A DNA stretch of 64,000 nucleotides from Sphingomonas sp. 67-36 (GTDB lineage: Bacteria > Pseudomonadota > Alphaproteobacteria > Sphingomonadales > Sphingomonadaceae). Positions 1-64,000 of the stretch are shown here, one piece after another. The stretch covers positions 1 through 64,000 of the forward strand of contig MKSU01000015.1 in assembly GCA_001897375.1 (NCBI GenBank). The letters run 5' to 3'. The notes below the pieces were generated by a model. It searched no databases and was not told where the DNA came from. It saw nothing but the letters and a program-made list of their open reading frames with translations. The stretch's first letter is position 1, and each line of letters opens with the position of its first letter. The position numbers and the translations under genes were made by a program.

Positions 1-2913
<2,913 letters not shown>

Positions 2914-3090
2914 GTAGCTGTCAGCCCTCAGTCAAAAACCGTTCGAGCGCGAGAACAGACGCCAAAAGGCCGCAGTCCATCCCATCCTGGGTGACGGCAG
3001 CCTTGAGCGTCTTATGAAACCGGAAAGCTTCCATTCGTGCGATACGGTGCGCGACGCCGCATCATGTCCCGAAGCTCCGGCAAGAGCGGC

Positions 3091-3119
3091 GATGTAGGAT
3101 GTCGTTCCAGCAACGTCAA
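3091..3119 (-). promoter_or_regulatory. Candidate sigma-70-type promoter for rpoB
   Basis: Read on the minus strand: TTGACG (3119-3114), a 17-nt spacer, then TACATC (3096-3091), giving a leader of roughly 170 nt before rpoB. The 277-bp divergent gap 2914-3190 shows no other convincing gene. The -35 match is good and the -10 is moderate. The call is supported by the need for a separate promoter now that rplL lies 3.7 kb upstream. Confidence 0.4.
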
Positions 3120-3190
3120 GGTGCGCGGCAGGTTGATCCGCGCGGGCGAGCGGGCATAACCGGCGGCATCCACCGAACAGGGAAATCCCC

Positions 3191-5119
3191 ATGCACCGCA
3201 AGTCGCTGATCCTCGCCTGCCTTGCCCTGACCGCCGCGCCGCTCGCCGCGCAGCAGGTGAGCGCACCGCCTCCGGGCGGCGATATCCCCGCGCACTTCGC
3301 CTATCCGACCGAGGCGAACGATTACGTGAAGCGCGAGGTGATGATCCCGATGCGCGACGGGGTGAAGCTGCACACCGTCATCGTCATCCCCAGGGGCGCG
3401 ACCAATGCGCCGATCCTGCTCACCCGGACGCCCTATAACGCCTCCGGCCGGGTGGCGCGGATGGCCAGCCCGCACATGATCTCGATCCTGCCGCAGGGCG
3501 ACGAGCCGTTCGTCCGCGCCGGCTATATCCGCGTGTTCCAGGATATTCGCGGAAAATACGGGTCGGAGGGCGAATATGTCGTGACCCGTCCGGTGGTCGG
3601 CCCGCTCAACCCGACGAAGGTGGATCACACCACCGACGCCTGGGACACGATCGACTGGCTGGCGAACAAGGCCAATCTGCCCGAATCCAATGGCCGTGTC
3701 GGGATGCTCGGTTCGTCCTATGAGGGCTTCACCGTCGTGATGGCGCTGCTCCATCCGCATCCGGCGCTGAAGGTCGCCGCGCCGGAAAGCCCGATGATCG
3801 ACGGCTGGATGGGCGACGACTGGTTCCACTACGGCGCGTTCCGGCTCGCCAATATCGGCTGGCTCGGCTCGCAGACCGGTTTCAAGGGCGCGGCGGAGGA
3901 GCCGGCCTCGGGCATCTACGACGATTACGATCGCTTCCGCCGCATCGGCTCGGCCGGGGCATGGGCGGAGCAGTCGGGCTATGCCGCGCTGCCCTATTGG
4001 CAGCGGATGGTGGCGCATCCTTCCTATGACGCCTTCTGGCAGGGGCAGGCGCTCGACAAGCTGGTCGCGGCCAATCCCTCGAACGTCCCGACGATGTGGG
4101 AGCAGGGGCTGTGGGATCAGGAGGATATGTATGGCGCGATCCACACCTGGGAGGCGCTGAAGGCGAAGGGCAAGCTCGGCAACAACTTCCTCGTGATGGG
4201 GCCGTGGCGGCACAGCCAGGCGAATTACGACGGCTCCTCGCTCGGCGACTTCAAGTGGAACGGCGACACCGCGACCGAGTGGCGCGAGAAATATCTCTTC
4301 CCGTTCTTCGACCAGTATCTGCGCGACGGCCGGCCGGCGTTCGCGCCGCCGCAGGCGCTGATCTACAACACCGGCGAGAACCATTGGGACAGGTTCGCGC
4401 AATGGCCGCTGGCGTGCGAGGCGGGATGTGCCGCGCCGCTGAAGCCGATCTATCTGGAAGGCGACGGCGGCCTCGGCTTCGACAAGGGCGGGGAAGGGGG
4501 CGACAGCTACGTCTCCGATCCGGCCAAGCCGGTGCCGCATCTGCCGCGCCCGGTGAATTTCGGCGACGGCCGCTGGGCGGCATGGCTGGTGCAGGACCAG
4601 CGCAGCTATGACGGCCGCCCGGACGTGATGACCTATCAGACCGCGCCGCTGACGCAGGCGATGCGCGTGTCCGGCCCGCCGATCGCTGACCTGTTCGCGA
4701 AGACGACCGGCACGGACGGCGATTTCGTCGTCAAGGTGATCGACGTCTATCCCGATCAATATGCCGACGAGCCGAAGAAGGGCGGATATCAGCTCGCGGT
4801 CAGCCTCGATATCTTCCGCGGCCGCTATCGCGACAGCTTCGAGCATCCCTCGGCGATCCCCGCGGGCAAGGTGCAGCGCTATCGCTTCCGCCTGCCGACG
4901 GTGAACCATGTGTTCGAGCCGGGTCACCGAATCATGGTGCAGGTGCAGTCGACCCTGTTCCCGCTCTACGATCGCAACCCGCAGAAATATGTGCCGAACA
5001 TCTTCCTCGCCAAGCCCGGAGACTATCAGAAGGCGACCGTCACGCTGATGCGCGGCGGGGCGCAGGCGAGCGCGGTGTGGCTGCCAGTCGTGCCGGTGGC
5101 GCGACCGGCTGAACAATGA
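3191..5119 (+). CDS. Alpha-amino-acid ester hydrolase (CocE/NonD, X-Pro peptidase S15 family), secreted
   Basis: Predicted periplasmic serine hydrolase of 642 residues that would hydrolyse or transfer alpha-amino acyl esters; the family can acylate beta-lactam nuclei. Residues 1-20 form a signal peptide ending PLAA-QQ. The nucleophile motif is GSSYEG (Ser176). A WDQED motif gives the catalytic Asp309 plus the neighbouring Glu311 and Asp312. His341 follows in GPWRHSQ, and GDDWFHYG supplies Asp210. These match the Ser/Asp/His triad and the three-residue carboxylate cluster that distinguish true alpha-amino-acid ester hydrolases from cocaine esterases. A C-terminal jelly-roll domain begins near residue 470. 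It sits alone on the plus strand between the rplJL and rpoB units, 42 bp ahead of the next gene. The family is clear; the physiological substrate is unknown. Confidence 0.9.
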   Translation: MHRKSLILACLALTAAPLAAQQVSAPPPGGDIPAHFAYPTEANDYVKREVMIPMRDGVKLHTVIVIPRGATNAPILLTRTPYNASGRVARMASPHMISILPQGDEPFVRAGYIRVFQDIRGKYGSEGEYVVTRPVVGPLNPTKVDHTTDAWDTIDWLANKANLPESNGRVGMLGSSYEGFTVVMALLHPHPALKVAAPESPMIDGWMGDDWFHYGAFRLANIGWLGSQTGFKGAAEEPASGIYDDYDRFRRIGSAGAWAEQSGYAALPYWQRMVAHPSYDAFWQGQALDKLVAANPSNVPTMWEQGLWDQEDMYGAIHTWEALKAKGKLGNNFLVMGPWRHSQANYDGSSLGDFKWNGDTATEWREKYLFPFFDQYLRDGRPAFAPPQALIYNTGENHWDRFAQWPLACEAGCAAPLKPIYLEGDGGLGFDKGGEGGDSYVSDPAKPVPHLPRPVNFGDGRWAAWLVQDQRSYDGRPDVMTYQTAPLTQAMRVSGPPIADLFAKTTGTDGDFVVKVIDVYPDQYADEPKKGGYQLAVSLDIFRGRYRDSFEHPSAIPAGKVQRYRFRLPTVNHVFEPGHRIMVQVQSTLFPLYDRNPQKYVPNIFLAKPGDYQKATVTLMRGGAQASAVWLPVVPVARPAEQ

Positions 5120-5161
5120 CGGTATGGTGCGGTTCAGCTTGGTGGGGATAACGCGCGCGGG

Positions 5162-6370
5162 ATGAAAACGGCTATCATGGGGCTGGCGCTGACCGGGACG
5201 GCGCTGGCTGGCGGACAGGCGATCGCGCAGGCGATCCCGAAGACCAGCCCGGAAAACCTCGCGCCCGCCCCGCTCAAGGTGCCGTTGCCGACACCGACGC
5301 CGGCTCCCTCGGCGACGCCGGTCAGCGAGCAACCGCTCGTCGTGGTGCCGATCGAACCGTCGAGCGCGCCGCAGGCTCCGCCGCGCGCGCGGCCGACTCC
5401 GCGCCAGACGCCGGCCGCCGCGCCGCCGCGCCGGGAGCCGGAGCCGCGTCCGACCGCGCGGGCAGCGCCGGCGGTGCCGACGCCGCCGGTTGCCCCGGCA
5501 CCGGCGCCCGCCGTCACGCCCGCGCCGCTGGCTTCTCCTTCCGCCGAGCCATCATCGGTCGCGACGCCCGTTGTCGTGCCGGCGACGCAATCCGAAGCCG
5601 GCGAGGCCTGGCCGGGCTGGCTCGTGCCGGCGGTATTGGCCGGACTGATCGCGCTGATCGCAGCGTTTTTCGTCTGGCGGCGGCGCGGTGTCGTGGAAAC
5701 GGTGGCGGAGGAGATTGCAATCGCGCCCCTCGCGCCGGTGCCGCCCGAACCTGTGGTTCCGCCGCCCGCGCCCGCGCCCGTGCCGCCCGAACCGGCGGTT
5801 CCGCCGCTTGCGCCCGCGCCCGTGCCGGACGCGCCGCAATTCCTTGAGCGCCCCGCTCCGAGCGAACGCGCCTGGCTCGATCTCGCCGCGCCGGTGGTGC
5901 ATCGCGCGGGCATCAACCTCGTCACCGCCACCGCCGATGTCGCGCTGCTCGTGCGCAACGAGGGCAGCGCGGTGGCGCGCGGCGTTCGGCTCGCGATCCG
6001 CCTGACCAGCGCGCAGCCAGGGCAGGACGCGGTGCTCGACGCCTTGTTCGCCGAACCGGTCGAGCGCCCGATCGTGCCGCCGTTCGATCTCGCGCCGGGC
6101 GAGGAGCGGGCGGTGCGCGGCATCGCCACCCTGCCGCGCGAGGCGATCGTCGCGCTCACCGCCGCCGGGCGGCCGATGTTCGTGCCCGTCGTCGCGCTCA
6201 ACCTGCTTTACGATGCCGGCGCGGGGACGCCGGGCCAGACCACCGCCGCGTTCGCAATCGGTGTGGAGCGGCCCGATGGCGGCAAGCTCGGCCCGCTGTG
6301 GCTCGACGAGCCGGCGCGGATGCACGACGCGATCGGCATCCGCGCGCATGGGACGACGGTGAAGAGATAA
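5162..6370 (+). CDS. Proline-rich membrane-anchored protein of unknown function
   Basis: 402 residues. An N-terminal signal-like segment (1-23) is followed by a Pro/Ala-rich linker (about 25-140), one transmembrane helix (about 152-172, ending VWRRR), a second proline-rich stretch (about 188-226) with a near-tandem PVPPEP.VPP repeat, and a folded C-terminal domain (about 230-402). That domain has the look of an immunoglobulin-like CARDB-type fold (VTATADVALLVRNEGSAVAR). The arrangement suggests a cytoplasmic or periplasmic sensor or scaffold domain on a flexible stalk; no enzyme motif is visible. It follows the ester hydrolase by 42 bp and may be cotranscribed. I do not recognise a named family. 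Long antisense frames across it are codon-bias shadows. Confidence 0.75.
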   Translation: MKTAIMGLALTGTALAGGQAIAQAIPKTSPENLAPAPLKVPLPTPTPAPSATPVSEQPLVVVPIEPSSAPQAPPRARPTPRQTPAAAPPRREPEPRPTARAAPAVPTPPVAPAPAPAVTPAPLASPSAEPSSVATPVVVPATQSEAGEAWPGWLVPAVLAGLIALIAAFFVWRRRGVVETVAEEIAIAPLAPVPPEPVVPPPAPAPVPPEPAVPPLAPAPVPDAPQFLERPAPSERAWLDLAAPVVHRAGINLVTATADVALLVRNEGSAVARGVRLAIRLTSAQPGQDAVLDALFAEPVERPIVPPFDLAPGEERAVRGIATLPREAIVALTAAGRPMFVPVVALNLLYDAGAGTPGQTTAAFAIGVERPDGGKLGPLWLDEPARMHDAIGIRAHGTTVKR

Positions 6371-6430
6371 TTGCCGTGATCCCGGCCAACGGCATGAGTG
6401 GGTGTGGGACGATGGCGAAAAAATGACTCT

Positions 6431-6458
6431 CGTCATCCCAGCGAAAGCTGGGATGACG
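6431..6458. repeat. Short intergenic palindrome (CGTCATCCC family)
   Basis: A perfect 12-bp stem, CGTCATCCCAGC (6431-6442) and GCTGGGATGACG (6447-6458), with a GAAA tetraloop, lies between the convergent gene at 5162 and rplL. Related palindromes occur at 25696, 35795 and 39633. It looks like a dispersed REP-like element and may also act as a terminator or 3'-end protector for the plus-strand unit. Confidence 0.7.
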
Positions 6459-6462
6459 GCGT

Positions 6463-6499
6463 AAAAAAAGGACGGCTCCCGTGGTGGGAACCGCCCCTT
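6463..6499 (-). terminator. Rho-independent terminator of rplJL
   Basis: On the minus strand a GC-rich stem (CGGTTCCC pairing with GGGAGCCG, extended by AAGG/CCTT across a small internal loop, loop ACCAC) is followed directly by seven Ts (6469-6463). It lies 120 bp after the rplL stop. Confidence 0.85.
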
Positions 6500-6513
6500 C
6501 TTTGTCGTTGGCC

Positions 6514-6604
6514 CGTCACGGGAGTAAATCCCGTGACGTTGGACGCGGCCCTCAGGGCCGCGCCAGCCGGCCTTGCGCGAGGTGCGGGCTGGCGTGCCAG
6601 CCCG
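6514..6604. repeat. Three consecutive inverted repeats downstream of rplL
   Basis: Three stems follow one another: CGTCACGGGA/TCCCGTGACG (6514-6538, loop GTAAA), CGCGGCCC/GGGCCGCG (6544-6562, loop TCA) and CGGGCTGGC/GCCAGCCCG (6585-6604). All are perfect. They lie in the rplL 3' untranslated region between its stop codon (6620) and the T-run terminator. Their function is unknown; RNA stabilisation or pausing are possibilities. Confidence 0.6.
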
Positions 6605-6619
6605 TGCCCGCGCTGCGGC

Positions 6620-7000
6620 TTACTTCAGCTCGACGGTCGCGCCGGCTTCCTCGAGCTGCTTCTTGATCTTCTCGGCCTCGTCCTTCGAGACGCCTTCCTT
6701 GACCGGCTTCGGCGCCGACTCGACCAGCGACTTCGCCTCGGTCAGGCCCAGGCCGGTGATGGCGCGGACTTCCTTGATGACGTTGATCTTCTTGCCACCG
6801 TCGCCGGTGAGGACCACGTCGAACTCGGTCTTCTCTTCGGCCGCCGGCGCACCGCCAGCCGCACCACCGGCCGGAGCCGCAACCGCGACCGCAGCGGCGG
6901 CGCTCACGCCCCACTTCTCTTCGAGAAGCTTCGAAAGCTCGGCCGCCTCGAGGACGGTCAGTTCGGAAAGCTGGTCAACCAGCGCGTTCAGGTCTGCCAT
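6620..7000 (-). CDS. rplL: 50S ribosomal protein L7/L12
   Basis: 126 residues, the usual length. The protein forms the ribosomal stalk dimers that recruit translational GTPases. It has the N-terminal dimerisation helices ([20 protein letters not shown]), an Ala/Gly/Pro hinge (about 33-54) and the conserved C-terminal domain ([20 protein letters not shown] ... [12 protein letters not shown]). It lies 67 bp after rplJ with which it forms an operon, and is followed by a strong terminator. In most bacteria rpoB follows directly; here it does not. Confidence 0.98.
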
Positions 7001-7067
7001 TGTTCACTTCCTTCAAATCGCAAGCCCCAAGGGGGCTTCAGTTTCGCTTGATAAAGCCGCCCGAAGA

Positions 7068-7583
7068 TCAGGCCGCTTCCTTCTCCGAATAGGCCTTGAG
7101 CACGCGCGCGAGCTGCCCGGCGGGCGCCTGGGTGATGGTCGCCAGCTTCGTGGCGGGCGCCACGAGAAGCCCGACGATCTTCGCCCGGAGCTCGTCCAGC
7201 GACGGCAGCGTGGCGAGCGCCTTCACGCCCTCCACGTCGAGCGCATTCGCGCCCATCGCCCCGCCCACGATTTCGAACTTGTCGTTCGTCTTCGCGAACT
7301 CGACCACCACCTTCGCCGCGGCGACGGGGTCGATCGAGGAGGCGAGACCGACCGGACCCGTGAGCATGTCGCCCAGCGAGAGATAGTCGGTGCCGTCGAG
7401 CGCGATCTTGGCAAGCCTGTTCTTCGAGACCTTGTAGCTGGCGCCGGCCTCCCGCATCTTGTTGCGCAGTTGAGTCGACTGCGCGACGGTCATCCCGTGG
7501 TTGCGGGTGACGACCACCACGCCGACCTCGGAAAAGGTGCGGTTGAGCTCGGCGACGGCCGCGGCCTTTTGAGCACGATCCAT
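7068..7583 (-). CDS. rplJ: 50S ribosomal protein L10
   Basis: 171 residues starting [20 protein letters not shown]. The frame is open further upstream, but the extra 50 residues (from 7733) do not resemble L10, so the ATG at 7583-7581 is chosen. L10 anchors the L7/L12 dimers to 23S rRNA and, as the L10-L12 complex, represses its own mRNA in bacteria studied. The C-terminal helix that binds L7/L12 ([13 protein letters not shown]) is present. First gene of the rplJL unit, with a long leader. Confidence 0.97.
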
Positions 7584-7842
7584 GCCATTCTCCACGTTCT
7601 GGGCATGGGCCGAAACCCACGCCCGGTTGCGTTTCCCCACGCGCCTTTTCGGGGCGCATGGAGTTGTCCAGCGATGGGGAATGGGAAGCAGACGCATGGC
7701 CGAAAGCGGCGATGCGGCAGACCGGCGCGCCACGAGTGGCTGACCGGAAAAATCCTGTCCCCGTCTCGGCGGGAGGATTAAGCCGGCAACCCGGCACCCG
7801 CTGTCTCGGACGGTGCCCGGCGGCGCGAGGCTGCCGGACGAG
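7584..7842 (-). promoter_or_regulatory. rplJ leader, possible L10 autoregulatory region
   Basis: About 260 nt of untranslated leader separate the candidate promoter from rplJ. It contains GC-rich inverted repeats, for example GGCACC/GGTGCC around 7790-7820. By analogy with known L10 leaders this would be where L10-L12 binds; the specific fold was not established from the sequence. Confidence 0.4.
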
Positions 7843-7848
7843 CGCGGG

Positions 7849-7876
7849 CCAATACACGGGGGCGGGAGAAAGTCAA
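7849..7876 (-). promoter_or_regulatory. Candidate promoter for rplJL
   Basis: Minus strand: TTGACT (7876-7871), a 16-nt spacer, TATTGG (7854-7849). It abuts the stop codon of the upstream flavoenzyme gene (7878), which would make the ribosomal unit independent of that gene. Confidence 0.45.
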
Positions 7877-7877
7877 C

Positions 7878-9047
7878 CTAGCGGTCGGTTCGCCGCGCCC
7901 CTTCCGCCCGCACTGCCGCGAACGTCGGATAGCCGTTGACCGCCATCAGCAGGTCGGCCTCCGCGAGGATCGACTTCAGCACATGCGCCGCGCCTTCCGC
8001 GCCGCCGAGCGCTAGGCCATAGGCATAGGGGCGGCCGATTCCCACCGCGTCGGCGCCGAGCGCGATCGCCTTCACCACGTCGCTGCCCGAGCGGATGCCG
8101 GAATCGAACAGCACCGGCACGCGCCCCTTCACCGCCTCCGCCACGCCGGGCAGCATATCGATTGCGGCGATCCCGCCGTTCGCCTGCCGCCCGCCGTGGT
8201 TGGAGACGTAGATGCCGTCCGCCCCGCCGTCGATCGCGCGCCGCGCGTCATCGGGATGGCAGATGCCCTTGAGCACGATCGGCAGCTTCGTCAGCGATTT
8301 GAGCCACGGCAGGTCGTCCCAGGTCAGCACCTTGCCGAACGTCGCGCCCCAGGTGCCGATCGCGGTGCGCAGATCCTCCTCCGGCGCCTTGGCGAGCAAT
8401 TTGCGGAAGGCTGGATCGACGAAATAATTGGTCAGCACCGCGCCGCGCAATTGCGGGAAGTTCGAGACGTTGAGGTCGCGGGGCCGCCAGCCCGTCACCC
8501 AGGTGTCGAGCGTGACGACGATCGCGTCATACCCAGCCGCCTCGGCGCGGCCGACGAGGCTCGCGGCGACATCCTTGTCGCGCGGCGTATAGAGCTGGAA
8601 CAGCGCGGGCGTGTCGCCGCAGGCGCGCTTCACATCCTCCAGCGGATCGTTCGACAGCGTCGAGGCGCACAGCGGCACGCCGGTCATGGCCGAGGCGCGC
8701 GCCGCGGCGAGGTCGCCGTGCTGGTCCTGCGTCACGATCCCGGTCACGCCGATCGGGGCCATGAACAAGGGCGAGGCGAGCTTGCGCCCGTAGAGGTCGA
8801 TCGAAAGGTCGCGCTCGGTGCAATCCACCATCATGCGCGGCACCATGCCCCAATGGTGGAAGGCGCGGGCATTCTCGTCCTGCGTGAACTCGTCGCCGCA
8901 GCCGCCCTGCACGTAATTGAGCACCGCCGGCGGCATCGCCGCCTCCGCCCGCGCCTTGAGCGTCGCGAAATCGACCGGCAGCGTCGGCTGCACGCCGGAA
9001 AGGCCCGCGCCGTAGATCAACGTCTGGAAATCGCCGTAGTGCGGCAT
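7878..9047 (-). CDS. FMN-dependent alpha-hydroxy-acid oxidase, lactate 2-monooxygenase-like
   Basis: 389 residues. Flavin enzyme of the glycolate oxidase/lactate dehydrogenase family that oxidises 2-hydroxy acids. The N-terminal pattern (FQTLIYGAGLSG, NYVQGGCGDEFTQDENARAF) and MAPIGVTG resemble lactate 2-monooxygenase more than membrane LldD. The active-site SNHGGRQ motif (His base and Arg for the substrate carboxylate) and the FMN phosphate-binding GIRSGSDVVKAIALGADAVG region are present. The start at 9047 is preferred to the longer frame (9107) because GGAGAGG sits just upstream and homology begins there. It lies between rplKA and rplJL with a TonB receptor gene 63 bp upstream; the link between the two is unclear. 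Confidence 0.88.
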   Translation of the reverse strand: MPHYGDFQTLIYGAGLSGVQPTLPVDFATLKARAEAAMPPAVLNYVQGGCGDEFTQDENARAFHHWGMVPRMMVDCTERDLSIDLYGRKLASPLFMAPIGVTGIVTQDQHGDLAAARASAMTGVPLCASTLSNDPLEDVKRACGDTPALFQLYTPRDKDVAASLVGRAEAAGYDAIVVTLDTWVTGWRPRDLNVSNFPQLRGAVLTNYFVDPAFRKLLAKAPEEDLRTAIGTWGATFGKVLTWDDLPWLKSLTKLPIVLKGICHPDDARRAIDGGADGIYVSNHGGRQANGGIAAIDMLPGVAEAVKGRVPVLFDSGIRSGSDVVKAIALGADAVGIGRPYAYGLALGGAEGAAHVLKSILAEADLLMAVNGYPTFAAVRAEGARRTDR

Positions 9048-9110
9048 CTGCCTCTCCGCTTTTCGTTTCTCGGCTCCGTTGTCGGGCGAGATGCGTCGCG
9101 GCGTCAAGGA

Positions 9111-11180
9111 TCAGCGCATCCGGTATCGCACGCCGAGCCACAGGGTGCGCGGCGTCGCCTGCTCGATGATGTTGTTGCCGCTGATCCCGGCCTCCACGCG
9201 CACGTCGAAGACATTCTCCGCGCGCGCCTCGATCAGCCACGCGCGGCCGAGCGGCAGCGTCGCCACCGCGTCGAGCGTGGTGGCGGGGCGCAGGCTGCGC
9301 GTGTTCTGGTCGTCGTCGAACTGCCGGGCGATGTAGCGCAGCGTGGCGGAGAGCGAGGCGTCGCCCGCGCGCCAGCCGAGCGTGCCGGAAACCTGGTCGA
9401 TCGGCGTCTGCGCCGGGCGCAGGCCGTCCAGCCCCGCGGCCGCGCCCGATGCCTCCACCCGCGCATCGACATGCTGCCACGAGGCGCGCGCGTTGAACGG
9501 CCCGGCGCGCCAGCTCGCGTCCAGCTCCACGCCGGTCGAGGTGATCGCGTCGAGGTTCTGCCGCACGCGATAGACGCCGCCCGCCGCGACGAAGCCGACG
9601 CCGGGGAAGTTGCCCGGCCCCATCCCGGCCGTGACGTTGGCGATCGCGTCCTCCAGCCGGTTGTGGAACACCGTGACGGCAAGGGACGTAGTCGCGGTCG
9701 GCGAGACGGTCAGCCCGCCCTCATAACCGGTGAGCTTCTCCGGGTTCAGCGCGGCATTGGCGGCGGTGGCGTCCGCGCCGACGCGGAACGGGCGGTAAAG
9801 CTCGTTGAGCGTCGGCAGCCGCCAGCCGCGATAGGCCGCCGCGCGCAGCGTCATCGCATCGATCGGCCGCCACGCGACGCCCGCCCGCCCGGTCGCTTCC
9901 GTCCCGTCACGGTTCGGGAAGTGCAGGTTGTTCACCGACGCGCCGGTGGCGAGCATATGCTCGTCGAGATAGCCGTTCGCGATCCGCCACCAGTCGATCC
10001 GCCCGCCGAGATCTAGCGTCACGCGGCCGAGATCGGCGCTGCCGTCGGCGAACAGGCCCATGTTGCGCGTCTCGCCGCCGGCGAAGCGCTGACGGGTCGG
10101 CAGCGCATTGACGTAGCTGAACAATTCCTGCGTCTTGCCGGAGACGGAGCGCACGTCCGCCCCCATCCGCAGCGACAGGTCCTTCCCGAGAGGGGGCGAC
10201 AGCTCGACCCGCGCGCCGATGCCGGTGGCGGGGGTGTTATACTGGTTGAGCGTCTCGGTCGCGGTGGTGCGCGCGGCGTTGATGCTGGCGAATTGCGAGG
10301 AGAAGGCGCGGGTCTGGAGATAGCCCAGCGCCGACCAGCCCCATGCGCCGCGCCCGACGAGGCGCAGGCTGGCGTCCGCGCCCTGGCTGGTGTTGGCGGT
10401 ATAGGCGGTGCCGCGATCGCGCGTGTCGGTGAAGGCGCTGACGTTCGCCTGAAGCTCGGTGTTCGGCGCGATGCCGATCACGCCGCGAAACGCGCCGCTC
10501 GCCTGCTCGTAAGGCGCGGGGCGATCGACCGGCCCGCGCGATTCGGCGACGGTGGGGGTAAAGCCGTCGCCGCGCGCATAGCTACCGGAAAGGGTGGCGA
10601 AGCCCGGCCCTCGCACCAACGCCGCGCTGCCGTCCGCCTCCAGCGAGTTGCGGCTGCCATAGGCGACGCCGAGCGCGAGCGGGGAAAGCTGGTCCGGCGT
10701 CGCCGAATCCATCTCCACCGTGCCGGCGAGCGCGCCCGGCCCGAAATAGCCGCTGCCCCCGCCGCGCGTCACGCGGATGCGGCCGAGCCGCTCGGTGGCG
10801 TAGGCGGGGAAGGGCACCCAGCCGCCGAACGGATCGGCCTGCGGCACGCCGTCGAGGATCAGCAGCGCGCGGCTGGAGGCGTTGCCGCCGATGCCGCGCA
10901 GCGAGATGCCCTGGCTGGTCGGGTTGGCGGAGCGCGAGTCCGAGCGTCGGAACTGCTGGAGCCCGGCGACATCGGCGAGGATGCTCTCCAGCCGCGTGCT
11001 GGCGTTGTCGGTGATGCGGTCGCGGTCGATCGCCACCACGTCGAACGCGCGGTCGCCCGGCCGGTCGTCCAGCCCGCGCCCGGTGACGACGATATCGGGC
11101 TGCGCATTGGTGTCGACGGTCTGCGCCTCGGCGAGCGGGGCGACGGAGCAGAGCAGGGCGATGGCCAGCGGACGGATCAT
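9111..11180 (-). CDS. TonB-dependent outer-membrane receptor
   Basis: 689 residues. Signal peptide MIRPLAIALLCSVAPLAEAQ, a TonB-box-like DIVVTG, a plug domain (about 50-165, with SQGISLRGIGGNASSRALLI and a DGVPQADPFGG loop) and a 22-strand-type barrel to the C-terminus (LWLGVRYRMR). The overall pattern is of the vitamin B12/siderophore receptor class. The last residue is Arg rather than the usual aromatic, which is atypical. The start at 11180 is chosen at the signal peptide; the longer frame to 11279 encodes no sensible N-terminus. The ligand cannot be inferred. It sits between rplKA and the lactate-monooxygenase-like gene on the same strand. Confidence 0.9.
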   Translation of the reverse strand: MIRPLAIALLCSVAPLAEAQTVDTNAQPDIVVTGRGLDDRPGDRAFDVVAIDRDRITDNASTRLESILADVAGLQQFRRSDSRSANPTSQGISLRGIGGNASSRALLILDGVPQADPFGGWVPFPAYATERLGRIRVTRGGGSGYFGPGALAGTVEMDSATPDQLSPLALGVAYGSRNSLEADGSAALVRGPGFATLSGSYARGDGFTPTVAESRGPVDRPAPYEQASGAFRGVIGIAPNTELQANVSAFTDTRDRGTAYTANTSQGADASLRLVGRGAWGWSALGYLQTRAFSSQFASINAARTTATETLNQYNTPATGIGARVELSPPLGKDLSLRMGADVRSVSGKTQELFSYVNALPTRQRFAGGETRNMGLFADGSADLGRVTLDLGGRIDWWRIANGYLDEHMLATGASVNNLHFPNRDGTEATGRAGVAWRPIDAMTLRAAAYRGWRLPTLNELYRPFRVGADATAANAALNPEKLTGYEGGLTVSPTATTSLAVTVFHNRLEDAIANVTAGMGPGNFPGVGFVAAGGVYRVRQNLDAITSTGVELDASWRAGPFNARASWQHVDARVEASGAAAGLDGLRPAQTPIDQVSGTLGWRAGDASLSATLRYIARQFDDDQNTRSLRPATTLDAVATLPLGRAWLIEARAENVFDVRVEAGISGNNIIEQATPRTLWLGVRYRMR

Positions 11181-11286
11181 GCAGGCGCCTTTAGTGGGAG
11201 GCCAAACTATTTGAAAGCACCTCGATGCGCATCTGCAATGGCGCGGGCGGAGAAGGCGGTCAACCTGCCGGGCGTCCACCGCGCGC

Positions 11287-11319
11287 GCAAAGAAAAAGGG
11301 CCGGGATCGCTCCCGGCCC
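11287..11319 (-). terminator. Rho-independent terminator of rplKA
   Basis: On the minus strand AAGGGCCGGGA, loop GCGA, TCCCGGCCCTT is a perfect 11-bp stem followed by TTTCTTT. It lies 26 bp past the rplA stop and separates rplKA from the TonB receptor gene. Confidence 0.92.
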
Positions 11320-11344
11320 TTCTATCCTTGCGATGTCGCGCGGC

Positions 11345-12037
11345 TCAGGCGCCGGCGACCTCCGCCACGTCCACCTTGATGCCCGGCCCCATCGTGGAGC
11401 TGACGGCGATCTTGCGGACATACTTGCCCTTGGCGCCCGACGGCTTGGCCTTCACCACCGCGTCGACCAGCGCGTCGAAGTTGCGGCGCAGGTCCTCGGC
11501 GGCGAAGCTCGCCTTGCCGATGCCGGAGTGGATGATGCCGGCCTTCTCGACGCGATATTCCACCTGGCCGCCCTTGGCCGCCTTCACCGCCTCGGCGACG
11601 TTCATCGTCACGGTGCCGAGCTTCGGGTTCGGCATCAGGCCCTTCGGGCCGAGCACCTTGCCGAGACGGCCGACGACGCCCATCATGTCCGGGGTCGCGA
11701 TGCAGCGGTCGAAATCGATCGTGCCGCCCTGGATCGTCTCCATCAGGTCTTCCGCACCGACGACGTCGGCACCGGCGGCGCGCGCCTCATCGGCCTTCGC
11801 GCCCTTGGCGAACACGCCGACGCGCACCGTCTTGCCGGTGCCGGCGGGCAGCGTGACGACGCCGCGCACCATCTGGTCGGCGTGGCGCGGATCGACGCCG
11901 AGGTTCAGCGCGATCTCGATCGTCTCGTCGAACTTCGACGTGGCGTTGGCCTTGGCCAGCGCGATCGCCTCGTCCACGCCGTGCAGCTTCTCACGATCGA
12001 TCGTGACCGCCTTATGCTTCTTGGTCAGCTTCGCCAT
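11345..12037 (-). CDS. rplA: 50S ribosomal protein L1
   Basis: 230 residues, typical length. It binds 23S rRNA at the L1 stalk and, in characterised bacteria, represses its own rplK-rplA mRNA. The conserved core is clear ([32 protein letters not shown], and [20 protein letters not shown] near the end). It starts 2 bp after rplK, implying translational coupling. Confidence 0.98.
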
Positions 12038-12039
12038 GT

Positions 12040-12471
12040 TCAGCCCTCCACCACTTCGAGGCCCATGGCCCGCGCGCTGCCTTCGATGATCTTGGTCGCG
12101 GCTTCGATGTCGTTCGCGTTGAGATCCTTCATCTTCGCCTGCGCGATTTCCGAAAGCTGCGAACGCTTGATCTTGCCCGCGGTCACCTTGCCCGGTTCCT
12201 TCGAGCCGGACTTCAGGTTCAGCGCCTTCTTGATGAGGAAGGTCGCCGGCGGCGTCTTGGTCTCGAACGAGAACGAACGGTCCGCATAGACGGTGATGAC
12301 CGTCGGGAGCGGCGCGCCCTTTTCCATGTCCTGCGTCTGCGCGTTGAACGCCTTGCAGAATTCCATGATGTTCACGCCGCGCTGACCGAGCGCGGGGCCG
12401 ATCGGCGGGGAGGGGTTGGCGGCGCCGGCGGGCACCTGCAACTTGATATAGCCGGTAATCTTCTTTGCCAT
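12040..12471 (-). CDS. rplK: 50S ribosomal protein L11
   Basis: 143 residues, normal length. It forms the GTPase-associated centre and is needed for the stringent response through RelA-type factors. Conserved features include [16 protein letters not shown], the proline-rich [20 protein letters not shown] and the C-terminal SARAMGLEV. Usually nusG precedes rplK; here the upstream same-strand neighbour is a CAP-domain protein gene 150 bp away, so nusG/secE must lie elsewhere. A GC-rich hairpin (12486-12510) lies just before the ribosome binding site. Confidence 0.98.
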
Positions 12472-12587
12472 GTCACTCTCTCAATCCGGCCGCTCCGCGA
12501 GGGACCGGCCTGGTTTCAAGTCTAGCGGTACGAGCGGGCGTCAGCCCTCCCGCAAGCATTTTTCCACGATTTCACGAGGAAGCGCGC

Positions 12588-12616
12588 GCCCTAGCCGAAA
12601 CGCGCCGGGATTGCAA
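12588..12616 (-). promoter_or_regulatory. Weak candidate promoter for rplKA
   Basis: Minus strand: TTGCAA (12616-12611), a 17-nt spacer, TAGGGC (12593-12588). The -10 is poor, but spacing and position (about 110 bp from the rplK start, right after the upstream gene's stop) are suitable. Confidence 0.25.
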
Positions 12617-12621
12617 TCGGC

Positions 12622-13605
12622 TCAGGAAACGATGCGGAAGGTATAGGAATAGCTGGTCTGGGAGCTGCCCGACACGCCGGTGATGTCCACGGTATAGGTG
12701 ATCCCGGCGGCCAGCCCGGTGACGCGCCACTGGATCGAATTGGGCACGCCGTATCCGCGATTGTCCGTGCTGATGTCCGTGACCGGCAGCGCGCCGGACG
12801 GCCCGGTGACGCTCACGGTGGCGCTGGCGAAGCTGACGCTCTGGTTGGCCCACGAGCTCGCCGTGCTGGCGATGGCGGTGAACGACAGATAGTCGCCGAC
12901 CCCGAAATAGCGCTGGGGATAGTCGCCATAGGGATAGGCGACGAACGGCGGGATGCCCGTGGGCACCGGCGGATCGGCGTTGAATCGGAACACCCGCATC
13001 GACGCGGCGCTGGCGCGCGAGCCGTCGGGCAGGGTGAGCGCGACGCGGCCATAAGAGGTCTTGCCGAGGAACGGGCTGAGGATCCAGCGGCGGTGGCCGA
13101 TGTCGGCGGCGCCGTTCTCGGTGAGCCACAGGCCGAGATAATCGTCCTCGCTGTTGAGCGGCAGCCCGCTGCCCCAGCCGCCGACGAGGTTGCTCGATCC
13201 CGCGCCCGCCGCGCCGCTCGCGCTATAGCATTGCCAGCTCGAATCCGGCGAATGGCTGAGCTGTTTCGCCGCCGCCATCATCAGCGAGGAATCCTGCTCC
13301 TGCTGGTCCTCGTCGCCCGAATAGGTGACGGGCGGCAGGTTGTGCAGCGCGCGGACGCCGTTCAGCTTGGCGAGGAAATCGGCCTTGACGCTCGCCTTGA
13401 GCGTGCCGGAGGTGCAATTGGCGAGGCTCGGCTGCACGTCGAACAGCGCGGCCGCGCCCGTCGCCCAGTTCGTGCTCGTGCTCGTGGAGGTCGCGGCCGG
13501 CGTCGGCGCGACGCTGCCGGCGGAACCGCTGCCGTCCGATCCGCCACAGCCCAGAGCCGGAATCGCGAGCGAAAGAGCGGCAAGGCTGCGGAGCGGAAAG
13601 CGCAT
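12622..13605 (-). CDS. Secreted CAP/SCP-domain protein, possible lipoprotein
   Basis: 327 residues. A signal peptide ends at an imperfect lipobox (ALGC, Cys20), followed by a Gly/Ser/Thr-rich linker (21-48). The CAP-superfamily domain (about 60-190) shows FLAKLNGVRALHNLPPVTY, an LSHSPDSSWQCYS segment and GHRRWILSPFLGKTSYGRV. A C-terminal Ig-like beta domain (about 240-327) ends in TSYSYTFRIVS. CAP proteins are extracellular; bacterial members have varied or unknown roles. It is a single gene between rplKA and the two-component system. Family call is good; function unknown. Confidence 0.8.
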   Translation of the reverse strand: MRFPLRSLAALSLAIPALGCGGSDGSGSAGSVAPTPAATSTSTSTNWATGAAALFDVQPSLANCTSGTLKASVKADFLAKLNGVRALHNLPPVTYSGDEDQQEQDSSLMMAAAKQLSHSPDSSWQCYSASGAAGAGSSNLVGGWGSGLPLNSEDDYLGLWLTENGAADIGHRRWILSPFLGKTSYGRVALTLPDGSRASAASMRVFRFNADPPVPTGIPPFVAYPYGDYPQRYFGVGDYLSFTAIASTASSWANQSVSFASATVSVTGPSGALPVTDISTDNRGYGVPNSIQWRVTGLAAGITYTVDITGVSGSSQTSYSYTFRIVS

Positions 13606-13678
13606 GCCGCCGAGCTAGACATGAAATCCTGCGATTTCGCAAAGATTGTCTGCTGCCCCGGCGGCGGAGCCGCCAACG

Positions 13679-15046
13679 CTATCGGTCCCGGCGTATCGGC
13701 AGCGTCAGCGTCGCCTCCAGCCCGCCGCCGTCGCGATTGGCGAGCGCGATGTCACCGCCGGCCTCGCGCGCGATCGCGCGCGCCAGTGCCAGCCCCAGTC
13801 CGGCCCCGCCGGTGTCGCGATTGCGCGAGCTTTCCAGCCGGGTGAACGGCTCGAACACGTCGGCGAGCCGCTCGGGCGGGATGCCGGGGCCGCGGTCGGC
13901 GACGATGATCGCCACCGCCGGGCCGTGCGGTGCGATCCGCACCTCCGCCGCGCCGGCATATTTCACCGCATTCTCGATCAGGTTGCGCACCGCGCGGCGG
14001 ATCAGCGCCGGCCGCAACCGCACCGGCAACCGCGCGGCCTCGTCGAAGGAGACGTCGTGGCCGATGTCGCGGAAATCCTCCACCACCGCATCGACCAGCG
14101 CGGCGAGATCGACCTCCGTCACCGGCTCGCTCGGGCGGCCCAGCCGGGCGAGGCTCAATATGTCGTCCAGCGTTCCGTTCATCTCCGCGATCATATCCAC
14201 CATCCGCGCCCGATCGGCCTCGTCCTCGACCGATTCGATCCGCACGCGCAGCGCGGCGAGCGGGGTGCGCAGGTCGTGCCCGATCGCGCCGAGCATCCGG
14301 TCCTTCTCGTCCAGCATCGCGCGGACGCGGACACGCAGCGCATTGTACGCGGCGATCACCGCGCGCACGTCCGCCGGTCCTTCCTCCGGCACGGCGGGGG
14401 TGTCGCCGTCGAGCGAGAAGCGCCGCGCGTCCAGCGTCAGCGCGTTCAACGGGCGCGAGATGCGTCGCGCCAGCCACAGCACAGGCACCAGCACGATGAG
14501 ATAGAGGACGAGGGTCTGCGCGACGAGCCGCCACAGGATCGCAGGCCCCGCATCGGGCCAGAAGGTGCGCGCGATCAGCCAGCCGTGGCCGGGCTGCTCC
14601 ACCGCGATCACCAGCAGCCGGCGCGGGCGGTGGTGGCCGGCGCGCCGTCCGCCCGCTTCCTCGCTTGCCCCGTCGCGCGGGGGGAGACGAACGATGGCGG
14701 CGTCCACCCGCCCGACCGTTATGCCGAGGCGCGTCAGATTGGCACGCACCGCTTCCGCTACCTCCGGGCGGCGCGGCAACGTGGGGGCGAGCGGATTCGA
14801 GGCGACGCGGCGGATGCGGCCGCGATCGGCGGCGATCAGCTCGCCTTCCGCCTCGCGCCCGATCGCGTCGGCGATGCGCAACGCGGGCACGGCGGAGGCC
14901 TGTTCGAGCCGCCCGGCGGCGCGGTCATGCACGATCAGCGCGAAGTTCACCGCCTGCGCCACGAACAGCGCCAGCGCGATGAGGAGCGCCATCTGCCCGG
15001 CAAGATTGCGCGGCCACGGGAGGCGCCTGCGGCGCGATGCGCTCAC
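13679..15046 (-). CDS. Membrane sensor histidine kinase
   Basis: 455 residues. Two transmembrane helices (about 18-40 and 172-193) flank a periplasmic sensor region of about 130 residues. A HAMP segment (RRISRPLNALTLDARRF) follows, then the H-box GHDLRTPLAALRVRIESVED with the phospho-accepting His, the N-box NLIENAVKYA, the G1 motif DRGPGIPPER and the G2 motif GGAGLGLALARAIA. It overlaps the upstream response-regulator gene by 4 bp, so the two form one unit. The signal sensed is unknown; the acidic EF-hand protein encoded upstream hints at a metal or envelope cue, which is only a guess. Confidence 0.93.
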   Translation of the reverse strand: MSASRRRRLPWPRNLAGQMALLIALALFVAQAVNFALIVHDRAAGRLEQASAVPALRIADAIGREAEGELIAADRGRIRRVASNPLAPTLPRRPEVAEAVRANLTRLGITVGRVDAAIVRLPPRDGASEEAGGRRAGHHRPRRLLVIAVEQPGHGWLIARTFWPDAGPAILWRLVAQTLVLYLIVLVPVLWLARRISRPLNALTLDARRFSLDGDTPAVPEEGPADVRAVIAAYNALRVRVRAMLDEKDRMLGAIGHDLRTPLAALRVRIESVEDEADRARMVDMIAEMNGTLDDILSLARLGRPSEPVTEVDLAALVDAVVEDFRDIGHDVSFDEAARLPVRLRPALIRRAVRNLIENAVKYAGAAEVRIAPHGPAVAIIVADRGPGIPPERLADVFEPFTRLESSRNRDTGGAGLGLALARAIAREAGGDIALANRDGGGLEATLTLPIRRDR

Positions 15047-15780
15047 AGCCGGGTGACTTCGGCGGCGAAGGTATAGCCGCCGCCCCAGACCGTCTTGATG
15101 ATCTCGGGCGCCTTGGGATCGTCCTCGATCTTGCGGCGCAGGCGACTGATCTGGTTGTCGATCGAGCGATCGAACGCCGCCGCCTCGCGTCCCTGCGTCA
15201 GGTCGAGCAACTGGTCGCGGGTCAACACCTGTCGCGGGCGGCAGACCAGGGCCAGCAGCAGATTATATTCGCCGGTCGACAACGGTACCGACACACCGTC
15301 GCGATCGACCAGCGTGCGTTCGCCGGTCTTGAGCAGGCGGCCGGCGAAGGCATAGGAATTGCTCTCCGGCGCGGCTTGCCGCGTGCCGCCGGCCTGCACC
15401 CGGCGCAGCACCACCTTGATCCGCGCGGAAAGCTCGCGCGGGGAAAAGGGCTTCACGACATAATCGTCCGCGCCCATCTCCAGCCCGACGATACGGTCGG
15501 TCTCCTCGGCGCGGGCGGTGAGCAGGATGACGGGCAGTTCGCTCGTCTCGCGGAGATGGCGGGTGAGCGAGAGGCCGTCCTCGCCCGGCATCATGATGTC
15601 GAGCACGACGAGATCGATCGCATAGGCCGCCAGCCGTGCCCGCGCCTGCTCAGCGTCGCCCGCCTGCGTGACGCGGAAGCCCTGTTTGGTGAGATAGGCG
15701 GCGAGCGGCTCGCGGATCGAGCGTTCGTCGTCGACGAGCAGAAGGTGCGGCGTCTCCCCCATCCAGTCCATGTTTATCAT
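15043..15780 (-). CDS. OmpR-family response regulator
   Basis: 245 residues. The receiver domain (about 12-125) has the acidic pocket (DDE), phospho-acceptor Asp in VVLDIMMPGEDG, the switch Thr in LLTARAEE and Lys in VVKPFSPREL. The C-terminal winged helix (about 145-240, DRSIDNQISRLRRKIEDD and IKTVWGGGYTF) binds DNA. Several in-frame Met codons (MINMDWMGET) leave the exact start open. It is cotranscribed with the kinase that overlaps its 3' end and lies 68 bp after the EF-hand gene. Confidence 0.94.
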   Translation of the reverse strand: MINMDWMGETPHLLLVDDERSIREPLAAYLTKQGFRVTQAGDAEQARARLAAYAIDLVVLDIMMPGEDGLSLTRHLRETSELPVILLTARAEETDRIVGLEMGADDYVVKPFSPRELSARIKVVLRRVQAGGTRQAAPESNSYAFAGRLLKTGERTLVDRDGVSVPLSTGEYNLLLALVCRPRQVLTRDQLLDLTQGREAAAFDRSIDNQISRLRRKIEDDPKAPEIIKTVWGGGYTFAAEVTRL

Positions 15781-15848
15781 GTCGTGATCCCGAGGAAAGC
15801 GCTGGGTGGCGGGAGGAGCGCCACCCGGCGGGGCCAGCCGGGGGCTGG

Positions 15849-16466
15849 TCAGTTGGTGCGCGGTGTCGGCGCTGGAGCGGGGGCGCCGTCCGCCGGCGGG
15901 GCGCCGCGCTGGTCGTGGCGCATCTGCATCCGCTCGCGGAACTTCTCGCGCATCTGCTCGCGTGCGGCCTTGCGCTCGTCCGGCGTGATCTTTCCGTCAT
16001 GGTTCAGGTCCATGCGGTCGAAACGCTCGATCGCCTTCTGGCGCATTTCCTCGCGGGTGATGACGCGGTTCGGATCGCCGCCGCGCATACCCATGCCCAT
16101 CCGCATCCCGTGTCCGCCGCGACCGTGCCAGCGGTGCCCCTCCGGCGCGGTCGCGCCGTTCGCGTCGGGCGCGGGGCGGGGCTGATCGGGATGGCGGGCC
16201 TGCCAGCGCTCGCGCATCTTTTCGCGCATCCTCTCATGCGCGGCCTTGCGCTCGTCTGGGGTGATCTTGCCGTCGTGGTTGGTATCGATCGCATCGAACA
16301 TCTTGTCAGCGCGGGCGAGCATCTCCTCGCGGGTGACGATGCGGTTGGGGTCGCGCGCGGGATGCGCGGCGCCCGGCGCGGGCGGACTGGTCTGGGCGAG
16401 CGCCGGCAGCGCGCCGGACAGCGCCGTGGAACCCAGGGCGAGAGCAAGAAGCAGCTTCTTCATCAT
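15849..16466 (-). CDS. Periplasmic EF-hand calcium-binding protein
   Basis: 205 residues with a signal peptide (1-24, ending PALAQ). Two EF-hand loops are visible, DTNHDGKITPDE (about 61-72) and DLNHDGKITPDE (about 153-164). Each lies in a near-duplicate block that begins DPNR(I/V)(V/I)TREEM and continues ERKAA.E.MREK, so the protein is an internal duplication of a roughly 45-residue unit joined by a His/Met/Gly-rich linker (HRWHGRGGHGMRMGMGMRGG). The linker could bind transition metals. It is the first gene ahead of the two-component system on the same strand and is probably part of its regulon. Confidence 0.85.
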   Translation of the reverse strand: MMKKLLLALALGSTALSGALPALAQTSPPAPGAAHPARDPNRIVTREEMLARADKMFDAIDTNHDGKITPDERKAAHERMREKMRERWQARHPDQPRPAPDANGATAPEGHRWHGRGGHGMRMGMGMRGGDPNRVITREEMRQKAIERFDRMDLNHDGKITPDERKAAREQMREKFRERMQMRHDQRGAPPADGAPAPAPTPRTN

Positions 16467-16527
16467 CGATCCTCATCATGCGGCGGGGAGGATTTCCCGG
16501 CCGTTGACGAAGGGTCTATCGGCGAGC

Positions 16528-16576
16528 TGTCGCGCGGATATGTCCGGCGCGGGCGGAAATTGTCGCAACTTGTCGC
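16528..16576 (-). promoter_or_regulatory. Candidate response-regulator direct repeats upstream of the EF-hand gene
   Basis: On the minus strand GCGACAA (16576-16570) recurs as GCGACAA (16566-16560), a 10-bp period, and GCGACA appears again at 16533-16528. OmpR/PhoB-family regulators typically bind direct repeats with 10-11 bp spacing. The sites lie about 60-110 bp before the EF-hand start codon. Confidence 0.35.
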
Positions 16577-16581
16577 GCGGA

Positions 16582-17367
16582 TCAGGCGAACAGCGCCACC
16601 GACTGCATCTGCTCCGCGACCATTTCCCCGGCGGTGTTCCAGATGCCCATCTGCTGCGAGGAACTGCCGGCGCGCGCGTAATCCGCATTGGAGCGCAGCA
16701 GCCACCAGCCGTCCTCCGTGGAAGGTGCGGGGCCGAGCACGTTCAGGATCCACGTCATCGAACTCATCGGCACGTTGCGCCCGATGAGGCGCAGCGCGGC
16801 GGGCGGCAGGCAGTCGCCGACCGCGAGCAGCTCGACCATCGGGTCCAGCCCCTCGCGCTCGTTGAGCCGCGTCCAGCGCAGCCATTCCGCCGGCTTCAGC
16901 CCCGGCCCGTCGCGCCGGTCGAGGAACTCGAAATTGCGGGTGAAGGCGACGGCGGAGGCGCCCTTGAAGGTGGTGTCGTTCGGGCCGGGGCGCGGGAAAT
17001 CGGGGAGGCTGGTGGTCTGGTAATCCACCTCGCTCTCGATCGCGCGCATGAAGACGAAGGTGCAGCGCAGCCCCAGCCCGGCCTCGCTCTCGATGCTGGC
17101 CTCGATGAAGGCGGCGTTCTTGCCGCGCCGCAAGCGGTGCGTCGTCACGAGGATCGGGCCGGCGAGCGGGCCGACGAACGACACCTGCGCCGAGCGCAGC
17201 GGCGGCAGGTCGTCATCCGATCGCATCGCGCAATGCAGCGCGATCGCCGCCGACAGCCCGCCATAGGAGGTGCGGCCCTGCAGCCAGTCGTCGGGGATCG
17301 TGCCGCGCCAGCCGGGGGCGTCGGGCATCGGCGCGAGGCCGTCGAGGATCTGCTTCAGGCAGGTCAT
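16582..17367 (-). CDS. Acyl-CoA thioesterase family protein (double hot-dog)
   Basis: 261 residues. Resembles the TesB-like/4HBT_3 thioesterase family: N-terminal hot-dog with TSYGGLSAAIALHCAMRSDD and a C-terminal hot-dog with SMTWILNVLGPAPSTEDGWW. Likely hydrolyses an acyl-CoA. Start at 17367 (MTCLKQILDG) overlaps the stop of the acyl-CoA ligase gene by 4 bp, which argues for translational coupling; the longer frame to 17571 is a shadow of the ligase. Together with the ligase, and probably the divergent SDR, it forms an acyl-CoA module. Confidence 0.82.
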   Translation of the reverse strand: MTCLKQILDGLAPMPDAPGWRGTIPDDWLQGRTSYGGLSAAIALHCAMRSDDDLPPLRSAQVSFVGPLAGPILVTTHRLRRGKNAAFIEASIESEAGLGLRCTFVFMRAIESEVDYQTTSLPDFPRPGPNDTTFKGASAVAFTRNFEFLDRRDGPGLKPAEWLRWTRLNEREGLDPMVELLAVGDCLPPAALRLIGRNVPMSSMTWILNVLGPAPSTEDGWWLLRSNADYARAGSSSQQMGIWNTAGEMVAEQMQSVALFA

Positions 17368-18896
17368 GCGAACTCCCCCGCCGCGAGCCGGTCGCGCAGC
17401 TCGCGCTTCAACACCTTGCCGATCGCGCTGCGCGGCAGTTCGTCTGCGACATGGAGTGCCGACAGCCGCTGCGTCTTGCCCAGCCGCGCATTGGCCCATT
17501 GGCGGATGTCCTCCGCGCTTTCCGTCGCGCCAGTGCGGGGCACGTAGAAGCCGACCGGCGTCTCGCCCCATTCATCGCTCGGCACCCCCACCACGGTGCA
17601 GTCCGCCACCGCCGGATGCTCCGCCAGCACCGCTTCCAGATCGGACGGGAAGACGTTGAACCCGCCCGAGATTATCATGTCCTTCTTGCGGTCCATGAGC
17701 GTCAGGAAGCCGTCCTCGTCGAACCGGCCGACATCGCCGTGGCGCAGCCAGCGGCCGCCCTCCGCGTCGAACCATTCGGCGTCGCGCGTCGCGGATTCGC
17801 GGCCGTGGTAGCCGTTCATCATCGCCGGAGAGCGCCCGACGATCTCGCCGATCCCGCCGGGCGGCACCTCATTGCCCTCCTCGTCGAGCAGCTTCGCCTC
17901 ATGCCCCGGCAGCAGGCGACCGACGGTGTGGAGCTTGTCGGGAAACTCATCCGCGACCAGCGCGAACGAGGCGCCACCCTCGGTCATGCCGTAATATTCC
18001 ACCAGCTTGCCGGGCCAGCGGTTCACCACGTCGCGCTTCAGCTCGGGTTTGAAGGGGGCGGAGGTGCATGTCTTGAAACGGAACGCCGACAGGTCGAACC
18101 GGTCGAAATCGGGGAGCGCCATGATGCGCTGATATTGCACCGGCACCAGCATGGTGTGGGTCGCGCGATACTTTTCGGCCAGCTCGAGGAAGCGGTGCGC
18201 ATCGAACTTCTTCATCAGCACCACCGTGCCGCCCCACGCCAGCGTCGGCAGGAAGCTGACGAGGGTGGTGTTCGAATAGAGGGGGGTGGAGAGCAAGGTC
18301 ACCGCCGTGCCGAAACCGGCCGCGGCATTGCGCGAGAAATGCTGCCAGCGCATCGCATGGCTCTGCACGATGCCCTTGGGAATACCGGTGGTGCCGGAGG
18401 AATAGATGATGTTGAAGCCATCCTCCGGCGCGATCGCGACCGGGGCGGGCGTCGCACCCTCGGGCGCGAGCCAGTCGCCCAGCGCCTCCAGCCGGACGAT
18501 GCGCGCGGCGAGCGCCTGGCCCTTCAGCGCATCGGCGTTGGCGGCGTCGAGGAAGACGAGGTTGGCCCCGCTGTCCGCGATCATGCCGGCGATCTGTTCC
18601 GGCGTCGCGGAGGGCTGGATCGGCGCGGCGATGCTGCCCGCGCGCAGCGCGCCGAGGAACACGATCGCCTGCTCGACCGAGGGATAGGAGACCATCGCCA
18701 CGGCCTGCCGCTGCTGCGTGCCGTCACGTTGCAGCGCGGCGGCGACGCGATCCATCGCGCGGCCTAGCGCGGCATAAGTCACCTGCGAATCATCGTCCGC
18801 TATCGCGAGCTTGTCCGGCTGGCGGCGAGCGTGAAGACGGATGAGGTCGGGCAGCAACCCGAACGGCTCGGCGAGCGCTTCGGCGGCATCGGTCAT
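17364..18896 (-). CDS. AMP-dependent acyl-CoA synthetase/ligase
   Basis: 510 residues, ANL superfamily. Activates a carboxylic acid to its CoA thioester through an acyl-adenylate. Visible motifs: phosphate loop NIIYSSGTTGIPKG, adenine-binding EYYGMTEGGAS, the hinge region LRHGDVGRFDEDGFLTLMDR with KKDMIISGGFNVFPSDLEAV, and the catalytic Lys in RSAIGKVLKREL. The thioesterase gene overlaps its end, and an SDR gene is divergent 71 bp away. Substrate chain cannot be assigned. Confidence 0.9.
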   Translation of the reverse strand: MTDAAEALAEPFGLLPDLIRLHARRQPDKLAIADDDSQVTYAALGRAMDRVAAALQRDGTQQRQAVAMVSYPSVEQAIVFLGALRAGSIAAPIQPSATPEQIAGMIADSGANLVFLDAANADALKGQALAARIVRLEALGDWLAPEGATPAPVAIAPEDGFNIIYSSGTTGIPKGIVQSHAMRWQHFSRNAAAGFGTAVTLLSTPLYSNTTLVSFLPTLAWGGTVVLMKKFDAHRFLELAEKYRATHTMLVPVQYQRIMALPDFDRFDLSAFRFKTCTSAPFKPELKRDVVNRWPGKLVEYYGMTEGGASFALVADEFPDKLHTVGRLLPGHEAKLLDEEGNEVPPGGIGEIVGRSPAMMNGYHGRESATRDAEWFDAEGGRWLRHGDVGRFDEDGFLTLMDRKKDMIISGGFNVFPSDLEAVLAEHPAVADCTVVGVPSDEWGETPVGFYVPRTGATESAEDIRQWANARLGKTQRLSALHVADELPRSAIGKVLKRELRDRLAAGEFA

Positions 18897-18967
18897 GAAT
18901 CAAGCCGCTAGGCGATGCGATCGCCGAATGCCATACGCGATTTTCGAAAAAGCGGATGGAGGCGAGG

Positions 18968-19759
18968 ATGAGGGGATCGGTGGCGATCGTGACCGGCGGC
19001 GGCACGGGGATCGGCGCGGCGGTGGTGCGGCGACTCGCGCGGCGCGGCGTCGCCTGCGTCATCAACTATGCGCACAGCCGCGACGAGGCGGAGGCGCTGG
19101 CGGCGGAAGTGGGCGAGGGCGCGATCGCGGTGCAGGCCGATATCGCCGAGGATTCCGCCTGCCGCGCGCTGGCGGCGACGGCGGCGGAACGATTCGGGCG
19201 GATCGACTTCCTCGTCAACAATGCCGGACGCACCAAGCACATGGCGCACGAGCGGCTCGACGGGCTGGAGGCGGAGGATTTCATCGACATCTATCGCCTC
19301 AACACCATCGCCGCCTTCCAGATGACCCGCGCGGTCGCGGCGGCCGGGATGGGCGACAGCCCGCACGGCGCGGTGGTCAACGTCGCGTCGGTCGCCGGGC
19401 TTCACGGCATCGGCTCGTCGATCGCCTATGCCGCGTCGAAGGGCGCGATGATCACGATGACGCAGAGCCTCGCGCGGGTGCTCGCGCCGCGCATCCGGGT
19501 CAATGCCGTCGCGCCCGGCTATGTCGGCACCGGCTGGTTCGAGAAGGCGCTCGGCGCGGAGGGCAAGGCGGCGCTCGACGCGCGCATCGCCGGGATGACG
19601 CCGATGGCGATGGCCCCGCAGGCGGAGGATATCGCCGGGCCGATCGAGATGCTGCTCGATCCCGCCGGCCGCGCGATCACCGGCGAGGTGTGGCGCGTCG
19701 ACGCCGGCGCGCATCTCGACGTCGGGCTGAGCCGTCGGCCGGGGCGGGAGACGGGTTAG
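18968..19759 (+). CDS. Short-chain dehydrogenase/reductase
   Basis: 263 residues, classical SDR. The nucleotide-binding TGGGTGIG (about 10-17), NNAG, catalytic Ser in VNVASVAGLHG and YAASKG (Tyr/Lys) are present; the C-terminus (GEVWRVDAGAHLDVG) is normal. The second ATG (18968) is chosen because GGAGG lies 5 nt upstream; the ATG at 18956 has no ribosome binding site. FabG-like, substrate unknown. Its TAG stop (19757-19759) is the first three bases of the 33-bp terminal repeat of the element that follows, so the element provides the stop codon. Confidence 0.88.
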   Translation: MRGSVAIVTGGGTGIGAAVVRRLARRGVACVINYAHSRDEAEALAAEVGEGAIAVQADIAEDSACRALAATAAERFGRIDFLVNNAGRTKHMAHERLDGLEAEDFIDIYRLNTIAAFQMTRAVAAAGMGDSPHGAVVNVASVAGLHGIGSSIAYAASKGAMITMTQSLARVLAPRIRVNAVAPGYVGTGWFEKALGAEGKAALDARIAGMTPMAMAPQAEDIAGPIEMLLDPAGRAITGEVWRVDAGAHLDVGLSRRPGRETG

Positions 19760-20065
19760 GGTTCAAACTCACTCAGGACAACGCCGTGACGGAGCGGATT
19801 TTGGCGTCAGGCAAGGAGCAAGGAGGGAGCGATGCGCGAGCATCGTGACCGACGCGCGACGGGGTCCCCGCAAAGTAATACTTTGCGGGGTGCCCCGACG
19901 CCGCATGACGCAAAAAGACGCCCGCCGCGCAGCGGTCGCCCGGAGAAGCCCGCTGGACGGCGTCGCTCGCTTGCGCGTAGCTTCAGCTACGCGGCTGCGC
20001 CGCACTCCTTGCCAGCGGGCTTCTCCGGGCGATCACGGCATTGTCCTGATTGAGTTTGAACCCTA
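19757..20065. repeat. 309-bp non-coding element with 33-bp terminal inverted repeats and nested palindromes
   Basis: The left end (19757-19789, beginning TAGGGTTCAAACTCA) and the right end (20033-20065, ending TGAGTTTGAACCCTA) match at 31 of 33 positions as an inverted repeat. Inside are three further perfect stems: CCCCGCAAAGT/ACTTTGCGGGG (19866-19890), a 20-bp arm pair starting CGCCCGGAGAAGC (19937-19956 with 20012-20031), and nested within it CGCGTAGCT/AGCTACGCG (19974-19993). No coding frame is credible. Its ends are TA...TA, compatible with TA target duplication as in mariner/IS630-type MITEs, but no transposase is present. The TAG stops of both convergent flanking genes lie in its tips. 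It is either a MITE-like element or a large bidirectional terminator repeat. Confidence 0.8.
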
Positions 20066-20755
20066 GGCCAGCAGCGCGAACAGCGAGAGCAGGACGCAGG
20101 TGAACACCGCGTTGAGCGCCATCGCGAGGCTGGCGAAGGCGCCGGCGGTGTCGTTCACCTGAAAGGCGCGCGCGGTGCCGACGCCGTGCGCGGAGATGCC
20201 CACCGCGAAGCCGCGTGCGCGATAGTCCGCGATCTTCAACGCGTTGAAGATCGGGGTCGCGGTCATGGCGCCGAATATCCCGGCGAATATCACGATGATC
20301 GCGGCGAGCGAGGGGATGCCGCCGATCTGCGCGGCCATGTCCATCGCCACCGGCGTCGTGGTCGCGCGCGGCGCGATCGTGGCGAGCAACTCATGCGGCG
20401 CGCCGAACAGCCACAGCACGCCGACCGCGCTGACGATCGCGGTGAGCGCGCCTGCGCCCAGCGCGGCGGCGATCGGGAAGGCAAGCCGGCGGATCAGCGC
20501 GCGGCGCGCCCAGATCGGCACCGCCAGCCCGACCACCGCCGGCCCGAGGAGGAAGCTCAGCGCCGCCGTCGCGTCGCGATAGACCGGATAGGGCGTGCGG
20601 GTGGCGATGAGGATCGCGATCAGCACCGGCGTCGCGAGCAGCACCGGATGGCACATGGGATGCCGCCCGCTGCGGCGCGACAGCACATCGGCCGCCTCGA
20701 ACACGATCAGCGTGACGGCGAGCCAGAGCAGCGGCGTGGACAGCAATCCGCTCAT
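20063..20755 (-). CDS. lrgB: LrgB/CidB-family membrane protein
   Basis: 230 residues, multi-pass inner-membrane protein starting MSGLLSTPLLWLAVTLIVFE. Family signatures include PTPYPVYRDA-type TRTPYPVYRDATAALSFLLG, TTTPVAMDMAAQIGG and AVGISAHGVGTARAFQ. LrgAB/CidAB proteins modulate murein hydrolase release in Gram-positives, and the plant homologue transports glycolate/glycerate; the role here is unknown. The ATG at 20755 overlaps the lrgA stop by 4 bp. The gene ends in a TAG supplied by the right tip of the 309-bp element. Confidence 0.9.
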   Translation of the reverse strand: MSGLLSTPLLWLAVTLIVFEAADVLSRRSGRHPMCHPVLLATPVLIAILIATRTPYPVYRDATAALSFLLGPAVVGLAVPIWARRALIRRLAFPIAAALGAGALTAIVSAVGVLWLFGAPHELLATIAPRATTTPVAMDMAAQIGGIPSLAAIIVIFAGIFGAMTATPIFNALKIADYRARGFAVGISAHGVGTARAFQVNDTAGAFASLAMALNAVFTCVLLSLFALLA

Positions 20756-21114
20756 CGCGCCGCTTCCTCGCCGTCTTCCGAACGACCGGCTGCCCAGCGA
20801 AACACCAGCACCGTGACGATCATCGTCAGCACGGTCGAAACGAGCGTGGCGGCGATCAGGCCGACGCCGTAACGCGCCAGCATCGGGCCTTGCTCGATCA
20901 CCCCGACGGCGGCCGGCACGAACATGATCGCCAGATGGGCGGTGAGCCAGCCCGTCACCGCGCCGAGCACCGGCCGCTCGCGCCGGACGAGTGCGAGCCA
21001 TGCGATGAGCAGCACCAGCCCGATCACCGCGCCGGGCAGCGGAACGCCGGTCACGCGGCGCAGGATCTCGCCGGCGAGCTGGCACGTGAGGAGCAGGGCG
21101 ATGGCGCCGATCAT
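20752..21114 (-). CDS. lrgA: LrgA/CidA-family holin-like protein
   Basis: 120 residues with four predicted membrane helices (GAIALLLTCQLAGEILRRVT, PGAVIGLVLLIAWLAL and two more) and the family signature FVPAAVGVIEQGPML. Works with LrgB. The two genes overlap by 4 bp (ATGA), the classic lrgAB arrangement. Confidence 0.9.
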   Translation of the reverse strand: MIGAIALLLTCQLAGEILRRVTGVPLPGAVIGLVLLIAWLALVRRERPVLGAVTGWLTAHLAIMFVPAAVGVIEQGPMLARYGVGLIAATLVSTVLTMIVTVLVFRWAAGRSEDGEEAAR

Positions 21115-21193
21115 CGTCGGGCTGGACTCCGGCGGTTGCGAGCGGCGCCTTATAGCGGTGCGACGCCGGAGGCTATCCCCGGCGCGCGGCGGG

Positions 21194-21892
21194 TTACGAT
21201 GACGCCTTCGCCGTCTGGCCGAACAGCACCTTCTTCGCCTCCTCGCTCAGCGTCTGCTGCTGCGGCGCGACGGCCTTGCCCCGCGCATAGGCGCGCTCCG
21301 TGGCGGGGCGGGCGCGGATCGAGGCGTGCCAGCGGGCGAGGTGCGGGAAATCGGCCATGTCCTGCCCCTGGATCTCGGGCAATATCCACGGATAGCACGC
21401 CATGTCCGCGATCGTGTAGCTGTCGCCGATGATGAACGCGCGACCCTCCAGCCGCCGGTCGAGCACGCCGTAGAGCCGGTTGGTCTCCTTCACGTAGCGG
21501 TCGATGGCGTAAGGGATTTTCTCCGGCGCGTAGCGGTTGAAATGATGGTTCTGCCCCAGCATCGGGCCGAGGCCGCCCATCTGCCACATCAGCCACTGGT
21601 TCACCTTGGTCCGCTCGCGCAGCCCCTCACCGCCGAACCGGCCGGTCTTCTCGGCGAGGTAGAGCAGGATCGCGCCCGATTCGAAGATCGCGATCGGCCC
21701 GCCGCCGTCCGCCGGCGCGTGATCGACGATTGCGGGCATGCGGTTGTTGGGGGCGATCTTCAGGAACTCGGGCTTGAACTGGTCGCCGGCGCCGATGTTC
21801 ACCGGCTTGATGACGTAGTCCAGCCCCGCTTCCTCCAGGAACAGCGTGATCTTGTGGCCGTTCGGCGTGGGCCAGAAATGCAGGTCGATCAT
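21194..21892 (-). CDS. Glutathione S-transferase family protein (Nu-class, YfcG-like)
   Basis: 232 residues. The thioredoxin-fold N-terminal domain has FWPTPNGHKITLFLEEAGLD and NNRMPAIVDHAPADGG, then FESGAILLYLAEKTGRF, which matches Nu-class enzymes such as E. coli YfcG that act as disulfide-bond reductases with glutathione. A helical C-terminal domain (about 95-215) follows. Probably cytoplasmic. It stands alone between lrgA and the MFS transporter gene on the same strand. Confidence 0.88.
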   Translation of the reverse strand: MIDLHFWPTPNGHKITLFLEEAGLDYVIKPVNIGAGDQFKPEFLKIAPNNRMPAIVDHAPADGGGPIAIFESGAILLYLAEKTGRFGGEGLRERTKVNQWLMWQMGGLGPMLGQNHHFNRYAPEKIPYAIDRYVKETNRLYGVLDRRLEGRAFIIGDSYTIADMACYPWILPEIQGQDMADFPHLARWHASIRARPATERAYARGKAVAPQQQTLSEEAKKVLFGQTAKASS

Positions 21893-21940
21893 TGGGCCTC
21901 CCTCAAGCGCGTTTCGGCAAAGATGGGCGGGCGGGCGCCG

Positions 21941-23176
21941 TCACGCAAGCGCGCCGCGTCGCTGCACCACGCCCAGCCAGATCGTCGCCAGCGCCAGCGC
22001 CGCCAGCAGCCCCGCGAGCAGGAAGGCCGCGCCCGGAAAGCCGCGATCCGCGCCGGCCGCCAACGTCTGCGTCATCACCAGCGGGCCGACGATCGCAGCG
22101 ATGCTCGACAGGCTCGCCATCCCGCCCTGCAGCGCGCCCTGATGGCTGGCGTCCACCCGGTTCGACAGGATCGCGTTGATCGAGGGGAACACCAGCCCCG
22201 CCAGCGCGCCGAACAGGATCAGCGCATAGACCTCCCAGCCCCTGGTGGCGAAGGCGATCAGCGTGAATTCGATCACGCCGACGACGAGGCCGATCAGCAC
22301 GGTACGCTCCTCGCCGAACGCCCTGATCGCGCGGCCGATCAGGAAGATCTGCACCACCATCATCGAGACGCCCACCGCCGCGAGCGACCAGCCGACCGCG
22401 CGCCCGTCCCACCCCATCGCGATCTCGGCATAGAAGGCCCAGGTCGCGGGATAGACCATGTGGGCGATCTGCCAGAGCAGGGTGGCGGCCAGCAGCGGCG
22501 TCGCGCCGCCCGCGTGGAGCAGGGGGGCGAAGGCGCTGAACACATTGGCGCGCTTCCACTCGAACGGCCGGCGGCGTTCGGGCGGCAGGGTTTCGGGCAT
22601 GATCAGCGCGATCGTCGCGGCGTTGACCAGCGCGAGGCAGGCGGCGGCGATGAACGGCGCGCGCGGGCCGAGCGTCGAGAGCAGCCCGCCGATCGCCGGG
22701 CCGATGATGAAGCCCGCGCCGAACGCCGCGCCGACCAGGCCGAAGGTCGCGCCGCGCTTTTCCGGCGGGGTCACGTCCGCCATCACGGCGTTGACGGGGC
22801 CGTAGGTCGCGCCGGTGATGCCGGCGATGACGCGGCCGAGGAACAGCCAGCCGATCGTCGGCGCGGCCGCCATCAGCGCGTAATCGGCGGAGAAGGCGGT
22901 CATCGCCGCGAGCAGCACGACGCGCCGGCCGAAACGGTCGCCGAGATTGCCCAGCACCGGCCCGGCAAGGAACTGCGCCGCGGCGAAGGCGATCAGCATA
23001 TAGCCGCCGATCCGCGTCGCATCGGGCAGGCCGACGCGCGCGAGATGGACGATCAGCGTCGGCAGCACCGGCATGACGATGCCGAAGCCGATCGAATCGA
23101 TCAGGATCGCGGCCAGCGCGATCGGCACCGCGCGGTGATGGAAACGGATCAAGCAGCCCCTCCAGCGGCGCTGCAT
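21941..23176 (-). CDS. MFS transporter, TetA-like drug/H+ antiporter family
   Basis: 411 residues, 12 predicted membrane helices. Motif A appears as GNLGDRFGRRVVLL, and the antiporter signature region as GAAFGAGFIIGPAIGGLLST. The N-terminal DSIGFGIVMPVLPTL is typical of the TCR/Tet group of 12-TM exporters. Substrate unknown; the family name should not be read as tetracycline resistance. It is divergent from the acyl-CoA dehydrogenase at 23306 across 129 bp. An upstream extension of the frame is possible, but this Met precedes the first helix directly. Confidence 0.85.
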   Translation of the reverse strand: MQRRWRGCLIRFHHRAVPIALAAILIDSIGFGIVMPVLPTLIVHLARVGLPDATRIGGYMLIAFAAAQFLAGPVLGNLGDRFGRRVVLLAAMTAFSADYALMAAAPTIGWLFLGRVIAGITGATYGPVNAVMADVTPPEKRGATFGLVGAAFGAGFIIGPAIGGLLSTLGPRAPFIAAACLALVNAATIALIMPETLPPERRRPFEWKRANVFSAFAPLLHAGGATPLLAATLLWQIAHMVYPATWAFYAEIAMGWDGRAVGWSLAAVGVSMMVVQIFLIGRAIRAFGEERTVLIGLVVGVIEFTLIAFATRGWEVYALILFGALAGLVFPSINAILSNRVDASHQGALQGGMASLSSIAAIVGPLVMTQTLAAGADRGFPGAAFLLAGLLAALALATIWLGVVQRRGALA

Positions 23177-23305
23177 GGGCGCCTCGTTCGATCGCGCGCC
23201 ATTCTATCGGCTTGCGATGGCGTTGTCCCTTTGCATCTTGGCGCAAGTCATGCGATGCCGCTCGCCATACCCGATATTCAGATTCGGATTCGTGGAGTGA
23301 TGACG

Positions 23306-24526
23306 ATGGCCACCGCCGCCGACCTGGACCGCCCCGCCGACAGCCTCGACAGCTTCCGACAGGAAGCGCGCGCGTGGCTGGAGGCGAATTTCGATCCCGC
23401 GCTGAAGGGGCATGACAACGCCATGTCCGCCGTCGACGGGCCGACCGCCGAGACGCCGGCGCAGAAGAAGTGGCGCGAGGCGATGGGCGAGAAGGGTTGG
23501 GGCGTGCCGACCTGGCCGAAGGAATATGGCGGTGGCGGCCTCTCCCGCGCGGAGGCGCGCGTGCTGCAGGAGGAGATGGCGCGGATCGGCGCGTGGAACC
23601 CGATCGGCGGCATGGGCGTGATGATGTTCGGCCCGACGCTGCTGGAATATGGCAGCGAGGAGCAGAAGCAGGCGCATATTCCCGGCATCGTCCGCGGCGA
23701 GGTGCGCTGGTGCCAGGGCTATTCGGAGCCGGGCGCGGGATCGGACCTCGCCAGCCTCCAGACCTTCGCCGAGGACAAGGGCGATCACTATCTCGTCAAC
23801 GGCCAGAAGACCTGGACCTCCGGCGGCCAATGGGCCGACAAATGCTTCGCGCTGGTACGCACCGACAAGTCGCAGAAACATGCCGGCATCAGCTTCCTCC
23901 TGATCGACATGACCAGCGAGGGCGTGGAGACGCGGCCGATCCGGCTGATCTCCGGCGCGTCGCCGTTCTGCGAGACCTTCTTCACCAACGTGAAGGTGCC
24001 GAAGGGCAATCTCGTCGGGCGCGAGGGGCAGGGCTGGGAGATCGGCACCCGCCTGCTCCAGCACGAACGCAACTCGCTTTCCGGCGGCAGCGGCTCGGCG
24101 GCGCGGATGAACGCCGGCAGCACCGTGCCGCAGATCGCGAAGAAATATCGCGGCACCGACGCGGAAGGGCGCATCGCCGACGCGGACCTGCGCACGCGGA
24201 TCATCAAGCATGAGATGGACCAGCGCGCCTTCGCGCTCACGCTGCGCCGCGCCGCGCTGGAGGCGAAGGGCAATGCCGGCCCCTCCGCCGCGACCAGCAT
24301 CATGAAGAACGTCGGCGCGCGCATCACGCAGGATCGCGCGGAGCTGAACGTCGAGATCATGGGGATGCAGGGCCTGGGCTGGGAAGGCGAAGGCTTCTCG
24401 CGCGAGGAACTGGAGCAGACCCGCACCTGGCTGTGGGGCAAGGCGGTGTCGATCTACGGCGGATCGAGCGAGATCCAGAACAACGTGATCGCCAAGCGCA
24501 TCCTGGGGATGCTCGATCACCAGTGA
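23306..24526 (+). CDS. Acyl-CoA dehydrogenase, large partner of pair 1
   Basis: 406 residues. FAD-dependent acyl-CoA alpha,beta-dehydrogenase. The middle domain shows WCQGYSEPGAGSDLASLQTF and VNGQKTWTSGG, and the C-terminal FAD contact is SIYGGSSEIQNNVIAKRILG. The Glu seen in medium-chain enzymes at the EGT position is Gly here, so the base must lie elsewhere or in the partner subunit. Start 23306 is preferred because GGAG lies 8 nt upstream; an ATG at 23300 is too close to it. Followed after 96 bp by a smaller ACAD, forming a likely heteromeric enzyme. Confidence 0.9.
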   Translation: MATAADLDRPADSLDSFRQEARAWLEANFDPALKGHDNAMSAVDGPTAETPAQKKWREAMGEKGWGVPTWPKEYGGGGLSRAEARVLQEEMARIGAWNPIGGMGVMMFGPTLLEYGSEEQKQAHIPGIVRGEVRWCQGYSEPGAGSDLASLQTFAEDKGDHYLVNGQKTWTSGGQWADKCFALVRTDKSQKHAGISFLLIDMTSEGVETRPIRLISGASPFCETFFTNVKVPKGNLVGREGQGWEIGTRLLQHERNSLSGGSGSAARMNAGSTVPQIAKKYRGTDAEGRIADADLRTRIIKHEMDQRAFALTLRRAALEAKGNAGPSAATSIMKNVGARITQDRAELNVEIMGMQGLGWEGEGFSREELEQTRTWLWGKAVSIYGGSSEIQNNVIAKRILGMLDHQ

Positions 24527-24622
24527 ATTCGGTTAGGCGCGCGGGAGGCGTCTGGAGAGGGCCGGGTGGAGGGGGATGCGGCAGACGTCCTCCTCCCCGG
24601 TTTCCGGTGAAAGGGAAATGAC

Positions 24623-25687
24623 ATGGCTGCATTGAACGAAGAACAGGTGATGCTGCGCGACATGGCGCGCGAATGGGCCGACAACGAAAGCCCGGTCGCC
24701 GCCTTCCGCAAGCTGCGCGACGCGGGCGGGGGCAAGGGCTTCGATCCCGAGGCGTGGAGCGCGATCGGCGGCATGGGCTGGGCCGGGATCGTCATCCCCG
24801 AGGAATATGGCGGGTCGGCGTTCGGCTATCTCTCGCTCGGGCTGGTGCTGGAGCAGCTCGGCCGCAATCTCGCGGCGACTCCGCTCGCCTCGACCGCCGT
24901 GGCGGCGAGCGCGATCGTCATGGGATCGTCGGACAAGGCCAAAAGCGAATGGCTGCCGAAGCTCGCCAGCGGCGAGGCGATCGCGACGCTGGCGATCGAC
25001 GAGGGGCCGAGCCACGACATGAAGTTCGCGGCGACCGTCTCGGGCGGCAAGCTCAATGGCGTGAAGAAGTTCGTCGCGGAAGGCGACGGCGCGGATGCGT
25101 TCGTCGTCGCGGCGACCGACGGCCTCTATCTCGTGCCGAAAGGCGAAGGCGTGGCGGTGGCGGCGCGGCGCATGGCTGACAGCCGCAGCCATGCCGAAGT
25201 GACGTTCAGGGATGCCCCGGCCGAGAAGCTCGGCGACAATGCGCTGACGCAGGCGGTGGCCGACCGCGCCGCCGCCGTCACCGCCGCCGAGATGCTCGGC
25301 ATGGCGGAAAGCGCGTTCGGCCAGACGCTCGACTATCTCAAGCAGCGCGTGCAGTTCGGGCAGGTGCTCTCCACCTTCCAGGCGCTCCAGCACCGCATGG
25401 CGAAGATGTTGACCGAGCTGGAGTTGATGCGCTCGGCGGTGGAAGGCGCGCTGGAGGCGATCGACGCGGGGCGCTCGGACGTCGATCAGGCGGTGAGCCT
25501 CGCGAAGGCGGTGGCGAACGATACGCTGCGCCTCGTCAGCCGCGAGACGGTGCAGCTACACGGCGGCGTCGGCATGACCGACGAGTTCGACGCGGGCCTC
25601 TATCTCAAGCGCGCGGCGGTGCTGGAGACGATGTGGGGCAATGCCTCGTGGCATCGCGACCGGTTCGGGCGGCTCAACGGTTACTGA
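24623..25687 (+). CDS. Acyl-CoA dehydrogenase, small partner of pair 1
   Basis: 354 residues. Typical N-terminal helical domain (LNEEQVMLRDMAREWADNES) and C-terminal helical domain (LDYLKQRVQFGQVLSTFQAL, QLHGGVGMTDEFDAGLYLKR). It ends in WGNASWHRDRFGRLNGY and lacks the GG(S/T)xxIQ stretch of the large partner. This division of motifs is as in heterotetrameric ACADs of steroid side-chain degradation. Convergent with the TetR regulator gene. Confidence 0.88.
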   Translation: MAALNEEQVMLRDMAREWADNESPVAAFRKLRDAGGGKGFDPEAWSAIGGMGWAGIVIPEEYGGSAFGYLSLGLVLEQLGRNLAATPLASTAVAASAIVMGSSDKAKSEWLPKLASGEAIATLAIDEGPSHDMKFAATVSGGKLNGVKKFVAEGDGADAFVVAATDGLYLVPKGEGVAVAARRMADSRSHAEVTFRDAPAEKLGDNALTQAVADRAAAVTAAEMLGMAESAFGQTLDYLKQRVQFGQVLSTFQALQHRMAKMLTELELMRSAVEGALEAIDAGRSDVDQAVSLAKAVANDTLRLVSRETVQLHGGVGMTDEFDAGLYLKRAAVLETMWGNASWHRDRFGRLNGY

Positions 25688-25695
25688 GTCGCCTC

Positions 25696-25726
25696 CCGTC
25701 ATCCCGTCCGCGCGGCGGGGTGACGG
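25696..25726. repeat. Intergenic palindrome, probable bidirectional terminator
   Basis: CCGTCA...TGACGG arms with further pairing (TCCCGTC/GGCGGGG, including G-T pairs) form a stem of about 13 bp between the convergent ACAD and TetR genes. It is of the same CGTCATCCC family as the palindrome at 6431. Confidence 0.6.
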
Positions 25727-25732
25727 AAGGGG

Positions 25733-26977
25733 CTAATCCCCGATCACGCGATCGTCGAACAGGCCGAAGGTGAGGGTGGAGGCGTAGAGCGCGATCGCGC
25801 GTTCGCGCGGCATCGACCACGCCCATTTGCGCATGTCGAAGGCGGCATTGAGGAAGGCCATCAGCGCCTGCGCCGCGATCAGCGCGTCGACCGCGCGGAT
25901 CGTCCCTTCCGCGATCCCGTCGGAGATCGTGCCGGCGAAGCGGCGTGCGATGCGGTTCGATCGCTCCACCATCACCTGCCGCACGCCCAGCGGCAGCGCG
26001 GTGAGCGCGGTGGTGCGCAGCAGCGGCCCAAGCTCCGAGAATTGCACGTCGAGCAAGGTCGCGATCGTGCCCGCCAGCCGGTCCCAATGGCTCCCGCCGC
26101 GCTCGTCGGCGAGCCGCTGTGCCGCCGCGATCGTGTCGAAGCTGCGCTTGTAGCAGGCGACGACCAGATCGTCCTTGGCGTCGAGATGGTGGTAGAAGCT
26201 GCCCTTGGTGACGTTCAGCTCGGACGCGATGCGCTGCACCGAGGCGCCGCGATAGCCAAGCTCGTTGATCAGCCGCGTCGCCGCCAGCAGGAATGCCTCG
26301 CGCCCCGGCACCGCCTCGTCATGCGGCAGGTCGATCGGCGCCGGGCGCCATTCGGCTTCCGGCCGCGCGATGCCGTGGCGGAACACCTCCATCAGCCGCG
26401 CTTCGGCACGGGGATATTGATCCGGCTCGTAGCGGCCCAGCCATACCGGCAGCCAGAAGGTGTTCTCCAGCAGCACGTGCGCGCGCGCGCCATTGAGGTC
26501 GGTCTGCTGCCGTGCCTCCGCCGGTCCCCACAGCAGGCGGGTGCGGCGGAACACCTCGCGCCACCGCGCCATCAGCCGCGAGCGCACCGGCTCGTCCATC
26601 GCGCGCAGGTCGGAAAGCCCGGCCATCTGCCGTTCCTCGCCGCGCTGGACGCGCATCAGCCGCGCCATGTTGAGCGCGAGATAACGCTCGACCCGCGCGT
26701 CCGGCGTCGTCTCCTCCATCGCCTCGTCGAGCATCGACAGCAGCGAATCGAGCGTATGCTCGAACGCGGCGGCGGCGAGATCCTCCTTGCGCTTGAAATA
26801 ATAAGTGACGCTGGTGGTGTTCAGCCCGACGCGTCGCGCGACATCGGCGAAGGTCATGCCCTTCGCGCTCTGTTCGTTGATCGCCTCAGCGGCCGCGGCG
26901 AGGATCGCGTCACGTTTCGCCCGGAAGCGCCGCGTGTTCGTCTCCTCCCCCCGGCCGGTATCCCCCGTGCCGTGCAT
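25733..26977 (-). CDS. Double TetR-type transcriptional regulator (two HTH domains in one chain)
   Basis: 414 residues, twice the usual TetR length. First DNA-binding domain about 17-70 (MTFADVARRVGLNTTSVTYY, FKRKEDL), then a ligand-like helical domain (about 75-215). A second DNA-binding domain at about 225-275 (GASVQRIASELNVTKGSFYH, HLDAKDDL) is followed by a second helical domain to the end. Both HTHs look intact, so one chain carries what a TetR dimer normally supplies. It is divergent from the five-gene operon at 27132 (154-bp gap) and convergent with ACAD pair 1; it is likely to control one or both. Confidence 0.88.
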   Translation of the reverse strand: MHGTGDTGRGEETNTRRFRAKRDAILAAAAEAINEQSAKGMTFADVARRVGLNTTSVTYYFKRKEDLAAAAFEHTLDSLLSMLDEAMEETTPDARVERYLALNMARLMRVQRGEERQMAGLSDLRAMDEPVRSRLMARWREVFRRTRLLWGPAEARQQTDLNGARAHVLLENTFWLPVWLGRYEPDQYPRAEARLMEVFRHGIARPEAEWRPAPIDLPHDEAVPGREAFLLAATRLINELGYRGASVQRIASELNVTKGSFYHHLDAKDDLVVACYKRSFDTIAAAQRLADERGGSHWDRLAGTIATLLDVQFSELGPLLRTTALTALPLGVRQVMVERSNRIARRFAGTISDGIAEGTIRAVDALIAAQALMAFLNAAFDMRKWAWSMPRERAIALYASTLTFGLFDDRVIGD

Positions 26978-27131
26978 CCGGCCACCTTAGCAGCAACAAT
27001 TCGAAGGAACAGTCCCTTTCGCGCGTGTTGCGGCAGGGCGTTTTCATAAGGGAGAAATGATGATTCGGGCGCTTTACCGAAAGATGGGTACGGTCTAGAG
27101 CCGCTGGCTGAACAGGCCTTGGAGGGATGCG

Positions 27132-28439
27132 ATGGACTTCACGCTGAGCGAACGCGAAACCTATTTCCGCGACCGGGTACGCGATTTCATCGACCAGCAC
27201 ATCCGCCCCCGCCAGGCGGAATATGAGCGCCAGCATCACGAGGGCGATCCGTGGAAGGTGATTCCGGTGATCGAGGAGGTGAAGGCCAAGGCGAAAGAAG
27301 CCGGGCTGTGGAACTTCTTCATGCCGCCGCATTCCGGACAGTCGCATGTCGACGACACGTTCGAGTTCGAGGGCACGCAGCTCACCAACCTCGAATATGC
27401 GCTGTGCGCCGAGGAGATGGGCAAGGTCGGCTGGGCGAGCGAATGCTTCAACTGCTCCGCCCCCGATACCGGCAACATGGAAGTGTTGCACCGCTACGGT
27501 ACGCGCGAGCAGAAGGAGCAGTGGCTGCGCCCGCTGATGAACGGCGAGATCCGCTCCGTCTTCCTGATGACCGAGCCGCAGGTCGCCTCTTCCGACGCCA
27601 CCAATATCGAGACGCGGATCGAGCGCGACGGCGATCATTACGTCATCAACGGCCGCAAATGGTGGTCGTCGGGCGTGGGCGATCCGCGCTGCAAGATCGG
27701 CATCCTGATGGGCAAGACGAGCTTCGAAGGCTCGCGCCATCAGCAGCAGAGCCAGATCCTCGTGCCGATGGACACGCCGGGCGTGAAGATCGAGCGGATG
27801 CTCTCCGTCTATGGCTATGACCACGCACCGCACGGCCATGGCGAGGTGAGCTTCACCAATGTCCGCGTGCCGGTGGAGAATCTGCTGCTCGGCGAGGGCC
27901 GGGGCTTCGAGATCGCGCAAGGCCGGCTCGGGCCGGGACGTATCCATCACTGCATGCGCACGATCGGCGTGGCGGAGGTCGCGATCGAGAAGATGGCGCA
28001 GCGCCTCGTCAGCCGCGTCGCGTTCGGCAAGCGCATCTCCGACCATAGCGTGTGGGAGCAGCGCATCGCCCGCGCGCGCATCGATATCGAGATGACGCGC
28101 CTGCTGTGCCTCAAGGCCGCCGACATGATGGACAAGGCCGGCAACAAGTCCGCCAAGCTCGAGATCGCGATGATCAAGGTGCAGGCGCCGAACATGGCGC
28201 TGCAGATTCTCGACGATGCGATCCAGGCGCATGGCGGCGGCGGCGTGGCGGAGGATTTCGGCCTTGCCCACGCCTGGGCGGCGATGCGCACCCTGCGCTT
28301 CGCGGACGGGCCGGACGAGGTGCACTGCCGCGCCATCGCGCGTGACGAGTTCGGCAAATACGCCGACTGGAAAGCCGAGCGCCCCGCGCCGCGCGGCGGC
28401 GTGGAGATTTCGAGCGGGGACATCGGCGTCTCGCGCTGA
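27132..28439 (+). CDS. ACAD10/11-type acyl-CoA dehydrogenase
   Basis: 435 residues, acyl-CoA dehydrogenase fold. It resembles the ACAD domain of human ACAD10/ACAD11 and Pseudomonas LvaC rather than ordinary ACADs: [60 protein letters not shown] and FADGPDEVH. In those systems the enzyme works with an aminoglycoside-phosphotransferase-like kinase on 4-hydroxyacyl-CoA. Such a kinase is encoded two genes downstream (29594). GGAGGG lies 6 nt before the start. First gene of the operon 27132-32248. Confidence 0.9.
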
Positions 28440-28508
28440 AACCCGCTTGCTGACTGACCCCTGGTGCCCCGGCTGCGACCGGGATGACCTTATCGACTGG
28501 AGAGGCGC

Positions 28509-29597
28509 ATGAAGGCCGCCGTTTTGTTCGAAGCGAAGAAGCCGCTGGAGATCATGGACGTCGACGTGTCCAAGCCGGCGGCGCATGAGGTGCTGATCCG
28601 CACGCTCGCCTGCGGCGTGTGCCGTTCCGACCTGCATTTCATCGACGGGGCCTATCCGCATCCCTTGCCGGCGATTCCCGGCCATGAGGCGGCGGGGATC
28701 GTCGAGGCGGTCGGTTCCGAGGTGCGCACGGTGAAACCGGGCGACCATGTCGTCACTTGCCTTTCCGCCTTCTGCGGCCATTGCGAATATTGCGTGACGG
28801 GCCGGATGTATCTCTGTCTCGGCGCGGAGACACGGCGACAGGCCGGGGCGGAGCCGCGCCTCAGGTTCCCGGACGGCAGCCCGGTCAACCAGATGCTCAA
28901 CCTGTCGGCCTATGCCGAGATGATGCTGGTGCACGAACATGCCTGCGTCGCGATCGACCCGGATATGCCGCTGGACCGCGCCGCGCTGATCGGCTGCGCG
29001 GTGACGACGGGCGCGGGCGCGGTGTTCAACACCACCGATGTGTCGCCGGGCGAGACGGTGTGCGTCGTCGGCTGCGGCGGGATCGGGCTTGCGGCGGTGA
29101 ACGCGGCGAAGATCGCCGGCGCGGGCAAGATCATCGCGCTCGATCCGGTGCCGGAGAAGCGCGCCATCGCCGAGAAGCTCGGCGCGACCCACAGTTATGA
29201 TCCGCTCGCGGAAAATACGGTGGCGGAGGTGGTGGAGGCCACCAGGGGCGGCGTCGATCACGCGATCGAGGCGGTCGGCCGCCCGCAATCGGCGGATACC
29301 GCGGTGAAGGTGCTGCGACGCGGCGGCACGGCGACGATCCTCGGCATGATGCCGCTCAGCGAGAAGGTCGGCCTCTCCGCGATGGACCTGCTCTCCGGCA
29401 AGCGGCTCCAGGGCGGGATCATGGGCTACAACCGTTTCCCGGTCGATATTCCCCGGCTGGTCGATTTCTACCAGCGCGGGCTGCTCGATCTCGACACGAT
29501 CATCGCGGACCGGATGCCGCTCGCGAACATCAACCATGCGTTCGACGAGCTTCGCAAGGGCGACACGACGCGCAGCGTGATCGTGTTCGATCAGTGA
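28509..29597 (+). CDS. Zinc-dependent alcohol dehydrogenase (MDR family)
   Basis: 362 residues. The catalytic zinc ligands are in CGVCRSDLH and GHEAAGIVEAVG; the structural zinc Cys cluster is FCGHCEYCVTGRMYLC; the NAD-binding motif is VVGCGGIGLAAV followed by Asp in ALDPVPEKR, which suggests NAD rather than NADP. The sequence is of the class III-like/acyl-alcohol dehydrogenase group. In this operon it could oxidise a hydroxylated substrate, or an alcohol or aldehyde precursor. Its stop overlaps the start of the kinase gene. Confidence 0.9.
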   Translation: MKAAVLFEAKKPLEIMDVDVSKPAAHEVLIRTLACGVCRSDLHFIDGAYPHPLPAIPGHEAAGIVEAVGSEVRTVKPGDHVVTCLSAFCGHCEYCVTGRMYLCLGAETRRQAGAEPRLRFPDGSPVNQMLNLSAYAEMMLVHEHACVAIDPDMPLDRAALIGCAVTTGAGAVFNTTDVSPGETVCVVGCGGIGLAAVNAAKIAGAGKIIALDPVPEKRAIAEKLGATHSYDPLAENTVAEVVEATRGGVDHAIEAVGRPQSADTAVKVLRRGGTATILGMMPLSEKVGLSAMDLLSGKRLQGGIMGYNRFPVDIPRLVDFYQRGLLDLDTIIADRMPLANINHAFDELRKGDTTRSVIVFDQ

Positions 29598-30652
29598 CCG
29601 ACACCAGCCTCCAGACCGACATCGCCGAGCGCGACCGGCTCGATACCGATCGCCTCTCGGCATGGATGAAGGACAATGTGCCGGACTTCGCCGGGCCGCT
29701 GACCTATGCCAAGTTCGCCGGCGGCCAGTCCAACCCGACCTACAAGCTCAATACCCCGGCGCGCGATTACGTGCTGCGTCGCAAGCCGATGGGCGAGTTG
29801 CTGCCGTCCGCTCATGCGGTCGATCGCGAATATCGCGTGATCGCCGGGCTGCACCCCACCGGCTTCCCCGTGCCGCGCCCGTTCGGGTTGTGCGAGGACG
29901 ATGCGGTGATCGGCTCCGCCTTCTACGTGATGGAGATGGTGGAGGGGCGCACGATCTGGGACGGCGCCTTCCCCGGCATGGATGCCGACACGCGCCGCGC
30001 GCATTACAATGCGATGATCGACACGCTCGCGCAGCTTCACAACGTCGATCATGTCGCGGCCGGGCTGGAGACGTTCGGCCGTCCCGGCAATTATTTCGAG
30101 CGGCAGGTGTCGCGCTGGACGAAGCAATATCGCGGCGCCGAGACCGAGCATATGGAGCCGATGGAGCGGCTGATCGAATGGCTGCCGCGCACCCTGCCGC
30201 CGCAGACGCGCACCTCGATCGTCCACGGCGACTATCGCTGCGACAACATGAAGTTCGCGCCGGGGCTGGAACCGCGCGTCGCCGCCGTGCTCGATTGGGA
30301 ATTGTCGACGCTCGGCGATCCGCTGGCGGACTTCTCCTATTTCCTGATCTCGTGGGTGACGCAGCCGGAGGGGCGTTCCGGCGTGATGGGGCTGACCGGG
30401 CCGGAAACCGGCATCCCGACCGTCGAGGAGGTCGTCGCGCGCTATTGCGAGAGGACGAACCGGCCGGAGGGGCTGCCCGATCTCAACTGGTATCTGTCGT
30501 TCAACATGTTCCGCCTCGCGTCGATCGTGCAGGGGATCAGGAAGCGCTTCCTGATCGGCACCGCCTCCAACGCCAATGCCGAGGCCGCCAGCGCGCGCGT
30601 GCCGGCACTGGCCGAGGCGGCATGGGCGTTCGCCGTGAAGGCAGGGGCGTAG
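29594..30652 (+). CDS. ACAD10/11- and LvaA-like kinase (APH phosphotransferase fold)
   Basis: 352 residues with a GTG start at 29594 that overlaps the dehydrogenase stop (GTGA). Protein-kinase-like APH fold: glycine-rich FAGGQSNPTYKL, Lys in YVLRRKPMGELLPSAHAVDR, the Brenner motif VHGDYRCDNMKF and the metal-binding LDWELSTLGDPLADFSYF. These match the N-terminal kinase half of human ACAD10/11 and bacterial LvaA, which phosphorylates the 4-hydroxyl of 4-hydroxyacyl-CoA. In animals kinase and dehydrogenase are fused; here they are separate genes in one operon. Annotators often call this family simply phosphotransferase. Confidence 0.88.
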   Translation: MTDTSLQTDIAERDRLDTDRLSAWMKDNVPDFAGPLTYAKFAGGQSNPTYKLNTPARDYVLRRKPMGELLPSAHAVDREYRVIAGLHPTGFPVPRPFGLCEDDAVIGSAFYVMEMVEGRTIWDGAFPGMDADTRRAHYNAMIDTLAQLHNVDHVAAGLETFGRPGNYFERQVSRWTKQYRGAETEHMEPMERLIEWLPRTLPPQTRTSIVHGDYRCDNMKFAPGLEPRVAAVLDWELSTLGDPLADFSYFLISWVTQPEGRSGVMGLTGPETGIPTVEEVVARYCERTNRPEGLPDLNWYLSFNMFRLASIVQGIRKRFLIGTASNANAEAASARVPALAEAAWAFAVKAGA

Positions 30653-30668
30653 AAAGGGGAATTCGCGC

Positions 30669-31433
30669 ATGTCGCTGTTCGATCTGACCGGCAAGGTCGT
30701 GCTCATCACGGGTTCCTCGCGCGGGATCGGCAAGGCCGCCGCCATCGCCTGCGCCGAGCAAGGGGCGAAGGTGGTCATCTCCAGCCGCAAGCAGGACGCC
30801 TGCGACATGGTGGCGAAGGAGATCAACGACCGTTTCGGCGCGGGCACCGCGATCGCCGTCGCCGCCAATATCTCCGACAAGGCGGGCTTGCAGCATCTGG
30901 TGGACGAGACGCGGCGCGCGTTCGGCCGGATCGACTGCCTCGTCTGCAACGCTGCCTCCAATCCCTATTACGGCCCGCAGGAGGGGATCGCGGACGAGCA
31001 GTTCCGCAAGATCCTCGACAACAACATCATCTCCAATCACTGGCTGATCACGATGGTCGCGCCGGAGATGAAGGAGCGCGGGGAGGGATCGATCGTCATC
31101 GTCTCCTCCATCGGGGGACTGCGCGGATCGGCGACGATCGGCGCCTATTGCATCTCCAAGGCGGCCGACATGCAGCTCGCGCGCAATCTGGCCTATGAAT
31201 ATGGCCGCTACGGCATCCGCGTGAACTGCATCGCGCCGGGCCTGATCAAGACCGATTTCGCCAGGGCGCTGTGGGAGGACGAGGCGGCGGTGGCCGAGCG
31301 CAACCGCACCACCCCGCTGCGCCGCATCGGCGAGCCGGAGGAGATCGCCGGCGCGGTCGTCTATCTCGCGTCGAAGGCGAGCGGCTTCATGACCGGGCAG
31401 GTGATGGTGATCGATGGCGGCGTGACGATCTGA
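30669..31433 (+). CDS. Short-chain dehydrogenase/reductase (operon gene 4)
   Basis: 254 residues. [50 protein letters not shown] (Ser and Tyr-x3-Lys) and a C-terminal [12 protein letters not shown] are intact. It begins 16 bp after the kinase gene with a clear ribosome binding site (AAAGGGG). In the proposed 4-hydroxy acid route it could interconvert keto and hydroxy groups. Confidence 0.9.
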
Positions 31434-31447
31434 ACAGGAGACGGGAA

Positions 31448-32248
31448 ATGGCAAGGTTCACCGACAAGTCGATCATCGTCACCGGCGCTGGCTCCGGCAT
31501 CGGCCGCGCGGCGGCGACGCTGTTCGCGGCCGAGGGCGGCAGGGTGATCGTCGCCGACGTGACCGACGGCGCGGAGGAAACCGCGAAGGCGATCCGCGCC
31601 GGCGGCGGCGTGGCGGAGGCGATCCGCATCGATGCGGGCTCGGAAGCCGATGTGGAGAAGGCGGTCGCGCTCGCCTGCGACCGCTACGGCGGGCTGGACG
31701 TGATGTTCGCCAACGCCGGCATCTCCGGCGGCATGGCGAACATCTTCGACACCAGCGTGGACCTCATCACCGAGGTGCTGCGCGTCAACCTTATCGGCCC
31801 GTTCCTCGCCGTGAAGCACGCCGCCCCCCGCATCGCCGAACGCGGCAAGGGCGCGATCATCCTTACCGCCAGCGTCGCCGGCATCCGCTCCGGCGCGGGG
31901 TCGCCGGCCTATTCGGCGTCTAAGGCTGGCGTGATCAACCTCGCCAAGGTTTCCGCGCAGCAGCTTTCCGGCTCGAACGTGCGGGTCAACGCGATCTGCC
32001 CCGGCCTGACCGAGACGGGGATGACCAGGCCCACCTTCGATTACGCGCGCGACGCCGGGAAGATGGATCGGCTCGGGCGTCTGAACCCGCTCCGTCGCGG
32101 CGCGCAGCCGGAGGAACTGGCGAAGGTGGCGCTGTTCCTCGCCTCCGATGACGCGAGCTACGTCAACGGACAGGCGATCGCGGTGGACGGCGGACTGTCG
32201 TCGAGCCATCCGGTGACGAAGCAGGAATATGGGCGGACGGCGGTTTAG
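31448..32248 (+). CDS. Short-chain dehydrogenase/reductase (operon gene 5)
   Basis: 266 residues. [28 protein letters not shown], a catalytic Ser in [18 protein letters not shown] and the C-terminal [15 protein letters not shown] are present. The Asp after the second strand (VIVADVTDG) suggests NAD. Start at 31448 has AGGAG 8 nt upstream and lies 14 bp after the preceding SDR, so it is the last gene of the operon. The two adjacent SDRs are not close copies of each other. Confidence 0.9.
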
Positions 32249-32290
32249 GGGGGCGGAGAGCCGTTATCCGGCCTTCGCCAATATTCCGTC

Positions 32291-32855
32291 CTATTGAAGA
32301 GGCTCTATCACCAAGTCCGTGATGAGAAATTCACCTGTCGAGCAAACGATTTGTACTACGGGTTCGGTTGCCTTCAATCGAAGGCCTCTGGTTTCGCCTC
32401 CCAGTTTCACTGAAACTTCCTTGCCATCATAGATCAGCCTAAACGGCTGAATGGTGCCCGGCTTCGCCGTTAGTGAAAGCGGCAGGATTTCATCGTCCTT
32501 GCCATTGAGGTTGTAACTCAGCATCTGGATTGACGCCTCTCCAGAAGGCGTTTTTTTTAGGATCTGCCGGTGGCGCGGAGAGGGAGAAGCCGGCATAAGC
32601 GCTTGGCGTCCGTCCCGGCACAGCTGCCGAAGCGATCTGAATACGAGCGATAGGTGCATATGTTTCGCTTCCGGCAAGTGTGAGTAATTGAACCTTGCCG
32701 GAAACTGAAAATGGAACGCTGGGGGAGGGAAGGCTCAATTCCGAAAAATGATTGGCGGATGTATCGCAATCATAAGTGATGGCTTTCGCTGCGGCTGTAA
32801 CTGGCAGTGCAAGGCAAGCCAGCCCGGTAGCGCCCAAGTGGTAAATCGATCTCAT
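32291..32855 (-). pseudogene. Secreted protein gene split by a frameshift at an A8 run
   Basis: Reading from ATG at 32855, a signal peptide (MRSIYHLGATGLACLALPVTAAA) leads into a secreted domain that stops at 32490. The natural continuation is in another frame, from about 32550 to the stop at 32291 (SGEASIQMLSYNLNGKD ... TGEFLITDLVIEPLQ). The frames meet at eight consecutive As on the coding strand (the T run at 32551-32558). Removing one A gives a continuous protein of about 187 residues. Possible readings are a recent pseudogene, slippage during transcription at A8, or a sequencing error. The segment is visibly richer in A/T than its surroundings, suggesting acquisition. I do not recognise the family. 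Confidence 0.7.
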
Positions 32856-32960
32856 GCTTGCTCCCCTGAATTCGTCTTAATGCTTGGCGTATTATGCGGC
32901 ACCTCGATCAAAGGAGTATAACCAAACTGTTGTTTTAACCGGTCGAGACGCCGTGTCATC

Positions 32961-34784
32961 TCACGCCGCCGCCCACCGCTCCACCACCTTCGCCAGCACG
33001 CCGAGCGGGACGCCGCCGGTCTGCACCACGGTGTCGTTGAAGCCGCGCACGTCGAAGCGCGCGCCCATCCTTGCCTTCGCCGCGTCGCGCAGGCGGTTGA
33101 TCTCGTTGTGGCCGGTCTTGTAGCCGAGCGCCTGGCCCGGCCAGGTGCAATAGCGGTTCAACTCCGATCGCGCCTGGCTGGCGGTGAAGCCGGTGGTGGC
33201 CATGAACCATTCCATCGCCTGCGCCATCGTCCAGCGCTTGTGGTGCAGCCCGGTGTCCGCAACCAGCCGGGCGGCGCGGAAGTTCATCGACTGGAGATAG
33301 CCGATCCGGCCGAGCGGATCGTCGGCGTAGAAGCCCACTTCGTCCGCGATCTGCTCGGCATAAAGACCCCAGCCTTCGGAATAGGCGTTGAAACTCAGCA
33401 AGGTGCGGATCAGCGGCAGATCGAATGTATATTCGCCCTGCCAGATATGGCCCGGAATCCCCTCGTGGAAGGTCAGCGTCGGCAGTGCGAAGCGCGGCCA
33501 GATGCCGGTGTCGCGCAGGTTGATGTAATAGGTGCCGGGGATTTTCCCGTCCATCGATCCCGGCCCGGCATAACCGTTCGGCGCGCCGTCCTGGATCGCG
33601 GGCGGCACGCGCTTGATGTTGAGGTTGCCGCGCACCAGCTTGCCGAACGCTTTCGGCATCAGCGGCCTGATCTTCGCGACGACGCTGTTGAGATAGGCGA
33701 GCAACTCGGCGCGGCCCGCATCGGTGTTGGCGAACAGCAGATCGGGGCGCTTGCCGAGCTGCGCGAGCCGCTCGCCGGCGGTGCCCTGCGTCAGGCCCTG
33801 CGCGCGCAGCAGCGGGTCCATCTCCGCCGCCAGCGCCTTGCATTGATCGAGGCCGGCGGCGTGAATTTCTTCTGGCGTGCGTTTCGTGGTGGTGCCGGCC
33901 TCGACCAGCCAGCCATAGATATTCTCCGCATCGGGCACCCGCCACATGCCGGCGACGTCTGGCGCTTTCGGACGGAGCGCGACGAAGGCGTCGGCCTGCG
34001 CGGCGAGGGCGGGGGCGATCTCCTGCTCCGCGATGCGGGCGGCGCGGGCGCTCCATTCGTCGGGCAAGGCGGCGGCGCGCAGCTTCGCGCCGATGCCGGT
34101 GACGATCGACCATTCCGCCGGCTTCGCCGCCCCGTCGCGGAGCTGGCGCGCGGTGATGTCGTTAAGAAAGCCGGGGAGATAGACGCCCTTCGCCGCGTCC
34201 GCCTTCACCCGCTCGGTCTCGTCGCGCAGCTCCTTCGCATAGGCGCGCATCCGGGCGAGATAGGCTTCGGCGTCGGCGCTGGTTGCGATCTGGTGTTTGT
34301 TCTCCAGCAGGTCCGGCACGTCGACGAACGCGCCATTGCCCTGGCTGACGACATAGGGCGTCGAGCGATAGCCGTTGGCGGAAAGGAACGCCATGTCGCC
34401 CACCGGCATCCGCCGCCAGCCGTCGAGCGCGATCTCATGCGCGACAGTGGCGGTTTCGACATGGGTGGTGACGGTGGGGGAAAGGTGCGTCAGGTCGATC
34501 GCGCGCAGTTCGGACAGGCGGCGGGCGGCGTCCGCCTTGCGCCGTGCTTCGCCCGCGATGCTATGATCGCTCAGCATGGACTTGAGCGCGGCGCGCTTGC
34601 CCGTGTCGATGCCGAGGAAGGCGGCCTGCTCGGGATAGGTCGTGAGCAGCGCCTCCGCGTGCCGATCGAGCAGCGCCATCGCGGCCGCGTCGCCCGATGT
34701 GGCGGCGGCGGCGCGGAGGGGGAGGGCGGCGGTGGCGCCGAGCGCGGCGGCTCCGGCGACGAACCCACGGCGGTCGATCTGCAT
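32961..34784 (-). CDS. DUF885-family protein, putative metal-dependent peptidase, Tat-exported
   Basis: 607 residues. The N-terminus has a twin-arginine-like signal (DRRGFVAGAAALG, then ALPLRAAAA). The family hallmark HEGIPGH lies in LPTLTFHEGIPGHIWQ, and a downstream SEGWGLYAEQIADEVGFY supplies a likely third ligand Glu, similar to M32/thermolysin-like zinc sites with an altered HExxH spacing. Probably periplasmic. The start at 34784 is preferred because GGAGAGG lies about 9 nt upstream; ATGs at 34793 and 34802 are alternatives. It follows tesB on the same strand by 57 bp. Enzyme activity is inferred, not established. Confidence 0.85.
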   Translation of the reverse strand: MQIDRRGFVAGAAALGATAALPLRAAAATSGDAAAMALLDRHAEALLTTYPEQAAFLGIDTGKRAALKSMLSDHSIAGEARRKADAARRLSELRAIDLTHLSPTVTTHVETATVAHEIALDGWRRMPVGDMAFLSANGYRSTPYVVSQGNGAFVDVPDLLENKHQIATSADAEAYLARMRAYAKELRDETERVKADAAKGVYLPGFLNDITARQLRDGAAKPAEWSIVTGIGAKLRAAALPDEWSARAARIAEQEIAPALAAQADAFVALRPKAPDVAGMWRVPDAENIYGWLVEAGTTTKRTPEEIHAAGLDQCKALAAEMDPLLRAQGLTQGTAGERLAQLGKRPDLLFANTDAGRAELLAYLNSVVAKIRPLMPKAFGKLVRGNLNIKRVPPAIQDGAPNGYAGPGSMDGKIPGTYYINLRDTGIWPRFALPTLTFHEGIPGHIWQGEYTFDLPLIRTLLSFNAYSEGWGLYAEQIADEVGFYADDPLGRIGYLQSMNFRAARLVADTGLHHKRWTMAQAMEWFMATTGFTASQARSELNRYCTWPGQALGYKTGHNEINRLRDAAKARMGARFDVRGFNDTVVQTGGVPLGVLAKVVERWAAA

Positions 34785-34841
34785 GGCGGTCATCCTCTCC
34801 ATTCTTAACCCTTCTCCTTCAGGGGAGGGGCTTGATAGCTT

Positions 34842-35729
34842 TCAGCCCCTTGCCTCGCGCTGCCGGATCAGCCCTTCCTGCGCGACGCTGGCGACCAGCC
34901 GGCCGTCGCGGGTGAAGATCTGTCCGCGATTCATGCCGCGCGCGTGGCCCGCCCACGGGCTGTCGGTGGCGTAGAGCAACCAGTCGTCGGCGCGGAAATC
35001 CTCGTGCAGCCACACGGCGTGGTCGAGGCTGGCGCTCTGGAAGCCCGGCGTCGTCCAGTTCACGCCGTGCGGCAACATGCAGGTGCCGAGCAGCGACATG
35101 TCCGAGGCATAGGACAGGATCGCACGGTGGATCGCCGGATCGTCGCCCACCGGCGCGACGACGCGGAACCAGCTATGCTGGACCGGCGCGGTCGGCGTGG
35201 GATTGAACCATTTGCGGGGATAGACCGGGCGGATCTCGATCGGGCGCGGGCGGGTGAGCGCCCGGCGGAACCGCTCGTCGACATGCTCGCTTTCGCGCGC
35301 GCGGATTTGCGCCTCGCTCTCCAGCTCCTCGGGCGGCGGCACGTCGGGCATCCGGTCCTGATGGTGGAGGCCTTCCTCCGGCGTCTGGAAAGAGGCGGCC
35401 ATGTTGAGGATCGGCGCGCCGCGCTGCATCGCGATCACGCGGCGGGTGGCGAAGCTGCGCCCCTCGAAATCGCGCACGACGCGATAGATGATCGGATAAT
35501 TCTCGTCACCCGGCCGCATGAAATAGGCGTGGAGCGAATGCGCGGTCTTGGGCGCGTCGGTGGAGCGTTGCGCCGCCTGGAGCGCCTGCGCGATCACCTG
35601 CCCGCCGAACACGCGCCCGACCCCGCCGTTCGAGCGCCGCCCGCGATAAAGATCGGTGTCGATCTCCTCCACGTCGAGCAGGTCGACCAGATCGGCAGCG
35701 AGTTCGGCGGGGGTGGGGGTGTCTGACAC
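34842..35729 (-). CDS. tesB: Acyl-CoA thioesterase II
   Basis: 295 residues, close to E. coli TesB (286). Two hot-dog domains; family motifs include GRVFGGQVIAQALQAAQRST, HSLHAYFMRPGD, and the catalytic Asp region in QSASLDHAVWLHEDFRADDW. Hydrolyses acyl-CoA to free acid and CoA. The GTG at 35729 ([20 protein letters not shown]) is chosen by homology, with AGGAA upstream; the ATG at 35789 would add 20 residues lacking similarity. A palindromic repeat element separates it from the upstream ACAD gene. Confidence 0.9.
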   Translation of the reverse strand: MSDTPTPAELAADLVDLLDVEEIDTDLYRGRRSNGGVGRVFGGQVIAQALQAAQRSTDAPKTAHSLHAYFMRPGDENYPIIYRVVRDFEGRSFATRRVIAMQRGAPILNMAASFQTPEEGLHHQDRMPDVPPPEELESEAQIRARESEHVDERFRRALTRPRPIEIRPVYPRKWFNPTPTAPVQHSWFRVVAPVGDDPAIHRAILSYASDMSLLGTCMLPHGVNWTTPGFQSASLDHAVWLHEDFRADDWLLYATDSPWAGHARGMNRGQIFTRDGRLVASVAQEGLIRQREARG

Positions 35730-35794
35730 TGGTGGCGGTTCCTTTGCGGTCGCCGGAGGTAGAGGAAAAGGCGAGTGGTCGACAAGCACCCACC

Positions 35795-35905
35795 GCCGTC
35801 ACCCCGGCCTTGTGCCGGGGTCCACCAAGCCGCAGGGGATGAGCCGTAACCTCTCGTCCGCTCCCTGCCTCCCGGTGGACTCCGGCACAAGGCCGGGGTG
35901 ACGGC
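35795..35905. repeat. 111-bp inverted-repeat element with 32-bp arms
   Basis: The left arm 35795-35826 (GCCGTCACCCCGGCCTTGTG...) and the right arm 35874-35905 are inverted copies identical at 31 of 32 positions. Each arm itself contains a small CCCCGGC/GCCGGGG-type hairpin. The 47-bp centre has a further GCAGGG/CCCTGC pair. It lies between an ACAD gene and tesB on the same strand. Similar sequences are common at gene ends in sphingomonads. Confidence 0.75.
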
Positions 35906-35918
35906 TGATGAGTCTCCC

Positions 35919-37046
35919 TCAATAACCCGCCAGTTGCGCCAGCCGGTCGGCGTGGAAATTGGCGTCGCCGAACATCTCGGCCAGCACGCGCTGGCGCTTC
36001 ATGTAGAAGCCGATGTCGTACTCGTCGGTCATGCCGATGCCGCCGTGCATCTGCACGCCCTCCTGCACCGACAGCATCGTCGCGAGGCCGGTCATCGCCT
36101 TGGCGACCGAGACGGCGGCGTCCGCCTTGTCGTCTCCGGCGTCGAGAAGCTGCTGCGCCTTGAGCACCGCGGCGCGCGCCACTTCCATCTCGCTGTAGAG
36201 ATGCGCGGCGCGGTGCTGGAGCGCCTGGAAGCTGCCGATCAGCGTGCCGAACTGCTTGCGTTCCTTGAGGTAATTGACCGTCATGTCCATCGCGCCCGCG
36301 CCGACGCCGAGCATCTCGGCGGCAGCGCCAGTGCGGCCCGCGCGGAGCAGGCGGCCGAGCGGATCGCGGCCGGCGTCGACCTCGCCGATCACCGCATCGG
36401 CATCGACCTCGACGCCGTCGAACTCGATCCGCGCGGCGAGGCTGGAATCCGCCAGCCGCTCCGGCGTGACGGACATCTTCGCCGCGCCCTGCGGCACCGC
36501 GAACAGGGTGACGCCCGCCTCGTCGTCAGCCGCGCCTGCCGTGCGCGCCGCGACGATCAGCAGGTCCGCGACATGGCCGTGGGTGACGAACTGCTTCCTG
36601 CCCGAGAGGCGGAAGCCGTTGCCGGCGCGCTCCGCCTTGAGGCCGACGCTGGAGCGGTGCTTCGCCCCTTCGTCGATCGCCAGCGCCGCGACCGTCTCGC
36701 CCTTCAGGATGCCGGGATACCAGCGCTCGGCATGGCCGGTGCCCTTCAGCGCCTCGACCGCCGCGACCGCCGTGGAGAGGAAGGGGGAGGGGGAGAGGTT
36801 GCGCCCGATCTCCTCCAGCACCACGCCCGCCTCGACATGGCCGAGGCCAAGGCCGCCCTGATCCTCGCCGATCAGGATGCCGGTGAAGCCCATCTCGGCG
36901 AACTGCTTCCACAAATCGCGGCTGAAGCCGGTGGCGTCCTTGTCGTCGCGCAGCTTGCGCATGTGGCTGACGGGTGCGCTCTCGCCGACGAAATCCTTCG
37001 CCGTGTCGCGCAGCATCGATTGTTCATCATTCAGGAAAAGCGGCAT
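35919..37046 (-). CDS. Acyl-CoA dehydrogenase, small partner of pair 2
   Basis: 375 residues. N-terminal FLNDEQSMLRDTAKDFVGES, middle LSGRKQFVTHGHVADLLIVA and a C-terminal helical bundle (YLKERKQFGTLIGSFQALQH, MHGGIGMTDEYDIGFYMKRQ). It ends FGDANFHADRLAQLAGY and lacks the C-terminal GGTxxxQ segment. Almost certainly works with the large ACAD encoded 60 bp upstream (37107). Same domain pattern as 24623. Confidence 0.9.
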   Translation of the reverse strand: MPLFLNDEQSMLRDTAKDFVGESAPVSHMRKLRDDKDATGFSRDLWKQFAEMGFTGILIGEDQGGLGLGHVEAGVVLEEIGRNLSPSPFLSTAVAAVEALKGTGHAERWYPGILKGETVAALAIDEGAKHRSSVGLKAERAGNGFRLSGRKQFVTHGHVADLLIVAARTAGAADDEAGVTLFAVPQGAAKMSVTPERLADSSLAARIEFDGVEVDADAVIGEVDAGRDPLGRLLRAGRTGAAAEMLGVGAGAMDMTVNYLKERKQFGTLIGSFQALQHRAAHLYSEMEVARAAVLKAQQLLDAGDDKADAAVSVAKAMTGLATMLSVQEGVQMHGGIGMTDEYDIGFYMKRQRVLAEMFGDANFHADRLAQLAGY

Positions 37047-37106
37047 TTTTCACTCCGTCGCCCCGGCGCGGCCGGAGCGGTTGATGGCTGGAAGACGGGC
37101 GGGGCT

Positions 37107-38297
37107 TCACGCGCCCGGCAGGTTCAGGATGCGTTTGGCGATGATGTTGAGCTGCACCTCCGACGTGCCGCCCTCGATCGAGTTCGCCTTGGTGCGCAGC
37201 CACGCGCGCGCCTCGCGTCCGCCGTTCGTAGCCTCGCTCTCCCATTCCAGCTCGTCCGAGCCGCCCGCCGCCATCATCAGCTCGTAACGGGACTTGTTCA
37301 GCTCGGTGCCGTAATATTTCATCATCGAGGGCTGGGCGGGATGCGCCTTGCCGGCCTTCAGTTCGTCGATGAAGCGCTCGGATTGCGCCGCGAACGCCTT
37401 CGCCCGCACCTCGAACAAAGCGATCTGCGCGCGCAGCACCGGATCGGCGAGGCGGCCCTCGGCGTCCAGCCCGATCGTCGCCTTCGCTCCCTCGATCAGC
37501 GGGTTCTTGCCGCCCCCGCCGAGGCCCATGCCGGAGATCATCTCGCGCTCGTGCCCGAGCAGGTACTTCGCGACGTCCCAGCCCTTGTTCAGCTCGCCGA
37601 CCAGATTCTCCTTCGGCACCTTCACATTGTCGAAGAAGGTTTCGCAGAACGGCGAATAGCCGGAGATCAGCAGGATCGGCTTGGTCGACACGCCCGGCGT
37701 GCGCATGTCGAACAGCACGAAGCTGATGCCGTTGTGCTTGTTCGTCGGATCGGTGCGGACGAGGCAGAAGATCCAGTCGGCCTTGTCGGCGTAGCTGGTC
37801 CAGATCTTCTGGCCGTTGACGAGGAAGTGATCGCCCTTGTCTTCCGCCTTGGTGGCGAGGCTGGCGAGGTCGGAGCCCGCGTTCGGCTCCGAATAGCCCT
37901 GGCACCAGCGAATCTCGCCGCGCGCGATCTTCGGCAGATGCTCCTTCTTCTGCGCCTCGTTGCCGTATTTCAGCAGCGCCGGCCCGAGCATCGAGATGCC
38001 GAACGACGAGAGCGGATTGCGCGCGCGGATCGCCGCCATCTCCTCGCGCAGCACCTTGGTCTCGGCCGCCGAGAGGCCGCCGCCGCCATATTCCTTCGGC
38101 CAGTCGGGCACGGTCCAGCCGCGCTCGCCCATGCGGTCCATCCACTGCTTCTGCGCGGGCGACATCGCGCTCTGGTCGCGGCCGCCCCAGACGGCGTCCT
38201 TCTCGGTGCGGACCGGCTCGCGCATCTCGGGCGGGCAATTGGCTTCCAGCCAGGCGCGCGTCTCGGCGCGGAATTGTTCGAGGTCGTCGCTCATCAT
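37107..38297 (-). CDS. Acyl-CoA dehydrogenase, large partner of pair 2
   Basis: 396 residues. WCQGYSEPNAGSDLASLATK, LVNGQKIWTSYADKADWIFC, FCETFFDNVKVPKENLVGE and the C-terminal SIEGGTSEVQLNIIAKRIL are present. It resembles 23306 and 55482 and is followed by its small partner. The start region overlaps the amidase stop by 4 bp (ATGATGAGC), so it belongs to the same transcription unit. Confidence 0.92.
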   Translation of the reverse strand: MMSDDLEQFRAETRAWLEANCPPEMREPVRTEKDAVWGGRDQSAMSPAQKQWMDRMGERGWTVPDWPKEYGGGGLSAAETKVLREEMAAIRARNPLSSFGISMLGPALLKYGNEAQKKEHLPKIARGEIRWCQGYSEPNAGSDLASLATKAEDKGDHFLVNGQKIWTSYADKADWIFCLVRTDPTNKHNGISFVLFDMRTPGVSTKPILLISGYSPFCETFFDNVKVPKENLVGELNKGWDVAKYLLGHEREMISGMGLGGGGKNPLIEGAKATIGLDAEGRLADPVLRAQIALFEVRAKAFAAQSERFIDELKAGKAHPAQPSMMKYYGTELNKSRYELMMAAGGSDELEWESEATNGGREARAWLRTKANSIEGGTSEVQLNIIAKRILNLPGA

Positions 38298-39613
38298 TTG
38301 CTCCAGACAAGATCGTGCGCCGCGCGTGCGGCCGCGATCGAAAGATGGTCCTGATAACGGTCGGCGATCACCTGCACGCCGATCGGCAGCCCGCCCGCCC
38401 CGGTCGCCACCGGCACGCTGGTCGCGGGGAGGTTGGCGAAGGTGGCCAGCCCGGCCCAGGCGAACTGGGTGGCGAAGGACGTGTCCCGTCCGTCGATCTC
38501 CAGCCGGCGCTCGGTCAGCGGCGTATCGTCATGCGGGAAGGCGGTGGTGCCGAAGATCGGCGCGATCACCGCGTCGTAGCGGCCGAACAGCTCATGCCAC
38601 TGGCGGATGTTGCGCGCCTGATGATCGGCGAGGTCGAACCATTCGGCGAGGGTCGGCGTCCCGCGCACCGGATCGGGGGCGCCGCGCGTCATCGCGATGT
38701 TGAGCATGTGCATGTAATGGCGGTGCTGCGCCGACAGATCCGGCAGCAGGTCGCTCTCGCGATCCACCGTCGCGCCCGCAGCGGCGAAGGCCGCGCCGAC
38801 CTTCTCCAGCGCGGCGCGCATTTCCGCCGAGATGCTCGTTTCGGGATGATCGGCGAGGATCAGGATGCGCCATTCGTCCGGCTGGCGCGGGGCGGCGGGG
38901 CCGACCGGATGATCCGCCAATATGTCGAGCGCCGCCGCGAGATCGTCGGCATTCCGCGCCATCGGCCCGCACACGCTGAGCGCGACGCGTGCGCCGTCGG
39001 TGCCGGGGAAATGATGACCGGTGGTGGAGAGCAGGCCGAACGTCGGCTTCAGCCCCCACACGCCGTCGAACGCCGCCGGCGTGCGGATCGAGCCGCCGAT
39101 GTCGGAGCCGATCTCCAGCGGCACCATGCCCGATGCCAGCGCCACGCCGCTGCCACCCGACGAGCCGCCGGCCGAGCGGCCATGGTCGTGCGGGTTGTGC
39201 GTGCGGCCATAGATCGGGTTGTTCGACTGAACGTCCGCCAGCCCGACCGGCACGTTGGTCTTGCCCAGCACGATCGCGCCGGCGTTCTTCAGCCGCTGCA
39301 CCAGCACCGCGTCGCGCTTCGCCGTGAAGTCGCGATGCTCGGTGAAGCCCCAGGTGGTCTTGAGGCCGGCGAGGTCATAGCTTTCCTTCACCGTCATCGG
39401 CACGCCGAGCAGGGGAGCGTCGAACCCCTCCTTGATGCGCTGGTCGAGTTCGGCCGCCGCGTGGCGGGCGCGGGCGAAATCGCGCACCACCACCGCGTTG
39501 AGCGGCCCGTCGCGCGCCTCGATCCGGGCGATCGCCGCCTCGGTTTCGAGCAATGCGGTCGTCTCGCCCGCGCGGATCGCGGCGGCGGTTTCAAGGGCGG
39601 AGCGTTCGGTCAT
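38294..39613 (-). CDS. Amidase-signature family hydrolase
   Basis: 439 residues. Ser-cisSer-Lys triad: Lys in GVPMTVKESYDLAG, the glycine/serine-rich GRSAGGSSGGSGVALASGMV, and the nucleophile in GSDIGGSIRTPAAF. Hydrolyses an amide (or ester). Located between fadB-like and ACAD genes, it might release an acid from an amide-linked precursor for degradation, but it could equally act on an unrelated amide. Downstream ACAD overlaps its stop. Confidence 0.9.
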   Translation of the reverse strand: MTERSALETAAAIRAGETTALLETEAAIARIEARDGPLNAVVVRDFARARHAAAELDQRIKEGFDAPLLGVPMTVKESYDLAGLKTTWGFTEHRDFTAKRDAVLVQRLKNAGAIVLGKTNVPVGLADVQSNNPIYGRTHNPHDHGRSAGGSSGGSGVALASGMVPLEIGSDIGGSIRTPAAFDGVWGLKPTFGLLSTTGHHFPGTDGARVALSVCGPMARNADDLAAALDILADHPVGPAAPRQPDEWRILILADHPETSISAEMRAALEKVGAAFAAAGATVDRESDLLPDLSAQHRHYMHMLNIAMTRGAPDPVRGTPTLAEWFDLADHQARNIRQWHELFGRYDAVIAPIFGTTAFPHDDTPLTERRLEIDGRDTSFATQFAWAGLATFANLPATSVPVATGAGGLPIGVQVIADRYQDHLSIAAARAAHDLVWSK

Positions 39614-39632
39614 CGGGATACCTCACGAGGTT

Positions 39633-39660
39633 CGTCGTCCCCGCGCGGGCGGGGACGACG
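39633..39660. repeat. Short intergenic palindrome
   Basis: CGTCGTCCCCGC (39633-39644), loop GCGG, GCGGGGACGACG (39649-39660): a perfect 12-bp stem with the same architecture as the palindrome at 6431. It lies in the 54-bp gap between the FadB-like and amidase genes. Confidence 0.7.
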
Positions 39661-39667
39661 GCATTGG

Positions 39668-41695
39668 TCACTTCAACTGGCTGCCGCTCTCGGCCGCCGC
39701 CTTGAGGCTTTCGGCGACCTTGAAGCCATGCTTCTCCAGCCCCGCGACGACCTTCTTCAGCCCCTCGCTCTGCGCCCAGAACATTGGGCCGCCGCGATAG
39801 ACCGGCCAGCCGTAGCCGTAGATCCACACCACATCGATGTCCGACGCGCGCTGCGCCTTCTTCTCCTCGAGGATCAGCGCGCCTTCGTTGACCATCGTGT
39901 AGAGCGTGCGCTCGACGATCTCCTGATCGGTGATCTCGCGCTTCGGCAGGTTCGATTTCTGGCGGAATTCCTCGATGATCTCGGCGACGCGCGGGGAAGG
40001 GGTGGGGTTACGCTTCTCATCGTAATCGTAGAAGCCGGCCTGCTTCTTCTGCCCCCAGCGACCCTCGGCGCAGAGCGCGTCGCGGATCGTCTCGATCCGG
40101 TTCGGGTCGCGGTGCCAGCCGATGTCGACGCCCGCGAGATCGGACATCTGGAACGGCCCCATCGGCATCCCGAAATCGGTGTGCACCTTGTCTATCTGCT
40201 GCGGGGTGGCCCCTTCCATCAGCAGCTTGTTCGCCTCGATCTGGCGCGGGGCGAGCATCCGGTTGCCGATGAAGCCGTGACACACGCCCGCGACCACCGC
40301 GACCTTCCTGATCTTCTTGGCGAGCGCCATGACGGTGGCGAGCACGTCCTTCGCGGTCTTGTCGCCGCGCACCACCTCCAGCAATTTCATCACATTGGCG
40401 GGGGAGAAGAAATGCATCCCCACCACATCCTCCGGCCGGCCGGTGACGGCGGCGATCTCGTTGATGTCGAGATAGGAGGTGTTCGACGCGAGGATCGCGC
40501 CGGGCTTGGCGATCTTGTCGAGCTTGCCGAAGATGTCCTTCTTGACGTCCATATTCTCATAGACCGCCTCGATGATGAGATCGCAGTCCCCGAGGTCGTC
40601 GAGGCTGAGCGTGGGGGTGAGCAGCCCCATCGCCTTTTCCGGCGCGTCGGGTTTGATGCGGCCCTTGGCGGCGGACGCCTCGTAGTTCTTGCGCATCACG
40701 CCCACGCCGCGATCGAGCGCTTCCTGCTGCATCTCGACGATGGTGACGGGGATGCCCGCCGACAGGAAGTTCATGCTGATCCCGCCGCCCATCGTGCCGG
40801 CGCCGATCACGCCGACGCGATTGATCGGGCGGAGCGGCGTCTTCGGATCGACGTCGTCGATCTTGGCGGCCTGGCGTTCGGCGAAGAAGATGTGGCGCTG
40901 GGCGGCGGACTGCACGCCCGTCATCAGCTTCATGAACTCGTCGCGCTCGAACTTCATGCCCTCGTCGAAGGGAAGCTCGGTCGCGGCGACGGCGCAGCGG
41001 ATGTTCGCTTCCGGCGCATCGAAGCCGCGGAACTTCTTCGCATTGGCCTTGCGGAATTCGGCGACCGCTTCGGGATCGGGTTTCGCGTCCTTGTCGCGGA
41101 TGCGCGGGATCGGGCGCTTGCGGGCAATCTCGCGGGCAAAGGCGATCGCGTCCGCCTCGAGGCTGTCCTCGCCCACCACGCGATCGATCAGGCCGAGTTC
41201 CGCCGCCTTCTTCGCCGGCACCGGATCGCCGATCGCCAGCATCGGCAGCGACGCCTTCATACCGATCAGGCGCGGCAGGCGCTGCGTGCCGCCCGCGCCG
41301 GGGAGCAGGCCAAGCTTCACCTCCGGCGTGCCGATCATCGCGGAGGGCACCGCGACGCGATAGTGGCAGGCCAGCGCCGTCTCGCACCCGCCGCCCAGCG
41401 CGGTGCCGTGGATCGCCGCGACGATCGGCTTGGGCGAGGCGTCCATCATGTCGATCACCTCATGCAGCGAGGCGCCCATCGGCGGTTTGCCGAACTCGGT
41501 GATGTCCGCCCCCGCGAAGAAGGTGCGCCCGTCACAGCGCAGCACCATCGCGGCGATCGAGCCGTCGGCGATGCCTTCCTTCACGCCGGCCTCCAGCCCG
41601 TCGCGCACCGCCGCGCCGAGCGCGTTCACCGGCGGCGAGTTCGAGATGATGACGAGCACGTCGCCGTGGCGTTCGGTGCGGACGGGGGAAGTCAT
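39668..41695 (-). CDS. FadB/FadJ-like enoyl-CoA hydratase / 3-hydroxyacyl-CoA dehydrogenase fusion
   Basis: 675 residues. The N-terminal crotonase domain (1-200) has the oxyanion-hole segment [18 protein letters not shown] and the catalytic Glu in [20 protein letters not shown]. The NAD-binding dehydrogenase domain starts near 295 ([18 protein letters not shown]) with the catalytic His in [19 protein letters not shown] and GNRMLAP. A duplicated C-terminal domain follows. Together they hydrate enoyl-CoA and oxidise L-3-hydroxyacyl-CoA. No thiolase gene lies next to it. It follows the serine hydrolase gene by 36 bp. Confidence 0.93.
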
Positions 41696-41731
41696 GTCGG
41701 GTTTCTCCAGTTGGTCGGTAAGGCGCGGCGA

Positions 41732-42955
41732 TCAGGCCAGCGCGGAATAGATCATCGTCTTCAGCTCGCGGCGCACCGGATAGAGCGACGAGGGCGACAA
41801 TTGCGTCATGAACACCATCGACAGCCGCTCGACCGGATCGACGAAGAAGGCGGTCGAGAACATGCCGCCCCAATAATATTCGCCCACCGATCCCGGCATC
41901 ATCGACCGCGCCACGTCGATCGTCACCGCAAAGCCCAGGCCGAAGCCGGTGCCGGCGTTCTGCGTCTCGCTGAACATCGAATCCGACATGGAGCTGAGGT
42001 CGGCATTGCCGGGCAGGTGGTTGACCGTCATCAGGTCGATCGTCTTGCGGCCGACGACGCGCGCGCCGTCCAGCTCGCCGCCATTGAGGCACATCTGGCA
42101 GAAGCGGTTGTAGTCGTGCGAGGTCGACACCAGCCCGCCGCCGCCGGAGACGAGCGTGAACGGCTTCGCCCACATGCTGTCGCTGGCGCGGTCGAACATC
42201 TGGTTGCCCTTGCCGGGCACGAAGGTCTGGCAATCGACCAGCCGGTCGAGCTTGTCGGCCGGCACGGTGAAGAAGGTGTCGTGCATCTTCAGCGGTTTGA
42301 AGATGCGTTCCTCAAAGAAGCGTTCCAGTGGCATCCCGGCGACTCGCTGGACGACGAGACCGAGCACGTCGGTCGCCACCGAATAGTTCCAGCGCGTGCC
42401 GGGCGAGAATTCCAGCGGCAACTCGCCCAGCGCGGCCACGAAGCTGTCGAGATCGTACTTGCCGTGCCAGTTCTCCAGCTTCAGCTCGCGATGCGCCGCG
42501 TCGATGTTCGAGCGGTTCTGGAACGAATAGGTGAAGCCCGCGGTGTGGCGCAGCAGGTCCACCATCCGCATCGGCTCGTCGGTCGGCTTCGTCACGAACG
42601 GCACGCCCGCGCCGCCGCCGGCATAGACGCCGACACCCTTCAGTTCGGGCAGGACATGGTGGACGGGCGTGTCGAGCGCGACCAGCGCCTCCTCCACCAA
42701 CATCATGAAGGCAAGCGAGGTGATCGGCTTGGTCATCGAGGCGATGCGGAACAGCGAGCCTTCGTCGATCTGCTTCTCCTTCCCTTCGCGCGCCGCGCCC
42801 TGCGAGGAGAAATGCACCACCTCGCCGTCGCGCGCGATCAACAGCTGGGCATGGGGGAACTTGCCCGAATCGAGGTATCGTTCCTTCAGCAGGCGATCGA
42901 TCGCGGCGAGCCGGCCGGGGTTGAAACCGTGTTTCTCTGGCCTGGCGATCTTCAT
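41732..42955 (-). CDS. Serine hydrolase of the beta-lactamase/class C esterase family
   Basis: 407 residues. The SxxK nucleophile motif is in FRIASMTKPITSLAFMM; the YxN-like element is in RWNYSVATDVLGLVV (YSV rather than YAN), and a third motif is less clear. No signal peptide, so probably a cytoplasmic esterase or lactonase-like hydrolase rather than a resistance enzyme. Start 42955 (MKIARPEKHGFN) has GGAG 8 nt upstream. It heads the minus-strand acyl-CoA run and is divergent from the ligase at 43071. Confidence 0.88.
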   Translation of the reverse strand: MKIARPEKHGFNPGRLAAIDRLLKERYLDSGKFPHAQLLIARDGEVVHFSSQGAAREGKEKQIDEGSLFRIASMTKPITSLAFMMLVEEALVALDTPVHHVLPELKGVGVYAGGGAGVPFVTKPTDEPMRMVDLLRHTAGFTYSFQNRSNIDAAHRELKLENWHGKYDLDSFVAALGELPLEFSPGTRWNYSVATDVLGLVVQRVAGMPLERFFEERIFKPLKMHDTFFTVPADKLDRLVDCQTFVPGKGNQMFDRASDSMWAKPFTLVSGGGGLVSTSHDYNRFCQMCLNGGELDGARVVGRKTIDLMTVNHLPGNADLSSMSDSMFSETQNAGTGFGLGFAVTIDVARSMMPGSVGEYYWGGMFSTAFFVDPVERLSMVFMTQLSPSSLYPVRRELKTMIYSALA

Positions 42956-43070
42956 GCCTGCTCCATACCCCTGTTTCAAATCGTCTTCACGCCCTATCGC
43001 TTGAGCGGCGCGGAAATCAATCCTAACCTCGACGATGACAAACCCGTTTTTCTAGTGAGAGAGGATCGTC

Positions 43071-44810
43071 GTGGAGAATCAATCGGCAGCGGGCAAGGCG
43101 TGGCCGGCGGTGTCGCTGGCAGAAGCAACGGCGATCCTTACCGCGCCCGGCACCCGTTTCGAAATGGAAACGGAGGAGATTCGCGGGATTCCGACGCGGG
43201 TGTGGAAGAACGTGCCGCCGCACATGGCGGCGCTCGTCCAGTTCTCGCGCACCCATGGCGATCGGCTCGCGACGATCTACGAGGAGGAGCGGGTCAGCTA
43301 CGAGGCGCAGTTCCGCGCGATCGCGGCGCTGGCGCACGATCTGCGCGCGCACGGCGTGGAGAAGGGCGACCGCGTGGCGATCGCGATGCGCAACCTGCCG
43401 GAATGGATCGTCGGCTTCTTCGCGGCGGCGGTGATTGGCGCGATCGTCGTGCCGCTCAACGCGTGGTGGACCGGCGACGAGCTGGCCTATGGCCTGAGCG
43501 ATTCGGGCGCGAAGGTGCTGATCGCGGACGATGAGCGGTGGGCGCGGATCGCGCCGCACCGCGCCGCCTTCCCGGCGCTCGCCCGCGTGCTGGTGAGCCG
43601 CGCGGCGACTTCGCCGGAAGCGCCCGCCGCGCGGCTGGAGGACGTGATCGGCGCGCCGCGCGACTGGGCGGGGCTGCTTGACCGCGACCTGCCGGAAACC
43701 GATCTCGCGCCCGACGACGACGTGTCGATCCTCTACACCAGCGGCACCACCGGCAATCCCAAGGGCGCGCTGGGCACGCATCGCAATTTCATGAGCAACA
43801 TCCTGTCGAGCGGCTTCGCGATGGCGCGCATGTTCGTGCGGCGCGGCGAGCCGCTGCCGGAGCCCGCGCCCAAGGTGGCGCTGACGGTGATCCCGCTGTT
43901 CCACGCCACCGCGCTCTCCGCCGGGCTGATGGGCGCGATGGCGGCGGGCAGCACCACCATCTACATGCGCAAGTTCGAGCCGCTGCGCGCGATGGAGGTC
44001 ATCGAGCGTGAGCGGGTCAATTCCACCGGCGGCGTGCCGACGATCGCCTGGCAATTGCTGGAGCATCCCGAGCGGCACCGCTTCGACCTCTCCAGCCTGG
44101 AGATGATGGCCTATGGCGGCGCGCCCTCCGCGCCGGAACTGGTGCGCAAGATCGCGAGCGACCTGAAGGCGCTTCCCGCCAACGGCTGGGGCATGACGGA
44201 AACCACCGCCACCGTCACCACGCACGGGGCGGAGGATTACCTCAACCGCCCGGAAAGCTGCGGCCCCCCGGTCGCGGTGGCCGACCTCAGGATCATGGAC
44301 GCGGACGGGACGCGGGAGCTGCCGGCCGGTCAGATCGGGGAATTGTGGGCGCGCGGGCCGATGATCGTGAAGGGTTATTGGAACAAGCCCGAGGCGACGG
44401 CGGCGACCTTCGTCGACGGCTGGGTGCGCACCGGCGATCTGGCGCGGCTGGACGAGGAGGGCTTCTGCTACATCGTCGACCGCGCCAAGGACATGCTGAT
44501 CCGGGGCGGGGAGAACATCTATTCGAGCGAGGTGGAGAACGCCCTCTACGACCACCCGGCGGTGACGGATTGCGCGGTGATCGGCATCCCTCACCGCACC
44601 CTGGGCGAGGAGCCGGCGGCGGTGGTACATCTCGCGCCCGGCGCCAGCGCGAGCGAGGCCGAGCTTCAGGCGTGGGTGCGCGAGCGGCTGGCGGCGTTCA
44701 AGGTGCCGGTGGCGATCCGCTTCACTGCCGAGACGCTGCCGCGCAACGCCAACGGCAAGATACTGAAGCGCGATCTCAAGACCTTGTTCGAGGATCGCGC
44801 GGCGGCCTGA
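43071..44810 (+). CDS. AMP-dependent acyl-CoA synthetase/ligase
   Basis: 579 residues, ANL superfamily, GTG start (43071) with GAGAGGA upstream. Motifs: ILYTSGTTGNPKGALG, NGWGMTETTATV, YWNKPEATAATFVDGWVRTG, DRAKDMLIRGGENIYSSEVE and the catalytic Lys in RNANGKILKRDL. Longer and distinct from the ligase at 17364. Divergent from the serine hydrolase (115-bp gap) that heads the catabolic run; it probably makes the acyl-CoA that the run degrades. Confidence 0.9.
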   Translation: MENQSAAGKAWPAVSLAEATAILTAPGTRFEMETEEIRGIPTRVWKNVPPHMAALVQFSRTHGDRLATIYEEERVSYEAQFRAIAALAHDLRAHGVEKGDRVAIAMRNLPEWIVGFFAAAVIGAIVVPLNAWWTGDELAYGLSDSGAKVLIADDERWARIAPHRAAFPALARVLVSRAATSPEAPAARLEDVIGAPRDWAGLLDRDLPETDLAPDDDVSILYTSGTTGNPKGALGTHRNFMSNILSSGFAMARMFVRRGEPLPEPAPKVALTVIPLFHATALSAGLMGAMAAGSTTIYMRKFEPLRAMEVIERERVNSTGGVPTIAWQLLEHPERHRFDLSSLEMMAYGGAPSAPELVRKIASDLKALPANGWGMTETTATVTTHGAEDYLNRPESCGPPVAVADLRIMDADGTRELPAGQIGELWARGPMIVKGYWNKPEATAATFVDGWVRTGDLARLDEEGFCYIVDRAKDMLIRGGENIYSSEVENALYDHPAVTDCAVIGIPHRTLGEEPAAVVHLAPGASASEAELQAWVRERLAAFKVPVAIRFTAETLPRNANGKILKRDLKTLFEDRAAA

Positions 44811-44824
44811 CCGTGGTGCGGAAC

Positions 44825-44842
44825 TGTTCCGATCGCGGAACA
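44825..44842. promoter_or_regulatory. Candidate operator palindrome before the Crp/Fnr gene
   Basis: TGTTCCG-ATCG-CGGAACA has perfect 7-bp arms. It lies 14 bp after the ligase stop and 20 bp before the regulator start, the right size for a Crp/Fnr-family dimer and suggestive of autoregulation. It differs from the consensus Crp (TGTGA) and Fnr (TTGAT) half-sites. Confidence 0.4.
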
Positions 44843-44861
44843 TTACGATTGCGTAGCAACG

Positions 44862-45617
44862 GTGCTGCGGATCGGAGAGCGGTGCTTGGATCGCACGAGG
44901 GATTTTCTGCGCGGGCGGCGGCGGTCGGAACTGACCGCCGAGGAAATGGCGGTGCTGGAGGCGGCGATTTCCGAGGTGGTGGTCGTGCCGCCGCGGCGGA
45001 TCATCGCCCATCGTGCCGATCGCCTGCACAACAGCACGTTGCTGATCGAGGGTTTCATCTGCCGCTACATGGATGCGCGCGACGGCTACCGGCAGCTCGT
45101 ATCCTATCAGGTGCCGGGCGATTTCGTCGATCTGCACGGCTATCCGACGCGGCATATCGACCATGACATCGCCACGCTGACCGAATCGCGGATCGCGCTG
45201 GTGCCGCATGAGCGGCTCGATGCGATCATGGCGACGATGCCGCATCTCGCCCGGCTGCTATGGTTCAGCACCCTGCTCGACGCCGCGCTGCATCGCGAAT
45301 GGATCTTCCGCATCGGGCGGCTCGACGCGGCGGGCAGGGTGGCGCACTTCCTGTGCGAGACCAACCTGCGCATGGCGGCTGTGGGTCGGGCGGTCGATGG
45401 ACGGTTCGCGCTGCCGCTGACCCAGCAGGACATGGGCGAGGCGTGCGGGCTGACGAGCGTGCACATCAACCGCACGCTACGGCGGTTGCGGGAGGATGGC
45501 GTGGTGGAGATTTCACGCGGTCACGCGCACGTGATGGACTTCGCGCGGCTGGCGCGGATCGGCGAGTTCGAGGCGGATTATCTGTATCTGGAGGACGGGC
45601 CGTGGCATGGTGGATGA
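44862..45617 (+). CDS. Crp/Fnr-family transcriptional regulator
   Basis: 251 residues from a GTG at 44862; a TTG at 44883 is an alternative. The cyclic-nucleotide-binding-like beta-roll spans about 20-130 (TLLIEGFICRYMDARDGYRQ, PGDFVDLHGYP), a dimerisation helix about 130-165, and the winged helix-turn-helix about 170-235 with LTQQDMGEACGLTSVHINRT and LRRLREDGVVEI. No N-terminal Cys cluster for an Fe-S centre, so not a classical Fnr. It is only 51 bp after the ligase and may regulate it. Confidence 0.88.
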   Translation: MLRIGERCLDRTRDFLRGRRRSELTAEEMAVLEAAISEVVVVPPRRIIAHRADRLHNSTLLIEGFICRYMDARDGYRQLVSYQVPGDFVDLHGYPTRHIDHDIATLTESRIALVPHERLDAIMATMPHLARLLWFSTLLDAALHREWIFRIGRLDAAGRVAHFLCETNLRMAAVGRAVDGRFALPLTQQDMGEACGLTSVHINRTLRRLREDGVVEISRGHAHVMDFARLARIGEFEADYLYLEDGPWHGG

Positions 45618-45668
45618 ATGCGGCCGGGGACGCTGGCGATGTTCCCGGTTTGTCGCTAGTGTCGCGCG

Positions 45669-46916
45669 ATGGCCGATCCCTCCGATGACCGCTCCGACGC
45701 CCCGCTGCCGCCGGAAGGAGCATTCGGCCTGCCGCTGACCGCTGGCGGGATCGAGGACGCGCGGATCGCGCTGCGCCGCGACCGGCTGCTCGCGGCGCTG
45801 ACCTTGCTGGCGGGGCTGGGCGTGGTGCTCGGCACGCCGTTCGCGCTGAAGGCGGGGGCGGAGTTCTTCCTGCCCACCACGGTCGCGCTGGTCGTCGGCA
45901 TCGCGCTGATCCCGATGCTGGAATGGCTGGAGCGGCGGCGCATCCCGTCGCCGCTGGCGGCGCTGATCTGCGTGCTGCTGTTCCTGATCGCGGCGAACAT
46001 CGTGGTGGCGGCGATCGTCTTTCCGGCGATCGACTTCTTCCGGCTGCTGCCCAAGCGAATCGGACGAATCCAGGAGAATCTCGCGCCGCTGCTCGATCTC
46101 TATTCGAACCTCGAGCATTACGCGAACCGCACGCTGCGCCAGATCGCCTCCACGCCGATCCGGCCGCTGCCGGCCGCCACCGTCACCCAGCCGCAATCGA
46201 TTCTCGAATTGGCGGCGAGTTCCGCGCCGGCGGCGATCATCCAGCTTTTCTACGCGGTGCTCGTCACCTTCTTCTTCCTCTCCGGCTGGACGCGGCTGCG
46301 TGAGCGGACGATCACCAGCCGCACCAGCTTCGGCGGGGCGATGGCCACCGCGCGGGTGATTCAGGATGTGGTGGATCACGTATCGTCCTATCTCGGCACG
46401 ATCACCGTCATCAACGTGGCACTGGGGCTGACCGTCGCGGGCATGCTGCACCTGCTGGGGATGCCCTCGCCGCTGATGTGGGGCGGGATCGTCGCGCTGC
46501 TGAACTACATCCCCTATTTCGGGCCGGTGGTGGCCGCGCTGCTGATCGCGATCGGCGCGCTGATGACCTTCGGCGACGTGTGGACCGCGCTCGCCGCGCC
46601 GGGGATGATGTATGGCTGCCACCTGATCGAGGCGAACGTGCTGACGCCGCTGATCGTCGGGCATCGCCTTACGATCAGCCCGATCCTGATTCTCGTCTCG
46701 ATCAGCTTCTGGGGCTGGATCTGGGGCACGCCGGGCGCGCTGCTCGCGGTGCCGCTGCTGGTCATCATCCAGACCGTGCTGGGCGCGGCGGGCAAGCCGG
46801 ACATCGCCGGATTCCTGTTCGAACACGGCACGCTGGTGCGGCAGGATCGCCGCCACGCGCGCCGATTCGAAAAAGGTTCGACAAGCCCGGTTGACAGCCC
46901 CGGATCGCCCGCCTAG
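45669..46916 (+). CDS. AI-2E family transporter
   Basis: 415 residues, polytopic membrane protein with about eight helices. The conserved C-terminal half is clear (LLGMPSPLMWGGIVALLNYI, PYFGPVVAALLIAIGALM, GTPGALLAVPLLVIIQTVLG). Members export autoinducer-like or other small molecules, or act as Na+/H+ antiporters; the substrate here is unknown. The last 30 residues are charged and cytoplasmic. It ends 24 bp before tRNA-Asp. Confidence 0.88.
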   Translation: MADPSDDRSDAPLPPEGAFGLPLTAGGIEDARIALRRDRLLAALTLLAGLGVVLGTPFALKAGAEFFLPTTVALVVGIALIPMLEWLERRRIPSPLAALICVLLFLIAANIVVAAIVFPAIDFFRLLPKRIGRIQENLAPLLDLYSNLEHYANRTLRQIASTPIRPLPAATVTQPQSILELAASSAPAAIIQLFYAVLVTFFFLSGWTRLRERTITSRTSFGGAMATARVIQDVVDHVSSYLGTITVINVALGLTVAGMLHLLGMPSPLMWGGIVALLNYIPYFGPVVAALLIAIGALMTFGDVWTALAAPGMMYGCHLIEANVLTPLIVGHRLTISPILILVSISFWGWIWGTPGALLAVPLLVIIQTVLGAAGKPDIAGFLFEHGTLVRQDRRHARRFEKGSTSPVDSPGSPA

Positions 46917-46939
46917 TTGGCGCGCCTCACGCTTTCCAA

Positions 46940-47016
<77 letters not shown>

Positions 47017-47039
47017 TTCCCTCAAGCGGAAAAGCGTCT

Positions 47040-47201
47040 TCACACAGCGGAAACGGGATTGACCGGCGCGGGATCGTCGATGGGCGGGGCCGGTTCCGGC
47101 ACGTCCACGTCCGGCCCCGGCGGCACGATCTCGGGCGGAGGCGGCGCCGGGGGTTCGGGCTGGCTCGGCTTGGGGACATCCGGCGGCGGCGTGGTGGCCA
47201 T
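47040..47201 (-). CDS. Small proline-rich protein (53 residues)
   Basis: Starts MATTPPPDVPKPSQPEPPAP and ends DDPAPVNPVSAV. About half the residues are proline, and the rest is mainly acidic residues and valine. AAAGGAA lies 7 nt before the ATG at 47201, supporting translation; the longer upstream frame is not credible. It has no hydrophobic segment and is probably intrinsically disordered. It sits antisense between two tRNA genes. Function unknown. Confidence 0.6.
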   Translation of the reverse strand: MATTPPPDVPKPSQPEPPAPPPPEIVPPGPDVDVPEPAPPIDDPAPVNPVSAV

Positions 47202-47309
47202 GACAATTCCTTTCCCCTGACGGAACGCGCCCGAGGAGAGAGGGTTGCCGGCGCGGCTTGCCGAAGCGGCGGCGGCGGTATAGAGGCGCGCACTTCGGCG
47301 GTGTCCCAT

Positions 47310-47394
47310 GCGGGCGTGGCGGAACTGGTAGACGCGCCGGATTTAGGTTCCGGTATCGCAAGATGTGGGGGTTCGAGTCCCTTCGCCCGCACCA
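47310..47394 (+). tRNA. tRNA-Leu (TAG)
   Basis: 85 nt with encoded CCA. Acceptor GCGGGCG/CGCCCGC, anticodon stem CCGGA/TCCGG with loop TTTAGGT (anticodon TAG at 47344-47346), a long variable arm as in type II tRNAs, and the T-loop GGTTCGAGTCC. It lies 61 bp upstream of tig. Confidence 0.97.
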
Positions 47395-47455
47395 GTCACC
47401 CGCACCTCGCGGGGCGGCACCTCCTTACGGATTCTTTCCTTTACGAAGGCTGACG

Positions 47456-49090
47456 ATGCAGACTGTCGAGACGTTGAACGAAGGGCTGAAGCGCGCCTAC
47501 ACGCTCACCATCACCGCGAAGGACATCGAGAAGAAGGTCGATGCCGAGCTGAAGCGCGTCGCGCCGCAGATTCGCATGCCCGGCTTCCGCCCCGGCAAGG
47601 TGCCGACCAACCTGGTGCGCAAGATGCACGGCCCCGCGCTGCTGCAGGACGCGCTCAACACCTCGATCCAGGAGGGCGTGCAGTCGCTGCTCGCCGACAA
47701 GCAGCTTCGCCCGGCGATGCAGCCCTCGGTCGAGCTGGCCGACGGTTACGAGCCGGGCAAGGACGCCGAGCTGAAGGTCGAGCTGGAGGTGCTGCCGCAG
47801 GTGCCGGCCCCGGCGATCGACAACCTGAAGCTGGAGCGGCTGACCGTGCCGGTCGCCGACGAGGCGGTCGAGGAGCAGCTCAGGAAGTTCGCCGACCAGA
47901 TGAAGCGCTGGGAAGACGCCAAGCCGACCCACAAGGCGAAGCTGGGCGACCAGGTGACCGTCGATTTCGTCGGCAAGACGATGGACGGCGTGGCGTTCGA
48001 GGGCGGCACCGGCACCGACATGGCGATCGAGCTTGGCGAAGGCCGCCTCATCCCCGGCTTCGAGGATCAGGTCGTCGGCGTGAAGAACGGCGAGGAGCGC
48101 CAGATCAAGGTCACCTTCCCGGAGGATTATCCGGCGAAGGAACTGGCCGGCAAGGACGCGACGTTCGACCTCACCGTCAAGTCGGTGAAGACCGCCGCCG
48201 AGAGCAAGATCGACGAGGATCTCGCCAAGAACCTTGGCCTCGAGAGCCTGGAGCAGCTCAAGGGGCTGCTGAAGGGCCAGATCGAGCAGGAGCATAACGG
48301 CCTCACCCGCACCTATATGAAGCGCAAGCTGCTCGACCAGCTCGCCGCCGGCCACGATTTCGAGGTGCCGCCGTCGATGGTCGAGGCCGAGTTCGGCCAG
48401 ATCTGGCAGCAGCTCGAGCATGAGGCGACCCATGAGGCCGATCCGAAGGCCGCGATGGAGGAGCTGGAGAACGACCGCGACGATTACCGCAAGATCGCGG
48501 AGCGCCGCGTGCGGCTCGGCCTGCTCCTGTCCGAGATCGGCCAGGCCAATGGCGTCGAGGTGACGCAGCAGGAGATGAACCGCCTGATCGCACAGGCCGC
48601 GCAGCAGTATCGCGGCGAGGACCAGAAGCGCTTCATCCAATATGTCCAGCAGGAGCCGATGGCCGCCGCCCAGCTCCGCGCGCCGCTCTATGAGGACAAG
48701 GTCGTCGACTTCCTGTTCGACAAGGCCGAAGTGACCGACCGCGAAGCCACCCGCGAGGAGCTGGAAGCCGCGATCGAGAGCGACGACGGCTTCTCGACCG
48801 GCACGCACACCCACGACCACGACAACCACAAGCCGCGCCCGAAGAAGGCGGCGGCGAAGAAGGCCGACGCGGGCGAGGAAGCGGCCGCGAAGCCGGCGGC
48901 GAAGAAGGCGCCGGCCAAGAAGGCTGCGGCGAAGGACGAGGCTCCGGCCGAGGAAGCCGCCAAGCCCGCCGCGAAGAAGGCCCCTGCGAAGAAGGCGGTC
49001 GCCAAGGACGAGGCCCCCGCCGAGGAGGCCGCCAAGCCTGCCGCGAAGAAGGCTCCGGCGAAGAAGCCGGTTGCCAAGAAGGAAGGCTGA
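47456..49090 (+). CDS. tig: Trigger factor with a long Lys/Ala-rich C-terminal tail
   Basis: 544 residues; the usual length is about 430-450. Ribosome-bound chaperone and prolyl isomerase. The N-terminal ribosome-binding domain has the signature GFRPGKVPTNLVRK. The FKBP domain (about 155-240) has VDFVGKTMDGVAFEGGTGTD and LIPGFEDQVVGVKNGEE, and the helical chaperone arms follow to about 450. After a His-rich THTHDHDNH segment the last 85 residues are a disordered tail with three copies of PAAKKAPAKK in repeats of about 24 residues, alternating with DEAPAEEAAK. The tail resembles histone H1-like or ribosomal-associated basic tails. A glycosyltransferase gene separates tig from clpP. Confidence 0.96.
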   Translation: MQTVETLNEGLKRAYTLTITAKDIEKKVDAELKRVAPQIRMPGFRPGKVPTNLVRKMHGPALLQDALNTSIQEGVQSLLADKQLRPAMQPSVELADGYEPGKDAELKVELEVLPQVPAPAIDNLKLERLTVPVADEAVEEQLRKFADQMKRWEDAKPTHKAKLGDQVTVDFVGKTMDGVAFEGGTGTDMAIELGEGRLIPGFEDQVVGVKNGEERQIKVTFPEDYPAKELAGKDATFDLTVKSVKTAAESKIDEDLAKNLGLESLEQLKGLLKGQIEQEHNGLTRTYMKRKLLDQLAAGHDFEVPPSMVEAEFGQIWQQLEHEATHEADPKAAMEELENDRDDYRKIAERRVRLGLLLSEIGQANGVEVTQQEMNRLIAQAAQQYRGEDQKRFIQYVQQEPMAAAQLRAPLYEDKVVDFLFDKAEVTDREATREELEAAIESDDGFSTGTHTHDHDNHKPRPKKAAAKKADAGEEAAAKPAAKKAPAKKAAAKDEAPAEEAAKPAAKKAPAKKAVAKDEAPAEEAAKPAAKKAPAKKPVAKKEG

Positions 49091-49136
49091 GCCGGACCAC
49101 TCAAGCTCCTCCCCTTTGGGGGAGACGGCTTTGCAA

Positions 49137-49198
49137 CGAGCCTGTCGGGCCGCCGCCTTTCCTGTTAGAGGAGCGGGCGGGGGGCCTCGACAGGCTCG
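49137..49198. repeat. Inverted repeat after tig
   Basis: CGAGCCTGTCG (49137-49147) and CGACAGGCTCG (49188-49198) form perfect 11-bp arms around a 40-bp GC-rich centre. A short CTCCCC-TTTG-GGGGAG hairpin precedes it in the same 108-bp gap. It may serve as the tig transcription end; no T-run is present. The right arm abuts the proposed start of the next gene. Confidence 0.55.
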
Positions 49199-50158
49199 AT
49201 GCGTTTTTGCCCTGGGGTGCCCGTGCCGACCGAACCGACGATCGCCGTCCTGCTGCCATGCTATAACGAGGAAGCCGCCATCGCGCAGACGATCGCCGGC
49301 TTCCGCGCGGCGCTGCCCGGCGCGGCGATCTACGTCTATGACAACAATTCCCGCGACCGCACGATCGAGGTGGCGCGCGCCGCCGGGGCAACCGTTCGCT
49401 CGGAGCGTATCCAGGGCAAGGGCGCGGTGGTGCGCCGCATGTTCGCGGATGTCGATGCGGACATCTACGTGATGGCGGACGGCGACGCGACCTATGACGC
49501 CGCCTCCGCCCCGGCACTGGTCGCGCGGGTGCTTGACGAGCAGCTCGACATGGTGGTCGGCAGCCGCATCGGCGAGGCGACCGAGGCCTATCGGCGCGGG
49601 CATCGCTTCGGCAACGCGCTGCTGACGGGGATGCTGGCGCGACTGTTCGGGCGCAGCTTCACCGATATCCTCTCGGGCTACCGGGTATTCTCGCGGCGAT
49701 TCGTCAAGAGCTTCCCGGTGCTCTCCGCCGGGTTCGAGATCGAGACGGAGATCAGCGTCCACGCGCTGGAACTCAAGATGCCGGTGGCGGAGATCGAGAC
49801 GCCCTATTTCGCCCGGCCGGAGGGATCGACCTCCAAGCTGTCCACCTATCGCGACGGCTGGCGCATCCTCAACACGATCATCACGCTCTATCGCATCGAG
49901 CGGCCCCTGTGGTTCTTCGGTGCGATCGGCGCACTGCTGCTGGCGCTGGCGGTGATCCTCGCGGTGCCGCTGGCGATCACCTATGTCCAGACCGGGCTGG
50001 TGCCGCGCTTCCCCACCGCGATCGCCGTCACCGGCCTCACCATTCTTGCCGCGCTGAACGGATTCGCCGGGCTGATCCTCGATACGGTCGTGCGCGGGCG
50101 GCGCGAGGTGCGAAGGCTGGCCTATCTGGCACACCCGGCGCCGTTGCGCGGGGCTTGA
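49199..50158 (+). CDS. Family 2 glycosyltransferase with C-terminal membrane helices
   Basis: 319 residues. GT-A fold: TIAVLLPCYNEEAAIAQTIA, VYDNNSRDRT, the metal-binding MADGDATYDA and a GYRVFSRRFVKSFP acceptor-side segment. Two or more membrane helices lie near the C-terminus (WFFGAIGALLLALAVILAVP and TAIAVTGLTILAALNGFAGL). Resembles polyprenyl-phosphate sugar transferases of the DPM1/ArnC type. The start is uncertain: ATG 49199 lacks a clear ribosome binding site, and GTGs at 49217 and 49223 are alternatives. It lies between tig and clpP. Confidence 0.85.
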   Translation: MRFCPGVPVPTEPTIAVLLPCYNEEAAIAQTIAGFRAALPGAAIYVYDNNSRDRTIEVARAAGATVRSERIQGKGAVVRRMFADVDADIYVMADGDATYDAASAPALVARVLDEQLDMVVGSRIGEATEAYRRGHRFGNALLTGMLARLFGRSFTDILSGYRVFSRRFVKSFPVLSAGFEIETEISVHALELKMPVAEIETPYFARPEGSTSKLSTYRDGWRILNTIITLYRIERPLWFFGAIGALLLALAVILAVPLAITYVQTGLVPRFPTAIAVTGLTILAALNGFAGLILDTVVRGRREVRRLAYLAHPAPLRGA

Positions 50159-50212
50159 ACAACCCCGCCGGAGCGCCGATGTTGGCGGTCCATCAGGATA
50201 AGAGAGTCTTCC

Positions 50213-50902
50213 ATGCACAATCCGTTCGACACCGGCGATTTCGCGGGCAAGCTGGCCAGCGCGGGCCTCGGCCTGCAGCAGAACCAGGCGGGCCTGGTGC
50301 CGATCGTCATCGAACAGTCGAATCGCGGTGAGCGCTCGTTCGACATCTTCTCCCGCCTGCTGCGCGAGCGAATCGTCTTCGTCACCGGCGGCGTCGAGGA
50401 TGGCATGGCGAGCCTCATCACCGCCCAGCTCCTGTTCCTCGAATCGGAAAATCCGAAGAAGGACATCTTCATGTACATCAACTCGCCGGGCGGGGTCGTC
50501 ACGGCGGGCATGGCGATCCACGACACGATGCAATATATCCGCCCGCGCGTCGGCACGGTGTGCATCGGTCAGGCCGCCTCGATGGGCTCGTTCCTGCTCG
50601 CGGCCGGCGAGCCGGGGATGCGCGTCGCGCTCACCAACGCGCGGATCATGATCCACCAGCCTTCGGGCGGGGCGCAGGGCATGGCGGCTGATATCGAGAT
50701 CCAGGCGCGCGAGATCCTGCGGATGCGGCATTTTCTCAATTCGCTCTACGCGAAATACACCGGCAAGCCGCTGGAGGAGATCGAGAAGTCGATGGATCGC
50801 GACAAGTTCATGTCGGCGGACGAGGCGAAGGAATTCGGCCTGATCGACGAGGTGTTCGACAAGCGCCCCGCGCCGGCCGATGAGGTTGCGGCGGCGGCCT
50901 GA
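50213..50902 (+). CDS. clpP: ATP-dependent Clp protease proteolytic subunit
   Basis: 229 residues. Serine protease of the ClpXP/ClpAP barrel. Catalytic triad Ser123 ([13 protein letters not shown]), His148 (IMIHQPSGG) and Asp197 ([12 protein letters not shown]), with the same 25- and 49-residue spacings as the E. coli enzyme. The N-terminal about 28 residues are a propeptide or extension. The clpX gene follows after 126 bp. Confidence 0.98.
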
Positions 50903-50988
50903 GCCCTCAGGCGGATTCAGGCCCTGAGCCGTCAGGCGGATTAAGGCATTGCCGTTTCGTGACGGGCCGGGTTACGATGCCCGGCCCG
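50899..50988. repeat. Direct repeats and hairpins between clpP and clpX
   Basis: CTGAGCCCTCAGGCGGATT (50899-50917) is repeated with one change at 50924-50942, a 25-bp period starting at the clpP stop codon. A perfect hairpin CGGGCCGGG/CCCGGCCCG follows (50963-50988, loop TTACGATG), then GCCTCC/GGAGGC at 50994-51010. There is no T-run, so the region may attenuate rather than end clpP transcription. Confidence 0.55.
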
Positions 50989-51028
50989 AAAGTCGCCTCC
51001 GCCGTGGAGGCGCGAAAGGATCGATTGA

Positions 51029-52300
<1,272 letters not shown>

Positions 52301-52330
52301 TCGCCGCGCCGGCTGAGTGAGGAATGAGGC

Positions 52331-52362
52331 GGGCGTCGCGGGAGCGGCGCCCGTTTTGTTTT
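52331..52362 (+). terminator. Rho-independent terminator of clpX
   Basis: GGGCGTCGC (52331-52339), loop GGGA, GCGGCGCCC (52344-52352) pairs with one G-T, then GTTTTGTTTT. It lies 31 bp past the clpX stop. Confidence 0.88.
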
Positions 52363-52494
52363 GGGGCGTGGGGCGACGGCTAACGCCGCAGTTTTTGACG
52401 TTGAGCGCCGTGTGCTGTGGCCGCCATTGCGGACATGCTTTCTCGATGGCACGATCAAAACAATGTAACATGAGCTAGAGGCGGGAACGACCTC

Positions 52495-52863
52495 ATGATC
52501 AACAGGAAGTCGTTGGCATATTTTGGCATCGCTATTCTCTGTCTCGCTGGCCTCGTGCGGACATGGGTTTTTCGGGAGGGGCAATCATGGCCGATCTGGG
52601 TTTGGTTTCCGCTGCTGGTGATTGGCTTAAGTTCGCTCTGGGGGCTTCGCGATCCACCCGATCCGAAGGTCAAAGTCTTTGATTTCAACCCAAAGCGTGG
52701 CGCATTCTTTTTCGTTGTTGGGTTTATTATTTTCCCAGTGCTGGCTCTTATAGATGCCGTTTTTGGTGCTGAGTTGTCCCTAACTTCAATGGCCGTATTC
52801 ACTCTGGTAGGGTCGATTTTTGCAGGGATAGCCGGAACATTCACCGAAAATATAGGCATCTAA
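52495..52863 (+). CDS. Small multi-pass membrane protein of unknown function
   Basis: 122 residues with about four hydrophobic helices (SLAYFGIAILCLAGLVRTW, IWVWFPLLVIGLSSLW, GAFFFVVGFIIFPVLALI and a C-terminal one). Between helices 2 and 3 is a polar loop DPPDPKVKVFDFNPKR. Base composition and codon use are noticeably more A/T-rich than in the flanking clpX and agmatine deiminase genes, suggesting recent acquisition or an orphan gene. I do not recognise the family. The 194-bp gap before it holds the clpX terminator and otherwise nothing clear. Confidence 0.6.
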   Translation: MINRKSLAYFGIAILCLAGLVRTWVFREGQSWPIWVWFPLLVIGLSSLWGLRDPPDPKVKVFDFNPKRGAFFFVVGFIIFPVLALIDAVFGAELSLTSMAVFTLVGSIFAGIAGTFTENIGI

Positions 52864-52948
52864 GCCTTTGCGTTCGATATGTCTGCGTTCCGGCCAGTTC
52901 ATCCTATAGCAGACAGCCTTCTAACCGCCCAAATCCGCCGCCCCCAAA

Positions 52949-53923
52949 TCACCCCGGAATCTGCTGGCTGATGCAGTGGAAGCTGCCGCCGCCGGTCAGG
53001 ATCGCGTCGGCACGCAGGCCGATCACCCGGCGATCGGGGAACAAGGCCTGGAACTGCTGCACCGCCGCCTGATCGTCGGGCGCGCCGTACACCGGCACGA
53101 CCACGCTGGCGTTGCCGATGTAGAAATTCATGTAGCTCGCCGGCACGATCTCGTCGTCGCGCATCACGCGGCCGGGGGAGGGGACGGGGACCACCGTCAC
53201 GCCGAATGCCCGCGCGCGCTCGGCGGCCTGCTGATAGACCTGCCAGTTGGGATCGTTCTCCGCCGCGACCGGGATCGCCAGCCGCCCCTCGCCGACGAAG
53301 CGGGCGAGATTGTCGACATGGCCGTCGGTATGGTCGTTGAGCAGCCCGTCGCCCAGCCATAGCACGCGATCGTAGCCGAGGTCGCGCTCCAGCCGCTCCG
53401 CGATCTCCGCCTTGCCGATCAGCCCGTTGCGGTTGGGATTGAGCAGGCATTGCTCGGTGGTGACGACAAGGCCGGTGCCGTCGCCGTCGAGCGCGCCGCC
53501 CTCCAGCACCCAGTCGCACGGCACGATGCGCTTGCCGCGGCGGCGGGCGAGCCGTGCGCCGATATCCTCGTCGCCCGGCAGGTCGTATTTCCCGCCCCAG
53601 CCGTTGAACGCGAAATCGCGCACCGTGCCGTCGCCGGTGACGATCGTCGCCGTATCGCGCAGCCAGATATCGCCGAACGGCTCGACCACCACCTCGGCGA
53701 ACGGCGCAAGCTTCGCCGCCGCCACGCCCGCCTCGGCATCGGCGGCGACGAGCAGCACTTTCTCGCCGCGTCCCTCCGCATCGACCGCGCGGGCGAAGGC
53801 GGCGACCTCCTCCCGCGCCTGATCGAGATCGTCCTGCCACAGCTCCGGGTGGGACGGGAAACCGATCCACACCGCCTTGTGATGCGCCCATTCGGCCGGC
53901 GGCGTGCGGGTCACGCCGCGCAC
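52949..53923 (-). CDS. aguA: Agmatine deiminase
   Basis: About 324 residues. Guanidine-modifying enzyme of the peptidyl-arginine-deiminase fold that converts agmatine to N-carbamoylputrescine. Motifs: WAHHKAVWIGFPSHPELW, FGDIWLRDTATI, NGWGGKYDLPGDEDIGARLA, LEGGALDGDGTG, DHTDGHVDNLARFV and the catalytic Cys in GGGSFHCISQQIPG at the end. The start is uncertain: GTG 53923 or GTG 53914; the frame extends to an ATG at 54082, but that extra N-terminus is arginine-rich and unlike the family. No N-carbamoylputrescine amidase gene is next to it. Divergent from dapB. Confidence 0.88.
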   Translation of the reverse strand: MRGVTRTPPAEWAHHKAVWIGFPSHPELWQDDLDQAREEVAAFARAVDAEGRGEKVLLVAADAEAGVAAAKLAPFAEVVVEPFGDIWLRDTATIVTGDGTVRDFAFNGWGGKYDLPGDEDIGARLARRRGKRIVPCDWVLEGGALDGDGTGLVVTTEQCLLNPNRNGLIGKAEIAERLERDLGYDRVLWLGDGLLNDHTDGHVDNLARFVGEGRLAIPVAAENDPNWQVYQQAAERARAFGVTVVPVPSPGRVMRDDEIVPASYMNFYIGNASVVVPVYGAPDDQAAVQQFQALFPDRRVIGLRADAILTGGGSFHCISQQIPG

Positions 53924-54096
53924 CGCATGGCCGAAAGGAACAGGAATTGGCGAGAACGCATTACTTGCTCCATGACGGGTCGGTTGCGCGTTGTTTGGCA
54001 GCGGGCGAAGCAGGGCGCAAGGCGGCCGAAACTGTCGCGCGGCCCGGCGAACTGTGCCAAGAGCGCGCCCCTGAACCGCCAAACCGCGAGGAACAT

Positions 54097-54825
54097 ATGA
54101 CGAAGGTCGGAATCTATGGCAGCGCGGGGCGGATGGGTCGCGCGATCGCGGCGATCGCCGGCGAGGAAGGCGTGACGGTCGCCGGCGGAGTCGACGCGGG
54201 CGACGACCCCGCGCCGCTGGCGCAGGCGGCGGACGTACTGGTCGATTTCTCCGCGCCGGCCGCGCTGGAGGGGCATCTGGCGGCGGCGGTCGCGGCGGGG
54301 ACGCCGATCGTGATCGGCACGACCGGGCTTTCCGCGACGCATCACGCGCTGATCGACAGGGCGGCGGAGCGGATCGCGGTGCTCCAGACGGGCAACACCT
54401 CGCTCGGCGTCACGCTGCTCGCGGTGCTGGTGCGCGAGGCGGCGCAGCGGCTCGGCTCGGACTGGGACATCGAGATCGTCGAGATGCACCATCGCCACAA
54501 GGTCGACGCCCCGTCCGGCACCGCGACGCTGCTCGGCGAGGCGGCGGCGGCGGGGCGTAGTACTACGCTGGCCGAGGTGCGCGTCGACGGCCGCGCGGGC
54601 CTCACCGGCGCGCGGACGGAGGGGACGATCGGCTTCTCCTCGCTGCGTGGCGGCTCGGTCGTGGGCGATCATCAGGTGGTATTCGCGGGCGAGGGCGAGC
54701 GGATCGAACTGGGCCATCGCGGCGAGGATCGCACGATCTTCGCGCGCGGCGCGCTGAAGGCGGCGCTGTGGCTCGCGGGCAAGCCCGCCGGGCGCTATCA
54801 CATGGCCGAGGTGCTGGGTCTTTGA
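54097..54825 (+). CDS. dapB: 4-hydroxy-tetrahydrodipicolinate reductase
   Basis: 242 residues. Lysine/diaminopimelate biosynthesis. NAD(P)-binding GIYGSAGRMGRAIAAIAG, VDFSAPAALEGHLAAA, IGTTGLSATH, and the catalytic EMHHRHKVDAPSGTATLLGE with His and Lys. Start at 54097 is set by homology and a GCGAGGAA ribosome site. The stop overlaps the nth start (TTGA). Confidence 0.96.
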   Translation: MTKVGIYGSAGRMGRAIAAIAGEEGVTVAGGVDAGDDPAPLAQAADVLVDFSAPAALEGHLAAAVAAGTPIVIGTTGLSATHHALIDRAAERIAVLQTGNTSLGVTLLAVLVREAAQRLGSDWDIEIVEMHHRHKVDAPSGTATLLGEAAAAGRSTTLAEVRVDGRAGLTGARTEGTIGFSSLRGGSVVGDHQVVFAGEGERIELGHRGEDRTIFARGALKAALWLAGKPAGRYHMAEVLGL

Positions 54826-55478
54826 AGAAGGCCGACATCTTCGAATTCTACCGCCGGCTGGCCGAGCTGAACCCGCATCCCGAGACGGAGCTGGAATCGG
54901 GCAACGCCTATCAGTTGCTCGTCGCGGTGGTGCTGTCGGCGCAAGCCACCGACGTGGGGGTCAACAAGGCGACGCGGCGCCTGTTCGAGGAGGTGAAGAC
55001 GCCGCGGCAGATGGTCGCGCTGGGCGAGGAGGGGCTGAAGCAGCACATCCGCACGATCGGCCTGTTCAACACCAAGGCGAAGAACGTCATCGCGCTGAGC
55101 AAGGCGCTGATCGCCGACCATGATGGCGAGGTGCCGGCCGATCGCGATGCGCTGGAGAAGCTGCCCGGCGTCGGACGCAAGACCGCGAACGTGGTGATGA
55201 ACGTCGCGTTCGGCGCGGAGACCTTCGCGGTGGACACGCATATCTTCCGCGTCGGCAACCGCACCGGCCTCGCTCCGGGCAAGACGCCGCTCGCCGTGGA
55301 GAAGAAGCTGGATAAGGAGACGCCCCAGCCGTTCCGCGTCCACGCGCACCACTGGCTGATCCTGCATGGCCGCTATGTCTGCAAGGCGCGCAAGCCGGAA
55401 TGCTGGCGCTGCGTGGAAGTGGACCTGTGCGCCTACAAGCCCAAGACGCCCGCGCCGAAGGAGAAGGCGGCGGCTTGA
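54822..55478 (+). CDS. nth: Endonuclease III (DNA glycosylase/AP lyase)
   Basis: 218 residues. Removes oxidised pyrimidines. Helix-hairpin-helix LPGVGRKTANVVMNVAFG with the catalytic Lys, followed by the Asp in FAVDTHIFRVGNRTGL. The [4Fe-4S] ligands are C-x6-C-x2-C-x5-C (CKARKPECWRCVEVDLC). The proposed start is TTG at 54822, which overlaps the dapB stop as TTGA; no ATG or GTG gives a better fit. The last 15 residues are Lys/Ala/Pro-rich. Confidence 0.95.
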   Translation: MKKADIFEFYRRLAELNPHPETELESGNAYQLLVAVVLSAQATDVGVNKATRRLFEEVKTPRQMVALGEEGLKQHIRTIGLFNTKAKNVIALSKALIADHDGEVPADRDALEKLPGVGRKTANVVMNVAFGAETFAVDTHIFRVGNRTGLAPGKTPLAVEKKLDKETPQPFRVHAHHWLILHGRYVCKARKPECWRCVEVDLCAYKPKTPAPKEKAAA

Positions 55479-55481
55479 ATC

Positions 55482-56669
55482 CTACCCCGCCTGCACCTCG
55501 CGGAACGGGATGGTGCGATCGACCTCCGGCTCTTTCGGCAGGCCCAGCACCCGCTCGCCGATGATGTTGCGCTGGATCTGGTCCGTGCCGCCGCCGATCG
55601 AGGTGAAATAGGCGTTGAGCGTCAGGAAGTTGGCGTCCTCCGCGCGCGGATGCTCCGGCCCCTGCAACAGGCTCTCCGGCCCGAGCAGCAGGGTGCGGAC
55701 GCGCGCTTCCTCGTGCAGGATGCGGCTCATCGCCAGCTTGCCCAGGGACATGATCGATGACGATGTGCCCTGTTGCAGCTCGGCCTTGGCGCGCTGCGTG
55801 TTGAGCTTGTTGAGCGCACGCCACGCGACCACCCGCGCCAGCTCCTGCCGGATCACCGGGTCGCCGAGCTTCCCGGCCTCCCGCGCGAGGCCGATCAGCG
55901 AATAGTCGCCCTTCGGCCCGCCCGCGCCCGAACGCGGCCCGCGCGCGCGATCGCCCATCACCGAGCGTTCATAGGCCAGCGCGGTCTGCAACACGCCCCA
56001 GCCGCCGCCGAGCGGCCCGAGCAGGTTGGCGTCGGGCACGAAGGCGTTGTCGATGAACACCTCGTTGAAATGCGCCTCGTCGGTGATCTGGCGCAGCGGG
56101 CGCACCTCCACGCCGTCCTGCTTCATCGGCAGGAAGAAGAAGCTGATGCCGCGATGCTTGGGCACGTCCCAGTCGGTGCGGGCGATCAGCATCCCGTAAT
56201 CGGCGACCTGCGCGCCGCTGGTCCACACCTTCTGGCCGGTGACGCGCCAGCCGCCCTCCACCTTGTCCGCCCGCGTGCGGATCGCGGCGAGGTCGCTGCC
56301 CGCGCCCGGCTCCGAATAGAGCAGGCACATGCCGACCTCGCCGGCGAGCAGTTTCGGCACGATCTCACGCCTGAAGGCGTCGGTGGCATGGGCGAGCGCG
56401 GTATTGGCCCACAGGTTCGTGCGGTCCTGCCCCGCGCCGGGCGCGTCGACCGCCGCGAAGGCGCGCTCGACGATCTTCGCCTGATCGTTCGACAGGCCGC
56501 GCCCGTACCATTTCTCCGGCCAGCGCGGCACGGCCCAGCCGGCGTCGCGCACCTTCGCCAGCCATTCGCTGCGCGGATCGCGGCCGAACGTGTCATGGTG
56601 CGGCTTCACGCCCTTCCAGTTGGCGGCGAGCCACGCCTCGACCTCGGCTTTCAACTGTTCGTCGGTCAT
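55482..56669 (-). CDS. Acyl-CoA dehydrogenase, large partner of pair 3
   Basis: 395 residues. CLLYSEPGAGSDLAAIRTRA, VTGQKVWTSGAQVADYGMLI, FNEVFIDNAFVPDANLLGPL and the C-terminal SIGGGTDQIQRNIIGERVLG. The ordinary catalytic EGT is GGT here. Start 56669 (MTDEQLKAEVEAWLAAN) overlaps the stop of the small partner by 4 bp (ATGA), indicating tight coupling. Convergent with nth, 3 bp apart. Confidence 0.92.
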   Translation of the reverse strand: MTDEQLKAEVEAWLAANWKGVKPHHDTFGRDPRSEWLAKVRDAGWAVPRWPEKWYGRGLSNDQAKIVERAFAAVDAPGAGQDRTNLWANTALAHATDAFRREIVPKLLAGEVGMCLLYSEPGAGSDLAAIRTRADKVEGGWRVTGQKVWTSGAQVADYGMLIARTDWDVPKHRGISFFFLPMKQDGVEVRPLRQITDEAHFNEVFIDNAFVPDANLLGPLGGGWGVLQTALAYERSVMGDRARGPRSGAGGPKGDYSLIGLAREAGKLGDPVIRQELARVVAWRALNKLNTQRAKAELQQGTSSSIMSLGKLAMSRILHEEARVRTLLLGPESLLQGPEHPRAEDANFLTLNAYFTSIGGGTDQIQRNIIGERVLGLPKEPEVDRTIPFREVQAG

Positions 56670-57706
56670 GCCTGAGCCTCCAGCGCGCGGACATATTGCT
56701 CGCGCCAATGATCGCCGTCGCCGTAGAGCTGCGCGCCCGATCGCGCGCGGCGCAGATAGAGATGTGCGGGATGCTCCCAGGTGAAGCCGATGCCGCCGTG
56801 CATCTGGATCGCATCCCTGGCGCAGCGGACATAGGCGTCGCCGCAGGCGAAGGCGGCCAGCGCGATGGCGGCGTCCTGCGTCGCACTTCCCGCCGCAAGC
56901 TGGCGGGCGGCGTCGCGGGCGGCACTGGTCGCGCTCTCCGCCTCCAGCAGCAGGTCGGCGGCCATGTGCTTCACCGCCTGGAAGCTGCCGATCGCGCGGC
57001 CGAACTGATGGCGCTCGCGGGCATAGTCCACCGCCATGTCCATGATGCGCCGCGCGCCGCCCGCCTGCTCACCCGCCAGCGCGACGAGCGCGGTGGCATA
57101 GGCCGTGGCGATGCGCGCGCCGTCGCCGATCCGCGTCGCGGGACCGTGGAACGACACGTCGGCCATGCGCCGCGTGCGATCGAAGACCGGGAGAGGGGTG
57201 ATCGTGGCATGTTCGCGCGCGACCGCGAACACCGCATCGTCGAGCGTGACGAGGATCGTGTCGGCGATCGTGGCATCGGGCACGAAGCGCGCGGCGCCGG
57301 TCAGGCGGTCGCCCTCCGCGCGCACGTCGCTCCGCCCGGTCCAGTCGCGGCTGCCAGCGAAGGCGACCGCCGCGATGCTGTGGCCGCCCGCGAGGCTCGC
57401 GAGGCGTTCCCCGTCGAGCAGCGCCGCCGCCACGGCGGTCGAAAGCAACGGCGCGGGCAGCAGCGCGGCGCCGGCGGCCTCCATCACCAGCTCCAGCTCG
57501 ACCGGGCCGAGACCGGCGCCGCCATGTTCCTCCGGCACGGTCAGCCCGACGACGCCGAGATCGGCCAGCGCCCGCCACAATGCCCGATCGAACCCGGTGT
57601 CGCTGTCCATGATGCGGCGCACGTCGCTTTCGGCGCAGCGGTCGGCGAGCAGGCGGCGGATCGAATCGAGCAATGCCCCACGCTCTTCCGCCGTCAGCTC
57701 CGCCAT
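56666..57706 (-). CDS. Acyl-CoA dehydrogenase, small partner of pair 3
   Basis: 346 residues. N-terminal LLADRCAESDVRRIMDSDTG, VVGLTVPEEHGGAGLGPVEL, and C-terminal YARERHQFGRAIGSFQAVKH and QMHGGIGFTWEHPAHLYLRR. It ends LYGDGDHWREQYVRALEAQA without a GGTxxIQ motif, as in the other two small partners. Start at 57706 (MAELTAEERG) is set by homology. First gene of the minus-strand pair, with a palindrome 37 bp upstream. Confidence 0.9.
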   Translation of the reverse strand: MAELTAEERGALLDSIRRLLADRCAESDVRRIMDSDTGFDRALWRALADLGVVGLTVPEEHGGAGLGPVELELVMEAAGAALLPAPLLSTAVAAALLDGERLASLAGGHSIAAVAFAGSRDWTGRSDVRAEGDRLTGAARFVPDATIADTILVTLDDAVFAVAREHATITPLPVFDRTRRMADVSFHGPATRIGDGARIATAYATALVALAGEQAGGARRIMDMAVDYARERHQFGRAIGSFQAVKHMAADLLLEAESATSAARDAARQLAAGSATQDAAIALAAFACGDAYVRCARDAIQMHGGIGFTWEHPAHLYLRRARSGAQLYGDGDHWREQYVRALEAQA

Positions 57707-57742
57707 CGCGTATCCTCTCTCGTGGCCGGCGCTCCCGGCGTC

Positions 57743-57758
57743 CATAACCAAAGTTATG
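57743..57758. promoter_or_regulatory. Candidate operator palindrome upstream of ACAD pair 3
   Basis: CATAAC-CAAA-GTTATG, perfect 6-bp arms, 37 bp before the small ACAD start and 116 bp before ccmC. Its A/T-rich character stands out in the GC-rich region. Could bind a TetR/FadR-like repressor; no regulator gene is adjacent. Confidence 0.35.
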
Positions 57759-57873
57759 ATGGGGCGCGACGACGGCTGTCAACCGGCGACAGCAGCATGG
57801 CAAACGGGAACCCGAATGAAAGCGGCAGGCAAGGGGTGACGCCCGCGCGATCTTGCCATATTGGCCGGCCATC

Positions 57874-58599
57874 GTGCCCGCACTCCACGCCTTCGCCAAT
57901 CCGGCCCGCTTCCTGAAGCTGGCGCGTCCGCTCACGCCGATCGCGACGTGGCTCGGCGTCGCGCTGATCGCGATCGGCTGCTGGGCGGGGCTGACGCAGA
58001 CGCCGCCGGATTATCTCCAGGGCGAAAGCGTGCGCATCCTCTACATCCATGTCCCCGCCGCGTGGCTCGGCATGGGCGGGTGGAGCGGGATCGCGCTGTC
58101 CAGCATCGCTTTCCTCGTCTGGCGTCACCCGCTCGCCGATGTCGCGGCGCGGGCGATCGCGGTGCCGGGGGCGGCGTTCGCATTGATCTGCCTCGTCACC
58201 GGCGCGCTGTGGGGGCGGCCGACCTGGGGCACTTATTGGGAATGGGACGGACGGCTCACCTCGATGCTGCTGCTGTTCTTCGTCTATCTCGGCTATATCG
58301 CGCTGGCCCGCGCCGATCGCGAGCGTGGCGGCGACGGGCGCATCCCGGCGCTGTTCGGCATCGCCGGCACCGTGCTGCTGCCGATCATCCGTTATTCGGT
58401 GATATGGTGGCATACGCTGCATCAGGGTGAGAGCATCGGGCTGACCGGATCGAAGATCGACCCGTCGCTGCTGTGGCCGCTGCCGTTCATGCTGGGCGGC
58501 TTCACCCTGCTGTTCGTCGGCATCGTGCTGATGCGGATGCGCACGATCCTCGCGATCGCCAAGGCGGAGGCGCGGATGCGCCGGAAGGCGGCGGCATGA
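57874..58599 (+). CDS. ccmC: Heme exporter/handling protein CcmC
   Basis: 241 residues from the GTG at 57874; a TTG at 57853 is an alternative. Six membrane helices. It carries the WWD-type heme-binding motif WGTYWEWDGRLTSMLLLFF and conserved His residues (RILYIHVPAAWLGMG; VIWWHTLHQGESIG). Delivers heme to CcmE in cytochrome c maturation. First gene of ccmCDE-TPR; ccmA and ccmB are not next to it. Confidence 0.93.
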   Translation: MPALHAFANPARFLKLARPLTPIATWLGVALIAIGCWAGLTQTPPDYLQGESVRILYIHVPAAWLGMGGWSGIALSSIAFLVWRHPLADVAARAIAVPGAAFALICLVTGALWGRPTWGTYWEWDGRLTSMLLLFFVYLGYIALARADRERGGDGRIPALFGIAGTVLLPIIRYSVIWWHTLHQGESIGLTGSKIDPSLLWPLPFMLGGFTLLFVGIVLMRMRTILAIAKAEARMRRKAAA

Positions 58600-58700
58600 A
58601 CCCCTGGCCCTTCGTGACGGCGGCCTATGCGGTGACGCTGCTCGGCGCGGCGGCGGTCGTGCTGTGGAGCTGGATCGCGATGCGGAAGGCGGAGAAATGA
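58596..58700 (+). CDS. ccmD: Heme exporter protein CcmD
   Basis: 34 residues: one membrane helix (FVTAAYAVTLLGAAAVVLWS) followed by a basic tail (MRKAEK). Its ATG overlaps the ccmC stop and its stop overlaps the ccmE start (ATGA both times). Size, topology and position identify it, although the sequence is too short for firm homology. Confidence 0.85.
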   Translation: MNPWPFVTAAYAVTLLGAAAVVLWSWIAMRKAEK

Positions 58701-59131
58701 AGGCCAAGCATCAGCGGCTGACGCTCGCGCTGCTGGCGGTGGCGGCGATCGTCGGCGCGGCGCTGCTCGCGCTGTCGGCGCTCAGGGATCAGGCGGCGTT
58801 CTTCTACGCCCCGTCCGATGTCACGCCGCAGACGCTGCCGCTGGGCAAGGCGGTGCGGCTTGGCGGGATGGTCGAAAAGGGGTCGATCAAGCGCGCCAGC
58901 GACGGCGTGACGATCCATTTCCGCGTCACGGACGGCCGCGCGACCACGCCGGTCACCTTCACCGGCATCGCGCCCGACCTGTTCAAGGAGGATTCCGGCG
59001 TGGTGGCGGAGGGCGAGTTCCGCCCGGACGGCTCGTTCGTCGCGACCAACCTGCTCGCCAAGCATGACGAGAAATACATGCCGCCCGAAGTCGCCGGCAA
59101 GATGCACGAAACGAAGACGCTGAAGCAATGA
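58697..59131 (+). CDS. ccmE: Periplasmic heme chaperone CcmE
   Basis: 144 residues. N-terminal anchor (LTLALLAVAAIVGAALLALS), then the OB-fold (GGMVEKGSIKRASDGVTIHF, YEG-type VVAEGEFRPDGSFVATNLLA). The covalent heme-binding His is in AKHDEKYMPPEV. Stop overlaps the next gene by 4 bp. Confidence 0.95.
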   Translation: MKAKHQRLTLALLAVAAIVGAALLALSALRDQAAFFYAPSDVTPQTLPLGKAVRLGGMVEKGSIKRASDGVTIHFRVTDGRATTPVTFTGIAPDLFKEDSGVVAEGEFRPDGSFVATNLLAKHDEKYMPPEVAGKMHETKTLKQ

Positions 59132-59775
59132 TCGGCTTCGTCACCCTCGCCCTGCTCGGCCTGCTGGCGTTCGCCGCGCTGCTGCTGTTCCGTCTGCCCA
59201 AGGCGCTCTGGTCCTTCGCCGGGGCGGCGCTGTTCCTCGGCGCCGCGGGCTATGCGTGGCAGGGGCGACCGGCGCTGCCGGCGCATCCGGCGACCCCCGC
59301 GACCGAGCCGGTCGCGGTGGAACCGGAGGTGATCGCGTTGCGTGACCGGCTGATGGGCGGGCGCTTTACCGCCGACGCCGCCTATCTCGTCGCTTCGGAC
59401 GCGATGCTGCGCACCGGCGACACGGCGGCGGCGACCCAGGTGGTGCTCGGCGGCATCCGCGCCATGCCGGGCAGCTTCATCCTGTGGACGCAACTCGGCA
59501 CCAACCTCGCCCTGCATGACGGCGATCAGATGTCCCCTCCCGCGCTGGCGGCGTTCCGGCAGGCAATACGGCTGGCCCCGAAACATCCCGCGCCGCCCTA
59601 TTTCATGGGGCTCGCCTATCTGCGTGCCGGCAATCTCGCCGCGGCGCGCCCGCTGTGGCGCCGCGCGCTCGCCCTGTCCGCGCCGGGATCGGATTACGGG
59701 AAGGAAATCGCGCGCCAGCTCCTGCTGCTCGATCGCGTGCTTGCGATCGCCGCGCGCGGCGCGCAGGCACGCTGA
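59128..59775 (+). CDS. TPR protein of cytochrome c maturation (CcmI/CcmH C-terminal type)
   Basis: 215 residues. Two N-terminal membrane helices (FVTLALLGLLAFAALLLF and LWSFAGAALFLGAAGYAW) and a periplasmic TPR-like domain (about 65-205, RTGDTAAATQVVLGGIRAMP, PYFMGLAYLRAGNLAAARPL). Matches the CcmI-like chaperone that presents apocytochrome. It overlaps ccmE directly, whereas ccmF, ccmG and ccmH normally come between. Confidence 0.8.
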   Translation: MIGFVTLALLGLLAFAALLLFRLPKALWSFAGAALFLGAAGYAWQGRPALPAHPATPATEPVAVEPEVIALRDRLMGGRFTADAAYLVASDAMLRTGDTAAATQVVLGGIRAMPGSFILWTQLGTNLALHDGDQMSPPALAAFRQAIRLAPKHPAPPYFMGLAYLRAGNLAAARPLWRRALALSAPGSDYGKEIARQLLLLDRVLAIAARGAQAR

Positions 59776-59873
59776 GCCTCATGTTGCGGGGCGCGGGGGG
59801 GCGTGCTAGGCGCGCCGCTTCAACAGGGTGATTGCAGGCTCTCTGCCGTGATTCCGGTATCCGCGAAAATTTC

Positions 59874-61778
59874 GTGAGCACCTCTCCAGCCTCGGGCGTG
59901 GCGCCTGGCCACGACCTTCGCCGCGACAGCCTTTCCAAGCTGGCGGTTGGCGCGATCGGCGTCGTCTATGGCGATATCGGCACGAGCCCGCTCTATTCGA
60001 TGAAGGAGGTGTTCGTCGGCCATCACCCGCTGACGGTCGACCAGCTCCACATCTTCGGCGTGGTCAGCCTCGTCTTCTGGTCGCTCGTGCTGATCGTCTC
60101 GTTCAAATATGTGACGGTGATCCTGCGCGCCGATAACGAGGGGGAGGGCGGCAGCCTCGCGCTGCTCGCGCTGATCCAGCGGCGCAGCGGGGCGGGGAAG
60201 AGATGGGGGCCGAGCCTCGTCATCCTCGGCGTGCTCGCCTCCGCGCTGTTTTTCGGCGACTGCATGATCACCCCGGCGGTATCCGTCCTTTCCGCGGTCG
60301 AGGGGCTGGTGACCGTGGAGCAGGGGTTCAGCAGCTTCGTCATCCCGATCTCCGTCGCGATCCTCGTCGGCCTGTTCTACATCCAGTCGGTCGGCACCGC
60401 GCGGGTGGGCAAGTTCTTCGGCCCGATCATGGCGGTCTATTTCGTCACGATCGCCGTGCTGGGCCTGATCCATATCCTCAAGCAGCCGCATATCCTGCTC
60501 GCGCTCGATCCGCGCTGGGCGGTGCGCTTCGCCGCGACCGACGGCCGGCTGGCGTTTCTAGCGCTCGGCTCGGTCGTGCTGGCGCTGACCGGGGCGGAGG
60601 CGCTCTATGCCGACATGGGGCATTTCGGGCGCAAGCCGATCGCCTATGCGTGGCTGTGGTTCATTTTCCCCGCGCTGATGCTCAATTACCTTGGACAGGG
60701 CGCGCTTTTGCTCGGCAATCCGGCGGCGGCGCAGAATCCGTTCTTCATGCTGGCGAACGAGCAATGGCGCCTGCCGCTCGTCATCCTGGCGACGGTGGCG
60801 ACGGTGATCGCCAGCCAGGCGGTGATCACCGGCTGCTATTCGGTGGTGCAGCAGGCGATCCAGCTAGGGCTGATGCCGCGCCTGCGCATCAGCCATACCA
60901 GCGCATCCGAAGCGGGGCAGATCTACATCGCGTCGATCAACTGGACGCTGATGGTGATGGTGGTGCTGCTGATCTTCGGCTTCCGCGAATCCTCCAACCT
61001 GGCGGCGGCCTACGGCATCGCGGTGACGGGGACGATGTTCATCTCGACCTGCCTGATCGGGGTGCTGATCCGGCGCGTGTGGCATTGGCCGTGGTATGCG
61101 GTGGTGCCGTTCGTCGGCACGTTCATGTTCGTCGACGGCATGTATTTCTCGTCGAACCTCACCAAGGTGTTCGACGGCGGCTGGTTTCCGCTGCTCGTCG
61201 CGATGATCTGCTTCGTCATGCTCACCACCTGGGCGACCGGGCGCAAGCTGATGATTCAGCGGATGCGCGAGGGCGCGATGCCGATCAAGATCTTCATCGG
61301 CTCGGCCGCCAGCTCCGCGACGCGCGTGCCGGGAACGGCGGTGTTCATGACCTCGACGCCCGAAGGCGTGCCGCACGCGCTGCTCCATAACCTGAAGCAC
61401 AATCGCGTGCTGCATGAGCGGGTGATCCTGCTCACAGTGAAGGTTACCGACCTGCCCTATTTCCCGGAGGACGATCGCTTCCTGCACGACGATCTCGGGC
61501 AGGGCTTCCATCGCGTGATCCTCCGCTACGGCTTCATGGAGGCGCCCGACGTGCCGGCGGCGCTCAAGCGGTTCGACGGGTGCGGCGCGGATATCCGCAT
61601 GATCGACACCAGCTTCTTCCTCTCGCGGCAGACGTTGCTGCCCTCCGAGCGGCCGGGGATGATGATCTGGCGCGAGAAGCTGTTCGCCTGGATGCTGCGC
61701 AACGCCGAAAGCGCGATGGAATTCTTCCGCCTGCCGACCAATCGCGTGGTCGAGCTGGGCACGCAGATCGAGATTTGA
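59874..61778 (+). CDS. kup: Kup-family low-affinity potassium transporter
   Basis: 634 residues, about 12 membrane helices and a cytoplasmic C-terminal domain. The signature [19 protein letters not shown], then [17 protein letters not shown] and [18 protein letters not shown], are typical. The GTG at 59874 is chosen; the frame opens at a TTG (59832) whose extra residues look unrelated. Its stop overlaps the start of the next gene (TTGA). Confidence 0.94.
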
Positions 61779-62278
61779 GCGCGCCGATCGTCGTCACCGC
61801 GCTGTTCGGCGCGGGCGATCAGGGATGGTTCGATTCGCTGCGCCGCGCGCACTATCCGGCGGAGCGCAACCGCGTGCCCGCGCACCTCACGCTGTTCCAC
61901 CATCTGCCGCCCTCGCTGGAGGCGGAGGTGAAGCAGCGCCTGAGCCACGAGACGCGCGGCGTCCCTGCGCCGGCCGCGATGCTGCGCGAGCCTTATTCGC
62001 TGGCGCAGGGCGTCGCGTGGCGGATCGAGAGCGAGGGGCTGGCGGCTGTCCGCGCGCGGCTCGCCGAGGCGTTCGCCGGCCTGCTGGTGCCGCAGGACAT
62101 GTCCGGCTGGCGACCGCACGTCACGATTCAGAACAAGGTGGCGCCGAAGGAAGCGGGGATATTGCTGGCGGCCCTGCGCGCGGGTTTCCGCGCGAGGCCG
62201 GTGGCGATCACCGGCCTTGCGTCATGGTGGTATCGCGGCGGCGAATGGGAGCCGCTGTCGCGTCATATGTTCGGATGA
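61775..62278 (+). CDS. 2H phosphoesterase (2'-5' RNA ligase-like)
   Basis: 167 residues. Two HxTx motifs, HLTLFHHL and HVTIQNK, form the 2H active site that acts on cyclic phosphates or 2'-5' linked RNA. The best start is TTG at 61775 overlapping the kup stop ([15 protein letters not shown]), where homology begins; the frame before it is a shadow of kup. It ends just before tRNA-Met on the opposite strand. Confidence 0.85.
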
Positions 62279-62281
62279 ATG

Positions 62282-62358
62282 TGGTAGCGGAGGAGGGACT
62301 TGAACCCCCGACACGCGGATTATGATTCCGCTGCTCTAACCAGCTGAGCTACTCCGCC
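62282..62358 (-). tRNA. tRNA-Met (CAT), elongator type
   Basis: 77 nt with encoded CCA on the minus strand. Acceptor GGCGGAG/CTCCGCT (one G-T pair at the end), D-arm TAGCTCAGCTGGTTAGAGC, anticodon loop ATCATAA with CAT at 62324-62322, T-arm GGGTTCAAGTCCC. The absence of three consecutive G-C pairs in the anticodon stem speaks for elongator rather than initiator. Confidence 0.95.
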
Positions 62359-62425
62359 CCAGGGCGTTTTTCGCCGAAGCGAGGGCGCCTATTAGCAGTG
62401 CCGCCGAAGCGGTCAAGCGCGCAGT

Positions 62426-63757
62426 TCAGGCTTTGCACGGCGCGCCGAACAGATCGTGCTCGTCGGCGTCCTCGATCGTCACCCGCACGATATCGCCCGG
62501 CGACAGATGGCCGGCATCGCGCAGATGCACCTCGCCGTCGATCTCCGGCGCATCGGCATAGGAGCGGCCGGTTGCGCCTTCTTCACCCACCGCGTCGATG
62601 ATCACATCCAGCGTGCGGCCCACCTTCGCCGCGAGCTTCGCGGCGGAGATGGCGGCGGTCTTTTCCATCACGCGGGCGTAGCGCTCCTCCTTCACCGCGT
62701 CCGGCACCGGATCGGGCAGCGCATTGGCCGCCGCGCCCTCGACCGGCTCGAAGCGGAACGCACCGACGCGATCGAGCTGCGCCTCGTCCAGCCAGTCGAG
62801 CAGATAACGGAAATCGTCCTCCGTCTCGCCCGGGAAGCCGACCACGAAGGTCGAGCGGATCGCGATGTCCGGGCAGATCTCGCGCCAGCCGCGGATGCGC
62901 TCCAGCACCTTCGCTTCGTTGGCGGGGCGCTTCATCGCCTTCAGCACCGCGCGGCTGGCGTGCTGGAAGGGGATGTCGAGATAGGGCAGCACCAGCCCCT
63001 CCGCCATCAGCGGGATCACCTGATCGACGTGCGGGTAGGGATAGACGTAATGCAGCCGCACCCATGGCGCGATCCGGCCCAGTTCGCGGGCGAGGTCGGT
63101 CATGTGCGAGCGCACCTCTCCGCCCTTCCACGGCCAAGCCTTGTGGCGCAGGTCCACCCCATAGGCTGAGGTGTCCTGGCTGATGACAAGCAGCTCCTTC
63201 GTGCCGGCCGCGACCAGCTTTTCCGCCTCGCGCAGGATCGCGTCCGGGCGGCGGCTGACGAGATCGCCGCGCAGCGAGGGGATGATGCAGAAGGCGCAGC
63301 GGTGGTTGCAGCCCTCCGAAATCTTCAGGTAGCTGTAATGGCGCGGGGTGAGCTTCAGCCCGGCGTCCGGGATCAGATCGACGTAGGGCGAGATGTTGGC
63401 GGGCGCGGCGTCGTGCACCGCTTCCACCACCTGCTCGTACTGATGCGCGCCGGTGACGGCGAGCACATCGGGGAAGCGCGCGCGGATCAGCTCGGCTTCC
63501 TTGCCCATGCAGCCGGTGACGATGACGCGGCCGTTCTCCGCGATCGCCTCGCCGATCGCCTCCAGGCTCTCCTCCTTCGCCGAATCGAGGAAGCCGCAGG
63601 TGTTGACCAGCACCACGTCCGCGCCGGCATAGTCGGCCGACATCTGATAACCGTCGGCGCGAAGCTGGGTCAGGATGCGCTCACTGTCGACAAGGTTCTT
63701 CGGGCAGCCGAGCGAGACCATGCCCACGCGGGGCGGGGAGGGGAGTTTTGTCGCCAT
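62426..63757 (-). CDS. rimO: Ribosomal protein S12 methylthiotransferase
   Basis: 443 residues. Radical-SAM enzyme that methylthiolates Asp of ribosomal protein S12. N-terminal MTTase domain with three Cys ([33 protein letters not shown]), the radical-SAM cluster CNHRCAFC in [20 protein letters not shown], and a C-terminal TRAM domain (about 370-440). Start 63757 ([20 protein letters not shown]) is set by homology. Confidence 0.96.
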
Positions 63758-63811
63758 AGGAAGGCGCGCCACATAGCGATTTCCGCGCGCTTTTCCTAGG
63801 GTGGGCGCGAC

Positions 63812-64000
63812 ATGGCGATTTACACCCTGATCCCGCATCCCGATTTCCCCTCGCTGGCGGTGAAGGAGGTGAGCGTGGAGGCGTACCGGCGGGACGGGAA
63901 TCTGTGCCTCCACTATCGTGTGGAGGGCGGTGGCGAGGTTGTGTGGCCGGAACCCGCCGCGCCCGGCCGGGCCGACGAATTGTGGAAGACGACCTGCTTC
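63812..64000 (+). CDS. DOMON-like domain protein, truncated by the window edge
   Basis: 63 residues visible with no stop: [20 protein letters not shown] ... [16 protein letters not shown]. The opening strand and the R.D.LWKTTCF segment match the small DOMON-like proteins found in sphingomonads and other alphaproteobacteria. Function unknown. Divergent from rimO, 54 bp apart. Confidence 0.7.

Follow-up and report, generated by a model that had tools for sequence, protein, structure and literature searches.

The window analysed here is the 64,000-nucleotide stretch at the start of contig MKSU01000015.1 of Sphingomonas sp. 67-36. Between 27132 and 32248 it carries a tight cluster of five plus-strand genes encoding an acyl-CoA dehydrogenase (ACAD), a zinc alcohol dehydrogenase (Zn-ADH), an APH-fold kinase and two SDRs, which faces a divergent tandem TetR regulator gene. 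The ACAD (27132-28439, 435 aa), with three Acyl-CoA_dh Pfam domains, is followed by a Zn-ADH of the medium-chain family (28509-29597, 362 aa, Pfam ADH_N/ADH_zinc_N) whose best model, TIGR03989, scores 324 bits against a cut-off of 440. The kinase gene (29594-30652, 352 aa, Pfam APH at 6.4e-54) begins with a GTG start and overlaps the stop of the ADH gene by 4 bp. SDR1 (30669-31433, 254 aa) and SDR2 (31448-32248, 266 aa) both match Pfam adh_short_C2; the likely start of SDR2 is 31448, as against the mechanical ORF call of 31271. The regulator gene lies on the minus strand (25733-26977, 414 aa, Pfam TetR_N in two stretches) and is separated from the ACAD by an imperfect palindrome, TTTACCG-N11-CGGTCTA (27073-27097), a putative operator or promoter part. 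The gene layout had been described in a sequence-only reading of the locus, with which the open reading frames and Pfam domains agree. In the annotated records examined, such kinase and ACAD genes carry no more than a family name, "phosphotransferase family protein" or "acyl-CoA dehydrogenase family protein".

The same reading had matched the ACAD and the kinase to the two halves of ACAD10/ACAD11, and this held: all seven motifs that it quoted were found, and PDB searches matched both proteins to ACAD11. The ACAD hit mouse ACAD11 (8v3u) at E=1.5e-135 with 55% identity, while the kinase hit 3dxp (2e-110, 51% identity) and ACAD11 (8v3v, 3.2e-73), with 38% identity to the ACAD11 kinase domain. 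The residues altered in 8v3u (kinase) and 8v3v (ACAD) coincide with the catalytic aspartates given in the available text of PMC12440821, from which we also took the numbering of ACAD11 and kinase residues. Judged by sequence, the gene pair is the two halves of animal ACAD10/ACAD11 as separate genes. Because the kinase and ACAD are two unfused ORFs with the Zn-ADH gene between them, we label them ACAD10/11-type and not ACAD10/11.

The residues expected for phosphate elimination are kept in the window ACAD, where R265, H273, R276 and D392 align to R626, H634, R637 and the catalytic D753 of ACAD11. All four were present in 177 of 177 ACAD11-type rows (165 distinct) and in 11 of 11 LvaC-type rows (7 distinct). 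Among 39 other ACAD rows, 34 had none of them, three had one or two, and two (L084 and L245) had all four despite lying outside the class, so that these residues are not exclusive to the class as drawn here. A 62-row clade holds both the window ACAD and mouse ACAD11 (SH-aLRT 99), in a quick tree where the mouse row sits on a long branch. The ACAD is thus predicted to be a flavoenzyme that eliminates phosphate from 4-phosphoacyl-CoA.

In the window kinase, D213, N218 and R170 align to the catalytic D220 and N225 and the CoA-contacting R176 of ACAD11. The R176 position is an arginine in all 103 rows (79 distinct) with at least 40% identity to the window kinase, and an alanine, serine or valine in 14 LvaA-type rows (8 distinct). 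The index of a second CoA-contacting residue, R86, landed on phenylalanine or tyrosine in most rows, with an arginine two residues earlier in the mouse and window proteins. A quick tree placed the kinase in a 48-row clade with the ACAD11 kinase domain (SH-aLRT 99), the kinases of non-proteobacterial loci forming another branch. Its family and catalytic residues point to a 4-hydroxyacyl-CoA kinase.

We then considered how far the two genes travel together. Of 119 genomes sampled from the family, 94 have the kinase, and the ACAD is kept in 17 of the 19 family neighbourhoods that we read. Among 80 named ACAD11-type loci, the kinase was in the same locus in 47 and none was seen in 33, an absence that is due in some cases to cut-off loci, since 26 of the 80 span less than 14 kb. 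ACAD11-type ACADs occur in 57 of 59 Pseudomonas genomes, and the copy read there (L284) has no adjoining kinase and lies next to a LysR-like gene. Such kinase-less genes suggest that in some settings the ACAD may work with a different partner or do something else; being common, they also lend something to the idea that the window holds an ordinary redox acyl-CoA dehydrogenase and a kinase with an unrelated target, brought together incidentally. We consider this very improbable, given the 47 shared loci, the position of the kinase as a direct neighbour in the family and the retention of the residues of the phosphate-eliminating branch. For the paired kinase and ACAD chemistry taken alone, homology and residues give us good confidence.

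The rest of the cluster is conserved unevenly. A Zn-ADH at least 50% identical to that of the window was found in 15 of the 19 family neighbourhoods, and one at least 45% identical in only one of the 80 named loci. SDR1 (at least 50%) occurred in 8 of the 19; 9 of the 80 hold both it and a kinase of at least 40% identity. SDR2 (at least 45%) occurred in 13 of the 19, the sample to which its counts are confined. The neighbourhood is also conserved in Erythrobacter vulgaris (L213), a Novosphingobium plasmid carries part of the cluster without the Zn-ADH, and a Croceicoccus plasmid carries the same genes in a different order.

The regulator and its putative site have a narrower range. All five loci fetched from the same genus (L089-L093) have a tandem TetR gene adjoining the ACAD, as against only one of the 19 wider family neighbourhoods. 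The 25-bp palindrome is kept in all six same-genus intergenic regions compared, the window included, and its pattern occurs in 7 of 291 loci, which correspond to those same six places. No further match was found in its own genome at up to three mismatches, the reversed control gave 0, and none is expected by chance in the window. The tandem TetR protein may be pictured as repressing the cluster through the putative operator until substrate is present.

Further genes of the window could complete a pathway. Two adjoining minus-strand ACAD genes (35919-38297), probably of the two-subunit type, have pimD and pimC as best NCBIfam models, both below cut-offs; each occurs in 13 of the 19 family neighbourhoods and, as neighbours in relatives, they perhaps belong to the same pathway as the kinase cluster. 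A FadB-like enoyl-CoA hydratase/3-hydroxyacyl-CoA dehydrogenase (39668-41695, minus strand), which lies beside the cluster in 12 of the 19, would perhaps take the next step. Two AMP-ligases (17364-18896 and 43071-44810) show 28-31% identity to LvaE of L289. The second, an AMP-forming acyl-CoA ligase on the plus strand (31% to LvaE), is a candidate activating enzyme, weakly linked since just one of the 19 neighbourhoods has a counterpart of at least 45% identity close to the cluster.

These surroundings bear on the substrate, which could be a bulky terpenoid, alicyclic or steroid-derived acyl-CoA bearing a gamma-hydroxyl, with the flanking ACAD pairs performing the next rounds. Consistent with this, three ACAD pairs lie nearby in the window, the Croceicoccus cluster also holds a TonB receptor, a carboxylesterase and an amidohydrolase, and symporter genes precede the ACAD in four relatives (those of L056, L061 and L064, like the LysR-like gene of L284 and the regulator and transporter of L289, were named by eye from sequence). 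A slight hint comes from the ligase at 43071, whose second-best model is a steroid-24-oyl-CoA synthetase, at 461 bits far below the cut-off of 750. Every one of these links is nonetheless by neighbourhood. The available text of two papers on bile-salt breakdown by sphingomonads (PMC12882949, PMC8399759) makes no link to bile-salt or other steroid side-chain catabolism, lacking "phosphotransferase" and using "kinase" rarely and without relation to the pathway. We judge a bulky substrate of this kind unlikely.

At the other extreme, the cluster could be a re-arranged lva operon for short 4-oxo or 4-hydroxy acids, serving levulinate or gamma-valerolactone. As LvaA and LvaC references we used lva-type operons located by gene order in Pseudomonas, and not the KT2440 sequences; the order at L289 (divergent regulator, 352-aa kinase, 118-aa DUF6285 protein, ACAD, 255-aa SDR, AMP-ligase) fits the published one. 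From this gene order, we take the DUF6285 protein to be LvaB. No such gene lies beside the window cluster, and the only match in the genome, at C9, is next to an ordinary ACAD; the DUF6285 loci fetched in a phylum scan mostly have a distant kinase adjoining, without an ACAD11-type ACAD. The window proteins are only 27% identical to LvaA and 32% to LvaC, and LvaA- and LvaC-type proteins form separate starred clades in trees where the window pair groups with ACAD11. The proposed membership of an LvaA/LvaC/ACAD10-11 group was thus borne out for ACAD11 and not for the Lva proteins. For comparison, LvaC of L289 and mouse ACAD11 share 36% identity (54% positives), and LvaA is 24% identical to ACAD11 here and 29% in the available text of the published account. 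Should KT2440 LvaC really be 62% identical, a figure in conflict with the 36% seen for L289, the placement of the ACAD apart from LvaC would need revision, and the kinase result would stand.

We thus rejected an identity as lva operon on the separate clades, the lack of an adjoining LvaB-type gene and the TetR-type regulator. The sequence-only reading had seen no lva accessory genes, which is right for LvaB but too strong otherwise: LvaD is itself an SDR (PMC6692424, available text), and the two AMP-ligases are in the window. Our lva facts derive from the available text of PMC6692424, PMC9628823, PMC9399607 and the two ACAD10/11 papers (PMC12440821, PMC11342911). A levulinate pathway would follow identical reaction logic, an SDR could act as LvaD, and P. 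citronellolis is reported without lvaB near its lva genes (PMC6692424, available text). With the nearby ACAD pairs and FadB-type gene pointing to larger acids in addition to the differences above, we hold this reading to be quite improbable. Levulinate seems a less likely substrate than 4-hydroxy/4-oxo acids that are longer or bulkier.

Altogether, we propose that the cluster makes 4-hydroxy acids, and perhaps 4-oxo acids, accessible to beta-oxidation; as a whole, we regard this scheme as probable. A ligase that is not among the five gene products would make the CoA ester, the kinase would phosphorylate the 4-hydroxyl with ATP as donor, and the ACAD, as in ACAD10/11, would expel this phosphate using FAD, with no net redox change, to give a trans-2-enoyl-CoA for a FadB-type enzyme and thiolase. 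By analogy with LvaD, one SDR is probably the reductase that turns 4-oxoacyl-CoA into its 4-hydroxy counterpart, and the Zn-ADH may serve to oxidise a precursor that is an alcohol or aldehyde, although both assignments are weak; SDR1 is a possible 4-oxoacyl-CoA/4-hydroxyacyl-CoA or 3-hydroxyacyl-CoA dehydrogenase. The biochemistry first suggested for the locus is upheld in part, through homology, phospho-elimination residues and conservation in relatives, as that of an ACAD10/11-type and not an lva-type pair. A more elaborate and rather unlikely version would have an SDR and the Zn-ADH convert the (S)- and (R)-forms of 4-hydroxyacyl-CoA into each other by way of the 4-oxo compound, upstream of a kinase that prefers R like that of ACAD10. 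This sphingomonad module, shared across the family, would make both stereoisomers of large 4-hydroxy/4-oxo lipids usable, and in the window's genus the tandem TetR would read one dedicated operator.

Among the matches listed in the open-licence literature, we found no description of the sphingomonad cluster, nor of its gene layout and control site. The available text of PMC10949508 reports P. putida fitness modules for levulinic acid and 4-hydroxyvalerate and nothing on a cluster of this type. The chemistry is already known, which limits the surprise, and what appears new is the gene layout and its control site. The locus connects an animal lipid enzyme whose function has only recently become clear with a bacterial cluster that is widespread, well bounded and amenable to knockout and induction. 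If confirmed, it would make bacteria available as a model for ACAD10/11, give access to the enzymes that supply the substrate and assign a catabolic role to genes annotated by family name only.

Three known systems frame the cluster. With mammalian ACAD10/ACAD11, which act in 4-hydroxy acid catabolism (PMC12440821, PMC11342911, available text), both domains are homologous over nearly their full length. Measured against mouse ACAD11, our animal reference in place of ACAD10, the catalytic and phosphate-pocket residues are kept and the clade is shared in both trees. In contrast to the mammalian proteins, the window has two genes, clustered with a Zn-ADH, two SDRs and a tandem TetR regulator. A split bacterial pair is not new in principle, as an ACAD10-like kinase and ACAD of Burkholderia pseudomallei replaced the ACAD10 domains in vitro (PMC11342911, available text). 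We compared the window with Burkholderia/Paraburkholderia pairs (L161, L226), used in place of the B. pseudomallei sequences, which share its large clades in both trees; Burkholderiales loci with a kinase seen have the order kinase then ACAD, whereas the window has ACAD, Zn-ADH, kinase. Finally, the Pseudomonas lva operon (lvaABCDE; levulinate) shares the kinase and ACAD logic, an SDR and the four pocket residues, but its LvaA-type kinases have no arginine at the R176 equivalent, where the window kinase has one, and the window cluster faces a TetR-type regulator with no LvaB-type gene adjoining.

The cluster at 27132-32248 is real and conserved, and carries an ACAD10/11-type pair on two genes. 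ORF calls recovered the five co-directional genes of the sequence-only reading at the positions it had given, and domain and model searches of the ORFs agreed with the content it described: an ACAD (27132-28439), a Zn-ADH (28509-29597), a kinase (29594-30652) and two short-chain dehydrogenases, SDR1 (30669-31433) and SDR2 (31448-32248). These are separated in turn by 69 bp, a 4-bp overlap, 16 bp and 14 bp; a single transcript for all five is plausible. The closest relatives with names, Croceicoccus, Novosphingobium, Sphingobium and Erythrobacter, suggest a sphingomonad-like alphaproteobacterium as the source. Three pairs of adjoining ACAD genes also lie in the window (23306-25687, 35919-38297 and 55482-57751); for the first two, pimC/pimD models were favoured where scored, with scores below the cut-offs.

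Divergent from the cluster, the tandem TetR gene (25733-26977, reverse strand) encodes two TetR_N stretches in a single 414-aa chain. The spacer between regulator and ACAD holds a single strongly conserved block, TTTACCG-N11-CGGTCTA (27073-27097), present in the window and in five other places of the same genus. The pattern is missing from 284 of the 291 loci compared, and the seven loci with it are the window copy and the five other places, one counted twice. With up to three mismatches allowed, the window's own genome contains one match. The block fits a putative local operator to which the tandem TetR protein would bind, placing the cluster under repression; alternatively, it may belong to the promoter.

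Both proteins are homologous to the halves of ACAD10/11, as had been proposed. In direct comparisons, the window ACAD is 55% identical to mouse ACAD11, and the kinase is 51% identical to 3dxp and 38% to the ACAD11 kinase domain. The top PDB matches of the ACAD are mouse ACAD11 (8v3u, 8v3v), human ACAD11 (2wbi) and 4hr3 (1.5e-135 to 5.9e-128), after which matches drop to 4.8e-42; those of the kinase are 3dxp, ACAD11 and 9o56 (2e-110 to 3.6e-61), followed by a drop to 3.3e-9. Relative to mouse ACAD11, the window ACAD has an insertion of ~14 residues (residues ~69-83; 27336-27380), also found in a Novosphingobium capsulatum plasmid copy.

PMC12440821 names kinase residues D220, N225, R86 and R176 and ACAD residues R626, H634, R637 and D753 of ACAD11. 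Because the deposited sequences of 8v3u and 8v3v differ solely at the kinase aspartate and the ACAD aspartate, these positions could be anchored. By alignment, D220, N225 and R176 correspond to D213, N218 and R170 of the window kinase, while no counterpart of R86 was matched in the window with the numbering used; the four ACAD residues correspond to R265, H273, R276 and D392. All four are kept in 177/177 ACAD11-type rows (165 distinct) and 11/11 LvaC-type rows (7 distinct). Among 39 other ACAD rows, 34 keep none, two keep one, one keeps two and two keep all four. The last two, from comparison loci L084 and L245, are 36-40% identical to ACAD11 and are each adjoined by a kinase from a separate clade that also includes two of the kinases encoded in the window's own genome; these ACADs seem to form an additional branch of this type.

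The kinase would phosphorylate the substrate and the ACAD would eliminate the phosphate, with the SDRs and Zn-ADH having presumed roles in the same pathway. According to PMC11342911, the ACAD10 kinase favours the R form and ACAD10/11 work without added electron acceptor; by homology, both properties may extend to the window pair. Neighbours and clade hint that longer or bulkier acids might be preferred over levulinate.

We then considered the surroundings of the pair in 19 regions of 17-18 kb around Sphingomonadaceae kinases, picked from the 30 best loci. These contain an ACAD11-type gene (17), Zn-ADH (15), SDR2 (13) and SDR1 (8), together with ACAD3 (13), ACAD4 (13), FadB (12), a beta-lactamase-fold hydrolase (7), an amidase (2), and tandem TetR, TesB, FadD2, ACADs and ACADL (one each); FadD1 and DUF885 occur in 0/19. 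In four regions read, a GPH-type-symporter-like gene precedes the ACAD (the one scored, in L048, reached 157 bits with TIGR00792, under the cut-off of 231); in the window's genus, the tandem TetR gene occupies this place in 5/5 loci. On plasmids of Croceicoccus and Novosphingobium, the cluster is likewise adjoined by regulators matching the tandem TetR protein.

Among the best 80 of 589 relatives from named genomes, 47 loci have a kinase match. It reaches at least 40% identity in 39 of them, of which 25 have the kinase ahead of the ACAD and 14 have it behind. A relative of SDR1 at 50% identity or more is present in 12 of the 80, nine of which also have such a kinase. SDR1 is absent from most loci, but the order ACAD-SDR1-kinase is seen again in Marinobacter, Salinisphaera and Pseudomonas profundi, making SDR1 a candidate third enzyme.

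At E<=1e-100, the kinase is matched in 94/119 genomes of the family and the ACAD in 85/299 of the phylum (Pseudomonadota). Pseudomonas has an ACAD match at E<=1e-80 in 57/59 genomes; its ACAD11-type protein, ~60% identical, occurs in nearly all genomes searched. No kinase was found near the ACAD11-type gene in Pseudomonas loci from the best 80 of 589 relatives. In Pseudomonas putida HAI-2, this ACAD faces a LysR-like gene and has no adjoining kinase (L284, 7020-9315). At another locus of that strain (L283, 6052-9261), consecutive genes encode a histidine-phosphatase-like protein, a small protein, a kinase of 36% identity and an SDR; this kinase belongs to a different branch with its own gene setting. 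On the lindane plasmid pISP1 of Sphingomonas sp. MM-1, a 70.5%-identical ACAD11-type gene (L083, 10001-11239) is divergent from linX/linA and flanked by IS6100 copies, with no kinase immediately adjacent; three further Sphingobium plasmids carry an ACAD of the same identity among the matches listed.

The window's own genome encodes further ACAD11-type ACADs at C2 (56%), C1 (56%) and, at the end of a contig, C13 (54%). Since C1 and C2 have kinases nearby, both in the separate kinase clade, several kinase/ACAD pairs with differing substrates may coexist. A weaker ACAD at C17 (35%) groups with LvaC types. The genome's sole match to DUF6285, taken as LvaB-type, lies with a kinase and faces an ordinary ACAD (C9:1079-3860). 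DUF6285 occurs in 39/398 genomes of the phylum sample, and the loci fetched mostly have a distant kinase alongside.

Comparison genes for the Pseudomonas levulinate (lva) operon were sought through the named-genome scan (best 80 of 589 relatives). Searches within its Pseudomonas genomes turned up an lva-type operon in Pseudomonas sp. Kh13 (L289), comprising a divergent regulator, kinase, DUF6285 protein, ACAD, SDR and AMP-ligase. Directly compared, its LvaC is 32% identical to the window ACAD and its LvaA 27% to the window kinase. The same LvaC is 36% identical to mouse ACAD11, in conflict with the LvaC identities printed in PMC11342911. Another locus, L290, encodes a kinase, a DUF6285-range protein, a histidine-phosphatase-like protein and an ACAD, and resembles the P. 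citronellolis cluster as described in PMC6692424.

Quick trees were built for the ACAD (81 rows) and kinase (74 rows), both with a long-branch warning that includes the mouse row in the ACAD tree. The window ACAD and mouse ACAD11 share a 62-row clade (SH-aLRT 99), LvaC types form a 6-row clade (100), and a 69-row group (98) encloses both. A 48-row kinase clade (99) holds the window, 3dxp and mouse sequences, with LvaA types distant (5 rows, 100). Within the limits of quick trees with long branches, both proteins therefore group with ACAD11 as anticipated, and lie outside the LvaA- and LvaC-type clades that the sequence-only reading had also named. Its suggestion of a distinct layout holds as a separation from lva: the enzymes are an ACAD10/11-type pair, and the cluster departs from the lva operon in the clades of its enzymes, in the accessory gene and in the type of regulator.
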